IMG/VR virus record: IMGVR_UViG_3300032282_000786
Coordinates: 1 to 47,514 of that record
Length of the DNA stretch: 47,514 nt
Strand: one strand, 5' to 3'
Source: a virus
Positions 1 through 47,514 of this stretch are shown one piece after another. The notes under the pieces are model-generated. The model was given only the letters and a program-made list of their open reading frames with translations, made no database searches and was not told where the DNA came from. Each line of letters starts with the position of its first letter. Positions within the stretch are counted from its first letter, which is position 1. The translations under genes and the position numbers were made by a program.

Positions 1-86
1 AAGACGGCCCATGCACCTGTGGATTTGAAGAGATTCTTGAAGACGAGGCAAGAGAAGCCGAACAAGAGCATCTTGAACAAGAATGA
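1..86 (+). CDS. 3' end of an unidentified protein (partial)
   Basis: An open frame enters at the left edge (frame beginning at base 3) and ends with TGA at 84-86. The visible 27 residues start with a Cys-x-Cys pair (C4, C6) and end in a Glu/Ala-rich helical tail. The stop overlaps the ATG of the lysozyme gene as ATGA, the usual coupling of genes in this operon, which supports a real gene. The body lies outside the window, so no function can be given. Confidence 0.6.
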   Translation, partial: DGPCTCGFEEILEDEAREAEQEHLEQE

Positions 87-526
87 ACCTAGAACTAGCC
101 GCTGAACTGTGCCGCCGGTATGAGGGGTATCGGGCCAAGCCGTACCTATGTCCGGCTGGTGTGGCTACGATTGGCTATGGTTCCACCTACTACGCAGATA
201 AGCGCAAGGTAACATTAGAAGACGCTCCGATGGATGAACCCACGGCACGGGCACTTTTGATGATTGAGTTAGAACATACGTACCTACCCGGTGTTCTGCG
301 CAACTGTCCCGGCCTGATTACTGACGTTCGCAAGTGCAACGCCATCGTGGATTTCTGCTACAACCTAGGTACGGGACGCTTGCAAACAAGCACGTTAAAG
401 AGGAAAATCAACGCCAATGATTGGGAAGGGGCAAAAGAACAACTGATGCTCTGGACTAAAGGTGGCGGCAAGGTTTTGCCGGGCTTGTTAAAACGTCGCA
501 CCGCTGAGTGCGCCCTATTGGATTAA
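83..526 (+). CDS. Endolysin, T4-type lysozyme (GH24 family)
   Basis: Peptidoglycan muramidase that lyses the host at the end of infection. The 147-residue length fits the family. The triad pattern E-8aa-(D/C)-5aa-T is visible as E14, C23 and T29, followed by the typical IGYG turn at 30-33; C in place of D is known in P22-type lysozymes. A helical C-terminal lobe ends with the conserved GGGKVLPGLLKRR-type segment. There is no signal peptide or SAR segment at the N-terminus, so a holin would be needed, and none is obvious next to it. The start is the ATG overlapping the upstream stop. Confidence 0.93.
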   Translation: MNLELAAELCRRYEGYRAKPYLCPAGVATIGYGSTYYADKRKVTLEDAPMDEPTARALLMIELEHTYLPGVLRNCPGLITDVRKCNAIVDFCYNLGTGRLQTSTLKRKINANDWEGAKEQLMLWTKGGGKVLPGLLKRRTAECALLD

Positions 527-529
527 GCG

Positions 530-2392
530 ATGCCATTACAAAAAGTTCTGTTTAAGCCGGGCGTCAACCGGGAGAATACACGCTATTCCAGCGAAGGTGG
601 TTGGTACGAGTCCGACAAAGTTCGGTTCCGTCAAGGCACTCCAGAAGTTATTGGTGGATGGCAGCGCATTTCGGGTTACACATACAACGGAGTGTGCAGG
701 TCACTTTGGAACTGGGTCACATTGGCTAACCAAAATCTTGTTGGTGTAGGCACTAATACTAAGTTTTACATTGAGCAGGGTGGTTACTACAACGATATCA
801 CCCCTATTCGGACAACTACAGCACTTGGAGCAAACCCCTTTGCTACCAACGGCACAACCACAGTTACGGTTACGGCTACGTCACACGGGGCAACAACAGG
901 TACATTTGTTACGTTTAGCGGTGCTACTGGCACGTACGCTTCCACATTTAATGCGCAATACCAGATCACGGTTATTGGGCCTAATTCCTATTCAATTGTT
1001 GTACCAACAGCTTTGTCTGGCGGGCCTTATGGTGGGGCATCTGTATCCGCTGCATACCAAGTAAATGCTGGCCCTGCTTATGCAGTTCCTCTTACAGGTT
1101 GGGGCGCTGGCCCTTGGAGCGGCGGTACATGGGGTTATGGTAGTTCGGTTATTTCCAGCCTTCAGTTGTGGAACCAAATGAACTTTGGTCAAAATTTAAT
1201 TTTTGGCCCTCGTGGTGGCGGCATTTACTATTGGGATGCTACGTCTGGAGTAAGCTCTAGAGGAGTGAATCTTAGAACTCTTGGCGATGCTGAAACACCT
1301 GTAGTGCAGAACAACCTTACAGTTTCCGATGCGTCGCGTTTTGTAATTGTGTTTGGTACAAACGATCCTAATGCAACAGACCCAAATGCGATTGACCCAA
1401 TGTTTATTCGTTGGTCAGACCAAGAAGATCCATTTGTTTGGGTACCGGCAACAACTAACCAAGCAGGTAGCTTACGCTTATCTCATGGTTCACAAATTAT
1501 TACCACTGTTCAGACCCGTCAAGAGATTGTGGTGTTTACTGACTCTAGCGTTTATTCTTTGCAATATCTTGGCCCTCCTTATGTTTGGGGATCTCAACTG
1601 CTTGGTGACAACATCTCAATCATTAGCCCTAATGCCGCAGTGATTGCTTCTGGCGTTGTGTACTGGATGGGTGTAGATAAGTTCTATACCTATGATGGCC
1701 GCGTGCAAACACTTAATTGCGACTTGCGCCGTTATATTTTTCAAGACATTAATTTAGAGCAAACACAACAAGTTTTCTGCGGAACTAACGAAGGTTTCAA
1801 TGAGATATGGTGGTTTTATTGTTCTGCCGGTAGTATTTTGATTGATAAGTACGTTATATATAACTACCTTGAGAAAGTTTGGTATTACGGCACTATGGAG
1901 CGTTCCGCATGGCTTGACTCTGGCCTACGTGCCTACCCATTAGCGGCTATCTATAATTCATCTTTAAGCACGGGTAACCTTGTAAACCATGAGAGTGGAA
2001 TAAACGATAATGCAACGGAAACAACCGCTGCAATTGATGCTTATATTTCTTCGTCTGAATTTGACATTGGAGATGGGCACAACTTTGGTTTTGTGTGGCG
2101 CATTTTGCCGGATTTGACATTTCAAAATTCAACTAATTCTCCTAGCGCCGCGCAACCAACTGTAACGATGACGTTGTATGGCTTAGCTAACTCTGGTTCT
2201 GGTAGAACAAGCAGTGCAAGTCAGCCGGTATATAGCAGCACTACATACGACATTACTGAAGAATTTACAGGTCAGATTTACACCCGCATGCGTGGTCGCC
2301 AGATGATTCTCAAGATGGAGTCCAACCAGATCAACACTGCTTGGCAGATGGGTGCTCCCCGTATTGATATTAGACCGGATGGTAGGAGATAA
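530..2392 (+). CDS. Virion structural protein, P22 gp10-like (packaged DNA stabilisation / tail hub)
   Basis: A 620-residue structural protein. The N-terminus (about residues 1-60) has the pattern seen in many podophage head-closure or tail-hub proteins: a short strand, then 'PGVNRENT', 'GGWYESDKVRFRQG' and 'GGWQ'. Residues 280-420 carry a 'RWSDQEDPFVW...NQAGSLRLSHGS' stretch and a 'VFTDSSVYSLQYLGPPYVW' stretch typical of the beta-propeller-like core of this group. A Thr/Gly-rich insertion (about 100-185) looks like a small beta-sandwich. It follows the lysozyme by 3 bases. The family match is from recalled sequence pattern; the exact role (tail adaptor or DNA stabilisation) is inferred. Confidence 0.6.
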   Translation: MPLQKVLFKPGVNRENTRYSSEGGWYESDKVRFRQGTPEVIGGWQRISGYTYNGVCRSLWNWVTLANQNLVGVGTNTKFYIEQGGYYNDITPIRTTTALGANPFATNGTTTVTVTATSHGATTGTFVTFSGATGTYASTFNAQYQITVIGPNSYSIVVPTALSGGPYGGASVSAAYQVNAGPAYAVPLTGWGAGPWSGGTWGYGSSVISSLQLWNQMNFGQNLIFGPRGGGIYYWDATSGVSSRGVNLRTLGDAETPVVQNNLTVSDASRFVIVFGTNDPNATDPNAIDPMFIRWSDQEDPFVWVPATTNQAGSLRLSHGSQIITTVQTRQEIVVFTDSSVYSLQYLGPPYVWGSQLLGDNISIISPNAAVIASGVVYWMGVDKFYTYDGRVQTLNCDLRRYIFQDINLEQTQQVFCGTNEGFNEIWWFYCSAGSILIDKYVIYNYLEKVWYYGTMERSAWLDSGLRAYPLAAIYNSSLSTGNLVNHESGINDNATETTAAIDAYISSSEFDIGDGHNFGFVWRILPDLTFQNSTNSPSAAQPTVTMTLYGLANSGSGRTSSASQPVYSSTTYDITEEFTGQIYTRMRGRQMILKMESNQINTAWQMGAPRIDIRPDGRR

Positions 2393-2394
2393 CC

Positions 2395-2646
2395 ATGTCA
2401 CAAACAAACGTAACTGCCCCCAACCTACCCTTAGCACCGGTACAATACGATCAACAGTACATGGACAAACTAACCAATGTCTTGCGGTTGTTCTTTAACC
2501 AGATTAGTACACCGGGCCCGCTGGCGGGGGCTAGTATCAATTTAAACATAAACACCTTGCCAACTCAGGCTGATTTAGCTAATCTCCGGATAGGCGATGT
2601 TTACCGTGATACAACAGCAGCCAACGTGCTGAAGATAAAAGTTTAA
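2395..2646 (+). CDS. Small conserved virion-operon protein
   Basis: An 83-residue protein 2 bases after the gp10-like gene. It has a Pro/Asn-rich N-terminus, a short amphipathic helix around 'QQYMDKLTNVLRLFFNQI' and a C-terminal 'LRIGDVYRDTTAANVLKIKV' strand pair. Similar small proteins accompany structural genes in aquatic podophages, but I know no assigned function. No membrane segment or metal motif is seen. Confidence 0.75.
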   Translation: MSQTNVTAPNLPLAPVQYDQQYMDKLTNVLRLFFNQISTPGPLAGASINLNINTLPTQADLANLRIGDVYRDTTAANVLKIKV

Positions 2647-2655
2647 GGAGCTATT

Positions 2656-3594
2656 ATGGACGGCGGAGTAATTGAAGCAGCACTCTTAGAGCAAATGATG
2701 ACTGGCGCTGCCGTTGGTGGCGGTACCTCTATTTTGCAAGGTAAAGACCCATTGCAAGGCGCTCTTATTGGCGGTCTTATGGGCGGTGTTGGTGGCTCTC
2801 TTTTTGGTGGCGCTGGCGCAGCCCCTGCTGGTAGCATGCCCGGTGCGGCTGCTGCGGAAACTACGGCTGCAACTTTACCTGCCGCTGCTGCCCCTCAAAT
2901 GCCTGCTGGGTTTCAATCTTTTGCTCCTACAGCCTCGCAATATGGCGCAATGGGCGAAGCCCCTCTTGGGCAGTCTTTTGATTCTTTTGGTGGCCCTGCG
3001 GCTGCTGGTAGCCCTGCCGCAACCATGGCAGACCCAACTGGTTTAGCCCAACAGCAGATGGCAGTTAATGCCGCTCAAGCTCCACAATCTCAAGGTATTA
3101 TGAGTGGCGCTAAAGACTGGTGGGGTGGCCTTTCTGACAAACAAAAACTTCTTGCTGGTGGTGCTGGTATCGCTGGTCTTGGCATGATTGGTGACCAGAT
3201 GCGTGGTGGCGTGCCTAAAAAGAAAGAATACAAAGGCCCATTGAGCCGCTTTAGCTACAACCCAGATACTTATGTGCCATGGAACAACCGTGGTTTTGCT
3301 ACTGGTGGTGGCATTGCCAGTTTGGGTAGTTATTCTGATGGAGGCCGCATGCTTAAAGGCCCCGGAGATGGTATGTCGGATAACATTCCTGCTACTATTG
3401 GCAGCAAACAACCTGCTCGTTTAGCTGATGGTGAGTTTGTCGTACCCGCCGATGTCGTTTCTCACTTGGGTAATGGCTCAACCGATGCCGGTGCTAAGCA
3501 GCTTTACTCCATGATGAACAAGGTACGTCAAGCCCGTACTGGCAATTCAAAGCAAGGCCGACAAATCCAACCACGTAAGTATTTACCCGCATAA
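2656..3594 (+). CDS. Gly/Ala-rich virion protein with conserved C-terminal domain
   Basis: A 312-residue protein. The N-terminal two thirds are Gly/Ala/Met/Pro-rich with hydrophobic glycine-zipper-like stretches (about 30-75 and 165-180), as in phage ejection proteins. The C-terminal domain (about 205-312) has 'DGMSDNIPATI', 'ARLADGEFVVPADVVSHLGNG' and 'GAKQLYSMMNKVRQARTG', a combination I recognise from many phage structural operons. RBS AAGGAG lies 7 bases before the ATG. The likely role is a virion or DNA-ejection component; the function is inferred from context. Confidence 0.65.
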   Translation: MDGGVIEAALLEQMMTGAAVGGGTSILQGKDPLQGALIGGLMGGVGGSLFGGAGAAPAGSMPGAAAAETTAATLPAAAAPQMPAGFQSFAPTASQYGAMGEAPLGQSFDSFGGPAAAGSPAATMADPTGLAQQQMAVNAAQAPQSQGIMSGAKDWWGGLSDKQKLLAGGAGIAGLGMIGDQMRGGVPKKKEYKGPLSRFSYNPDTYVPWNNRGFATGGGIASLGSYSDGGRMLKGPGDGMSDNIPATIGSKQPARLADGEFVVPADVVSHLGNGSTDAGAKQLYSMMNKVRQARTGNSKQGRQIQPRKYLPA

Positions 3595-3604
3595 GGAGAA
3601 CAAC

Positions 3605-5134
3605 ATGGCTGGTGGTGGTGCTGCTTTTAGTCAAGCTATTCAGGGCATGGAGGACTCTAACTCCGGTGAACCTGTAGTTAAATATGGTACGGGTGGTCGT
3701 ATTAGTGGGTTTGCTACTGGTGGGCAATTAAGCGATGACGGAATCCGTCGTTTTGCTTTTGGTGGTGATACTTTAGGCGTTATGTCTAATGCAGATTATG
3801 GCGGCGATTTTGATGGTTTTGATTTTGGCGGCGGTAGCGGATATTCTGATACTAATGAAGCAGTTCAAGATTGGCAAAATACTGACTATAACTATTCATC
3901 AGATACTGCTGGCCCTATGGCAGGGGATAGCTCGCTTAACAGCGACAAGAATACTTACGTAAATAATGATACTTCCACAAATAGCTCTACTGATGCACTA
4001 GATACTTTTTTAACTCTTAATAATAATTTTGACGATGGTACAGACGATGTTGTATATACACCCGGGCCTGTTAGTACTGGTTTAGATGAAGATATTTCAG
4101 AAATTGTCATTACAACTGACCGCCCTGAAAGCACACCTACAGTCACTGAAACTGAGACTGACGATATCTCTGAAATCATTATCACGACTGATCGCCCTAC
4201 ACGCCCACCAGTTACTGAAACAGACACCGTTACTTGGGAAACTGAAACTGATACTGAAGAAATTTCAGAGATTGTTATTACAACTGACCGCCCAACAAAA
4301 CCACCAGTAGTTACAGAAACAGATACAGATGAGATATCTGAAATCATTATCACGACTGATCGCCCTACACGCCCACCAGTTACTGAGACAGATACGGATG
4401 AGATATCTGAAATTATTATTACGACTGATCGTCCAACAAAACCACCAGTTACTGAGACGGATACGGATGAAATATCAGAGATTATTATTACTACTGATCG
4501 TCCTACGCAAACCCCAATAATTACTGATACGATTGTAGTTACTGACACGATTATAATTACACTACCTCCTAGGACGCCGCCACCTACGCTACCTCCTAAG
4601 ACACCACCACCTACGCTACCTCCTAAGACACCACCACCTACATTACCTCCTAGGACGCCGCCACCTACGCTACCTCCTAGGACGCCACCACCTACAACAA
4701 CGCCAGAACCTACGTATTCTCCTTACGTACCCCCTGCGCGTCCTGTATATAAGTCACAGTATAGGAACTATGCTGATCCATTGACTATGTTCAATGCAAG
4801 CAATTACGGCAGAGACCCCGAAACCTCTGCTGGGTATAACTACGCTACTACCCCCGGAAACATGGGTATTACAAAGTTAAACCAAAACCTACGTAGTTTT
4901 GCTGATGCACAAATGGCTCAAACCTACCCTGACGGTTCTCCTAGGGGCGCGGATATGAACGCTGTGCTTGCTGAAATGCGCAAAAATGGATTGACTGCAA
5001 CGGATTTAGAAAATGCACGCTACGGTCGTACTACTGGGTTAAACACACCATTTAGCCAGTACAACCAACAACGCCCCACTGTACGAACTTTTGGCGGTGG
5101 TATTGCAGACTTAATTAAGAACCTACCTAAATGA
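3605..5134 (+). CDS. Repeat-rich virion protein with Thr/Asp and Pro tandem repeats
   Basis: A 509-residue protein in three parts. Residues 1-165 contain 'GGRISGFATGG' motifs shared in style with the upstream protein. Residues about 163-315 hold six copies of an 'EISEIIITTDRPT..PPVTETDTD' unit (23-24 residues, one stretched to 32). Residues about 320-365 hold five copies of the 9-residue unit TLPP(K/R)TPPP. The C-terminal 130 residues are non-repetitive. The middle resembles an extended, mucin-like linker, so a stalk or surface-exposed spacer is plausible but unproven. RBS AAGGAG is 8 bases before the ATG. The gene ends in ATGA with the next gene. Confidence 0.65.
   Translation: MAGGGAAFSQAIQGMEDSNSGEPVVKYGTGGRISGFATGGQLSDDGIRRFAFGGDTLGVMSNADYGGDFDGFDFGGGSGYSDTNEAVQDWQNTDYNYSSDTAGPMAGDSSLNSDKNTYVNNDTSTNSSTDALDTFLTLNNNFDDGTDDVVYTPGPVSTGLDEDISEIVITTDRPESTPTVTETETDDISEIIITTDRPTRPPVTETDTVTWETETDTEEISEIVITTDRPTKPPVVTETDTDEISEIIITTDRPTRPPVTETDTDEISEIIITTDRPTKPPVTETDTDEISEIIITTDRPTQTPIITDTIVVTDTIIITLPPRTPPPTLPPKTPPPTLPPKTPPPTLPPRTPPPTLPPRTPPPTTTPEPTYSPYVPPARPVYKSQYRNYADPLTMFNASNYGRDPETSAGYNYATTPGNMGITKLNQNLRSFADAQMAQTYPDGSPRGADMNAVLAEMRKNGLTATDLENARYGRTTGLNTPFSQYNQQRPTVRTFGGGIADLIKNLPK
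4091..4540 (+). repeat. Six direct repeats of 69-96 bp coding Thr/Asp-rich units
   Basis: Repeat starts (GA(A/T)AT.TC.GA codons) fall at about 4091, 4163, 4259, 4331, 4400 and 4469, spacings 72, 96, 72, 69 and 69. The 96-bp copy carries an insertion coding VTWETETD. Copies 2, 4 and 5 are nearly identical at DNA level, so the array is prone to expand and contract in frame. Confidence 0.9.
4562..4697 (+). repeat. Five direct 27-bp repeats coding TLPP(K/R)TPPP
   Basis: Units beginning CTACCTCCTA occur every 27 bases from 4562, differing only by silent or K/R changes. Spacing is a multiple of three, so copy number changes keep the frame. It codes a stiff polyproline-like linker. Confidence 0.9.
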
Positions 5135-5562
5135 GCTTAAAGATAAGCCACGTTGACACTAACTACGTTCAGCGAGTCTGGCCTATGGTAGAACCTTTCA
5201 TTGAAGAAGCCATGACAAAAGGTGGCGACTTCCCTGATTGGGCACAAAACTATACAGTTGAGCACATCCAAAGCTTTTTAACCAGTGGTGCTTGGCTGCT
5301 TGTTGTAGCATCAGATGAAGAGAATAATATTCATGGTTGCGCTACAGTGTCCTTTATCAATTACCCCATGCATCGGGTAGCGTTTGTAACAGCTATTGGC
5401 GGTAAACTTATCTCTAGCCAAGAAACTTTTGAGCAATTTAAAGCCTTGTTAAAACTGCGTGGTGCGACGAAAATACAGGGGTACGGACGGGACGCAATTG
5501 TCCGCCTCTGGAAACGATACGAATTTGAACCTAGAAATACCCTTGTTGAGGTACTAATATGA
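5131..5562 (+). CDS. GNAT-fold acetyltransferase-like virion-operon protein
   Basis: A 143-residue protein with GNAT-like order: an N-terminal helix pair ('VWPMVEPFIEEAM'), a strand 'AWLLVVA', a charged turn, strand 'IHGCATVSFI', then 'HRVAFVTAIGG' and a C-terminal helix-strand ending 'KRYEFEPRNTLVEVLI'. This arrangement is seen in T7 gp13-type proteins. The P-loop-like acetyl-CoA motif (Q/RxxGxG/A) is only weakly recognisable ('AIGGK'), so enzymatic activity is uncertain. The ATG overlaps the upstream stop (ATGA), and the gene sits among internal virion genes. Confidence 0.6.
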   Translation: MSLKISHVDTNYVQRVWPMVEPFIEEAMTKGGDFPDWAQNYTVEHIQSFLTSGAWLLVVASDEENNIHGCATVSFINYPMHRVAFVTAIGGKLISSQETFEQFKALLKLRGATKIQGYGRDAIVRLWKRYEFEPRNTLVEVLI

Positions 5563-7205
5563 GTTATTCCCGCCGAGAACTTTATGCCATGGGTGAACCC
5601 CTTGGTGAGTCTGTTACCCGCAAAGAAGGCGGGCGTATTATTTATGGCGGTGGCGGTGGCGGTGGCCCCACATCCTCAACAACCAATACATCAAACATTC
5701 CTGATTGGCTGCGTCCTCAAGTTGAGACGGTACTTGGTGGCTCCATGCAGGAGTTGTTTAATACTAAGCCAGTTACTGCTGAAGATGGTACTACCACTAA
5801 TGAAATTACGGGTGTTAAGTCTAGCAATTTCCAACCATATAGTACAAACGCACGGGACTATGTAGCAGGTTTTAGCCCCCTGCAAGAGCAAGCCCAGTAC
5901 AACACTGCTAACTTGCAAGTTCCCGGTCAGTACAACCAAGCAACTGGTTTGGCGGGTATGGGTGGTATGGGTGGTATGGGTTCAGCGCAAAATGCAATGG
6001 GTTATGGTGGCATGGGCGCAGAGTCTGGGCAACTAGGCCAGCAACTTGGTGTTGAGGGTGGTCAATATTACGGTGGTATGGGCGCAGGATATGGCTCACA
6101 AGCTGCAAACTTAGCGCCACAAGCACAACAGTATGGACAAAATGCTGCAAATATTGGAAGCATGGGGCTTCGTGCTGAGCAACTAGGCCAAGATATTACG
6201 GGGCAAGCCCGAGACTACGCATCGCAACAAGCGGCTGCTGGGCAAAACTACGCTAGTCAAGTAACTAATCCAAATGCGATTAACGCTTACATGAACCCGT
6301 ATCAACAGAATGTTATTGACGTGCAGAATCAAGCTGCAAAACGTCAAGCAGATGTTGCTAAAACACAGCGTATGGCGCAAGCTACCAAGTCAGGTGCTTT
6401 TGGTGGTAGCCGCCAAGCAATTGAAAATGCTGAAGCTGACCGTAATTTGCAAGGGTTGATGAACAATAACCAGTTGCAAGGTCAACAACAGGCTTACCAA
6501 AGCGCTATTCAGAACATGCAATACGGCTCAAACCTTGGGCTTCAAGGCTTAGGTGGCGCTCAGTCCGGTTTGGGTACTGCACTGCAAGGTGGTCAGCTAG
6601 GCTTATCTGGTATTGGTCAAGCTATGGCGGGCCAACAAGCCGGTATCTCTGGGCTTAACCAAGCTGGTAACTTGTATGGTGTTGGTATGCAAGGCGCTGG
6701 TGTTGGACTGCAAGGTACTCAAGCAGGGTTAGCTGGTACGGCTCAAGGCATGCAAGGTGCGGGTGTTGGGTTGCAGGGTGTTAGTGGGGCGCAAGCTGGT
6801 TATGGTCTAGCCAATCAAGCTGGGGCAAACTTAGCTAGTATTGGATCTCAACAACTTGGCGCACAGCAAGGCATTCTTGGTTTACAGAATCAAGTTGGTG
6901 CTCAGCAACAAGCTCAAGAGCAACAGATTACAAATCAGGCAATCCAGAACTATGCCAACCAACAACAAGCTCCTATGCAGGCTTACAACCAGTACAACGC
7001 TTTGTTGCGTGGTTATGCTATTCCCGGCATGACAACTACGCAGTACCAAGCTGCGCCTAGTTTGACTTCACAAGTTGCCGGTCTTGGCACAGCGGCGGCT
7101 GGCGCTTATGGCTTGATGAAGCGGGCAGGGGGAACTATCAGGGAAAGAAAAGGCCAAGGTATTGATATACTTGGTTTACGTAACGCTTTGAATGCGGGGA
7201 AATAA
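5559..7205 (+). CDS. Gln/Gly-rich internal virion (ejection-like) protein
   Basis: A 548-residue protein, extremely rich in Gln, Gly, Ala and Met. A poly-Gly run lies near residues 29-36, 'GGMGGMG' repeats near 130-150, and degenerate 'QGAGVGLQG' repeats at about 370-430. A conserved block at about 245-330 ('INAYMNPYQQNVIDVQNQ', 'KSGAFGGSRQAI') recurs in many podophage structural operons. The composition suits an extended or membrane-interacting ejection protein. The ATG overlaps the previous stop, and the TAA overlaps the next ATG (TAATG). Function is inferred from context. Confidence 0.65.
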   Translation: MSYSRRELYAMGEPLGESVTRKEGGRIIYGGGGGGGPTSSTTNTSNIPDWLRPQVETVLGGSMQELFNTKPVTAEDGTTTNEITGVKSSNFQPYSTNARDYVAGFSPLQEQAQYNTANLQVPGQYNQATGLAGMGGMGGMGSAQNAMGYGGMGAESGQLGQQLGVEGGQYYGGMGAGYGSQAANLAPQAQQYGQNAANIGSMGLRAEQLGQDITGQARDYASQQAAAGQNYASQVTNPNAINAYMNPYQQNVIDVQNQAAKRQADVAKTQRMAQATKSGAFGGSRQAIENAEADRNLQGLMNNNQLQGQQQAYQSAIQNMQYGSNLGLQGLGGAQSGLGTALQGGQLGLSGIGQAMAGQQAGISGLNQAGNLYGVGMQGAGVGLQGTQAGLAGTAQGMQGAGVGLQGVSGAQAGYGLANQAGANLASIGSQQLGAQQGILGLQNQVGAQQQAQEQQITNQAIQNYANQQQAPMQAYNQYNALLRGYAIPGMTTTQYQAAPSLTSQVAGLGTAAAGAYGLMKRAGGTIRERKGQGIDILGLRNALNAGK

Positions 7206-9235
7206 TGACTGGTATTGCCCAAAAAATTATTGCTAATCCCGATAGCTTCTCTATTAAGATGCTTACGGATGGTGTGCAGGACGGTACAGTTCCTGCCTAT
7301 ATTGGCGTCCCGCTAATCCAAGAAAAAATGGAAGCTCAGAAAAAGCAAGCAGCTTTGATGGGTAATGCGCAACAAGGACAACCGCCTATTGCTCAAGAAG
7401 TTTTAACGCAAGCTGCGCAATCAACTGCTCCAGTTGGTATTCCCGGCCTTCAATCTAATCTTCCTGTAGCTACTGGCGCTGCTGGAGGTATTGTTGCGTT
7501 TGCCGAAGGTGGTTATGCGGATGATGAAGAAGACGACCTTACAGATATGAGCGATGATGAAAAACAATTGTTTGACATCTTACGTAGCCGCATGGCGTCT
7601 AGTGACGAGTACGAAGAAATGGCTGGTATTGGCGCATTACCTGCTGGTGTTGCCAAAGCTGTATCTACTAAACGTGAAGTTTCTTCTAAAGTTGGCAATG
7701 AACCCAAGCAAACTAAGACTGAAGGTATTACGCAGTTAACTAAAGAAGGTACCCCTGCTGGTGATCTGATCAACAAGATCATGCAGAAAGAAAGTGGTGG
7801 GCGTCGCTACGATAAAGACGGCAACTTGTTGACTTCTCCAAAAGGCGCACAAGGAGAAATGCAAGTAATGCCCGGAACGGCACGTGACCCTGGTTTTGGT
7901 ATTCGCCCTGCCCGTGCAGGTGACGCAGACGATTTAGCCCGTGTGGGTCGTGAGTATTTTGGAAAAATGATGGACAAGTACGGTGATCCTAAGTTGGCTG
8001 CAATTGCATACAACTGGGGCCCCGGTAATACAGACAAGTGGTTAATGGCTGGAGCAGACCCATCTAAATTACCACGTGAGACGCAAAAGTATTCTGCTGA
8101 CATGGCTGCTGGAGGTGAGGTTCGCCATTTTCAAGTTGGTGGGGTAAATAACCCTTTTGATAGATACGCATCACCAGAAATAGCTAACCAAATTGGCATT
8201 ATTGACCAACAGATTAATGATGCGGATGAAGAAATTAAGTTATTTAAGAATAACCAACCTCCTGTTGGTAGCCCAGAATTTATGGGATGGAAGCAAAAAC
8301 TTAATGAATCTATGGCGCGTAAAAATGCTTTAGAAGTTGGGTATAAAAATCTAGCCGAACAAACTGGTGCGGCAAGGCCGTATCTGGGTAATATGATGCA
8401 ACAGGGTACTGGCACGGGTAAGCCTCCAGAAATCCTTAAAACGCCCCCGCCAGTTAAACCTGCACAAAACAAAATAGACAATAAACCAATTGCTCCGGAA
8501 ATGAGTATGGTTAACCCTGATGAGGAAGCTTTGGCTGCGGAAAAAGCTGCTAGGTATCAACCTCCAGTAGAACCCGTCAAAGCTGAAGAGCCCGCCGCTG
8601 TTAACCCAATGGGTGACTACATTGGTGATTACGCTGCGTACCTCAAAGAGCAACGTGCTGAAAATACTAAAAACAAAGAGACCAATAAATACTTGGCGCT
8701 CTTGCAAGCTGGTCTTGGAATGATGGGGGGTACGTCTCGTTACGCTGGCGCAAACATTGGTCAAGGCGCAAGCCAAGGCGTAGCCGCATACATGGCAGGA
8801 CGCAAGCAAGAGTCTGCTGATGACCGCGCACTTCAACAAGGTATGTTGGGTCTTTCTCGCGCAAGCTTGTACGATAAGATGCATTCGGAAGACATTAAAC
8901 GCAGACTTGCCGCAGATAAAAGCAGGGAAGGATTCCAAAAATCTCAGCTTGGTCTTAAAGAACAAGAACTTGGCGTTAATAGGCAAAAAGTTGCCGCATT
9001 GGAAAAAGCCGCAAAAGCTAAAAATGCAGCAACTTACGGTAAATTATTTAAAGAGTTTGACGATACCGCAGATGCCGCAGGTATTAAAGCTGATCTTGCC
9101 AAACGCTACGGTAAAAAGTGGAATGAAGACGCTAAAGCAAATGGCGAATACAAGTTGCTTAAGGCACAATCAATTGCTCAAATGATGCTTGGTGGCGAAC
9201 TGGATAATGCTATAAAGATGTCTACTGACTATTAA
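7205..9235 (+). CDS. Internal virion protein with lytic transglycosylase (SLT) domain
   Basis: A 676-residue protein. Residues about 185-290 form an SLT domain: catalytic E196 in 'IMQKESGG', 'GEMQVMPGTA' at 217-226 and 'AYNWGPG' at 268-274 are the three classic motifs. It would cleave glycan strands so DNA can cross the cell wall at entry. The N-terminal 100 residues contain the 'IVAFAEGGYAD' motif common in this operon. The region 290-480 is Pro/Glu-rich, and 490-676 is helical and Lys/Ala-rich with coiled-coil potential. Start is fixed by the TAATG overlap. The domain call is strong; virion location is inferred from neighbours. Confidence 0.85.
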   Translation: MTGIAQKIIANPDSFSIKMLTDGVQDGTVPAYIGVPLIQEKMEAQKKQAALMGNAQQGQPPIAQEVLTQAAQSTAPVGIPGLQSNLPVATGAAGGIVAFAEGGYADDEEDDLTDMSDDEKQLFDILRSRMASSDEYEEMAGIGALPAGVAKAVSTKREVSSKVGNEPKQTKTEGITQLTKEGTPAGDLINKIMQKESGGRRYDKDGNLLTSPKGAQGEMQVMPGTARDPGFGIRPARAGDADDLARVGREYFGKMMDKYGDPKLAAIAYNWGPGNTDKWLMAGADPSKLPRETQKYSADMAAGGEVRHFQVGGVNNPFDRYASPEIANQIGIIDQQINDADEEIKLFKNNQPPVGSPEFMGWKQKLNESMARKNALEVGYKNLAEQTGAARPYLGNMMQQGTGTGKPPEILKTPPPVKPAQNKIDNKPIAPEMSMVNPDEEALAAEKAARYQPPVEPVKAEEPAAVNPMGDYIGDYAAYLKEQRAENTKNKETNKYLALLQAGLGMMGGTSRYAGANIGQGASQGVAAYMAGRKQESADDRALQQGMLGLSRASLYDKMHSEDIKRRLAADKSREGFQKSQLGLKEQELGVNRQKVAALEKAAKAKNAATYGKLFKEFDDTADAAGIKADLAKRYGKKWNEDAKANGEYKLLKAQSIAQMMLGGELDNAIKMSTDY

Positions 9236-9249
9236 TTAACGGGGCTACC

Positions 9250-12200
9250 ATGATCCTAAATTTGCCAAAACTTGGCCCCGTTCAATTTAGTGATGAGCTA
9301 ACTCCAGATCAGTTAAGTGCTGAACTAGATAGGCTTGCTAAAAAGTACGAGTTTGATTTGCCCCGTAGCGAACTAAGCTATGGTGAGATGGGTAGCCGCG
9401 CCCTTAAACGGGGAACTAAACAGCTAGGTTCTACTTTTGGCGACCTTCTCCCCGCAATGGGTGCATCTGCACTTGGTTTTGATGAGTACGCTGCTAAGCA
9501 GATGGAAGAGGCTAAAGCTACTCAAGATGAGATTAACAAGTACTATGCGCCTCAATACCGCAGTACCGGTGACATTAAAGGCATAGGTGACCTTCCCGGT
9601 TTTGCATTTGAGACAGTTGCCGAACAAGTACCAAATATAGCTACCGCATTAATTCCCGGCGGTATTGGTGGGACTATTGCACGCCGCGCTGGTGTTGCTG
9701 CGGCTGAACGTGCCGCTATGCCGCTTATTGAGTCCGGTGCTACTGCCGCTGAACTTGCCCGTGTAGCTGGTCGCAAAGGCGCAGAGTATGCAACACGTGG
9801 TCAAAACCTTGGTGTCTTTCTAGGCTCTTACGCGCAGAACGCTCCAGAGATATTCCAAAACATATATCAGGAAACCGGTGAACTGGCCCCTGGCGCAGCC
9901 ATGTTGTTTGGTTCCGCATCCGCAGCATTAGATTCTGTACTGCCTGCACAGTTGCTAAAGAGCGTAACTGGCCCTGTTAAAGTTGGTATTGTAGAAAAAC
10001 TTCTTGAACGCTCTGGCATGGACAAAGGTTTGCTACGTTCCGTGACCGCTGGAATGCTAAAAGGTTCAGGCACTGAAAGTCTTACTGAAGGTATGCAAGA
10101 GGCTATAAGTATTGCCGCTGAAAACTTTGTAGATAAACACGAATCCGTCTTTGGTAGTAAAGAATGGAATCGCATCATGGAGTCTGCTGTGCGTGGCGCA
10201 GTGGCGGGCGGTGCTTTTGGTACGGTAGGTGGTGGAGCAGAAGCATATCGTGCGGGTCAAGAGCGCAAAGGTCAGTATGCGCAAGCTATGGGTCAACGTC
10301 AGCAACGTTTGCTTGCTGGTGAAGTAGGACGTCAAAGCGCAGAGATTGAAAACTTTGGCGCAGACCAACAACAGATGCAACTACCCGGTTTTGAGATTGG
10401 GCCTGCCTCTGGACTGTTACCCCCTGCCCAGCCCGCTCCTCCAGTACTTAAAGAGCCAAAAGGCAAACAACTAGGATTGTTTGGTGCTGAAGGTTTGCCT
10501 ACTAAAGAGGCAGAAGCCAGCAAAGAAAAGGGCGATAAAGCCATTGCAAACCAAGAGCGGTTGGCACAGCAACGTGAGTCTGCGGAAGTAAAAGCCGCCC
10601 AAGCAAAACTTAAAGCCGCTATTGGTGAGTTGATAAACACGCCTACTAACTTGGTTGGGTTAGCTAATCAACCATCACCATTAGCGCAAACAATTGCGCA
10701 GGCAAAAGGAGATTTAGACACTCTAGCCGGTAAGCGTGGCCCTAAAGCTGAAGCTATTCCTGAACCAAGAGTGGTGCAAAAAGCTGCGCCACTTACACCA
10801 CAACAACTTCCTACAACGATCACCGATGAAATACTTAAAGGGCTGGGTATTGGGCATACTGCGCTTCTTCGCAAAAACAAGTTACTGGACGGCAAAGACA
10901 TTGCCAATCCAGCAGACGCCGCAGAAGTCAAACGAATCCTTGAAGCCTACTCAGAAAACCGTAGTGAACCCATTCGCCAAAAGATTGACGCCTACCTCAG
11001 TAGACCTGAGTTTCAAGGAACGCAAAATGTTGCAGGACTTAACGCCGAACCAAGTGGAGGAAGCGCTAGCGTGGATAGCGGATCCAATTTGGTCGAGTCT
11101 ACCGGAGCCAATGCAGGACTTAAACGAGATGGAAATGTTCTTGCTGAGCAGAATGCTAGAAGTATTAATGCACGAGAAGAGCAGTCAGCCCCTGCAATAA
11201 CTGAAGTAGAAGATAACCAAGGTAAAAAAATACCGGGAATTTATAAACAATTTCCTGTTAGCGCCACACAATCTGGGTCAATTACTCTTGGCATAAAAGA
11301 TGGACGTTTGTTTCCTACTTATGTTGAAAATGGTGGTGTTGAGGGTACTGGCGCAGTAACTCAAGCCTATAAAGATGCTGTTGATGAAGCAGAACAACGT
11401 GGACTGCAATTTACATCTGATGACTCGGTAACACTTGACGCTGCCCGTATTTATGACCGGTTGCAAGCTGATGGATATGAAGTTACAAAAAACCCAGACG
11501 CAAGACTCGCAGAATCACCAGAAGTCGTGACTCCTAGATTAGTTACTGACAACGGTAGTCCTGTATTTACAGTAAAGAAAGGAACGCCAAGTGGCATTGA
11601 AACCTCTAAAGCCGAGCAAGCAACGCAAGAAAAACAAGAAGAACAACCCAGAAAACCTCTAGGTAAGAAGGCTGCTACGGATGAAAAGAAAGCGGAACAA
11701 GGCGCTAGTGCAGATACGCAAGAACGCCGCACTTTTGTTCGCGCTATTGACAAGTTGGTTGACAACCTCATCACGTCTGAAATTCGCAAAGCAGAGAAAG
11801 CCGCTAACTTAAATACGGGTGAGGTGCAGTTGCCTACTACTTTTGTAGGCACGCCTATTCATGATCTGTTGCGTTTGCCACGTTTGCTAAGTGAGTTCCT
11901 TCGCTTGCAAGAAGTTATCCCAAAAATTGAAGAAGCCCCGCAAAGAGCCAAGAACGAAAAAGCATTTAAACAAATTGCTGAAGGTATCAATCGTTCAGGT
12001 GTATTTGCAAAAGAAGCAATGGATGCTTTAAATGGTGGGTTTCGTAATGACCCAGAGGCTTTATTAGGTGTGCTAAACAAAGCAGGTACTGAGTCGCTTG
12101 CGGATTTTGTGTCTGAAAAAGTTGAAGCTGCTAAACAAGAAGTAGCAGCCCGCAGAAAAGAAGACCAACCTCCAGAGCCAAAGAAATCTACAAACCAGCT

Positions 12201-15200
12201 TTCTAAAACTAGGCTAAAAAGAGCTATTAATGAGGTCTACCACAACTGGACTAAGAGCAACAAACAACGTGCCGCATTTGAAGAAATGGTTAATCAAGGC
12301 AAAGGTCTTGAAGCCATTGACCAAGTTCTTGAGTCACTAGACCCAGAGAGCCGCCAAAATTTAAAAAGTGAGTTAAACTTTATTTACGGGCAGGAAATGT
12401 TCTTGCCAGTTGCTATCGGCCCCGCACTAGATGCAGATGGGATTGCCCTTGCTCAGAAGGGTAACTTTAAAGACCTGCTCAGCCACATCATCAACAAGAC
12501 CGACAACAAGTTGGTGCGTCAAATCTTGCGTAAGATTCAATCATTAGGTATTAACCCTAAGATTGTTATTGGGGAAGTTGGTGCTAATAAAGCAGGTTCG
12601 TACAACCCAACTACCAACACAATCAAACTTGATCCTAGGTTTGGTTTAAACCACCATACTGTTATTCACGAGACTGTGCACGCCGCAATCTCCCACGTAC
12701 TGCGTAGCCCAAATAACAAGCTAACCCAAACTTTTGTTAAGTTCTTTGAGCAAATTAAAAACCAAATGGGCACTGCCTATGGTGGTCAAGATATCCAAGA
12801 GTTTGCTTCTGAGTTGGTAGGTAACCCAGAGTTCCAAGCCCTGCTTAAAACAATCAAAGCACCTCGCAGTGAGAACATGTTTGTGAACATGATGCAGGCT
12901 ATTGGCGAGTTCTTGGGAATCCGGAATGCGTACAAAGAGGGTATGAAGTTTATTAATGACGCTATTGATATTTCTTCCGGTATACCTCCTACCCCTGCTG
13001 ACGAAATGTTCTTGAGCATGGGTTCCGCCGTTAACTCTGCGTTTAATACAGTAGGTTCAATTGGGCAAAACATGCCTTCATTGGCAGGGCAAACGCTTGA
13101 AAACACTAAAAACATGTTCTCCAACGTCAAAGACTTTGGTTGGATGAAAACAGCTATGGGTATGTTGCGACTCGACAACATTAACACGTTGTATGGAAAA
13201 GAACTGCCATCTATCCAGAAGTTGTTAGATGCACTTGAGTTGCGTAATGGCATGCAAGAGCAACGCATTTCCGCCATTAACAAAGACTATAAGCGGTTCT
13301 CTAATATTGCCAAGGCTAACCCGCAGGCTATGAGTCGTATGGATGACATGGCTATTGATGCCCGTCTATACGAAGTAGATCCACTGGATGCAAACTTTAA
13401 GACTACGCCCGCTAATGCCGCGCAGTACCACCGCTTACGTAACATCTACACATCCTTACCTTCTGATGTGCAAGACGTCTATAGGGACATCCGCAACTTC
13501 TACATGAAGTCTTTGAATGAGTACGAGCAGTTATTGCTTAAAAGCGTTTCCCCATCGCTTGCTGCTAAATTGACACAGCAGTTTGCGACTCGTAAGAAGT
13601 TGACTGCGTACATTCCGTTCTTGCGTGATGGTGACTTCTGGTTGGAGTTTGCTGATCCTGCAACTGGCGAACGTGCTGCTATGGCTTTCCCATCTATTCG
13701 GGAGCGTCAGCAGTTTATTGACAGTATTCTTAAACCACAAAATATTCAAAGTAAGAGTTACCGCAACTTACAAAACATTTTGTTTAACCCATCTTCAATT
13801 CCGCCAACATCATTTGTTGGTAGGATCATGGCTGACTTACAGGCTCAAGGCGCAAGCCAACAACAACTTGATAGCGTATATCAGGCGTACCTGACGTTAT
13901 TCCCTGCTGAGTCTATTGCTAAACAATTCCTCAAGTCTAAAAATGTACTTGGTATGGAGCGAGATATTGTCAAAGGTTACGGCACAACTGCGGTTAAATG
14001 GGCGCGTAAATTATCTGCCTCTGAGTATTCACCACAGATTGACAACGCGCTAAGTGAAATTAAAGCGCAGGCTGAGAACGTAAATCGTTTGGATGTAGAT
14101 GCCGCTGCTGAGAATATTTTGAGCCAAAAAGAATTTCTACATAACCCGACGTTTAACTCGTTTACTCAAACAGCTACAACCCTTAGCTACTTTGAGTACA
14201 TTGCAGGCAACATCTCATCTGCATTAGTAAACATTACGTCCCTACCTATGTTGGTGTGGCCTACCCTTGGGGGTAAGTTTGGTTTTGATAAAACCAGTTC
14301 AGCCATGATGAATGCAAGTAAGGTTGCAATTAATGGCATGGAGAAAGACGCACGATACAAGAAGTTGTATGAAACGATGATGAATCACGGCCAGCTAGAA
14401 CATACGATGGCTCGTGAAGTGCTTGAGGGTCGTAGGCAAAAGACTACCGATTTCACAGGACTTAAAGGTCGTATCCTTGATGGCCTTTCAATTCCGTTTG
14501 CTGCAACAGAACGCTATAACCGTGCAACTACTGCGATAGCGGCCTATGACTTAGCTCGCCAAAGCGGGATGAATGAAGACGCCGCTATTCAATATGCAGT
14601 AACTACAACTAAAAACTTGCATACTTCTGGTCTAGCAGCGACTGCGCCTAAATGGATGCAGAACCCAATTGGTCGGGTGTTCTTTACGTTCAAGTCTTTT
14701 ACGTGGAACAGTGCTTTTGTGATGGCACGTGCTTTTCATCAAGCCTTTAAAGGTGAAACTCCTGCTATTCAGCGTGCAGCACGCAGACAACTGCTTGGTA
14801 TATACGGCATGGCTATGGCGTTTGGTGGTGTTAAAGGCATGCCTTTCTATGGCGCAGTATCTACGCTTGCCACAATGCTACAAGCTCTGTTTGGTAACGA
14901 TGACGAGCCGTTTGACTTTAACGAAGAGATGCGTGATTTCTTTGGTGAGTTGGGATACAAAGGCGCTTTTAACTACGTTACTAATATTGAGTTGTCCAAC
15001 CGTGTTGGAATTGCAACTGACCTAATCTTCCGTGATGACCCACGTGGTGTTGCCGAACATGGATACATATTGTCAGCTATGCAACAAGCCTTTGGCCCTG
15101 CTGGTTCATACGCAGTTAGCGTGGGTAATGGCGTAAAGATGATGAAGGAAGGCCACGTTGAGCGTGGTATTGAGGCGATGATGCCTAGCTTTGTTCGTAA

Positions 15201-15624
15201 TGGAATGAAAGGCATGCGCTACATGGGTGAAGGTGCTTTGACGCTCAAGGGTGACCCAGTTGATGAAGACATTAATGCTTACAACTCCTTGATGCAAGTC
15301 ATTGGCTTTTCCCCTGCCGATTTGTCTAGCAACTACGAGAAAACTTCAGCAGCTAAGTCTTACGAAAAAGAAGTTGGTGCCCGTCGTGTGCAACTCTTGA
15401 ACCGGCATGACATGGCTAAGACTGCGGGTGATTCTGATTTGATGGCGGAAACCAAAGAGCAAATTCGGGCGTTTAACGAAACACATCCCAAAGATAAGAT
15501 CACTGGCGATACCTTGCAAAAGTCTGAGTCTTCTCGTAAGGCGGCTGAAAAGAACATGATAAATGGCGTCACATTCAACAAGAAGTTGCGTGGCGAAATC
15601 CAAGAGAAGTTCTTTGAAGACTGA
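9250..15624 (+). CDS. Giant internal virion protein with embedded HExxH zincin motif
   Basis: A 2124-residue protein, last of the plus-strand block. The N-terminus (1-60) is a short folded segment. Residues about 125-160 contain a Gly/Ala-rich hydrophobic stretch, and 380-900 are low-complexity charged linkers. Residues about 1085-1200 hold a zinc-metallopeptidase-like domain with H1140-E-x-x-H1144 in 'VIHETVHAAISH'. Residues 1300-2100 are long helical segments with hydrophobic stretches near 1665-1690. Size and position match the largest DNA-ejection protein of podophages (T7 gp16-like role) and 'polyvalent' multidomain phage proteins. Function is inferred; the motif is seen directly. Confidence 0.7.
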   Translation: MILNLPKLGPVQFSDELTPDQLSAELDRLAKKYEFDLPRSELSYGEMGSRALKRGTKQLGSTFGDLLPAMGASALGFDEYAAKQMEEAKATQDEINKYYAPQYRSTGDIKGIGDLPGFAFETVAEQVPNIATALIPGGIGGTIARRAGVAAAERAAMPLIESGATAAELARVAGRKGAEYATRGQNLGVFLGSYAQNAPEIFQNIYQETGELAPGAAMLFGSASAALDSVLPAQLLKSVTGPVKVGIVEKLLERSGMDKGLLRSVTAGMLKGSGTESLTEGMQEAISIAAENFVDKHESVFGSKEWNRIMESAVRGAVAGGAFGTVGGGAEAYRAGQERKGQYAQAMGQRQQRLLAGEVGRQSAEIENFGADQQQMQLPGFEIGPASGLLPPAQPAPPVLKEPKGKQLGLFGAEGLPTKEAEASKEKGDKAIANQERLAQQRESAEVKAAQAKLKAAIGELINTPTNLVGLANQPSPLAQTIAQAKGDLDTLAGKRGPKAEAIPEPRVVQKAAPLTPQQLPTTITDEILKGLGIGHTALLRKNKLLDGKDIANPADAAEVKRILEAYSENRSEPIRQKIDAYLSRPEFQGTQNVAGLNAEPSGGSASVDSGSNLVESTGANAGLKRDGNVLAEQNARSINAREEQSAPAITEVEDNQGKKIPGIYKQFPVSATQSGSITLGIKDGRLFPTYVENGGVEGTGAVTQAYKDAVDEAEQRGLQFTSDDSVTLDAARIYDRLQADGYEVTKNPDARLAESPEVVTPRLVTDNGSPVFTVKKGTPSGIETSKAEQATQEKQEEQPRKPLGKKAATDEKKAEQGASADTQERRTFVRAIDKLVDNLITSEIRKAEKAANLNTGEVQLPTTFVGTPIHDLLRLPRLLSEFLRLQEVIPKIEEAPQRAKNEKAFKQIAEGINRSGVFAKEAMDALNGGFRNDPEALLGVLNKAGTESLADFVSEKVEAAKQEVAARRKEDQPPEPKKSTNQLSKTRLKRAINEVYHNWTKSNKQRAAFEEMVNQGKGLEAIDQVLESLDPESRQNLKSELNFIYGQEMFLPVAIGPALDADGIALAQKGNFKDLLSHIINKTDNKLVRQILRKIQSLGINPKIVIGEVGANKAGSYNPTTNTIKLDPRFGLNHHTVIHETVHAAISHVLRSPNNKLTQTFVKFFEQIKNQMGTAYGGQDIQEFASELVGNPEFQALLKTIKAPRSENMFVNMMQAIGEFLGIRNAYKEGMKFINDAIDISSGIPPTPADEMFLSMGSAVNSAFNTVGSIGQNMPSLAGQTLENTKNMFSNVKDFGWMKTAMGMLRLDNINTLYGKELPSIQKLLDALELRNGMQEQRISAINKDYKRFSNIAKANPQAMSRMDDMAIDARLYEVDPLDANFKTTPANAAQYHRLRNIYTSLPSDVQDVYRDIRNFYMKSLNEYEQLLLKSVSPSLAAKLTQQFATRKKLTAYIPFLRDGDFWLEFADPATGERAAMAFPSIRERQQFIDSILKPQNIQSKSYRNLQNILFNPSSIPPTSFVGRIMADLQAQGASQQQLDSVYQAYLTLFPAESIAKQFLKSKNVLGMERDIVKGYGTTAVKWARKLSASEYSPQIDNALSEIKAQAENVNRLDVDAAAENILSQKEFLHNPTFNSFTQTATTLSYFEYIAGNISSALVNITSLPMLVWPTLGGKFGFDKTSSAMMNASKVAINGMEKDARYKKLYETMMNHGQLEHTMAREVLEGRRQKTTDFTGLKGRILDGLSIPFAATERYNRATTAIAAYDLARQSGMNEDAAIQYAVTTTKNLHTSGLAATAPKWMQNPIGRVFFTFKSFTWNSAFVMARAFHQAFKGETPAIQRAARRQLLGIYGMAMAFGGVKGMPFYGAVSTLATMLQALFGNDDEPFDFNEEMRDFFGELGYKGAFNYVTNIELSNRVGIATDLIFRDDPRGVAEHGYILSAMQQAFGPAGSYAVSVGNGVKMMKEGHVERGIEAMMPSFVRNGMKGMRYMGEGALTLKGDPVDEDINAYNSLMQVIGFSPADLSSNYEKTSAAKSYEKEVGARRVQLLNRHDMAKTAGDSDLMAETKEQIRAFNETHPKDKITGDTLQKSESSRKAAEKNMINGVTFNKKLRGEIQEKFFED

Positions 15625-15651
15625 AAAAAAGCCCCTGACTAAGCAGGGGCT
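15624..15651 (-). terminator. Rho-independent terminator of the leftward early operon
   Basis: Stem AGCCCCTG / CAGGGGCT (15630-15637 and 15644-15651), 6-base loop, followed on the minus strand by seven T (15630-15624). No T-run follows on the plus strand, so it mainly ends minus-strand transcription just before the converging late genes. Confidence 0.9.
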
Positions 15652-15658
15652 GAATACT

Positions 15659-15889
15659 TCAAGCAGAAGTAGAGTGCGGGGCAAGTATAACTTCCTTGCG
15701 CCATACACGCAACCCATACACACCATTTTCTATAACTTGTTTTGAAACAACGTCTAACCCCAACCTGGCGCACTCGCTTATAACGAACTTTTGCACCTGC
15801 TTCCTCTGTAGGCAGGGTATGAAGAAGGACGTTCCGGGCTGAAACTTAGCCCATTCAATCAGTATCGACAGGTTGAATACCGTTGTCAT
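15659..15889 (-). CDS. Small conserved hypothetical, last gene of leftward operon
   Basis: A 76-residue protein with the central motif 'EWAKFQPGTSFFIPCL' and an alpha/beta pattern; no known domain. It overlaps the 3' end of the primase-helicase gene by 35 bases and ends 8 bases before the operon terminator, a layout that argues for a real last gene. The ATG at 15889 lacks a strong RBS, consistent with coupling to the upstream gene. No function known. Confidence 0.7.
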   Translation of the reverse strand: MTTVFNLSILIEWAKFQPGTSFFIPCLQRKQVQKFVISECARLGLDVVSKQVIENGVYGLRVWRKEVILAPHSTSA

Positions 15890-18704
15890 CTAGCAACACA
15901 TTCTCATTAAAGAAATCCAGTTTGGTGGTGTCAAAGCACAGGGCGTTCACAGGAGCCTGCATATTTGCAAGCGTGCCCGCAGTCATACGTTTCTTCTTGG
16001 TGTCAACCAGTGCTTTACTCTTTCGGTAACCGGCTAGCGACTCTTCATAGTTAATGAAGTTCTTGGCGCAGTCATCTCGGTAGGTGCGGTTTACCACATA
16101 AAGCATCTTGGTATCGGGCTCATAGCGTGCAGTCAATGCGCCACGTGGCTCCTTAATAGGGCCATGCTCTAAGCCATTTTTGGCCTTGTCGCCATTGATC
16201 ACAAGAATCTCATGGAAGTGGCGTTGCAAGAATCCGCCTAAGAAGTCATCACCGTCAAACATGTATTCACGATTGCGGATACGGGTTTCATTAATTAATC
16301 CCACTGCATAATTGAACACAGGTTTGATTGGTATGTCATGCAGTCCAAGGTGCTTGGCAATAGAGCCACCAGTTATGGCAAGAGAAGCCATAAGAGCCCA
16401 ATAGCGTTCAGCGTTCTTGATGCCAGCGGCCTGCTCAATACGCACCTGAATATCAGCCATCTTTGCACGCACCATGGGCAACTGACCCACAAGAGCCTGA
16501 GAGAACGGCTCCATTGCATGCCCGTAGTTATTCATCAGTTGACCAAAGTGTTGCCGTGCCCAAGTTGCATCGTCAAATGGGTCGGGCTTTATGTTGATCT
16601 CCAGGATCCTCTTTAACTCGCCATCTGGAAAGCCCTTTATAGATAACAATGCGTCAGTCACGTACCGGTTAGATGAAGTAATCAAGCCAGTTTGAAACTT
16701 GGTATTGTTTGTGCGCTCTGCGTTCTCGTGTTGCTTCAAGCGATTCTTACCCCGACCCGAAGTCACGTCATACACTTGGTTTGACATTTGCTCGGGCGGC
16801 ATGTTGGTGATCTCGTCCATGGTCACTGCCAAGTTTTGCATCACACCAAGGCGGCTCATGCGGGAGTTGTATGTGTCCTTGGGAGAGAGTAGGAGTTCTT
16901 TGGGTCTGCCGTAGATACTGTTGATGGCTTGCAGGATTGTGGTCTTGCCTGAACCTGACTCACGGCTAACCAAGTTGAGCAAGAAGCCATCTAGTGCCGT
17001 GAACTTCATCAGCATCGTGCCAAACCCCATGAAGAAAGCAAAGGCTCTAGCCTCCATGCCTTCACGACCATAGGTGTTAATTGTGTCCTTCCATATCTGA
17101 AAGTCACCCTTGACTTGGAACAGGGGCACCAGTGGTAGTGTGGGTGCAGAGGGCGGGCTATATACCGTCTCAGTTGCACGTATTTCTCTGTCGCCAATGA
17201 TGATGGCTGACTCGTCTTCAACCCAACCAAATTGTTTGTGCGCTTTCTCCGCTTTTGAATTCATCTGTAATTCCTCAACCCATTTCGTAACGTAGTACAT
17301 GAGCGCATCTTGTTTTTTGCCAAGTGCGGTCACCCCAAATGAAGCTACTGTTGCAATGAACTTGTCCTTAGACAGCACGTTAGGTAGAGTCATAATCCAC
17401 TCACGCACTCCGTCTCTAGGTAGATGCAACCGCAGTAGCAGGGTCTCACCTAAGTCGGGGTCTTGCATCCGCTTGACTACATAGAAGTCATAGGGATACA
17501 CAATTTCTTCTGTGTCGTTGCCGTCTTTGTCTTTGGCACGTTGGTAGATACCGCCACTCTTACCCCTAAAGAATGGGAAAGGGTACTTGGGAATTACGAA
17601 CGTCTTGGCTTCTTTAGTCTCAGGCTCAAGGTCTGTGACAATGTTGTCTTCTTCAGTGGCTTCAATGATTTCTTTGCCAATCTGAATGGGGGATGTGATT
17701 TTTAGCTTGCAGCCCTCACAACCTTGTGCAAACAACTTTTTAAATGTCTCGCAAGTGTACGGGCCCCGCGTCTCGTTGGCTTTGCGATCAGTCTCACGCT
17801 GTGAGTAGTCAGGGTGCTGACTAGAGATGACATGGATGGCTTTGTCTCGGTCTACGCACTGTTGGGCAATACTCAGCCCTGCCCGCCACAGGGGTTCATC
17901 TATTGTTGCTTGGTTGTGGTAGATGTTCAAGAGTTGATTGCATCCATTACCTTCAACGGATTTAATCAAGATGGTTTTGAACCGTGACTGACTGCTACCC
18001 ATCAGTGCAAGGGTTAGTGGGTCTAGCTGACGTTTGAAGTCAGCTTTGTCCAGCATCTTTAAAATATCTTCAGATGGCACAAGAAGTTTCTCAATCTCTT
18101 CAAGTGTCATTGTGGGCGCTACGTATAGCACCTCAACCGGAATAGGGTTGGTTGGGTCTTTGACGTGGAAAGTCTCAGGCACCCTGAGAACACGTGCGGC
18201 TTCACCAGTTACCGCAGGGTCAACATCAAACTTGTGCTCAACGCACAGTTCTTTAAGGCGGTCAGCATGGCTTCTCCACTGCTTGCGTGGTAATGCTTTG
18301 TCCAATACCCAATATACGTGGGCACCCAAACCCGACTTTACGATGGTCGGTCGTGGTAGCTTTGTTGTCTTGCAAAAGCTTTTTAATGCAATCAACCCTT
18401 CGCCCAAATCTGCAAAGGGCTTACCAGTGCCGCAATCAAGATCAATATAAAACGACTTTAGATAAAGCGCATTATTCGTAGTACGGCCCTCTTGTGGGTC
18501 GCCATACTTAGCCATAGCAAAGAATGCATTAAATTCTTCTTGCACTAACACGTCTGCTTGCGTGCTTATGTCATCTATGCTCTCTACAAACTTCTGCCTA
18601 ACAACATCTTTTTCGTTAACTGTCTTGATTCCGAATGTGCAGTAGTGCTCGCCTTGCTCTAGTGGTGGGAGCACCAGTGCGAGAAACTCTTTTCTCGAAA
18701 TCAT
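15855..18704 (-). CDS. Bifunctional primase-helicase (AEP primase plus P-loop helicase)
   Basis: A 949-residue replication protein. The N-terminal primase has D88-x-D90 in 'FYIDLDCG', 'SGLGAHVYW' at 124-132 and 'GEAARVLRVP' at 167-175, the archaeo-eukaryotic primase core pattern. A Cys cluster (C318, C329, C332) follows near 330. The helicase part has Walker A 'ESGSGKTT' at 582-589, Walker B 'VTMDEI' at 627-632 and a sensor-like 'LITSSN' at 674-679, as in DUF927/SF3-like phage helicases. RBS AAGGACGG precedes the ATG. It would prime and unwind phage DNA beside the polymerase A gene of the same operon. Confidence 0.85.
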   Translation of the reverse strand: MISRKEFLALVLPPLEQGEHYCTFGIKTVNEKDVVRQKFVESIDDISTQADVLVQEEFNAFFAMAKYGDPQEGRTTNNALYLKSFYIDLDCGTGKPFADLGEGLIALKSFCKTTKLPRPTIVKSGLGAHVYWVLDKALPRKQWRSHADRLKELCVEHKFDVDPAVTGEAARVLRVPETFHVKDPTNPIPVEVLYVAPTMTLEEIEKLLVPSEDILKMLDKADFKRQLDPLTLALMGSSQSRFKTILIKSVEGNGCNQLLNIYHNQATIDEPLWRAGLSIAQQCVDRDKAIHVISSQHPDYSQRETDRKANETRGPYTCETFKKLFAQGCEGCKLKITSPIQIGKEIIEATEEDNIVTDLEPETKEAKTFVIPKYPFPFFRGKSGGIYQRAKDKDGNDTEEIVYPYDFYVVKRMQDPDLGETLLLRLHLPRDGVREWIMTLPNVLSKDKFIATVASFGVTALGKKQDALMYYVTKWVEELQMNSKAEKAHKQFGWVEDESAIIIGDREIRATETVYSPPSAPTLPLVPLFQVKGDFQIWKDTINTYGREGMEARAFAFFMGFGTMLMKFTALDGFLLNLVSRESGSGKTTILQAINSIYGRPKELLLSPKDTYNSRMSRLGVMQNLAVTMDEITNMPPEQMSNQVYDVTSGRGKNRLKQHENAERTNNTKFQTGLITSSNRYVTDALLSIKGFPDGELKRILEINIKPDPFDDATWARQHFGQLMNNYGHAMEPFSQALVGQLPMVRAKMADIQVRIEQAAGIKNAERYWALMASLAITGGSIAKHLGLHDIPIKPVFNYAVGLINETRIRNREYMFDGDDFLGGFLQRHFHEILVINGDKAKNGLEHGPIKEPRGALTARYEPDTKMLYVVNRTYRDDCAKNFINYEESLAGYRKSKALVDTKKKRMTAGTLANMQAPVNALCFDTTKLDFFNENVLLDDNGIQPVDTD

Positions 18705-18792
18705 AGCCGTCCTTGGTGTCGTCTTTTAAAAGAGAAAGGCAGGGATGAGACGGAACATCCTTTTCGGGAGCTACCCTAGCCTACTCAAACTA

Positions 18793-19020
18793 TTAAGCTA
18801 ACTTCGCAATTAGCTTGTGCATCTTGTCTGCGTACTTACCTGACACAACGGTTTTTCCACGGAACCAAGAATATACAGTCACTCGGCTTACACCGAAGAA
18901 CTCAGCAACGTCAGTTACGGGTATATCCCTATCTAAACAGAGCATCCCCAACTTGACCCCGAGCAAGGTTTGATTAGCTTCCTTGATCTCTCGGGCAGTA
19001 AGTGTGGAATACCCTGCCAT
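18793..19020 (-). CDS. Small helix-turn-helix DNA-binding protein (Cro/C1 type)
   Basis: A 75-residue protein with a clear helix-turn-helix at about residues 34-57 ('VTDVAEFFGVSRVTVYSWFRGK'). It starts TAATG-fused to the SSB-like gene upstream. Size and fold fit a Cro-like regulator or a small replication-initiator accessory. Its position between SSB-like and primase genes is unusual for a lysogeny repressor, and there is no integrase nearby. Target sites are unknown. Confidence 0.8.
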   Translation of the reverse strand: MAGYSTLTAREIKEANQTLLGVKLGMLCLDRDIPVTDVAEFFGVSRVTVYSWFRGKTVVSGKYADKMHKLIAKLA

Positions 19021-19916
19021 TACTCATCGTCCCAAGCCTCAAGAATCTTGGACAAGTCCTTCTTAGGTGCTTCTTCCTCTTTCTTGGCAACTCGTTTAGT
19101 GGGCTCTTCCACAGGCTCAGCTTCAACCTTGGCAGGTTTAGCTTCTGCTTTAGGCTCAGCCTTGGGTGCTTCCAACTTGGCGGGTTTAATGCCATCCGCT
19201 TCAGCCACAGTCATGGTGATTGCCTTGATTGCAGAATCCGACTTACCCTGCTCAATAACAATGTTGTGGTCAGCGGCATCTAATACCTTGACAGGTTTGA
19301 ATGTCAGCTTAGGCGTTGCGCTATCTGTGTCAAAGCGCATCTCAGTAACAACCGCAGTAATTGGAATACCTTTACTGCCAATCATCTTTGCGTATGTCTG
19401 CAAAGGCCACTTCCCAGGCTCACCTGCACCAAAGATTGATGCGGCAGGCAGGGTAAGTTGGAACACATCACCCTTCAAATCATTTGCCAAAGCCACGGCA
19501 AGACGTTGGCTGAAACGGCAAGCACGGCTGTCGCCCTGACCTGAACCCTTCACGTTCTTGTCGCAGTCCATGCAACGTTTTGCTTGGGGCATAAGTGCCT
19601 TAGCATCGGGGAAGTCACCATCAGCAGACCAACAATCGGGTGCTGTTGGCTCGCCACCTTCACTGTAGTTCTTCAGATAAAAAGTGCGGGACACTTTTGG
19701 TGCGGCGGCAACGACCACCACGTTCATCGAACGCTCTTCGTTCTTGGCAATCTCTTTTCCGTTGACCATCATGCGCCATACACCGCCCTTGATGGAAATA
19801 CGTTTCATGCCACCATTACCAGCACCGCCCATTAGGGCTTTAGTGGTTTCATCAAGTGCTACCTCTTTCAGATAAGAAGGTAGACCACCATCTAACATTG
19901 CAAGCTCATTACTCAT
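19020..19916 (-). CDS. Probable single-stranded DNA-binding protein with zinc motif
   Basis: A 298-residue protein. Residues 40-225 look beta-rich (OB-fold-like) and hold four spaced cysteines (C95, C115, C118, C133) suited to a zinc site. Residues about 230-285 are a Lys/Ala/Glu/Pro linker, and the last residues are EAWDDE, the acidic tip typical of SSB proteins that recruit partners. It lies between helicase and primase genes. RBS AGGAG is upstream (TAGGAGCAGAAAATG). SSB identity is inferred from architecture and context, not from a confident family match. Confidence 0.65.
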   Translation of the reverse strand: MSNELAMLDGGLPSYLKEVALDETTKALMGGAGNGGMKRISIKGGVWRMMVNGKEIAKNEERSMNVVVVAAAPKVSRTFYLKNYSEGGEPTAPDCWSADGDFPDAKALMPQAKRCMDCDKNVKGSGQGDSRACRFSQRLAVALANDLKGDVFQLTLPAASIFGAGEPGKWPLQTYAKMIGSKGIPITAVVTEMRFDTDSATPKLTFKPVKVLDAADHNIVIEQGKSDSAIKAITMTVAEADGIKPAKLEAPKAEPKAEAKPAKVEAEPVEEPTKRVAKKEEEAPKKDLSKILEAWDDE

Positions 19917-19925
19917 TTTCTGCTC

Positions 19926-20309
19926 CTAGCGTTTAACAATTACTATAGTTTGATTAACATCCGCATTTAGCCCCGGAGGATGAAGATCGGGGTTTTCTTC
20001 AAGATACTGTGCCATGTTCGTGCTGTTGATACGTTGATGCATCAACGAAAAGGCGTCGTTTTCTTTGAGGAATTTGAAAAAAGAATCCCAGTCGCTTGTC
20101 CAGTAATTCTTTGTGATTCTGCGTGACACCGTACCAAATTGCGTACGTATTGTTTGGGCACCTTCAGCCTTGCAAATCTCTAACAGTTGACTCGCAACAG
20201 TGTCTTGTTGCTCCTTGAGTTCAGCAACTTGCTTCTCAAGTTCACGTCGCTTGTCACGAATCTTCACGTAGATTTTTGCTAGCTTCTCTGTATTGACTTC
20301 TTCAGTCAT
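19926..20309 (-). CDS. Coiled-coil hypothetical upstream of SSB-like gene
   Basis: A 127-residue protein. Residues 8-50 form a strong coiled coil ('KIYVKIRDKRRELEKQVAELKEQQ'). The C-terminal half contains 'FLKENDAFSLMHQRINSTNM' and 'PPGLNADVNQTIVIVKR', a segment I recall beside SSB-like genes in aquatic phages. RBS AAGGAGAGTGCA precedes the ATG, and a good sigma-70 promoter ends 31 bases upstream, so it opens a transcript. Role unknown; a replication or recombination accessory is a guess from context. Confidence 0.75.
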   Translation of the reverse strand: MTEEVNTEKLAKIYVKIRDKRRELEKQVAELKEQQDTVASQLLEICKAEGAQTIRTQFGTVSRRITKNYWTSDWDSFFKFLKENDAFSLMHQRINSTNMAQYLEENPDLHPPGLNADVNQTIVIVKR

Positions 20310-20339
20310 TGCACTCTCCTTTTTGTTGTTGGGATATGG

Positions 20340-20368
20340 AATATAAGGGCTCTACTTTACATTGTCAA
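20340..20368 (-). promoter_or_regulatory. Sigma-70 type promoter, leftward
   Basis: Minus strand TTGACA (20368-20363), 17-base spacer, TATATT (20345-20340). The -35 is perfect and the -10 has one mismatch. The start point would be near 20333, 24 bases before the ATG of the coiled-coil gene, and the -35 overlaps the stop of the upstream helicase gene. Confidence 0.8.
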
Positions 20369-21906
20369 GTGTCTTCCACAATATTTTTGTAAAGATCAAT
20401 TAGGCGTGTATGGATGTCTACTTTTTCCGACAGCATTTTGTAAATGCGTTTCTCTACAGGGCTACCTTGCAGATGCACAACAGTGCAAGGATTACGTTGA
20501 CCCGCACGATGCACACGTGCATTAGCTTGTAGGTATGTCTCTATAGAAGTGATCGGTCCCCACCAGACAACAACGTTGGCAGCGTGTAGAGTTACTCCGT
20601 GTGCGGCTGCTTGCGGTTGGATGACAAGCACTTGTGGATTCTTCTCTGTCTGAAACCTTGCAAATATATCTGTGCGTTTGTTGACTGGTACACCGCCATT
20701 AATCACTTCGCAGTTGATGCCGTTGGTTTTAAGTTCTTCCGACACGATCTCAATAGCGTGCCTGAATGGGGCAAACACGATGACCTTGTGGCTAGCTTCT
20801 TCAATCACTTCAAGCAATGCGCTCATGCGGCTCTTCGCATCAAACGCAACTACTTCACCACTGTCCGAGTACACCGCACCACAAGAAAGTTGTAGGAGCT
20901 TGTTCAAGTTAGCCGCCGCGTTTACTGTAGTGATTTCTTCCCCTGCCGCTATAGTCATCATGTTCTTGCGGATAGTCTCGTAGTACTTCATCTGTTGTGG
21001 TGTCAGAGGCACGTCACGAGTCACGTAGGTCATCTCAGGCAAGTCAAGGCACTCGTCCTTGGTAAAACGGATCGCTGGCTGAAGCGCATCGTGCAACACC
21101 TTTTCTGATGTAGCTTTTGGCACCCATTTGAACTGCGTGATTTTCTGCATCACTTGATCACGAAATGCCCCGAAGAACTTGGGCACACCCGATGGGTTGA
21201 TGATTTTTGCTAGACCATACGCATCAGTAGGCGACTGAGATGCAGGGGTTCCTGTCAGCATCCATACCCACATGTCAGGCTTGAGCGCAGAGTTCAGGGT
21301 CTTCCAACGCTTTGTAGACACATTCTTATAAGCATTAGCCTCGTCAATCACCACCAAATCAAAGTTCTTCACCTCGTCTTTGATAATGTCTAGCCCATCA
21401 AAGTTGCAGATCACAAAGTCAGCATTACCCTTGGCGGCTCCGATGCGCTTCTCCTTGGAGTAGCTGTGTGCGATTGCACATGACCGATGCATCGCAAACT
21501 TAAATAGGTCTGCCTCCCATGCCGATGACATGATGGAGAGTGGGCACAGCACCAAGACACGCTTGATTGCACCGATGTTCATCAGGTAGTCAGCCGCCCA
21601 AATGACACTGGATGTTTTGCCAGTACCCTGCTCGTTGAAGCAGAACGCCCGCCTGTGCATGGTAAGGAACGATGATGTGACCTTCTGATGGTCAAACGGC
21701 TTGTACAGCCCTGTCCACTCGTAGTGTGCATTGATGGGCGAAGGCACGTTCTTGATGCGTAAGTTCTTTAGCACCTGAGCCTCTTCTAGCCCCCACTTCA
21801 CTAGCACCTCACCGCTGTCAAGCAACTGGCTTTTGGGTATAACTGTTGTAATTCGGTTTGGTTCCCGAACCTTTAGCAACAACGCTTTGTTGTTAATTAT
21901 TTGCAT
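20365..21906 (-). CDS. SNF2/DEAD-type helicase
   Basis: A 513-residue superfamily 2 ATPase. Motifs: Q-like segment 'FDHQ' near 71-74, Walker A 'NEQGTGKTS' at 91-99, motif II 'VIDEAN' at 186-191, motif III 'LTGTPASQ' at 217-224 and a C-terminal motif VI 'ARVHRAGQRN'. These are characteristic of SNF2-family proteins, which track along DNA and remodel forks or protein complexes. I chose the ATG at 21906, overlapping the upstream gene by 14 bases, because a 36-residue extension to 22014 would read across that gene in another frame. Confidence 0.88.
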   Translation of the reverse strand: MQIINNKALLLKVREPNRITTVIPKSQLLDSGEVLVKWGLEEAQVLKNLRIKNVPSPINAHYEWTGLYKPFDHQKVTSSFLTMHRRAFCFNEQGTGKTSSVIWAADYLMNIGAIKRVLVLCPLSIMSSAWEADLFKFAMHRSCAIAHSYSKEKRIGAAKGNADFVICNFDGLDIIKDEVKNFDLVVIDEANAYKNVSTKRWKTLNSALKPDMWVWMLTGTPASQSPTDAYGLAKIINPSGVPKFFGAFRDQVMQKITQFKWVPKATSEKVLHDALQPAIRFTKDECLDLPEMTYVTRDVPLTPQQMKYYETIRKNMMTIAAGEEITTVNAAANLNKLLQLSCGAVYSDSGEVVAFDAKSRMSALLEVIEEASHKVIVFAPFRHAIEIVSEELKTNGINCEVINGGVPVNKRTDIFARFQTEKNPQVLVIQPQAAAHGVTLHAANVVVWWGPITSIETYLQANARVHRAGQRNPCTVVHLQGSPVEKRIYKMLSEKVDIHTRLIDLYKNIVEDT

Positions 21907-22114
21907 TTTGTCGGTAGTATTTTGCGATTGAACTTTGCACTGCGCCATGCTGTGTTTTGGTTGGGTTGCCATCCATGACGACATAGTTGCGTTTATCAAC
22001 CACGTCACACGCATATAGTTCTTCTTTGTCTACATGCGTACCCTTCACAACTTTGCACATCAACACATACCGATCTTGTATTTTTAACAAGGCTTCAAAC
22101 TCTTCTCTTGTCAT
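21893..22114 (-). CDS. Small hypothetical before SNF2 helicase
   Basis: A 73-residue protein with no recognised domain, mixed alpha/beta, ending in a basic/Asn-rich tail. The ATG at 22114 has GGAGATAGAGTGCAA before it, like other starts here (AAGGAGAGTGCC, AAAGGAGAGTGCA). An upstream in-frame GTG at 22162 lies inside a perfect-looking inverted repeat and is rejected as the start. Overlaps the helicase gene by 14 bases. Function unknown. Confidence 0.65.
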   Translation of the reverse strand: MTREEFEALLKIQDRYVLMCKVVKGTHVDKEELYACDVVDKRNYVVMDGNPTKTQHGAVQSSIAKYYRQNANN

Positions 22115-22141
22115 TTGCACTCTATCTCCAAATAGGATATA

Positions 22142-22170
22142 GACCGAATGTGTGTTTTTCACATTCAGTC
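22142..22170. repeat. Inverted repeat upstream of the 22114 gene
   Basis: GACCGAATGTG (22142-22152) and CACATTCAGTC (22160-22170) pair at 10 of 11 positions with a 7-base spacer. It lies 28 bases before the preferred start codon and is not followed by a T-run, so an operator or leader hairpin is more likely than a terminator. Confidence 0.7.
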
Positions 22171-22376
22171 AAAATGAAGTACTACTTACGGTAGTCACTC
22201 GGTTGGCTCGGCTTCCCTGAAATCAAAGATCGTCATCAAGGAGAGAAAAAAGAAGCCACCAACTGATGCGGTTAATTTAAGGATTCCAACATCCTTATAC
22301 CCTCGTCACTCACACCTTACACGAAGGTTATGCAAAGGCAATCTGCCACTCCATTCTGCATACACTACACAGAATG
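22171..22376. other. Non-coding gap with two further inverted repeats
   Basis: No convincing gene on either strand. It holds TAAGGAT-TCCAAC-ATCCTTA (22278-22297) and CATTCTG-N11-CAGAATG (22352-22376), the latter directly after the stop codon of the 22377 gene. A minus-strand T-rich stretch (about 22242-22251) lacks a convincing GC stem. It is one of the few real gaps inside the tightly packed leftward operon. Confidence 0.6.
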
Positions 22377-22676
22377 TCAAGCACGTTTACGCTCTTTTTT
22401 GCTTGTTTCAGATACCAAATTACCCTTAGAGTCACGCAAGAATGAGCGGTTCTTTGACTTGGATTCAACACGCAATCCATTTGTGTTCAAGCCACCTTTG
22501 TCCAAGGCTTTCACATGGGCAACATCCTTGCCATCGCCCTTCTTAACCTTGCCCGCTTTGACCTCTACGGCTCGGGCGGCATTACGCATTGCCCGCTTTT
22601 TAATCTGTTCGGGTTTACCCTGATACTCGTCGTATTCTTGGCGATAGTCACGGGAGGATTTGTTTTTGTATGGCAT
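22377..22676 (-). CDS. HNH-like basic DNA-binding/nuclease-related protein
   Basis: A 99-residue, very Lys/Arg-rich protein. After an N-terminal helix ('SSRDYRQEYDEYQGKPEQIKKR') it has 'KKGDGKDVAHVKALDKGG...NTNGLRVESKSKNRSF', which follows the order of small phage HNH proteins ('DVDH...GG...NLRV.S.S.NRSF'). The usual first Asp/His pair is D-V-A-H here rather than DVDH, so catalysis is doubtful. The ATG at 22676 is preferred over 22703 because it has GAGG 6 bases upstream and does not overlap the upstream gene. Confidence 0.65.
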   Translation of the reverse strand: MPYKNKSSRDYRQEYDEYQGKPEQIKKRAMRNAARAVEVKAGKVKKGDGKDVAHVKALDKGGLNTNGLRVESKSKNRSFLRDSKGNLVSETSKKERKRA

Positions 22677-22683
22677 GTGAACC

Positions 22684-23010
22684 TCAAGGTTTAATAATTT
22701 CAACCATTTTCTCAGTTTCGAGTATCAACTGCAACATCTGCAAGAATTCGCTGTTTTCAATTCCACCTGTGATCTTAATCCTGACCCCATCCAAGTCGCT
22801 TATCGGTTTCCACTGATATTGGTATTTGCCTGTGCGCTCGTTCTTCTCGTTGAACCCAATCTGCACATTTATGGCGTTGCCTGATTGATTGGTTATTTCA
22901 AACACCGTTTCGTTTTGGTTGCCACCATAGCAGTCATTTGAGTACCGCAAATCATGAAACACACCATAGCCTTCGCCCAATTCGCTAAGCTTTACGTCAA
23001 TCTTAGTCAT
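22684..23010 (-). CDS. Hypothetical protein
   Basis: A 108-residue acidic alpha/beta protein with 'LRYSNDCYGGNQNETVFEI' in the middle and a C-terminal helix. No known domain recognised. The ATG overlaps the stop of the nuclease gene upstream (bases 23007-23010), so it is translated from the same message. Confidence 0.75.
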   Translation of the reverse strand: MTKIDVKLSELGEGYGVFHDLRYSNDCYGGNQNETVFEITNQSGNAINVQIGFNEKNERTGKYQYQWKPISDLDGVRIKITGGIENSEFLQMLQLILETEKMVEIIKP

Positions 23011-23696
23011 CTATAAACTCCTTTACCGTTGTGAGTACAGTCCTTAACGGCGCACCAGTTCTTGCAACTAAAGTTGGGGCGGGGGTTCCACACATCCAAC
23101 TCGATGGATTTCTCTAGCCTTGCAGTGTCATCAAGCCACCGCATCCAGTAGATACCTTGTTGGTCTGCCTCAAAGTCGGCTTTCACAAAGTCATGGGCAA
23201 CCACAAAAAGCAATCCCGCCTTGACCTTTTTGACTTCGGGAAAGTGCTTAAAGATTGCAAGTGATAGTAGTTCTAACTGTTTGGTGTCTGCGTACTTGGA
23301 GGACTTGCCAGTCTTGTAATCGACCAAATAAGCCTTGTCATTTTGCAGAGTAATCAGGTCAGCAATCCCACGCCACCAAACATCTTCATCAAAGAACCCA
23401 CAAGGACGGAGATCCCGGGTGAGTCCCAACTTGTATTCACAAAGATGTTTACCGTTGCGCTTACGGAGTAGCTCAAGAGGCTCACGTATAAAGGCATGCT
23501 TCTCGGGAATCGGGGTTCCGTGTTTGATGAAGTCCTCGGCAGACTTATGCACCTCTAACCCATAATTTAGATGTTCGGTAGGGGGGTCAACTACATCCTT
23601 CTTCACCCTCATCCGATAATACTTCTGTGGGCACTGCTTGAACAAGTCAAGAGAGGAGTACGACCAAGTGTACTTAGTCTTTCTGTCTGCGCTCAT
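23007..23696 (-). CDS. PD-(D/E)XK exonuclease, RecB/Cas4-like with Fe-S cysteines
   Basis: A 229-residue nuclease. H50 in 'GLEVHKSAEDF', D113 in 'WRGIADL', D126-Y-K128 in 'YLVDYKTGK' and Q140-L in 'TKQLELLSLA' match the RecB-family nuclease motifs. C22 ('QCPQKYY') with C211, C215 and C220 ('CKNWCAVKDC') matches the split four-cysteine iron-sulphur site of Cas4/AddB. The likely role is end-processing in recombination or replication. The ATG at 23696 follows AAGAGGAAAT; an upstream in-frame ATG at 23816 would read through the previous gene and is rejected. Confidence 0.87.
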   Translation of the reverse strand: MSADRKTKYTWSYSSLDLFKQCPQKYYRMRVKKDVVDPPTEHLNYGLEVHKSAEDFIKHGTPIPEKHAFIREPLELLRKRNGKHLCEYKLGLTRDLRPCGFFDEDVWWRGIADLITLQNDKAYLVDYKTGKSSKYADTKQLELLSLAIFKHFPEVKKVKAGLLFVVAHDFVKADFEADQQGIYWMRWLDDTARLEKSIELDVWNPRPNFSCKNWCAVKDCTHNGKGVYR

Positions 23697-23883
23697 ATTT
23701 CCTCTTTGGTGTGATTGCGGCAATGCCGTCATCGGTGCTCCGATTGCGCTCATCCATAAGATTATCTGCCGTCTTGTAGGCAAGAGATGGGATTTCTGCA
23801 AAGCTATAGTCTCCATTGATTATGAGTCCGCACATAGCAAGCATAGCCGCCATGTCTCGTAAATTTTCTTCATGTTCGTTCAT
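23674..23883 (-). CDS. Small hypothetical protein
   Basis: A 69-residue protein: helical N-terminus with 'LRDMAAMLAMCGLIING', basic C-terminus ('PKRKYERRQKD'). The overlap with the genes on both sides (14 bases upstream, 23 bases downstream) fits the packed operon. No domain recognised. Confidence 0.7.
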   Translation of the reverse strand: MNEHEENLRDMAAMLAMCGLIINGDYSFAEIPSLAYKTADNLMDERNRSTDDGIAAITPKRKYERRQKD

Positions 23884-24052
23884 TCTGTTCCTTTAACAGT
23901 TGGTCGTAGTACTGCTTGGGCATCGGGGTTTTTTTGGTAATGATTTGTCGCAACCATTCTGCTCCACCAAGCTGATTAAAAATAATCCATTGCCTATCTG
24001 ACATTCTTACTTGTCTACCTATAAGGGGTTCAGGCGGTTTTGGTCTTGGCAT
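23870..24052 (-). CDS. Small basic protein, possible DNA-binding
   Basis: A 60-residue protein starting 'MPRPKPPEPLIGRQVRMSDRQWIIFNQLGGAEWLRQII'-like: a basic strand then helices, reminiscent of short phage proteins with a ribbon-helix-helix layout, though the match is not decisive. AAGGAG lies 10 bases before the ATG. Overlaps both neighbours. Confidence 0.65.
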   Translation of the reverse strand: MPRPKPPEPLIGRQVRMSDRQWIIFNQLGGAEWLRQIITKKTPMPKQYYDQLLKEQNERT

Positions 24053-24224
24053 TACTAAACTGCTCCTTCTTCATTTCTCTTACAAACACCGCAAAGCTTG
24101 CTGATGTATCTCCAAAATTTTTCATAGCTTCAAACTTCTTAGCTACTTCTTCTAGCGTAGCGTTACGTATGTTGGTTGCTTCTCTATTAGAGATGTAGTC
24201 TTGAATATCGTCATCGTCTTTCAT
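24030..24224 (-). CDS. Small hypothetical protein
   Basis: A 64-residue, mostly helical protein with an acidic start (MKDDDDIQDY) and a Lys-rich end. RBS AAGGAG 8 bases before ATG. The start overlaps the upstream gene stop by 4 bases. No function recognised. Confidence 0.7.
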   Translation of the reverse strand: MKDDDDIQDYISNREATNIRNATLEEVAKKFEAMKNFGDTSASFAVFVREMKKEQFSNAKTKTA

Positions 24225-24562
24225 GTGTTCTTCTCCTTGAGTTTGGCTTCAATGTCGAAAAACAACTCGTCCCATTCTTTTTGGGTCATTTGGTCTGCCT
24301 TCCAAAAACTATTTTTCTCCTCATCCGTCAGCCCTACCCATGTGCGCTGTGGTGGGGTGGTGTAAAGAGGAATCTTCGGTAGGTTTACTACTGTTGGTGT
24401 ATCCCAACTCATGTATTTAGCCCACTCAAGTTTGCGTTGTTCAACATTGATGTACGCCACAGGCTCACGCTCAGGCAACGGATGCCCTGCTTGCTTGTAG
24501 GCTTCCTCACGCCACAGTTGTGCTCGTTGCCTGTGGTACTCACAGTTTGGGCAGTCGTTCAT
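24221..24562 (-). CDS. Conserved phage hypothetical with N-terminal Cys motif
   Basis: A 113-residue protein. It opens with C4-x-x-C7-x-x-H ('CPNCEYH'), a possible half zinc site, then a helix, then 'PVAYIN', 'IPLYTTPP' and 'WVGLTDEE', a string of motifs I recognise from hypothetical proteins of aquatic and temperate phages. No assigned function. ATGA overlap with the upstream gene. Confidence 0.75.
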   Translation of the reverse strand: MNDCPNCEYHRQRAQLWREEAYKQAGHPLPEREPVAYINVEQRKLEWAKYMSWDTPTVVNLPKIPLYTTPPQRTWVGLTDEEKNSFWKADQMTQKEWDELFFDIEAKLKEKNT

Positions 24563-24810
24563 GCTTGTCCCCTTGCTCGGATGGCATCAGCACAATCTTT
24601 AACGGCTCTCCAGACAAACCCTTGTGGGTCAACATCTTTTGCCGCTTCTGATGCATCATCTAAATCCTTTGCACACGCCTCACGCTCGGCAGAAGCGACA
24701 AGGGCGGCAAAGCATTCAAGGTAATTAATAAACTGTTCCCTATCTTTACCCATGCCGTAAAGCGACAAGCCTGATGCGTCTGCCATAAGAATAATGTCTT
24801 CTCTGTTCAT
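24559..24810 (-). CDS. Conserved phage hypothetical (helical)
   Basis: An 83-residue protein beginning 'MNREDIILMADASGLSLYG', with a central 'FAALVASAEREACAKDL' helix typical of small phage accessory proteins of unknown role. The ATG at 24810 has GGGGA 6 bases upstream and overlaps the stop of the tiny membrane protein gene. An in-frame start at 24939 would cross two other genes and is rejected. Confidence 0.72.
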   Translation of the reverse strand: MNREDIILMADASGLSLYGMGKDREQFINYLECFAALVASAEREACAKDLDDASEAAKDVDPQGFVWRAVKDCADAIRARGQA

Positions 24811-24896
24811 GCTTTTCCCCAAATCAAATAGCCCATCAAGAGGCCGATCAAATAAGCGGCTATCGGTGTGTAGAACACGTTGGGCATCCTGTTCAT
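24807..24896 (-). CDS. Tiny single-pass membrane protein (29 aa)
   Basis: A 29-residue frame with one hydrophobic segment (about residues 9-26: 'TPIAAYLIGLLMGYLIW'). It has an excellent RBS (GGAGG, spacing 5), ATGA overlap with the upstream gene's stop and ATGA overlap with the downstream gene's start. These signals make a real gene likely despite its size. The segment would span the host inner membrane; function unknown (early position argues against a simple holin). Confidence 0.65.
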   Translation of the reverse strand: MNRMPNVFYTPIAAYLIGLLMGYLIWGKA

Positions 24897-25135
24897 TGCA
24901 CCCTCCCCCGCATAGCCGCAACCTGTGCCCGTTGTTCATCCATCAGATAGTCCCGTTGCTTAACTGCTAGTTCGTACATAGCATCTAGGGTTTTAATATT
25001 TGCCCGCAGTTTTTTAATTTCTTCTGCGGCTTCTTGGCATAGACCAAACAGCAAAGCATTGGCACGTTGTGGTGTATCAAAGTTGCCGGGGTACACCTTC
25101 TCAGGGTCGTTCAGTACAGTAACAATGTCGTTCAT
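24893..25135 (-). CDS. Coiled-coil hypothetical protein
   Basis: An 80-residue protein: N-terminal 'VLNDPEKVYPGNFDTPQRAN', then a long helix/coiled coil (about 30-75). No domain recognised. Its stop overlaps the start of the tiny membrane protein. Confidence 0.7.
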   Translation of the reverse strand: MNDIVTVLNDPEKVYPGNFDTPQRANALLFGLCQEAAEEIKKLRANIKTLDAMYELAVKQRDYLMDEQRAQVAAMRGRVQ

Positions 25136-25156
25136 CTTGGTGCGTCCTCATGGTTA

Positions 25157-26161
25157 TCAGGGTTGAACTTGGGGACTCGGTTGCCCTTGTCCTTCGGGTT
25201 TGGGAATGGGGGAAAAGGCCAAGTCATTTTCTTTCTCCATTAAGTTATGTTTTAAAGCTCGTCCTGAAGCTTTCTTGTTGAAATAATCTACACCCGAGAA
25301 GTCGATGTAATCTTGCACCGTTCTCGCTGTTCCAAGTCCATAAGCACCCATGTCTTCTCCATGAATGAGGGACTCTAGTCGTTTGGTCGCACGCCCCTGC
25401 ATGGTTGACCAATGCTCTGCTCGTTGTTTGGTAACTTCTTCATCCCAATGCCTCGCTCGTTCTCCGCCCTTAGACTTTGAGTACAAGTGATAAATTGGCA
25501 TATCAGGTACATGAAAAATATCCCACCCATGCGTGTAGGCACGCAGTGCCATTGCTTGTTCTTCACCATTGAAGTACATGAATGGGTCATAAGGAACCTC
25601 ATACACAAACTTACCCTTAGTGAACAAACAACCTCCACCTATGTGTATACCTTCTACAATCTTGTCTGTGTCGTACTGTGCCGCAACAAATTTAAGTTTG
25701 GAATTAGTTGGCTCAAATTCTCCTTTAACTATATGCACAAGCGCACCATGAAAAACATGTTTGGTAATGATTCCGTTCTCTCTGTCATACGGACTTGGGT
25801 AGCTCGACACAATTGGTTTGGGGCTTAGCTCAGAGCACCGCTCAGCCGCATTGATAAACCACTCATCCCAATCTTTGTTGAACACCATGTGCGCATCAAT
25901 CTGAAAGAACCAGTCTTCATCGTTGTACATTGACATGCATATTGATCTTGCCCAACAAGCACCACGAGACTCGTGTGGATTTACACCAAGGTAACGCACC
26001 TTCTTGTGGTCAGGCGTAATCTTTATCCGCTTCTCAGGCTCTCGTTGCTCAACAATACCAAACACCAAATCACTAGGATACTTGGCGTTCTTGATTGCAT
26101 TGTTGACTGTTGCCCCCAATAGGGCATCGCAATACGAAGCAATGCTTACGAATATCGTCAC
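25157..26161 (-). CDS. Glycosyltransferase, GlcNAc-transferase-like (GT-A fold)
   Basis: A 334-residue enzyme. It opens 'IFVSIASYCDALLGATVNNA' (nucleotide-sugar binding strand), has 'SRGACWARS' at 65-73, a DxD-type metal motif D89-A-H91 in 'FFQIDAHMVF', and 'HIGGGCLFTKG' and 'FMYFNGEEQAMALRA' further on, the order seen in the Skp1 GlcNAc-transferase-like family (PF11397). In phages such enzymes modify DNA bases or cell surface sugars; location in the replication operon beside polymerase favours DNA or early-protein modification, an inference. Starts at GTG, overlapping the previous stop (GTGA). Confidence 0.8.
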   Translation of the reverse strand: MTIFVSIASYCDALLGATVNNAIKNAKYPSDLVFGIVEQREPEKRIKITPDHKKVRYLGVNPHESRGACWARSICMSMYNDEDWFFQIDAHMVFNKDWDEWFINAAERCSELSPKPIVSSYPSPYDRENGIITKHVFHGALVHIVKGEFEPTNSKLKFVAAQYDTDKIVEGIHIGGGCLFTKGKFVYEVPYDPFMYFNGEEQAMALRAYTHGWDIFHVPDMPIYHLYSKSKGGERARHWDEEVTKQRAEHWSTMQGRATKRLESLIHGEDMGAYGLGTARTVQDYIDFSGVDYFNKKASGRALKHNLMEKENDLAFSPIPKPEGQGQPSPQVQP

Positions 26162-26421
26162 TTTAGCCCCTTTGCTAGTAACATAATTGTTACTGCCTCA
26201 GTTAGCGATTCACCATCAGGCACAACATACAACTCGTTTACCCAATCCGAATGTTTGTTATTAGTTGGTTTGTATGAACGGATACTTAGCACCTTGCCAT
26301 TTATCGCATTATTGATTGATATGTTTACTTGGTCATCGGGGCGTACTTCAACTTCAGCCGTTCTCGCTCCCATTGGTTGATCGTTCAGCAACCAGTTTCT
26401 AATCCATTGTTTAATACTCAT
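26158..26421 (-). CDS. Hypothetical protein
   Basis: An 87-residue protein: a short Trp-rich N-terminal helix ('MSIKQWIRNWLLND'), a beta-rich middle and a C-terminal helix. RBS TAGGAG upstream. Overlaps the 26418 gene's stop and the glycosyltransferase start. No function recognised. Confidence 0.7.
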   Translation of the reverse strand: MSIKQWIRNWLLNDQPMGARTAEVEVRPDDQVNISINNAINGKVLSIRSYKPTNNKHSDWVNELYVVPDGESLTEAVTIMLLAKGLK

Positions 26422-26837
26422 TCTGTTTCTCCTAAGTTTGAAAGTTGTACCAATACATCTTTTATTTCGTCACCACCCATGAGTAGTGCGCACAGTTCAT
26501 TCACCACAGTCTTGTGATACACCATGTAGTCGTACTCAGTGTCTTCCCGCTTCAAGATTGCTTCAATTTTTGCATGATTGTTCAAACACCTTCCAAAGTA
26601 TTCTTCTTTCATGGGGTTAAGTTTTTTACTTAAATCGCTAGTACGCATACCCGCCATACCAGCAATGCTTTTCAACGGCATGCCATCTATCCAAAAATTA
26701 AGTAACCCCTCTTTATATGTGTATTCTTTGTCTAGTGCTAACCAATTGTGTAAGGTTGGCTGAAGCCCATCATATTGAACACACCAATCAAAGTTACGGT
26801 CAAAGTGTCTGCCCTTACGCAGATCAACAGTCACCAT
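26418..26837 (-). CDS. Hypothetical with possible HTH segment
   Basis: A protein of about 139 residues. The middle ('NFWIDGMPLKSIAGMAGMRTSDLSKKL') looks like a helix-turn-helix, the rest is mixed. The start at 26837 (ATG; GTG at 26834 is an alternative with better spacing from GGAG) overlaps the polymerase stop by 14 bases; longer starts would overlap the polymerase gene by 95 bases or more. Function unknown; possible regulator. Confidence 0.6.
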   Translation of the reverse strand: MVTVDLRKGRHFDRNFDWCVQYDGLQPTLHNWLALDKEYTYKEGLLNFWIDGMPLKSIAGMAGMRTSDLSKKLNPMKEEYFGRCLNNHAKIEAILKREDTEYDYMVYHKTVVNELCALLMGGDEIKDVLVQLSNLGETE

Positions 26838-28650
26838 AACTCCGCCCGACCCCTGATTCGCAGTTAAGCGGTAGTGTCTGACACCAAGTGGGTCTCCATC
26901 GCATGCATTGTTCGACATATTCTTGCGCCTCCTTCGCTTCATCTTCTTTGGCAATACAAGCAACAGCATCATGCACAGTCAGCACGACCTTGTATCGCTT
27001 GGCTATCTTCAACATCTGTTCAGCAATAACACATCGAGCAACAGCTTGACAGATGTTCTCAACGACCTTGCCACCATAAATCTTAACGACACCCTTGCGG
27101 GTTTTGTATTGGTATTGAGCCTTACCTTCAGGGTCAAATACTTTGGTCAAGCCTTCGTATCTTTGCCATAGTCCACTTGGGAGGAGGAATCCACCTTGGG
27201 AGGCATCGAATACGACCGCATCAACTTCCCCAAAAGTTGCTCCTTGGTTGTTAACGAGGGCTTCAACGCACCCTTGGGCTTGTCGCCATAACGCAGGGAC
27301 TTTTGAATAGCGACTGCGGTAGACCGAAATAATCCTCGCACACTCGTCCGCTTGCATCTCAACACCAAATGTTTTGAGTTGAGTTTGGAACTTCGCACCA
27401 CCCATGCCATACCCTGCTCCGAGAATCGTAGTCTTACCGACAAACCTTTCTTCCTTCGTAATCTCTGATTCATCCTTGCCGTAAATAGCTGACGCCATGA
27501 TCTTGTAAACATCTTCGCCTCTATCAAATGATTCAACCAAATCGGTTTGTCCCGCCAACCACGCAACTGTTCTCGCCTCAATCTGTGATGAGTCTGAGTC
27601 AATAATCACATAGCCTTCGGGTGCTTCAATCGACAACTTCAACTTGTTTGCGTTCTGCCCACGACTAGGTAGGTTCTGCAAGTTAATCTTATCGTCACCT
27701 CCCCATCTGCCTGTGTGGGCGGCATAGTATTTAATTGGTACTGGGAGTGACCCACGCAATGCAATGTCAATAAATCTTTGTGTGCGTGTTTCTTCTAGGG
27801 TTGTCTTGTTACCTAGTCGTGCACTCACCAGTGCTTGTACCCTTGGGTCAGGATGTTCTAGCAGTATCTTGAACTCTTCGTCAGTCTTGGCAAATGCCCA
27901 CGCTTGTTTTCCTGTGCGTGCGCTAATTTTAGTAGGCGGTTCGACCCCCAACAACTTCAACAACTCAGCAAACTTGTCGTTGCTCATCAAAGAATCTTTA
28001 TCAGCTTCAGCCACAGCAAGTAGTTTGGCTTTGCGTTCTTTGACTGTCTCAAAATGAGACTCAAGCATCGGTAGGTTAAGCCTAAGCGTTGGTTCAACGA
28101 ACATACGCAGAGTAGTATCAATAACCTTTAACTCTTTCACGGGGAACTTCTCCATGAAGATATTAAATAGTGTCTTGCATAGACCCACATCGTTACGGCA
28201 GTAGCTTCCATACTGCTCAAGTGCCTCGGGCGTAAAGTCTTTTCTGCGTTTGCCATAAGCATCATCAACCTCAGTACCCTTGACACCGATTTTGTATCGT
28301 TCTGCCAGTACTTTTAGACTACCACCCGCCTCAACTCCATGCAGTGCTCGAGCCATGCACAGTGTATCTAAGTAGCCCTTGGGTTGTATCTTGAATATCC
28401 AGTTAAGGATTGCCCCATCGAATTGGGTGTTGTGGGCCAGAGCGAATGAATTGCTCCAGTCAAACTTGTTTAGGAATGTCTTTATGTCACTGGCCGGGCC
28501 TGAGAACCAAGTTGGTTCTTCATCATCAACAGCAACAGCTACGCCAATAACTTCAAAGTCCTCATGGCGTACATATTCCTCGGTAGTATGGGTTTTGAAG
28601 CCCAAGTCCTTGCCGTAGTATGTCTCGAAATCGACTGTGATAATGTTCAT
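26824..28650 (-). CDS. DNA polymerase, family A, with 3'-5' exonuclease
   Basis: A 608-residue replicative polymerase. Exonuclease motifs: D7-x-E9, N74..D78 in 'HNTQFD', Y150xxxD154. Polymerase motifs: 'HTGRW' at 312-316, motif A 'DSDSSQIEAR' at 351-360, motif B R402..K406..Y414-G415, motif C 'VHDAV' with H560-D561. All catalytic residues are present, so it should be active and proofreading. It is shorter than Pol I because it lacks the 5' nuclease domain. It is co-transcribed with the primase-helicase and SSB-like genes. Confidence 0.95.
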   Translation of the reverse strand: MNIITVDFETYYGKDLGFKTHTTEEYVRHEDFEVIGVAVAVDDEEPTWFSGPASDIKTFLNKFDWSNSFALAHNTQFDGAILNWIFKIQPKGYLDTLCMARALHGVEAGGSLKVLAERYKIGVKGTEVDDAYGKRRKDFTPEALEQYGSYCRNDVGLCKTLFNIFMEKFPVKELKVIDTTLRMFVEPTLRLNLPMLESHFETVKERKAKLLAVAEADKDSLMSNDKFAELLKLLGVEPPTKISARTGKQAWAFAKTDEEFKILLEHPDPRVQALVSARLGNKTTLEETRTQRFIDIALRGSLPVPIKYYAAHTGRWGGDDKINLQNLPSRGQNANKLKLSIEAPEGYVIIDSDSSQIEARTVAWLAGQTDLVESFDRGEDVYKIMASAIYGKDESEITKEERFVGKTTILGAGYGMGGAKFQTQLKTFGVEMQADECARIISVYRSRYSKVPALWRQAQGCVEALVNNQGATFGEVDAVVFDASQGGFLLPSGLWQRYEGLTKVFDPEGKAQYQYKTRKGVVKIYGGKVVENICQAVARCVIAEQMLKIAKRYKVVLTVHDAVACIAKEDEAKEAQEYVEQCMRWRPTWCQTLPLNCESGVGRSYGDC

Positions 28651-29069
28651 TTGCGTTGTTGGTGTGGATTGATTGTCATGGATTTGATTTGTTTAAGATC
28701 AGCTTCACTCAAAGTTGTACTGCCAAGTTGAAAGCTAGGAGTAACAGTACCAATCCCAAGCGACCCTGAAGAACTAAGAGTCATAGAGGGTTGATACGCA
28801 TAAGTTTTTGGAGAAAAATCTTCAGCAGTGGTAGTCAAAGCACGCAACACATCTGATGTGAAGTTGTTCCTACGAACTTGGCAAAAAGCTTCTCGAACTG
28901 CACTGCGCTCTCCTTCAGAAAACACCTCGTCCCTAAGTGCGTCGTGTACTAACTTACCCCATTTACTGCTTGAGTACATCGCACCATCTTCAATGTCAAA
29001 CTCTTCAGGATTTGTTTTCATGCGTTCAAGCAACAGGCGTATGCCTTCATTCATGTCTTCGGGTTTCAT
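28647..29069 (-). CDS. Hypothetical, paralogue of the next upstream gene
   Basis: A 140-residue protein. The first 85 residues ('IRLLLERMKTNPEEF', a Trp-x-x-x-hydrophobic helix, 'EGERSAVREAF', 'RRNNFTSDVLRAL') align end to end with the 117-residue product of 29066-29419. The C-terminal part is Ser/Thr/Gly-rich. Overlaps the polymerase start. Function unknown. Confidence 0.75.
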   Translation of the reverse strand: MKPEDMNEGIRLLLERMKTNPEEFDIEDGAMYSSSKWGKLVHDALRDEVFSEGERSAVREAFCQVRRNNFTSDVLRALTTTAEDFSPKTYAYQPSMTLSSSGSLGIGTVTPSFQLGSTTLSEADLKQIKSMTINPHQQRK

Positions 29070-29419
29070 ACCTTGCCCCCTCTATTTTGTTGGGCGGGGT
29101 TGTAGTAAGCATTAGTATTGTTACTGTGACCTAAATGTTTTTTGCCAAACTCAGCCAAGTCCATTTCCCTGTCAGCTTCTTGAGATTCTTCTTTCATCAA
29201 CTCTTTGAGCACAGTCGCATCAAACTCCAACCTACGCATTTTGCGTACAGCTTCATGTATGCGACCCTTCTCCGATTCAGTCATGGCATCACGGAAATAC
29301 TCCTTGTACATAAACGCCCATCGACCACGCTTCTCAGCGCCCTCAAAGAATTCTTCGGGGTACAACTCCATGCGCTCGATCAGAGCATCAACGCCTGAGA
29401 ATGATTTTTCTTCGCTCAT
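29066..29419 (-). CDS. Hypothetical, paralogue of the next downstream gene
   Basis: A 117-residue protein: 'VDALIERMELYPEEF', 'WAFMYKEYFRDAM', 'ESEKGRIHEAVRKMRRLEFDATVLKEL', matching the neighbouring gene product over about 85 residues, so the pair arose by tandem duplication. The C-terminal tail is Asn/Gln-rich. Starts with ATGA overlap. No function recognised. Confidence 0.75.
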   Translation of the reverse strand: MSEEKSFSGVDALIERMELYPEEFFEGAEKRGRWAFMYKEYFRDAMTESEKGRIHEAVRKMRRLEFDATVLKELMKEESQEADREMDLAEFGKKHLGHSNNTNAYYNPAQQNRGGKV

Positions 29420-29715
29420 AGTTCACCTCGGTTTCCTTGTAACTCACCCAAGCGTCTACCCAAGAGTGTGGCTTGTTCTGCAACTTCTTCAGAGATGCGG
29501 GTGTTAACATAATTGCGTAGCTTCGTGTTCCAGTGGTGTTTAAACACTTCATCAATTCGTTCGTTAATCTTGCCGTCCAACGCAATCGCAACTTCTACAG
29601 ACTTGTCGTCCAGTCCATCTTTGACTTCGTTGGTCACTTGCTCAAGCATGTCCTTGAGTACTTGCTCAGTATCTACTGGTGCGTTGTTCATCTCTGCGGG
29701 TTCTTTAGTGCTCAT
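29416..29715 (-). CDS. Acidic helical hypothetical protein
   Basis: A 99-residue protein, acidic N-terminus and amphipathic helices throughout ('VLKDMLEQVTNEVKDGL', 'EEVAEQATLLGRRLGEL'). No domain recognised; overlaps both neighbours by 4 bases. Confidence 0.7.
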   Translation of the reverse strand: MSTKEPAEMNNAPVDTEQVLKDMLEQVTNEVKDGLDDKSVEVAIALDGKINERIDEVFKHHWNTKLRNYVNTRISEEVAEQATLLGRRLGELQGNRGEL

Positions 29716-30005
29716 AGCTTCTCCAATACCTTGATTACCTTGTCAAACTCAGAGCCCATCTGCAAAGTTTTGTAGCGTAAGTTATCAGCCACATCATGCT
29801 TCTTGAGAATATTCTTTTCACACAACTTCTTTATGCGTGCGTGAGTGGTTGCTTGGGAAGCCCCCGAAAAATAGTCAACAAAGAACATGATAGTTACATC
29901 ATTCTCAAGGTGCACAAATTCACCCAACAGTTCTAGGTCAGTGGCATCGAGCCCATACTTATCACGCATTACCTTGAGTGCATGACTCATTTGTTGTATC
30001 TTCAT
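29712..30005 (-). CDS. Winged-helix (MarR-like) DNA-binding protein
   Basis: A 97-residue protein with a winged-helix layout: 'DLELLGEFVHL', then 'SGASQATTHARIKKLCEKNIL' (recognition helix) and a wing ending 'LRYKTLQMG'. One of three adjacent small winged-helix genes. RBS AGGAGG upstream. Could regulate phage or host transcription; target unknown. Confidence 0.72.
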   Translation of the reverse strand: MKIQQMSHALKVMRDKYGLDATDLELLGEFVHLENDVTIMFFVDYFSGASQATTHARIKKLCEKNILKKHDVADNLRYKTLQMGSEFDKVIKVLEKL

Positions 30006-30211
30006 TTATTCCTCCTAACAGAATAGTAGTTGTATCGTTGTCGGTATCGCAGTTCAATGACACCTTCTTTAACGAGGCGATCAATAAACCTCCATGCATG
30101 CCGGTCGCTTATGTGCAGTAACCTAGCAACATCTTTTATAGAGACTGCGTACTTACCATGCAGTATGCGAGTCAACCGCCTAGCAGTGCCATCAGTTGGT
30201 CGGCTTCTCAT
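30002..30211 (-). CDS. Small winged-helix DNA-binding protein
   Basis: A 69-residue protein: 'YAVSIKDVARLLHISDRHAWRFIDRLVKEGVIELRYR' is a clear helix-turn-helix followed by a wing. Basic throughout. The start lies 20 bases inside the upstream nuclease gene. A regulator is likely; target unknown. Confidence 0.72.
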   Translation of the reverse strand: MRSRPTDGTARRLTRILHGKYAVSIKDVARLLHISDRHAWRFIDRLVKEGVIELRYRQRYNYYSVRRNK

Positions 30212-30554
30212 CAGGGTTCCTTTTGAAAAGTTCCGCTATATATCCTTGAGACGGTAAGCCATTCATAGTCCATGAATCTAGCAACATCGTAAACACACCG
30301 ATGCCTGTTTCATCAATGATGAGGGATATGCCTCCGTTGTCCACAATGCTCATCAAGTTCTTCATCTGCAACGCAGTGGGCACGCCACCATTTGCTTTGG
30401 TCTCGATACCGATGAATCGTCCTTGCATGCATGCAACAATGTCGGGCACACCCGATGAGCCGTAGCCGTGCGTAGCTGGCATAAAGTAATACACCTTACA
30501 CTTCGCTAGCAGGGCTTTGACTTTGGCTTTAACCTTCGCTTCAGGTGTTGCCAT
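30192..30554 (-). CDS. VRR-NUC domain nuclease
   Basis: A 120-residue PD-(D/E)XK nuclease of the small stand-alone VRR-NUC type: 'GVPDIVACMQGRFIGIETKA' gives D38, E51 and K53, and 'TALQMKNL' gives Q63, the four conserved positions. Phage members are thought to act on branched DNA during replication or recombination. The ATG directly follows the upstream TAA. Confidence 0.88.
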   Translation of the reverse strand: MATPEAKVKAKVKALLAKCKVYYFMPATHGYGSSGVPDIVACMQGRFIGIETKANGGVPTALQMKNLMSIVDNGGISLIIDETGIGVFTMLLDSWTMNGLPSQGYIAELFKRNPDEKPTN

Positions 30555-30980
30555 TTACTTGGCTTCTAGATAGCTGATAACGGCAAGCGCATCAAAGTAC
30601 TTGCGTTCAAACTCTAGTGAGGATTGACGAGCATCACGCCATGCCCTTTCCATTGTGCCTACCTCTGTGCGTAGGCGTTCGTTCTCTTGCGCAAGTTTTC
30701 GCGCAACCTTGCCGATTGTGAGCGTTGTAGTCTCTTTGTTTGGGTCAAGAGCAGGGGCTTTATCAACTGGCTTATTAACATCTGTTAATACAAAGTTGCC
30801 AATTGTGTACACCCCATTTTCCCTTTTGATCTTGCCCTCATCTTTGAGCTTCCACAAACAATTGGATACGCTCTGATTGGGTATGCCTGTGATCTTGACA
30901 ATATCTTTAACCTTTGCGCCCTTGGGCATAGTTGTAGCCACAGCACGCAACACTCTAACACTTACTGGAATCTTTTTCAT
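30555..30980 (-). CDS. Winged-helix plus coiled-coil protein
   Basis: A 141-residue protein. Residues 5-60 form a winged helix ('KVKDIVKITGIPNQSVSNCLWKLKDEGKIKRENGVYTI'). Residues about 85-130 form a coiled coil for self-association. Between them (around residues 65-70, sequence LTDVNKPV) the DNA contains a perfect copy of the 16-bp palindrome. A dimeric DNA-binding protein is a reasonable candidate for the factor that reads palindromes, but this is inference. Confidence 0.75.
   Translation of the reverse strand: MKKIPVSVRVLRAVATTMPKGAKVKDIVKITGIPNQSVSNCLWKLKDEGKIKRENGVYTIGNFVLTDVNKPVDKAPALDPNKETTTLTIGKVARKLAQENERLRTEVGTMERAWRDARQSSLEFERKYFDALAVISYLEAK
30774..30789. repeat. Perfect palindrome copy ATTAACATCTGTTAAT inside a gene
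   Basis: Arms of 7, spacer 2, within the winged-helix/coiled-coil gene 30555-30980. It is the left-most copy found. Confidence 0.92.
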
Positions 30981-31272
30981 TTTTGCACTCTTTAAATAGA
31001 TTTTTTAATTCGATGTACTCATCGTAGTTGAGATACATCACCAATGTACCCTCTCCTGTTCTTCTACCTAGCCTCTCTCCTTTCTTTCCTTTATTAACAT
31101 CACACAGCCTTAATAAAGCTATGCGCTCTTCTACATAGTCAGGCACTTGCGTACCATGCATCAATGTATCAATCACGAATGAGTAGTTGTTTAAAACATC
31201 TATGTGATGCCACCCACCATCATCAGTCAAAACTACTCTCGCTACATACGGCTTTTTAACCCTCATATCCAT
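30955..31272 (-). CDS. Hypothetical protein
   Basis: A 103-105-residue protein. It has 'VARVVLTDDGGWHHIDVL' and a C-terminal 'LVMYLNYDEYIELKNLFKEC'. Two possible starts, ATG 31272 and ATG 31266. A near-consensus promoter abuts the first, so transcription would begin close to 31266. Overlaps the downstream gene by 26 bases. No function recognised. Confidence 0.7.
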   Translation of the reverse strand: MDMRVKKPYVARVVLTDDGGWHHIDVLNNYSFVIDTLMHGTQVPDYVEERIALLRLCDVNKGKKGERLGRRTGEGTLVMYLNYDEYIELKNLFKECKNEKDSSKC

Positions 31273-31301
31273 AATATATGGAACTCTTATAGGTTTGTCA
31301 A
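31273..31301 (-). promoter_or_regulatory. Sigma-70 type promoter, leftward
   Basis: Minus strand TTGACA (31301-31296), 17-base spacer, TATATT (31278-31273). Same boxes as the promoter at 20340-20368. The -10 touches the first ATG of the following gene, implying a leaderless message or use of a later start. Confidence 0.7.
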
Positions 31302-31312
31302 TAGTTTGAGAA

Positions 31313-32119
31313 TTAATTTTGTTCGGGTGTTGCGTAAATCCAATAGGTATTTGTACTCATCTTCATGCCGACCTCGGGGATGAATGTGTCAGCCTCAACC
31401 ATGCGTAACATAGCAACTTGTTGTTGCATGTCCTCGGGCATTTCTTCAGCGGTCTGATACGTACTTGTTATCTCTTTGTAAGTGGCTTGCACAGAATCAT
31501 CAGGATTGATAAAGACATGTGTTACTTTGCGAGACTCGTTCTTCCTACGCATGTGTTCGCTAAACATTGGCATGCCTTCTGTAACGATACGCTTAAACTT
31601 GTCTGAGTTAAACTCTACACCAAGAGCTACAAGATACTGTACTTCAGCAAATAATTCGGTTGGCTCTATTGCAACCACATCTCGTAGCTTCCACCTGAAC
31701 TCATCACGCCACTCGTCATCATGGCTACTGAACCTACTAGATGTAAGCCCTGCAATCTCGTTAGGTGTAAACGGCTTGAAGTAATCCTTGAGAAACTTGC
31801 CGACTTTCTTGGGGTCATTCGTTGTTCTTGAATAATAGTCATCGTTGTGTGCCGCAAACTTCTCGTTGTTAATTAGTCTGCTACGCACCTCGTATTGTTG
31901 TTTGTTGTTCTTGTCTGTACCCGCATCACGCAGTGTGCCCACGATGTTATGCACCTTCGTGTTCTTGGCAGGGAATCGACTGTCCTCAAAGATAACTAGT
32001 TCTCCATGATTACGGGCGGTAACATTGATCGGAAACCTACTGACTTGTGTGCGTCTGAAGTCTGCGATCAGTTGGGTGAAGATCGGGTTGATCTCCTCGG
32101 GATTTATTATGTTTAGCAT
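31313..32119 (-). CDS. Hypothetical protein downstream of the ATPase/VWA module
   Basis: A 268-residue soluble protein with no recognised domain. The N-terminal third is beta-rich ('FPINVTARNHGELVIFED'), the middle contains 'DDYYSRTTNDPKKVGKFLKDYFKPF', and the C-terminus is mixed. RBS AAGGAG 6 bases before ATG lies next to a palindrome copy (32131-32146). Its place directly after the DUF3150-like gene suggests it works with that module; inference only. Confidence 0.72.
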   Translation of the reverse strand: MLNIINPEEINPIFTQLIADFRRTQVSRFPINVTARNHGELVIFEDSRFPAKNTKVHNIVGTLRDAGTDKNNKQQYEVRSRLINNEKFAAHNDDYYSRTTNDPKKVGKFLKDYFKPFTPNEIAGLTSSRFSSHDDEWRDEFRWKLRDVVAIEPTELFAEVQYLVALGVEFNSDKFKRIVTEGMPMFSEHMRRKNESRKVTHVFINPDDSVQATYKEITSTYQTAEEMPEDMQQQVAMLRMVEADTFIPEVGMKMSTNTYWIYATPEQN

Positions 32120-32130
32120 CTCTACTCCTT

Positions 32131-32146
32131 ATTAACATCTGTTATT
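32131..32146. repeat. Palindrome copy ATTAACATCTGTTATT
   Basis: One mismatch in the right arm. It overlaps the stop of the 32145 gene and lies 11 bases before the next ATG, which has its own AAGGAG. Confidence 0.8.
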
Positions 32147-32978
32147 AAAACATTGACAGAATCTTATCGACCTCGGCTTTGACGCTGAGTCGTGTATCGT
32201 CATCCTTGCGTAAGTCACCAGCAGATACGCCTACAAGTGCACTCTCTAACTTCTTTCTCATTACCTCTAGCTTTGAGTCATTGGTTACATTCAACTTAGT
32301 GAGCAGTTCACACAAGTCCACAGCGTTGTTTACCAATGAGTCCCTAAAGATTTGTTTGTCTTGCCCTGCAAGTTTGTCACTCATCTTCACTAGACAGTCA
32401 TGTAACCTATCCCACGCATCTTGCATGGCGTCTGATAACTTGTTGTTGAAAAACTCCTCGTACTGTTGTTGTAGTTCAGCCTTACCCGCCTCGTTCACAT
32501 CAATGCGAAAGTCACCTACATCGGGTACTGGCAAGAACACATACTTAAACTTGAACTTACTCTCAAGCTTTGAAGCATGTGGATACTCCTCTGCATCAAA
32601 CAGATCACCCAACTGAAATGCTGCTGCCGTAACAAGTGTGTCGTAATCTTCCAAAAACCCTTGCACAGACTCAGCGAACTGGTTCTGGTAATCGCCTAGC
32701 GTAGCCTTGTACTCAAAGAAGTTTTTCATTGGTAACAAGCGTGAGCCACCATCAGACCATGGAAGCGTCTGCTCGTAATGCCAAATGCGTATCGCTGAAA
32801 CAAGTTTCTGCAACTCATCCAAGCGTTGCGTTCCTGCCAATAGTTTTTTGTGATAGTTACCCGCCCTCGCCTTGGTATGCTTGGCAGAATCAATCTCATC
32901 GGATACTTTCTTATCCATCTTGCGACCTGTCCACGCTGAGATGTTGAGGTCTACTAACATTGCACTGTTTTGAATCAT
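32145..32978 (-). CDS. DUF3150-like protein
   Basis: A 277-residue helical protein. The opening 'LNISAWTGRKMDKKVSDEI' and the following layout match what I recall of DUF3150 proteins, which travel with MoxR-like ATPase and VWA genes in phages and plasmids. Several coiled-coil-like stretches (about 160-245). RBS AAGGAG 6 bases before the ATG. Function of the family is unknown; a substrate adaptor or partner of the ATPase is a guess from gene neighbourhood. Confidence 0.7.
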   Translation of the reverse strand: MIQNSAMLVDLNISAWTGRKMDKKVSDEIDSAKHTKARAGNYHKKLLAGTQRLDELQKLVSAIRIWHYEQTLPWSDGGSRLLPMKNFFEYKATLGDYQNQFAESVQGFLEDYDTLVTAAAFQLGDLFDAEEYPHASKLESKFKFKYVFLPVPDVGDFRIDVNEAGKAELQQQYEEFFNNKLSDAMQDAWDRLHDCLVKMSDKLAGQDKQIFRDSLVNNAVDLCELLTKLNVTNDSKLEVMRKKLESALVGVSAGDLRKDDDTRLSVKAEVDKILSMF

Positions 32979-32988
32979 GGCACTCTCC

Positions 32989-33162
32989 TTACATTAAATG
33001 GTTCATTAGACCCAACAAGTAGTTGCAGTCTATGATTACTTGGGTTGCTAAATCTTTAGCATCTTTGTGTATGCTTTCATCCTCCTTAACATTGGCACAT
33101 CCTTCTAGCATCTTCTCTAGATTCCTTTGCAGTAGAATCTCAAAGTCTTTATTGCGTATCAT
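32989..33162 (-). CDS. Small hypothetical protein (57 aa)
   Basis: A 57-residue helical, mildly acidic protein with two Cys. Its ATG is 2 bases after a perfect palindrome copy whose centre gives AGGTG as ribosome site, and its stop is 10 bases before the ATG of the DUF3150-like gene. The signal placement identical to other genes here supports a real gene. Function unknown. Confidence 0.65.
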   Translation of the reverse strand: MIRNKDFEILLQRNLEKMLEGCANVKEDESIHKDAKDLATQVIIDCNYLLGLMNHLM

Positions 33163-33164
33163 TT

Positions 33165-33180
33165 ATTAACACCTGTTAAT
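33165..33180. repeat. Perfect palindrome copy ATTAACACCTGTTAAT
   Basis: Arms of 7, spacer 2. It begins 2 bases upstream of a start codon and its end supplies the first base of the VWA gene's stop triplet. Confidence 0.92.
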
Positions 33181-34376
33181 TAGTTGACACGAACAGTCTT
33201 ACCGATTTCCGATCTCATGTCGGTTGTGATACCCCACAGTGTTGGGCATGACCAACCCTCACCCCATGAGCACACATAACCATCAGTCAAGATCACTGCG
33301 CACTCAGCCTTGATTTTCTTATTAGTCATGTAGTCCACGATGCATTGTGGGTCAGTGCCTCCACCACCTCGGGGCTTCGTACTAGATATCAAGTTATCCA
33401 GTTGGTCTTGCTCATACTTCTCGTGCTGACATACTCGTGTATCCCAATACAACAAGTCGATACCCTCGGGCTTGACAGTATCGCAAATCTTCTTGACCTC
33501 ACCCAAGAACTGACCGACCTCCTCCGTACCGATAGAGCCTGACATATCAATACCCACCACGATACGACCGACTGACTCACCGATCATTGAGGGCATGTAA
33601 ACATCTTGTCCAATCCATCTGCGTGAGGGACGGCGCCATGTGCTCTCATCCTTATCTACACAGAATGATGTAACGAACTCACGCATCGCTTCACGCCAAT
33701 CTACCTTGGCTTCAAGTACCTCGCTGATCTCTCGGGGTACATTCGCACTCATCTTCCCTGCGAGAATCGCACCCTGACGCAGTGCTTGGTCAACGTCCTT
33801 GGCAAGTGCTTCCTTCTCCTCTTTGCTCATACCCTCTGCACTCTCCCAATCATGCTCATCTAGTCCATTGCCTATCTCGATCACTGGCACATCTTTGCCC
33901 TCTTGGTCACCGACTGTCTTGACATGAACAGTGCCACCCTTGGCTTCTTCCTTGATCATGCGATACACAGTACCCGCATCCAATCCCTTGTACTTGTGGT
34001 CAAGCAACGCACCATCGGGCAGAGACACAAAGTTGTTGTCACCATCCATGATCATTAAGTTGATCACATAGTCACATGCCATGTTAGCCATGTTTGGATT
34101 CTCTTTGAAGAGATGCCTCCATACAGTTGTATGCCTGAAAGCCTTGTGTAGATTCTCATGCAAGATCACACCCTTGCGTTTGTTAGCCGCTTGCTTAGCC
34201 ATGTAGTCACGACCATAGTAAGTGTTGCGACCATCGGTGCATGCGGTAGGCACATCGTCCTTCACCTCGGTGCGACCGATCATAATAATCCCTGAGTACA
34301 AGCAATACTTGGGGTCTTTCATTAAGGCAACGTGATCTTTCTGAATCAGTTGCTCGACTGTTAGTTTCGTAGCCAT
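33180..34376 (-). CDS. VWA-domain protein with metallopeptidase-like HExxH
   Basis: A 398-residue protein. The N-terminal domain carries H73-E-x-x-H77 ('LHENLHKAFRH'), a zincin-type motif as in DUF2201-like proteins. The C-terminal VWA domain has the MIDAS motif D277-x-S279-x-S281 ('GIDMSGSIG'), a Gly-rich TD loop ('PRGGGGTDP') and 'VILTDGY'. With the adjacent MoxR-like ATPase it forms the classic ATPase-VWA pairing used for chaperone-like remodelling or metal insertion (CobS/CobT-like logic). Start ATG is 3 bases after the palindrome-embedded AGGAG. Confidence 0.85.
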   Translation of the reverse strand: MATKLTVEQLIQKDHVALMKDPKYCLYSGIIMIGRTEVKDDVPTACTDGRNTYYGRDYMAKQAANKRKGVILHENLHKAFRHTTVWRHLFKENPNMANMACDYVINLMIMDGDNNFVSLPDGALLDHKYKGLDAGTVYRMIKEEAKGGTVHVKTVGDQEGKDVPVIEIGNGLDEHDWESAEGMSKEEKEALAKDVDQALRQGAILAGKMSANVPREISEVLEAKVDWREAMREFVTSFCVDKDESTWRRPSRRWIGQDVYMPSMIGESVGRIVVGIDMSGSIGTEEVGQFLGEVKKICDTVKPEGIDLLYWDTRVCQHEKYEQDQLDNLISSTKPRGGGGTDPQCIVDYMTNKKIKAECAVILTDGYVCSWGEGWSCPTLWGITTDMRSEIGKTVRVN

Positions 34377-34379
34377 GTT

Positions 34380-34395
34380 ATTAACTCCTGTTAAC
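34380..34395. repeat. Palindrome copy with embedded Shine-Dalgarno (ATTAACTCCTGTTAAC)
   Basis: Coding strand reads GTTAACAGGAGTTAAT, 3 bases before the ATG of the VWA gene; AGGAG is the ribosome site. Confidence 0.9.
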
Positions 34396-34398
34396 TTA

Positions 34399-35472
34399 TT
34401 AAAACAACCATTGGTTCTTCAACGCCCAATCTTTGAACTCTTTGTTCATCACACAGAACGCTTGCTTAGCTTGCGACTTCATCACACTGGTAGCAAATAA
34501 TGCTTGCCACTCCATGTCCATCCGTTGCAAGTAGGTCATCCACTTGGGCAGAGAATCTTTCTCCACTCTAGTGATCGCACTGAATACCAAGATACATTTA
34601 GCGACTGTATCGGTTGGCATCTTCGTAGTAGCAGGGCTTGCCATGATCGCATCCCATGTCGGCAACTTGTCCACCACAGTAAAGAACGCTTGCATATCAC
34701 GGCTTGCGCTCTCACCGATAGTGCCTGTCAGCATAGATATAGTCAGCGAGTCACCTAACTGAGCCCGTTGCTTTGCAATGTGACTAGCCTTCTCTAAACT
34801 TCTTGGTGTAACCACCGCACCCATACCAGCACGCGTTGGATTAAAGATATATGGATTGTCCTTTTGACTTGAGTCCGTATAACTTGCCAGTGCATGAGGG
34901 AACTGCTTGACCCATGCAATAACTTCGGGTGCTACATCGTTGGTGATCGCCCAATCAATCCACTCGTCAGCGTCAGGCTTGCGTACAGTTGTCATACACA
35001 CACGATTGCGAGCATGAGCTTCGAGCATGTCACCCACACCATCCGATAACAAGTTAGTCGTACCGAATACGATTGACCCCTTGGGCAAGTAGTTGTCACC
35101 AATGCGTTGCTCTAGCATGAGAGTCAATAGCACATTCTTGACTGCCTTCATCGCCTTGCCGATCTCGTCAAGCATCACGATCACTGGCTTGCCTGTGTGC
35201 ATCTTGAACCTAGCGTTAGGTGCAAATTTAGTTACCTTCATGTCCCCTGCCACCTCGGTGTATGGCAAAGCAAAGTCACCAAGGTCAAGCAAGGTGCAGT
35301 CGATGTAAGCAATCTCGTAATCGGGATACTGTTGTGCTAAGACTTTTAGCATGCTTGACTTGCCAATTCCTGGCTCGCCCTGACCGATTACAGTAACATC
35401 TTTACCTACGATGCCGATGCTCTTTGCGAAGTCTTGCAATGAGACTGTGTGACCAAAATTTAATACTGACAT
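34399..35472 (-). CDS. MoxR/CobS-like AAA+ ATPase
   Basis: A 357-residue ATPase. Walker A 'GEPGIGKS' at 32-39, Walker B 'VIVMLDEIG' at 97-105, sensor-1 'FGTTN' ending N140, and an Arg-finger-like 'ARNR' soon after. It would power remodelling of a target presented by the VWA partner. I chose ATG 35472 (AAAGAG upstream) over ATG 35526: the longer reading would run through a palindrome at 35491-35506 that elsewhere lies before genes, and a consensus promoter just upstream leaves an 80-base leader for 35472. Confidence 0.87.
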   Translation of the reverse strand: MSVLNFGHTVSLQDFAKSIGIVGKDVTVIGQGEPGIGKSSMLKVLAQQYPDYEIAYIDCTLLDLGDFALPYTEVAGDMKVTKFAPNARFKMHTGKPVIVMLDEIGKAMKAVKNVLLTLMLEQRIGDNYLPKGSIVFGTTNLLSDGVGDMLEAHARNRVCMTTVRKPDADEWIDWAITNDVAPEVIAWVKQFPHALASYTDSSQKDNPYIFNPTRAGMGAVVTPRSLEKASHIAKQRAQLGDSLTISMLTGTIGESASRDMQAFFTVVDKLPTWDAIMASPATTKMPTDTVAKCILVFSAITRVEKDSLPKWMTYLQRMDMEWQALFATSVMKSQAKQAFCVMNKEFKDWALKNQWLF

Positions 35473-35490
35473 AGCGCACTCTTTCTGCTG

Positions 35491-35506
35491 ATTAACAGCG
35501 GTTAAT
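35491..35506. repeat. Palindrome copy ATTAACAGCGGTTAAT in the leader of the ATPase gene
   Basis: Perfect 6-bp arms, spacer 4. It lies 18 bases before the start codon, inside the predicted 5' leader, and does not provide an AGGAG. Confidence 0.88.
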
Positions 35507-35526
35507 AAATTGATTTTCAGGTTCAC

Positions 35527-35553
35527 TAACAGTTGGTTACTTTACCACTGTTA
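35527..35553. repeat. Dyad TAACAGT...ACTGTTA at the predicted transcription start
   Basis: TAACAGT (35527-35533) and ACTGTTA (35547-35553) are perfect 7-bp arms around 13 bases that can pair further (GGT/ACC). Each arm resembles half of the dispersed palindrome. Position is about +1 to +25 of the promoter at 35559-35587. Confidence 0.65.
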
Positions 35554-35558
35554 TATAC

Positions 35559-35587
35559 ATTATAACCCATATCGGGTTCAATGTCAA
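35559..35587 (-). promoter_or_regulatory. Perfect consensus sigma-70 promoter
   Basis: Minus strand TTGACA (35587-35582), 17-base spacer, TATAAT (35564-35559): full consensus at both boxes. The spacer itself has an inverted repeat AACCC-N5-GGGTT. Start near 35552. It would drive the ATPase-VWA-DUF3150 block. Confidence 0.9.
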
Positions 35588-35621
35588 GCGTTTTAAAATA
35601 AATTTGAATTGTGGATTCCTT

Positions 35622-36512
35622 TCAGAGAGTATTGGTAACTGCTTTGCTCGATGGCTTCACATCTACAACTTTGTATATGTTCCTAGCTTGCTTGGCTATG
35701 TTGAACACACGACCACGCAACAGTGTTTGCGAATACTTATAGTCACTAAACTCACACTTGCGTTGCCATTCGTTTGCCTCACCCGCATTCATTTTTATCA
35801 TGCGAATCTCGGCTGTCCTTGATTGCTGATACTCATGGTCTTGCAGTAGATAGCACAAAATGTATAGATACTCTGACTCATCGCAGTTTGTAATGTGGTC
35901 ATACAGATGTGCATACCCGCTACCAGTGCCACCCTTACCCTCGATCTTGTCGAACTGATACCGACCCCAACTTGTTATACCGATACCCGCTTGCATGCGT
36001 GTCTCATGCATAATCCATCCGTCTGACATTTTCAAGAACGCCTCACCGAACTTTAGAAATGGCATTAAAGGTGCGCGTGCTTCTTTCGCTAAGGCACGAT
36101 CTACAACTCGTTGTTGGATAACAACTTCCTTATAAGGCTTGAAGCCTTGGGCATCGCCAAGATATTGCAACCGCAACTCATCATTGATAGGCAACAACTC
36201 ATCTCGGTTCTGAATCCACAGTTTGTTGTACCGCTTGAAGCATTTGAATGGACTGTGCTCATGGATAAACTCAGCAGTGGTTGGTGTTGCCCAATCGCCA
36301 CAGCGAATCACAATGTCACCATTGGGAAAATACTCAACACACTCGGTGTTGTAAAGCTTGGCGATGTAGGATTTCCCACCATGCCCATCCTGAGAAGTGA
36401 TAGTTTCCCAATCTCTTCTACGCTGACCGATGGGCTTGACCTCAACTGACCGCCCACGAATGGGCTTGGTGTTGTTGAACTTAGTCTCATAGAACTTATA
36501 GCTTGTATGCAT
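35622..36512 (-). CDS. Hypothetical protein
   Basis: A 296-residue soluble protein with no recognised domain; it contains 'YFPNGDIVIRCGDW' and a Tyr-rich 'YLYILCYLLQDHEYQQSR' region. Start ATG 36512 is fixed by the palindrome-embedded AGGAG 3 bases after which the codon lies; a longer frame to 36566 would overlap the upstream gene's end. The gene ends 35 bases before the promoter at 35587. Confidence 0.75.
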   Translation of the reverse strand: MHTSYKFYETKFNNTKPIRGRSVEVKPIGQRRRDWETITSQDGHGGKSYIAKLYNTECVEYFPNGDIVIRCGDWATPTTAEFIHEHSPFKCFKRYNKLWIQNRDELLPINDELRLQYLGDAQGFKPYKEVVIQQRVVDRALAKEARAPLMPFLKFGEAFLKMSDGWIMHETRMQAGIGITSWGRYQFDKIEGKGGTGSGYAHLYDHITNCDESEYLYILCYLLQDHEYQQSRTAEIRMIKMNAGEANEWQRKCEFSDYKYSQTLLRGRVFNIAKQARNIYKVVDVKPSSKAVTNTL

Positions 36513-36515
36513 CTT

Positions 36516-36531
36516 ATTAACTCCTGTTAAT
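36516..36531. repeat. Palindrome copy with embedded Shine-Dalgarno
   Basis: ATTAACTCCTGTTAAT; coding strand ATTAACAGGAGTTAAT then AAG and ATG (36512). Perfect 6-bp arms around AGGA. The upstream gene's stop is directly adjacent (36532). Confidence 0.95.
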
Positions 36532-37026
36532 TTAATTGTCGAACCAAAACACGAAACGAAACTCATTGGCTTGGGTCTCCTCGCCTACTCCTGACACCCC
36601 ACACATCTCTTGCAAGAACTGAAGCACTGCATAGTTCTTATCTACCTTCAATGTGTTTTGGTGATACTCGGTCATGGGCTCATCGTCCTCGATACTCTGC
36701 ACGCCATAGTAGTCATCCGCAAAGTCAGATGCACTCAGCCACGAATGGCTATGCCCATCACCCTCCCATGCATTAGCGAACATCTGCACCATCTCACTCA
36801 CATCATCGGGCAACCCTTGAGGGTCACGCCCATCACCACGCACACTCGCAAGTCGGGCAAAGAACTGGTAGTTGCGACCATTGACCACATAGAACATGTG
36901 CCCGAAGTTAGGCTTGTCATGCCCCCAAAACGCCTTGGAATGAATGGCATGGTCAAGGTTGCCCATGTACGCCCAATTACCCGAGGGCATCTTGCGCTCT
37001 ATAAATGTATGAATATCTGCACCCAT
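36532..37026 (-). CDS. Conserved 'GADIH' family hypothetical
   Basis: A 164-residue protein opening 'MGADIHTFIERK', then 'RNYQFFARLASVRGDG', 'PQGLPDDVS' and 'HSHSWLSASDF'. I recognise this motif series from hypothetical proteins widespread in phages and bacteria; its His and Asp residues suggest a metal site but no function is established. The start is 3 bases after a palindrome-embedded AGGAG. Confidence 0.8.
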   Translation of the reverse strand: MGADIHTFIERKMPSGNWAYMGNLDHAIHSKAFWGHDKPNFGHMFYVVNGRNYQFFARLASVRGDGRDPQGLPDDVSEMVQMFANAWEGDGHSHSWLSASDFADDYYGVQSIEDDEPMTEYHQNTLKVDKNYAVLQFLQEMCGVSGVGEETQANEFRFVFWFDN

Positions 37027-37029
37027 GTT

Positions 37030-37045
37030 ATTAACTCCTGTTAAT
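37030..37045. repeat. Palindrome copy with embedded Shine-Dalgarno and stop codon
   Basis: ATTAACTCCTGTTAAT. On the coding strand it encodes the last four residues (I-N-R-S) and TAA of the upstream gene while giving AGGAG for the next gene, 3 bases before its ATG. Confidence 0.95.
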
Positions 37046-37558
37046 TTGTTGACTGGCTCGCTGTGCGAGTTCCTGTTGTACTCGGGCTATTACCTCCCGT
37101 TGCTCACTATGGCTTAGTAGGTAAGACCTGCCCCGCATCGTTTGGTTGGATAGCTCTGTTTGTAAATCTAGCTTGCGCAACTCTATGGATAACTCCTCCC
37201 GCCTCTGCTTTGTGTCCCTCTCTAGTTCGTATGCGTGAAGGACTGCCTCGTAGTAGTTGTCTTTCAGAGACTTACGCTTCTCCTCTTTGACCTTCTCGAT
37301 CTTCATGTGTTCCTCGAACATGTTCATGGCGTGCTTACCTGCATCGGTCACGCACCAACCCTCGTACTTGACCCCATCTTCAACATAGGGAAAGGTGTTT
37401 ATCCATGCACTGCGCACAAGCACACCGAGGGTGCGGTTAGTGTTACCCGAGAACACTAGTTCTTTAATCGACTTGGTGTCCTCAATAGATTTCAACGCAT
37501 CGTATTGAACTTGCGATGTGTACCGCTTCAGTGCGGGTAGATGTTCGTGTCTCATCAT
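37031..37558 (-). CDS. Possible winged-helix protein with long coiled coil
   Basis: A 175-residue protein. Residues 1-80 may form a winged helix ('YDALKSIEDTKSIKELVFSG', 'GVLVRSAWINTF', 'GWCVTDAGKHAM' as in MarR-like C-terminal turns). Residues 85-170 are a highly charged coiled coil. The stop lies inside the palindrome. Could be a dimeric DNA-binding protein; not certain. Confidence 0.65.
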   Translation of the reverse strand: MMRHEHLPALKRYTSQVQYDALKSIEDTKSIKELVFSGNTNRTLGVLVRSAWINTFPYVEDGVKYEGWCVTDAGKHAMNMFEEHMKIEKVKEEKRKSLKDNYYEAVLHAYELERDTKQRREELSIELRKLDLQTELSNQTMRGRSYLLSHSEQREVIARVQQELAQRASQQINRS

Positions 37559-37641
37559 GGTCTCCAGTAATAAAGGTCAAGGGCTACCACCATCAGCCCC
37601 ACAAGGAATAGGATTCGTTCCAGTTTTTCCCACTTTGTCAT
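37555..37641 (-). CDS. Tiny single-pass membrane protein (28 aa)
   Basis: A 28-residue frame: charged start (MTKWEKLER), one hydrophobic segment (ILFLVGLMVVALDLYYW), short end. It has palindrome-embedded AGGAG 4 bases after which the ATG lies, and ATGA overlap with the next gene. It overlaps the last 65 bases of another candidate frame (37577-37777). The signals favour this one being translated. Function unknown. Confidence 0.6.
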   Translation of the reverse strand: MTKWEKLERILFLVGLMVVALDLYYWRP

Positions 37642-37777
37642 TTGTATTAACTCCTGTTAACTTGTTTGTGTATGTTCTACGAACCACTTCACGGCAATCC
37701 AGTCTGCTTGCAAACCATCTGCTGAGTCGTTGGCACTCGTAACCTTCCATCTCGTCTTGCAATAACCTCTCGGTCAC
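37577..37777 (-). CDS. Questionable small ORF, GTG start
   Basis: A 66-residue frame. For it: GTGA overlap with the upstream stop and GAGGTG upstream. Against it: it reads straight through a palindrome (coding K-L-T-G-V-N-T) and shares 65 bases with the tiny membrane-protein gene in another frame, and its C-terminal part looks unstructured. Possibly a true gene whose end overlaps the next. Confidence 0.4.
   Translation of the reverse strand: MTERLLQDEMEGYECQRLSRWFASRLDCREVVRRTYTNKLTGVNTNDKVGKTGTNPIPCGADGGSP
37646..37661. repeat. Palindrome copy with embedded Shine-Dalgarno (ATTAACTCCTGTTAAC)
   Basis: Coding strand GTTAACAGGAGTTAAT, 4 bases before the ATG of the 28-residue membrane protein. 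Confidence 0.9.
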
Positions 37778-37977
37778 AGCATCACCTCATCTAGTTGTAG
37801 GCTTGCCAGTGTCATGCTGAGATACACATAGCGATCACCTTGGGTTAACTTGCGCACCCAAACACCACGAGGGATGAAGTCCATCACCTCGTACTTGTGC
37901 TTGAATCCTTTGTAGTCCTTGCGTATCAGCGTGTCACCAATATGCACAGACTTGCCTGTTTTGCGATCAATAATCAT
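37774..37977 (-). CDS. Small beta-rich hypothetical protein
   Basis: A 67-residue protein: 'MIIDRKTGKSVHIGDTLI', 'YKGFKHKYEVMDFIPRGVWVRKL', strand-rich, like a small SH3-type barrel. TAATG fusion with the upstream gene. Unknown function. Confidence 0.68.
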   Translation of the reverse strand: MIIDRKTGKSVHIGDTLIRKDYKGFKHKYEVMDFIPRGVWVRKLTQGDRYVYLSMTLASLQLDEVML

Positions 37978-38180
37978 TACATGACCATCGCAAGCGTACT
38001 GAATAGCATAATAAGAAACGCAATATACAAATGCATTTGGCGTCTGAATATCACTTCACGCTGATAATCACCGAGATAAACTGACTGCCAAAAATCGCAG
38101 TCCCTATTCATATGATTACCAAGTGGCTTCTGATAATACTGACCGATCATTATCTTGCCTGTGTTGTATGCTTTGTCCAT
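37977..38180 (-). CDS. Small protein with C-terminal membrane segment
   Basis: A 67-residue protein. The N-terminal 48 residues are polar, the last 18 ('HLYIAFLIMLFSTLAMVM') form one hydrophobic helix, giving a tail-anchored layout. The start is 3 bases after palindrome-embedded AGGAG. Function unknown. Confidence 0.7.
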   Translation of the reverse strand: MDKAYNTGKIMIGQYYQKPLGNHMNRDCDFWQSVYLGDYQREVIFRRQMHLYIAFLIMLFSTLAMVM

Positions 38181-38183
38181 ATT

Positions 38184-38199
38184 ATTAACTCCTGTTAAT
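38184..38199. repeat. Palindrome copy with embedded Shine-Dalgarno and stop codon
   Basis: ATTAACTCCTGTTAAT; supplies TAA for the 38195 gene and AGGAG for the next gene (ATG at 38180). Confidence 0.95.
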
Positions 38200-38509
38200 A
38201 TTCGCCATCACCGAACGCATACTCACGCTCGAGCATGCACATGCGTCTCCAATACTCTTGCAGTTGTGCCTTGGCTTGGTCGATGTTGCCATTGTGCCCA
38301 TCGAGAACTTCTTGGTAATCGGCACAGTCGAACGCCTCATAGACCCAATGCCCACCTTCCTCGTAGTTGGCGTTGGCAAAGTCTTGCAGTTGTTTGATTG
38401 CCGTAGACTTGTTGTCAGATGTTGCGGTGTACCCCGTTGCGCTGGTTTCGTTACCCACACTTGTCACAAACTGTTGTGGTGTGTGGTTGGTTGCTTGTTG
38501 TGCACTCAT
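38195..38509 (-). CDS. Hypothetical protein
   Basis: A 104-residue protein. Ser/Thr/Gln-rich N-terminal third, then a helical C-terminal part ('AIKQLQDFANANYEEGGHW', 'QAKAQLQEYWRRMCMLER'). Start 3 bases after palindrome-embedded AGGAG. No domain recognised. Confidence 0.7.
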   Translation of the reverse strand: MSAQQATNHTPQQFVTSVGNETSATGYTATSDNKSTAIKQLQDFANANYEEGGHWVYEAFDCADYQEVLDGHNGNIDQAKAQLQEYWRRMCMLEREYAFGDGEY

Positions 38510-38512
38510 TTT

Positions 38513-38528
38513 ATTAACTCCTGTTAAT
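38513..38528. repeat. Palindrome copy with embedded Shine-Dalgarno and stop codon
   Basis: ATTAACTCCTGTTAAT; supplies TAA for the 38524 gene and AGGAG for the 38509 start. Confidence 0.95.
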
Positions 38529-38736
38529 TTCTTTGCTGTTTGTTGTTGATACCAGTTAGCAGACTCATGTCTGTGACAACTATGTAGTTGGACTTGTGCA
38601 TGGGCACAAGTGTGTGCTTGACCTGACGAGCGAGCTTCTCACCACACGCCATGCAGTGCTTGAAACCGAGAGCCCATCGAGCAAGTAGTATGTCCTCGCC
38701 ACAGTTTCGGCAGTGATTGTGTGCAATATCGTTCAT
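38524..38736 (-). CDS. Zinc-ribbon protein
   Basis: A 70-residue protein with C9-x-x-C12 ('HCRNCGED') and C28-x-x-C31 ('HCMACGEK'), a two-knuckle zinc ribbon. Such phage proteins often bind nucleic acid or RNA polymerase, but no specific family is clear. Weak RBS (AAGG); the ATG overlaps the stop of a doubtful upstream frame (ATGA). Confidence 0.78.
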   Translation of the reverse strand: MNDIAHNHCRNCGEDILLARWALGFKHCMACGEKLARQVKHTLVPMHKSNYIVVTDMSLLTGINNKQQRN

Positions 38737-39098
38737 GTTTTGCCTTGTTTGTTCCAGTTGTTCCGCTGTGTTCCAGTGGGGTGAAATGGACGAAATGCTA
38801 ATGAAATCATAGTGTTAGCCGCTTCGTTGTCAGCCTGTTCCAATGTTCCAGTGTGATATTGGGTTTGTAGAAGGCTCGTCCGATCTAATCTACCCGAATC
38901 ACTTAACATTGTAAAGTATTTTGCGATTCGTCTACCTTTATATATATTATGGAACAATGGAACAAACATACTAAAAGTGGTAAAAAAGCCTTTAGAATCA
39001 ACGACTTGCTGTGTTCCAGTCGAACGGAACATTGCGGAACAAGCGGAACAACATACTTTCGTATTAACATCTGCTAATAAATTGGTCAGCAACAACAT
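38733..39098 (-). CDS. Doubtful ORF across the iteron region
   Basis: A 121-residue frame. For it: ATG 39098 has AAGGGG 6 bases upstream, and its stop overlaps the next ATG (ATGA). Against it: it runs through all but one of the GGAACA/TGTTCC repeats, a palindrome copy, a candidate promoter and an AT-rich tract, with Phe/Thr/Asn-rich coding that shows no fold. I lean towards non-coding. Confidence 0.3.
   Translation of the reverse strand: MLLLTNLLADVNTKVCCSACSAMFRSTGTQQVVDSKGFFTTFSMFVPLFHNIYKGRRIAKYFTMLSDSGRLDRTSLLQTQYHTGTLEQADNEAANTMISLAFRPFHPTGTQRNNWNKQGKT
38887..38915 (-). promoter_or_regulatory. Candidate promoter overlapped by a degenerate palindrome
   Basis: Minus strand TTTACA (38915-38910), 17-base spacer, TAGATT (38892-38887). 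The -35 is covered by CTTAACATTGTAAAG (38902-38916), itself a near-perfect dyad related to the dispersed palindrome. It would drive the zinc-ribbon gene and the block after it. Confidence 0.45.
39063..39078. repeat. Palindrome copy ATTAACATCTGCTAAT
   Basis: One mismatch in the right arm. It lies at the edge of the iteron-like region, not next to a secure start codon. Confidence 0.8.
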
Positions 39099-39148
39099 CA
39101 TCATCCCCTTGCTACTATCATGAAAAGATCGGAACAGAAAATTGAGAC

Positions 39149-39174
39149 AAAGAAAAAGCCCACCGAAGTGGGCT
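39149..39174 (-). terminator. Rho-independent terminator with UUCG tetraloop
   Basis: Minus strand AGCCCAC-TTCG-GTGGGCT followed by TTTTCTTT. The extra-stable C(UUCG)G loop and T-run make it strong. It sits 19 bases after the stop of the 39193-39717 gene, making that gene a separate transcript. Confidence 0.9.
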
Positions 39175-39192
39175 AATTCCGTCAGGTGTGAA

Positions 39193-39717
39193 TCACTTAT
39201 TAACAAGTGTTAATACAGCGTTGAGGGCTTTTGTGGTTTCCACAATGTCGAAGTCTGCATCAGTTGACTTCTCGCACTTCTTGATAAGGTCAGCGATCTG
39301 CACTTGAATTTTGGTTTTCAAGCTTGTTGGCTCGCTCTCACTTGCTTCTTTTGGGAAAGCATATTTCACGATGCGTGAAAAGTAAGTGTCACATGTTGCC
39401 CTTGCGTCTTTTTTGGCTTGGTTGACGTATTCCCAAGTGTCACGTTGACCCGCATCGAGGGCATTAAATTCTTTTGAATTCTTGCGTGGCAATTCAGTGT
39501 TTAAAGCTTTAACGTGACGCTTATCAATGGCGGGTAAAATAGCGTCTGCGATAAACTGCGCTTTAACTTCAAGCATAGCAGTTTCAGTGCCAAAAAACGC
39601 ACGCACTTTTTGACCCGCAGTTTCCCATTTATTAACAGTGTTAATATCTTGGCGCACTGCGTTTGTGCATGCTTCTACTGTTACTGAATAATCGGTTGAT
39701 TGAATTGAATTAGTCAT
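39193..39717 (-). CDS. Unidentified early protein, monocistronic, flanked by palindromes
   Basis: A 174-residue, largely helical soluble protein with no recognised domain: 'VEACTNAVRQDINTVNKWETAGQKVRAFFG', 'AQFIADAILPAIDKRH', 'TKIQVQIADLIKKCEKS'. It has its own candidate promoter, its own terminator, and two perfect palindrome copies inside the coding sequence plus others upstream. It would be the first leftward gene transcribed. A regulatory or host-takeover role is plausible; being the palindrome-binding factor itself is a testable guess. RBS AAAGAG upstream. Confidence 0.8.
   Translation of the reverse strand: MTNSIQSTDYSVTVEACTNAVRQDINTVNKWETAGQKVRAFFGTETAMLEVKAQFIADAILPAIDKRHVKALNTELPRKNSKEFNALDAGQRDTWEYVNQAKKDARATCDTYFSRIVKYAFPKEASESEPTSLKTKIQVQIADLIKKCEKSTDADFDIVETTKALNAVLTLVNK
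39199..39214. repeat. Perfect palindrome copy ATTAACAAGTGTTAAT inside a gene
   Basis: Arms of 7, spacer 2, near the 3' end of the 39193-39717 coding region (codes L-T-L-V-N). It cannot be a ribosome site. Confidence 0.92.
39631..39645. repeat. Perfect palindrome copy ATTAACAGTGTTAAT inside a gene
   Basis: Arms of 7, spacer 1, near the 5' end of the 39193-39717 coding region (codes I-N-T-V-N), 72-86 bases after the start codon. Confidence 0.92.
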
Positions 39718-39741
39718 ATATCTCTTTCAGTTGTTTATGTA

Positions 39742-39758
39742 TGTACCAAATCGGTACA
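39742..39758. promoter_or_regulatory. Dyad TGTACC-N5-GGTACA at the predicted start of the 39717 transcript
   Basis: Perfect 6-bp arms with a 5-base spacer, 24 bases before the ATG. Differs in sequence from the dispersed palindrome, so a second operator or a leader hairpin. Confidence 0.6.
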
Positions 39759-39763
39759 GTTCT

Positions 39764-39791
39764 ATATTACCCCACAGTGTTAATAATTCAA
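39764..39791 (-). promoter_or_regulatory. Candidate promoter with palindrome half-site in its spacer
   Basis: Minus strand TTGAAT (39791-39786), 16-base spacer, TAATAT (39769-39764). The spacer holds ATTAACACTGTG (degenerate palindrome), the classic place for a repressor. Boxes are 4/6 matches, so moderate support. Confidence 0.45.
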
Positions 39792-39799
39792 AGCATTTT

Positions 39800-39814
39800 A
39801 TTATCAGTGTTAAT
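39800..39814. repeat. Palindrome copy ATTATCAGTGTTAAT upstream of the 39717 promoter
   Basis: Spacer-1 form with one mismatch (left arm ATTATCA). It lies just upstream of the -35 of the candidate promoter. Confidence 0.75.
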
Positions 39815-40156
39815 AAATCCCAGCCCATTAACCGACACCCCACCCCCCAAAATACCAGTTGAGACTCCGCCCTCCGATCCTACATATTAATATGCACGTC
39901 CAATCCAATCATTTTCAAATCAGTAATGTGCGCGCACGTTACTTGCGGCGTTCACTACACAGTGCAGAGTTAAAAGCCGGAACAAGACATACCAAAAGAT
40001 CTTTACACAACACATTTATCCCCAGGATACTTATTGCCGCTTTTTTGAAACACCCCCCGTCACCTTTTTATTTCGCTACCCCCCACCCCAATATTTGCAA
40101 AATTTTGAAAACACTGTACACTTTGCAAAACCAAACGCAGGAGCCACAAACCGCTT

Positions 40157-40744
40157 ATGCCCATTATTGCTACGCCAGAAGTTGGGATCCCACTCCCATT
40201 CGACACCACACCTGAAGAGATAGAGTCTTTTCGGGAAAAAGCGCATGCCTATTTCAAGACAATCGAAGCCCTTACTAAGCAGGGTTTAGAGATTGATATT
40301 ACCCAGCAGGACAAAATGGAATCGCACCAGATAATGGCGTCGAAGAAATTACCGCCCGCAAAAGACCTGACCCCCGGCACCATATTGAATCTCGAAGCCA
40401 TTCTGACGGAATGGGATCAGGAAGTTTTGGACGTCCAGCGCCGTCTGCGTAACTACATAACCAATAAACTTATTGCCGAGTCGGTAGACCCAGACCCCAA
40501 GCAGCGCATGCGAGCCTTAGAAAATCTTGGAAGAATTGGTGCTGTGGGTCTGTTTAGCGAAAAGATTGACGTGACCGTCACGCATCGCACTGTGGTGGAT
40601 ATTGAGACTGAACTGCGCAAAACACTGGCACTGTATGGAAGTGCAGTAGTGGACGTGGAAGCTAAAGATAAACCAAAAAGCATTGGCGACATGGACTTGG
40701 ACGAAGAGCTAGGAAGATCAGATGGATCCAAAGCTGCTGATTGA
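40157..40744 (+). CDS. Terminase small subunit
   Basis: A 195-residue protein, first of the rightward packaging block and overlapping the large subunit gene by 23 bases. The central helical part ('LNLEAILTEWDQEVLDVQRRLRNYITNKL', 'KQRMRALENLGRIGAVGLF') and 'VTHRTVVDIETELRKTL' match small terminases of aquatic podophages as I recall them. It would recognise the packaging site and load the motor. The nearest Shine-Dalgarno (AGGAG) is 13 bases from the ATG, longer than usual. Confidence 0.8.
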   Translation: MPIIATPEVGIPLPFDTTPEEIESFREKAHAYFKTIEALTKQGLEIDITQQDKMESHQIMASKKLPPAKDLTPGTILNLEAILTEWDQEVLDVQRRLRNYITNKLIAESVDPDPKQRMRALENLGRIGAVGLFSEKIDVTVTHRTVVDIETELRKTLALYGSAVVDVEAKDKPKSIGDMDLDEELGRSDGSKAAD

Positions 40745-42233
40745 GGCGGAAAAGCTTCTTCCAAACTTGCCAGATGCCGCCCAGCAGAAGGTAGGTCAGC
40801 TTATTGCCGAGGCTAGGAAAGCAGTTACAAAGCAAAAAGCGGCAAACGATTTTATGGCATACGTCAATTACGTGTGGCCAAGCTTCATTCATGGCAAGCA
40901 TCACGAAAAAATGGCCCGGGCATTTGAGCGAGTGGCTCGTGGTGAGGTCAAGAGGCTTATTATTAATATGCCGCCTCGCCATACCAAGTCAGAATTTGCC
41001 AGTTACTTATTGCCGAGTTGGTTTTTGGGGATGTACCCGGGCAAAAAAATCATTCAGACCAGCCACACTGCTGAACTTGCGGTGGGTTTTGGTCGAAAAG
41101 TACGTAACTTGGTTGACTCAGATGCTTATAAAGACATTTTTCCAGACGTCGCGCTTCAATCTGACTCTAAAGCGGCGGGTCGCTGGGCTACAAATTACGG
41201 CGGTGATTATTTTGCTATTGGTGTCGGGGGCGCTGTTACTGGTAAGGGTGCTGATTTGCTCATTATTGATGACCCTCATTCCGAACAAGAGGCCGCACTT
41301 TCTGAGGTAAACCCAGAAATCTACGATAAGACCTACGAGTGGTACACATCTGGCCCTCGGCAGCGTCTCCAGCCGGGCGGAGCCATTGTGGTTGTGATGA
41401 CTAGGTGGTCAAAGAAAGATTTGACGGGTCAAGTATTGAAAGCGGCTGCCCAAAGGAGTGGTGAAGAGTGGGAAGTAATTGATTTCCCGGCTATCCTACC
41501 CTCGGGTAAACCCTTATGGCCTCAGTTCTGGTCATTGAAGGAACTTTCCGCGTTAAAAGAGGAACTTCCTAATGGAAAGTGGATGGCGCAGTACATGCAG
41601 CAGCCCACTTCGGACGTTTCGGCCATTATTAAGCGTGAGTGGTGGCAGATTTGGCCGGATGATGACCCACCTTTCTGTGAATTTGTAATTCAGTCATGGG
41701 ATACGGCGTTTTTAAAGACAGAACGCTCGGACTATTCAGCCTGCACAACGTGGGGCGTGTTCTATAAGCCTGATGCCATGGGTATAAACAGGGCAAACAT
41801 CATTCTCTTGAATGCGTTCAAGTCACGGATGGAGTTTCCTGAGTTAAAACAGCGGGCGATGCAGGAATACAAAGAATGGAACCCAGATACCCTAGTGGTT
41901 GAGGCAAAAGCGGCAGGAAGTCCCCTCATTTTTGAGCTTCGTGCGATGGGCATACCCGTGCAAGAATTTACGCCCACTAAAGGTAATGACAAGATAGCTC
42001 GATTAAACTCGGTAGCTGACATATTTGCGTCGGGAATGGTGTGGGTTCCGAACACTAACTGGGCAGAAGAACTTGTGGAAGAGGTTGCAAGTTTTCCGTC
42101 TGGCGAACACGACGACATGGTGGACTCCATGTCACAAGCACTCATACGTTATAGACGTGGCGGCTTTATTAGGCTAGAGTCCGATGAAGAAGATGAACCA
42201 CGGCAATTCCGCAGGAAAGAACCGTACTATTAA
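40722..42233 (+). CDS. Terminase large subunit
   Basis: A 503-residue packaging motor. ATPase: Walker A-like 'PPRHTKSE' at 84-91, Walker B 'LLIIDDPHSE' at 179-188, coupling motif 'VMTRWS' at 225-230. RNase H-like nuclease: D327 ('QSWDTAF'), E394 ('VVEAKAAG'), and D464, D465 and D468 in 'EHDDMVDS'. All needed acidic residues are present. It pumps DNA into the prohead through the portal and cuts the concatemer. Confidence 0.95.
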   Translation: MDPKLLIEAEKLLPNLPDAAQQKVGQLIAEARKAVTKQKAANDFMAYVNYVWPSFIHGKHHEKMARAFERVARGEVKRLIINMPPRHTKSEFASYLLPSWFLGMYPGKKIIQTSHTAELAVGFGRKVRNLVDSDAYKDIFPDVALQSDSKAAGRWATNYGGDYFAIGVGGAVTGKGADLLIIDDPHSEQEAALSEVNPEIYDKTYEWYTSGPRQRLQPGGAIVVVMTRWSKKDLTGQVLKAAAQRSGEEWEVIDFPAILPSGKPLWPQFWSLKELSALKEELPNGKWMAQYMQQPTSDVSAIIKREWWQIWPDDDPPFCEFVIQSWDTAFLKTERSDYSACTTWGVFYKPDAMGINRANIILLNAFKSRMEFPELKQRAMQEYKEWNPDTLVVEAKAAGSPLIFELRAMGIPVQEFTPTKGNDKIARLNSVADIFASGMVWVPNTNWAEELVEEVASFPSGEHDDMVDSMSQALIRYRRGGFIRLESDEEDEPRQFRRKEPYY

Positions 42234-42242
42234 GGATCAGAC

Positions 42243-44771
42243 ATGGCTATTGATAAAGCACTGTACCAAGCACCACAAGGACTAGAAGCCTTGTCGGAAG
42301 TCCCAATGCTCGATATTGAGATGGAGCCCGAGGTTGAGGTAACTGAGCTAGAGATTGATATTGGCCCAGAAGAACCAACAGGTGGTGATGCGTTTGACGC
42401 TAACCTTGCTGAGTATATATCTGAGGGCGTGCTTGAGGAACTTGCCAGTGAGTTGACAAGTGACTTTGATGATGACATTGGTAGCCGCAAAGATTGGATG
42501 CAGACTTATGTAGATGGTCTGGAACTCCTTGGTATGAAGATTGAGGAGCGCACCGAGCCATGGGAAGGCGCTTGTGGTGTGTACCACCCACTGTTGTCCG
42601 AGGCGCTTGTAAAGTTTCAAGCCGAGACCATGATGGCAACGTTCCCTGCTGCTGGCCCAGTTAAGACACAGATCATTGGCAAAGAAACTCCACAGAAGAA
42701 AGCTTCGGCTGTTCGTGTTCAAGACGACATGAACTACCAGTTAACAGATGTGATGACTGAGTTCCGCCCAGAGCATGAGCGCATGTTGTGGGGCTTGGGC
42801 CTGTCTGGTAATGCGTTCAAGAAAGTGTATTTTGATCCGCACATGGATCGGCAAATTTCTTTGTTTGTACCTGCCGAAGATTTAGTTGTGCCATACGGCG
42901 CAAGTAATTTAGAGACGGCTGAACGTGTTACGCACGTTATGCGCAAGACCGAGAATGAGCTACGCCGCTTGCAGGTGGCTGGCTTTTATCGTGACATTGA
43001 CTTAGGCGATCCAGACAATGTGTTGGACGAAGTTGAGAAGAAGATTGCGGAGAAGATGGGCTTTAGAGCTACATCTGATAACCGCTACAAACTTCTTGAG
43101 ATGAGTGTTGACCTTGACTTGCCCGGTTACGAGCATGAAGTGGACGGCGAAAAGACTGGTATTAAGTTGCCATACATCGTGACACTTGAAAAAGGTTCAA
43201 ACAAAGTTTTGGCTGTACGCCGCAACTGGGAGCCCGATGATGAGACCTATCAAAAACGACAGCACTATGTCCACTACGGGTACGTTCCTGGATTTGGTTT
43301 CTATTACTTTGGCCTCATACACCTTATCGGGGCTTTTGCTAAGTCAGGCACTTCTCTTATTCGTCAGCTTGTTGATGCTGGTACTTTAAGCAATTTGCCC
43401 GGCGGCTTTAAAGCCCGAGGTCTCCGTGTTAAGGGAGACGATACACCGATTGCCCCCGGAGAGTGGCGCGACGTCGATGTTCCTAGTGGAACGATTCGTG
43501 ACAACTTGTTGCCGCTTCCTTATAAAGAGCCTAGCCAAACGCTGATGGCATTGCTGGGTCAGATCGTTGATGAAGGACGTCGATTTGCCAATACCGCTGA
43601 TCTGCAGATTAGTGATATGTCGGCTAACTCTCCGGTGGGCACCACACTGGCTATTTTGGAGCGCACACTTAAAGTGATGAGCGCTGTGCAAGCACGCATT
43701 CACTACTCGATGAAGCAAGAGCTTAAACTCTTGAAGGGCATCATTGCTGCTTACACTCCAGAAGATTACAACTACGAGCCCACTGAAGGTTCACGCAAAG
43801 CTAAGCGTAGCGACTACGACAACGTGGACGTTATACCAGTGAGCGATCCCAATGCGTCAACAATGGCGCAGAAGATTGTGCAGTACCAAGCAGTTATGCA
43901 GCTTGCACAGCAGTCACCTCAGCTTTACAACATGCCTTTATTGCATCGTCAGATGCTAGACGTGTTGGGTATTAAAGATGCGGCCAAGCTTGTGCCAATG
44001 GAAGAAGATCAAAAGCCTACCGATCCAGTATCGGAAAACCAGAACGTGTTGATGATGAAGCCAGTCAAGGCATTCATGTATCAAGATCACCAGTCACACA
44101 TCATGGTTCACATGTCGGCAATGCAAGATCCCAAGATCATGTCTCTCTTGCAAAACAATCCAATGGCCCAGCAGTTACAAGCCGCAATGATGGCGCACAT
44201 TAATGAGCATTTGGGCTTTGAGTACCGCAAACAAATTGAGTTGCAGTTGGGTATGAGTTTGCCACCTCAGAAAGATGAGTCTGGTGAAGATATCAACATG
44301 GATCCCGAAGTCGAAGCGCGTTTGGCTCCCCTGCTGGCACAAGCGTCACAACGCCTGTTGGCCTCTAATCAACAAGAGTCCGCGCAACAACAAGCTCAGA
44401 AGCAAGCGCAAGATCCGCTGGTTCAGTTGCAGCAGCAAGAAGTGCAGATCAAGGCCGAAGAGCAGAAACGCAAAGTGGCTAAGGATGCAACGGATGCGGC
44501 GATTAAACAAGAGCAGTTGAAGCTTGAAGCGCAACGTCAGAAAGTTGACGCTATGAAAGCTATAGCGCAGATGAAGAATGACAAGCAAGAACACATGATG
44601 GACATCGGTGTTGACGTGCTCAAACACTTGTCAGAGAAACATCAGACTAAATCTAGGCAAGAACGTGACCACACACATCAGGGTCAACAGCAAGAACGCA
44701 CGCACTTGAGTCAGGGGCTACAAACAGTCTTGAACAGGAATCGTGAAACACCTGTAACTAAGGAAGAATGA
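42243..44771 (+). CDS. Portal protein
   Basis: An 842-residue protein directly after TerL. Core pattern of podophage portals: 'RKDWMQTYVDGLELLG', 'EPWEGACGVYHPLLSEALVKFQAE', 'GNAFKKVYFDP', 'VPAEDLVVPYGA', and a C-terminal Gln/Lys-rich coiled coil (about 690-830) as a barrel-like extension. It forms the dodecameric DNA gate of the capsid. Length is on the long side because of the C-terminal coiled coil. The ATG is 9 bases after the TerL stop. Confidence 0.88.
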   Translation: MAIDKALYQAPQGLEALSEVPMLDIEMEPEVEVTELEIDIGPEEPTGGDAFDANLAEYISEGVLEELASELTSDFDDDIGSRKDWMQTYVDGLELLGMKIEERTEPWEGACGVYHPLLSEALVKFQAETMMATFPAAGPVKTQIIGKETPQKKASAVRVQDDMNYQLTDVMTEFRPEHERMLWGLGLSGNAFKKVYFDPHMDRQISLFVPAEDLVVPYGASNLETAERVTHVMRKTENELRRLQVAGFYRDIDLGDPDNVLDEVEKKIAEKMGFRATSDNRYKLLEMSVDLDLPGYEHEVDGEKTGIKLPYIVTLEKGSNKVLAVRRNWEPDDETYQKRQHYVHYGYVPGFGFYYFGLIHLIGAFAKSGTSLIRQLVDAGTLSNLPGGFKARGLRVKGDDTPIAPGEWRDVDVPSGTIRDNLLPLPYKEPSQTLMALLGQIVDEGRRFANTADLQISDMSANSPVGTTLAILERTLKVMSAVQARIHYSMKQELKLLKGIIAAYTPEDYNYEPTEGSRKAKRSDYDNVDVIPVSDPNASTMAQKIVQYQAVMQLAQQSPQLYNMPLLHRQMLDVLGIKDAAKLVPMEEDQKPTDPVSENQNVLMMKPVKAFMYQDHQSHIMVHMSAMQDPKIMSLLQNNPMAQQLQAAMMAHINEHLGFEYRKQIELQLGMSLPPQKDESGEDINMDPEVEARLAPLLAQASQRLLASNQQESAQQQAQKQAQDPLVQLQQQEVQIKAEEQKRKVAKDATDAAIKQEQLKLEAQRQKVDAMKAIAQMKNDKQEHMMDIGVDVLKHLSEKHQTKSRQERDHTHQGQQQERTHLSQGLQTVLNRNRETPVTKEE

Positions 44772-44959
44772 TGGACGTAATTGATGTACTGGTAAAGCAG
44801 TCTGACGAGAAGGTTGCTCAACTCAAAGACTACTTGGCCGATGGCCGGGTAGAGAATTTTGAAGAGTACAAGAAACTCTGCGGTGAGATCAAGGGTCTGC
44901 TCACCGTGCGAGGATATGCACTAGACCTGCAACAAACCATGGAGAATATGGATGACTAG
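44768..44959 (+). CDS. Small conserved protein between portal and co-chaperonin
   Basis: A 63-residue helical protein ('QLKDYLADGRVENFEEYKKLCGEIKGL'), a pattern common just after the portal gene in aquatic phages. ATGATG overlaps the portal stop, so ATG 44771 is an alternative start. Function unknown. Confidence 0.75.
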   Translation: MMDVIDVLVKQSDEKVAQLKDYLADGRVENFEEYKKLCGEIKGLLTVRGYALDLQQTMENMDD

Positions 44960-45380
44960 TTCCATCCTGTTGGCTACAGACGCTAACAACCCGCAAGTTG
45001 TCGGATCCTACGACTTTAAAGCTACGGCAGAAGAAAAAGGAAAACAACTACCTAAGCCATCTGGCTATCGTATTCTTTGCGCAATTCCGGAAGCGGAAAA
45101 GCAATTTGAAGACAGCGAGATTGGTTTGATCAAAGCAGACGAAACCATGCGTAATGAAGAGACACTCACAACTGTTCTTTTCGTTGTCGATATGGGCCCA
45201 GACTGCTACAAAGACCCCGCACGTTTTCCAAGCGGTGCATGGTGTCAGCAAGGCGATTTTGTTCTTGTTCGTCCTCATGCTGGTACCCGCTTGATAATTC
45301 ATGGTCGGGAATTTCGACTCATTAACGATGATTCCGTAGAAGGAACTGTTGATGATCCCCGTGGTATTAAACGCAAATAA
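44952..45380 (+). CDS. GroES-like co-chaperonin
   Basis: A 142-residue protein with the Cpn10 layout: 'PKPSGYRILCAIPEAEKQF' (first strand), a flexible segment 'GLIKADETMRNEET' where the mobile loop should be, 'VLFVVDMGPDCYKDP', then 'GDFVLVRPHAGTRL' and 'GREFRLINDDSVEGTV'. Like T4 gp31, a phage GroES can help host GroEL fold the capsid protein, and its place among head genes fits. Overlaps the upstream gene by 8 bases. Confidence 0.8.
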   Translation: MTSSILLATDANNPQVVGSYDFKATAEEKGKQLPKPSGYRILCAIPEAEKQFEDSEIGLIKADETMRNEETLTTVLFVVDMGPDCYKDPARFPSGAWCQQGDFVLVRPHAGTRLIIHGREFRLINDDSVEGTVDDPRGIKRK

Positions 45381-45391
45381 AGGAGTACAAA

Positions 45392-46363
45392 ATGCCTGAA
45401 TTTGATAAAGACGAATTTAAGTTTCCTGATGAAGAATCAGAAGCTAAGGGTAAACCCGAAGATCAAGAGTCTGGGTTTCAACTTGAAATAGAAGACGATA
45501 CGCCGCCGCAAGACCGTAATCGTGAGCCAATGCCTAAACCTCTGGTTGAAGAACTAGAGAAGGATGAGCTTGACAAGTATGACGATGAGGTCAAGAACAA
45601 GCTCAAACAGATGCGTAAAGTCTGGCACGATGAGCGCCGTGAAAAGGAAGCCGCGCAGCGTGAGCAGCAGGAGACCTTAAACGTTGCACAGCGCCTACTG
45701 CACGAGAATAAGCGCATCAAAACTATTCTCACAAATGGTGAGAAAGAGTACGTTGCTACTGTTCAAAATGCCGCCAACATGGAGTTGGAAATGGCGAAGA
45801 GGGCATACCGTGAAGCGTATGACGCCGGTGATACTGACAAGATCATTGAGGCTCAACAGGCTTTACAAAGTGCCAATTACAAAATAATGCAGGTAAAAAA
45901 CTTTAAGTTACCCCCTTTACAAGAGGAAGAATTTGAAGTACAACCGCGTCAAGAGCAACGACAATCTGTTCCTAAGCCCGACAATAAGGCTGAAGATTGG
46001 CAAAACCGCAATAGGTGGTTTGGTCAAAACAGAGGGATGACAGCTTTCGCTTTAGGTGTTCACGAAGACCTGAAAGATAACGGAGTCCCAGTCGGTTCGG
46101 AAGAATATTATTCGGAATTGGACAAAACAATCCGGCAACGGTTTCCAGAAGTCTTTCAAAGACAACCGGCACCAAATGAATCAACGGCTAGAACTGAGCC
46201 TGCTAGAGCAAAACCTAGCACAGTAGTAGCCCCGGTAGCTCGAAGCACATCTCCAAACAAGGTGCGACTCAAGCAGAGCCAGTTGAATACGATTAAAAAA
46301 CTAGGAATAACACCCGAGCAATATGTTAGGGAATTCCTGAAAGTGGAGGCCCAAAATGGCTGA
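45392..46363 (+). CDS. Scaffold-like protein
   Basis: A 323-residue, strongly charged protein just before the capsid block. Acidic N-terminus, coiled coil from about 50 to 165 ('KNKLKQMRKVWHDERREKEAAQREQQE'), a basic C-terminal helix ('KVRLKQSQLNTIKKLGI'), all usual for head scaffolds that bind capsid through a basic tail. RBS AAGGAG 6 bases before ATG. Identity inferred from composition and place. Confidence 0.65.
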   Translation: MPEFDKDEFKFPDEESEAKGKPEDQESGFQLEIEDDTPPQDRNREPMPKPLVEELEKDELDKYDDEVKNKLKQMRKVWHDERREKEAAQREQQETLNVAQRLLHENKRIKTILTNGEKEYVATVQNAANMELEMAKRAYREAYDAGDTDKIIEAQQALQSANYKIMQVKNFKLPPLQEEEFEVQPRQEQRQSVPKPDNKAEDWQNRNRWFGQNRGMTAFALGVHEDLKDNGVPVGSEEYYSELDKTIRQRFPEVFQRQPAPNESTARTEPARAKPSTVVAPVARSTSPNKVRLKQSQLNTIKKLGITPEQYVREFLKVEAQNG

Positions 46364-46805
46364 AAATAGACTCACAAGAGAGCTAGAAACACGTGCGGTA
46401 CAAGAGCGTCCTAAGCAGTGGATGCTTCCTGAAATGTTGCCCGAGCCCGACAAGCAGGCCGGTTACAACTACCGTTGGATTCGTGTCTCAACGTTGAACG
46501 CTGCTGACCCGCGTAACCTATCGGCCAAACTCCGAGAAGGCTGGGAGCCCGTTGCACTTGAGGAACAACCCAAATTTAGACTGTTAGCTGATCCCAATAG
46601 CCGCTACCGCGACAATATTGAGATTGGCGGATTATTGCTTTGCAAAACTCCATCTGACTTTGTTGCCCAGCGGAACCAACACTTTGCTAAACAAACACAA
46701 GCCCAGACGGATGCTGTAGACAATAGTTTCATGCGTCAAAGCGATGCGCGGATGCCACTCTTCCAAGAGCGTAAATCCTCAAGTAGCTTTGGCAAAGGTA
46801 CTTAA
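46356..46805 (+). CDS. Conserved hypothetical in the head operon
   Basis: A 149-residue protein: 'YNYRWIRVSTLNAADPRNLSAKLREGWEPV' and 'GGLLLCKTPSDFVAQRNQHF', a motif series found beside capsid genes in aquatic phages. Overlaps the scaffold-like gene by 8 bases. Possibly a minor head protein; function unknown. Confidence 0.72.
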   Translation: MAENRLTRELETRAVQERPKQWMLPEMLPEPDKQAGYNYRWIRVSTLNAADPRNLSAKLREGWEPVALEEQPKFRLLADPNSRYRDNIEIGGLLLCKTPSDFVAQRNQHFAKQTQAQTDAVDNSFMRQSDARMPLFQERKSSSSFGKGT

Positions 46806-46824
46806 ATTTTTATAGGAGTCTTAA

Positions 46825-47514
46825 ATGGCTTATCCCGTTATCTCGGCCCCTTACGGCCTAAAACCGATCAATCTGATCGGAGGTCAGGTATTTGCGGGTT
46901 CTACTCGTGAATATCCGATCACTAACGGTTACTCTACAAACATTTTCTACGGTGATTACGTAGGTTTGTCTCGTGGTGAAATCGTTCGTCTGTCTGTGTC
47001 TACTGGCACAGCGGGCAATCAAACAGGTGTCTTTTTAGGATGCCGTTTCACAAACCCTGTCACTAAACAGTTGACTTTCTCGCAATACTGGCCCGCATCT
47101 ACTGCGGCTGGTGATGCAGTAGCCATTGTCAGTGATGATCCTGATGCAGTCTTTAAAGTTGTGGTTTGCTCTGCAACTACGGCTATTGCTTCTGGTGCCC
47201 GTGCAATGATTGGTCAAAACTTGGCCATGATTAACAACACAGGTAACACAGCGACTGGCGACTCTAAGAATGCAGCATTGGCCCCTAGCGATACACCCGC
47301 TACTACATCATCTTTGCCCGTTCGCGTGCTTGGTTTGGTGCCTGATACGGCTGTTTCACTTGGAACTGTGACGTATACCAGCATTTCTACCGCTACTGTG
47401 ACTTGTTCGGCTCTGCCGTTCGCGTTACCTGTCGGTACTGACGTTGGTTCGCTGGATTCAAACGGTCAATACGTTTCTTCCGGTTCTTTCGTTGACACCG
47501 CCGCAGCCGCCGGT
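46825..47514 (+). CDS. Probable major capsid protein (5' part, runs off the window)
   Basis: 230 residues visible without a stop. It opens 'MAYPVISAPYGLKPINLIGGQVFAGSTREYPI', followed by a beta-rich, Thr/Ala/Val-rich body with almost no Lys; aquatic phage capsid proteins often start this way ('APYGL.PI....G'). It follows the scaffold-like gene, has a strong RBS (AGGAG, 7 bases) and an otherwise ideal late-protein start. A decoration protein is the alternative. Confidence 0.65.
   Translation, partial: MAYPVISAPYGLKPINLIGGQVFAGSTREYPITNGYSTNIFYGDYVGLSRGEIVRLSVSTGTAGNQTGVFLGCRFTNPVTKQLTFSQYWPASTAAGDAVAIVSDDPDAVFKVVVCSATTAIASGARAMIGQNLAMINNTGNTATGDSKNAALAPSDTPATTSSLPVRVLGLVPDTAVSLGTVTYTSISTATVTCSALPFALPVGTDVGSLDSNGQYVSSGSFVDTAAAAG

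Follow-up and report, generated by a model that had tools for sequence, protein, structure and literature searches.

Dispersed palindromic sites in the early region of a phage genome and their association with the first early gene

Palindromic sites in the early region

The window, the whole 47.5-kb IMG/VR virus record analysed in this study, carries genes for terminase, an 842-aa portal protein, GroES, DNA polymerase, primase, and a 2124-aa DarB-like protein (9250-15624), the C-terminal part of which matches DarB-like antirestriction families. The terminase and structural genes run rightward, and the early genes run leftward from approximately 39.7 kb. The nearest named phages by TerL showed 46-58% identity. 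No tyrosine or serine integrase was found among 18 related records, several of which exceed 60 kb, and these integrase-less relatives may have an extrachromosomal prophage state.

A scan of the whole 47.5 kb identified 14 sites of the form ATTAACA-N1/2-TGTTAAT with two or fewer mismatches, spanning 30774-39814, and no further site with a gap of 1-2 nt and two or fewer mismatches. An earlier reading made from the sequence alone (the sequence-only reading) had listed the same 14 coordinates, with 0-2 arm mismatches and no copies elsewhere in the window, and was right on each of these points, though its count of five perfect 7-bp inverted repeats was one too high. Four sites are perfect 7+7 repeats (30774, 33165, 39199, and 39631), those at 32131, 35491, 36516, 37030, 38184, 38513, 39063, and 39800 have one mismatch, and those at 34380 and 37646 have two. 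Dinucleotide-preserving shuffling of 30700-39900 yielded a mean of 0.12 sites and a maximum of 2 in 100 shuffles versus the 14 observed, which bears out the earlier assertion that the density is beyond chance. The pattern ATTAACNNNNGTTAAT with one or no mismatch occurred at 12 places in the whole record, and the reversed control pattern at none. Lone exact 16-mers in viral contigs are uninformative by themselves, being too frequent in AT-rich DNA.

Most copies lie at the starts of leftward early genes, and six enclose the Shine-Dalgarno (SD) sequence at the palindrome centre. The commonest form on the minus (coding) strand was ATTAACAGGAGTTAATAA(n)ATG, that is, ATTAACAGGAGTTAAT followed by ATG within 2-4 nt, which places the SD sequence centrally in the palindrome. 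All sites are given here on the minus strand. ATTAACAGGAGTTAAT with an embedded SD was found at 36516-36531, 37030-37045, 38184-38199, and 38513-38528, preceding the ATG at 36512 and the starts at 37026, 38180, and 38509, respectively. GTTAACAGGAGTTAAT, also with an embedded SD, precedes the start of a nuclease gene at 34376 (site 34380-34395) and, at 37646-37661, an ATG 4 nt further on. ATTAACAGGTGTTAAT (33165-33180) lies 2 nt ahead of the start at 33162, and AATAACAGATGTTAAT (32131-32146) lies 11 nt ahead of the start at 32119, immediately upstream of the SD. ATTAGCAGATGTTAAT occupies 39063-39078, and ATTAACAGATGTTAAT (30774-30789) lies within the gene for a winged-helix protein (30555-30980). 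The sites lacking an SD are ATTAACCGCTGTTAAT (35491-35506), in the leader of the ATPase gene approximately 53 nt downstream of a perfect, sigma-70-like TTGACA-17-TATAAT sequence (35559-35587, minus strand) ahead of that gene; ATTAACACTTGTTAAT (39199-39214), which spans the final codons of the first early gene; ATTAACACTGTTAAT (39631-39645), within the same gene; and ATTAACACTGATAAT (39800-39814), immediately upstream of its probable promoter.

The first early gene (39193-39717, minus strand) encodes a 174-aa protein of a family termed A1, the proposed array-binding regulator. Its probable promoter, TTGAAT-16-TAATAT (39764-39791, minus strand), was read by eye and is absent from the list produced by the promoter scan; the spacer of this promoter contains a degenerate additional half-site. 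A terminator-like hairpin (39157-39174, minus strand) is located immediately 3′ of the gene.

Arrays and first genes in related phages

Eighty loci were gathered by their ATPase (69-97% identity), and nearly all carried an array of equal density, with sites in similar places and a palindrome that differed by lineage. At least 10 palindrome types were present in relatives overall. The clade of the window has ATTAACA-N2; others have GTTATCA, ATTAAAC, GATAACA, ATAAACA, or TACTAAA, two types are unrelated (ATACTGTC-N-GACAGTAT and ATAATGTC-N-GACATTAT), and CCTAACA and ATAAAAACGTTTTTAT are further types. Across types the palindromes measure 14-19 bp, with a spacer of 0 to 3 nt depending on class. 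The places are conserved while the letters change: when the operator type of each record itself was counted from -120 to +90 of a gene start, it was found near the start of the first gene in 47 of 50 records, of the homologue of the gene at 35622 in 52 of 67, and of the ATPase gene in 57 of 77, where 11% was expected in each case. Conservation of site positions in related phages, which the sequence-only reading had proposed as a check, was thus observed well above chance.

The 35622-36566 gene beside the ATPase gene is a universal early gene that shows 23-38% identity in most relatives and evolves much faster than its neighbours. It was rejected as the regulator: it is present in L157, which has no array, and absent from L190, which has one. 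L157 itself has a TerL 84% and an ATPase 76% identical to those of the window, and carries neither an A1 or A2 gene (see below) nor a detectable array.

Widening the search by TerL added further arrays, including CCTAACA-N0-2-TGTTAGG sites accompanied by a third family of first genes (A4), and relatives of the A2 family in a distant TerL clade (L353, L334, L336, and L365), again with GTCnGAC sites. Additional arrays (CCTACA, GGGTTACA, GCTAACA, and GGTAACC) were located upstream of TerL in L370, L380, L378, and L397, the first genes of which match none of A1, A2, and A4. L348 has two A4-family genes (16-537 and 1583-2110), each near CCTAACA sites; this pair is possibly a duplication en route to a change of specificity. 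No comparable array was found in the isolates DSL-LC04, HTVC023P, HTVC027P, and 023Pt_psg01.

Planktothrix phage Pag-Yong1 (accession no. OL906435; TerL 46% identical) carries at least 24 copies of GGTTCAG-N-CTGAACC, many of them 22-23 bp ahead of leftward gene starts; of the cultured phages, it is the nearest one with an array of this kind and the best test case. Its array also enters the late region, so that the confinement to the early region noted earlier holds for the window but does not extend to this isolate. The first gene of Pag-Yong1 (UMO76074.1) was found in no phage records other than OL906435 (L344), OQ594354, and PP438419. All three are 65,014 bp, have a 100% identical first gene and a second place matching it, and bear different cyanobacterial host names; they may represent a single phage, perhaps one that infects a co-cultured bacterium.

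The first gene predicts the palindrome type. A1 goes with TTAACA-like types; records with a GTCnGAC operator lack it and have the unrelated A2 in the same slot. In records that cover 3 kb or more of the early side, A1 was accompanied by TTAACA-type sites in 35 of 37 (two without an array), A2 by GTCnGAC in 15 of 16 (one without an array), A4 by CTAACA in 5 of 5, and the singleton first gene of L190 by AAAAACGTTTTT (1/1), with no mismatch overall; the A4 figure is partly circular because the family was defined from CTAACA-array loci, a circularity from which the prospective scan described below is free. In every one of the 56 records that combine an array with a known first gene the two agreed, and the best of 20,000 label shuffles, which ignore phylogeny, reached 39. 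In a TerL tree (a quick tree with some long branches), A2 and A4 each occurred in two separate clades, with their own operator type in both. A tree-aware sign test provided 2 to 6 independent pairs, approximately five of which pointed the same way and none the opposite way for A1 (p ~0.06 at best). Among 26 records without a known first gene, 21 lacked an array and five contained palindromes that were either similar or of another kind, one being probably low-complexity; these five records indicate that further first-gene families probably exist. Several genes correlated with operator type in a partial Mantel test of early proteins with ATPase controlled; distance correlation was rejected as a test for the regulator, as A1 was not singled out over other early genes.

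The relatives L174 and L190 are 99.2% identical in TerL, 99% in the nuclease, and 95% in the ATPase. L174 carries A1 and TTACTAAATCGTTTAGCAA-type sites. In L190 the first gene is unrelated and encodes 258 aa, and the sites at the matching positions are of the GTAAAAACGTTTTTAT type; around the site that follows the nuclease gene, the flanking sequences of the two are almost the same. The two also differ in the homologue of the 35622 gene, which is absent from L190. The first gene of L190 had no second copy in viral contigs. In a prospective test, viral contigs were searched with the A4 protein only, and arrays were called with an unsupervised palindrome finder (at least 4 copies). This yielded 44 loci, 39 of which were non-training. 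An array was found in 31 of these 39 contigs, which include some near-duplicates of each other, and in 30 of the 31 it was CTAACA/TGTTAG, in up to 20 copies; the remaining one had ATAACAATGTTAT, a near variant (ATAACA).

A candidate reader of the array and its alternatives

A terminator-like hairpin was found 3′ of the first gene in 48 of 53 A1 and 23 of 25 A2 cases, versus 3% of all called gene ends, and an own-type operator was near the first-gene start in 44 of 53 and 21 of 25, respectively. The first gene therefore appears to be monocistronic and self-regulated. A1 generated no match in Pfam, PHROG, or PDB, and no credible HTH family match was obtained among 32 A1 and 9 A2 members; the N-terminal part of A4 is not basic. 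The AlphaFold2 model of A1 was all-helical and confident (pLDDT 88.6), that of A2 was weaker (pLDDT 73), and fold searches of PDB with either gave no significant match. Profile comparison detected no homology between A1 and A2, and only a weak C-terminal match between A1 and A4 (probability 47%, E 2e-4); the latter two may have a C-terminal domain in common. None of 86 pattern matches to A1 in GTDB genomes was confirmed, and no A1, A2, or A4 protein was found in 50,697 phage records.

We consider it probable (about 0.7) that the first-early-gene product binds the dispersed palindromic operators and represses the early genes and itself, and that gene and array are replaced together. The palindromes would be DNA operators read by the 39193-39717 product, probably as a dimer or higher oligomer, a dimer being suggested by the symmetry of the sites. 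With its own operator-flanked promoter and its own terminator, the first gene probably regulates itself. Repression is proposed from the position of the sites and the apparent autoregulation: initiation would be blocked at the first-gene promoter, and at leaders and start regions an elongation roadblock, occlusion of the start region, or both would turn the early genes down. The array could instead activate genes or organise DNA. The lineage would have repeatedly swapped the first gene for one of another family or for a divergent version, and all sites of the array would have changed accordingly, resulting in related phages with different specificities, like heteroimmune phages. The pattern suggests a dispersed on/off switch, the lock and key of which are replaced together.

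The array could be read by one of the winged-helix or XRE-like phage proteins (window 29712-30005, 30002-30211, 30555-30980, and 18793-19020) instead, with the first gene inherited alongside, for instance as an antirepressor or a co-regulator. These are the only early-region proteins with recognisable DNA-binding domains or HTH-like sequence; A1 and A2 showed no recognisable DNA-binding fold. The winged-helix and XRE-like proteins differ from one operator class to another, the 30002-30211 product correlates with operator type in a pool of all classes, and neither the L174 nor the L190 locus includes the winged-helix genes, which are thus beyond that comparison. However, the array type was predicted prospectively by the first gene alone, the self-standing operator-flanked unit is the first gene and not any of these genes, and homologues of 29712, 30002, and 30555 were found in none of the 44 A4 loci, of which 20 extend as far as the nuclease gene, with limited coverage beyond it. 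A winged-helix or XRE-like reader is therefore considered unlikely, and the HTH proteins, which the sequence-only reading had proposed to test for binding, give way to the first-early-gene product, which lacks a recognisable HTH, as the likelier binder.

Two further explanations dispense with a repressor bound to DNA operators. The position of most window copies at starts, the six that enclose the SD, and the 6-bp hairpin that ATTAAC-AGGA-GTTAAT could form would also fit start-associated RNA hairpins that hide or present the SD and are read by an RNA-binding protein or the ribosome. The hairpins predicted for the window are nevertheless weak, at -0.5 to -2.1 kcal/mol and 0 for the 39800 site, and two other classes form none; the spacer length differs between classes (0 to 3 nt), many relatives have their SD beyond the palindrome, and sites also occur within genes and beside a promoter. 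Recognition as DNA is favoured because of these weak or absent hairpins and site locations, and an RNA role is very unlikely. A role of the sites in organising or partitioning the phage DNA, as partition, packaging, nucleoid-like, or replication sites, instead of in gene control is at least as unlikely. Partition systems too combine dispersed palindromes with one dedicated protein, and the Pag-Yong1 array reaches the late region, but the sites are associated with gene starts and leaders, occur within the window only in the early operon, and include an operator that flanks the promoter of the regulator itself.

Repression by the first-early-gene product through a dispersed array, an operator system without description in the literature searched, is thus the best-supported reading. 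The sequence-only reading had suggested an undescribed operator system, and this part of it stands with corrections on layout, binder, and confinement. The puzzle of dispersed operators is how at least 10 sites and their reader change together, and since the states before and after such a change coexist in phages with 99% identical terminase, the question is testable. In a wider proposal, to which we give somewhat less than even odds, non-integrating phages would repeatedly refill the regulator slot heading the early operon with unrelated or chimeric proteins that have undescribed DNA-binding folds and rewrite 10-20 operators in concert, as a lytic superinfection-control or immunity-type system under strong diversifying selection. 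If the array is immunity-like in phages without a detectable integrase, repressor-based exclusion would not be limited to classical temperate phages. Undescribed regulator families with readable specificity (approximately 10 palindrome types linked to protein sequence) may also be useful as orthogonal DNA-binding proteins.

Comparison with known dispersed-site systems

Streptomyces phage phiC31 also has palindromic repressor sites scattered over its early region, the conserved inverted repeats. In cluster A mycobacteriophages (L5, Bxb1), temperate phages with immunity, repressor bound at the stoperators halts the elongation of transcription. Stoperators comprise more than 20 short repressor sites at promoters and in short intergenic gaps (PMC6550527, PMC9283540); each is asymmetric and 13 bp long, most share one orientation, and the repressor, which has an N-terminal HTH, binds them as a monomer (PMC9283540), and site motif and repressor co-diverge between subclusters along with heteroimmunity (PMC6550527). 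The window sites likewise lie at promoters and in short intergenic gaps; unlike stoperators, they belong to palindromes of 14-19 bp, the putative regulator has no recognisable HTH and gives way to entirely different families, and a search for integrases found none.

The SAS/ESAS elements of cluster K mycobacteriophages occur in 11-19 copies, in non-structural genes only, at translation starts and with an SD-like sequence; the ESAS inverted repeats differ between subclusters, and the SAS is an asymmetric 13-mer, GGGATAGGAGCCC, with no known reader (PMC3203893). The window sites resemble these in being limited to the non-structural region and mostly at or just before starts. They differ in that the start-associated element is itself palindromic and is not GGGATAGGAGCCC, one type is exchanged completely for another, and there is a candidate gene for the regulator. 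The sequence-only reading had held that sequence and layout match neither the SAS nor the stoperators; the palindromic sequence is indeed unlike both, but the layout resembles both. On the features compared, the array belongs to neither the cluster A nor the cluster K system.

In the Bacillus prophage SPbeta, an integrated temperate phage, SPBRE repeats in various intergenic regions are bound by MrpR, which has a tyrosine-recombinase fold and no classical HTH (PMC10516654). A non-HTH phage protein can therefore read a dispersed array, and the two systems are alike in having repeated elements and one phage regulator, putative in our case, without a classical HTH. Unlike MrpR, A1 and A2 have no significant PDB fold match; the tyrosine-recombinase fold gave no match for A1 with its confident model, and A2, with its low-confidence model, matched Cre only at E ~6. 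Taken together, the best reading is that the array would act like stoperators or SPBRE sites, without belonging to the former and probably without belonging to the latter.
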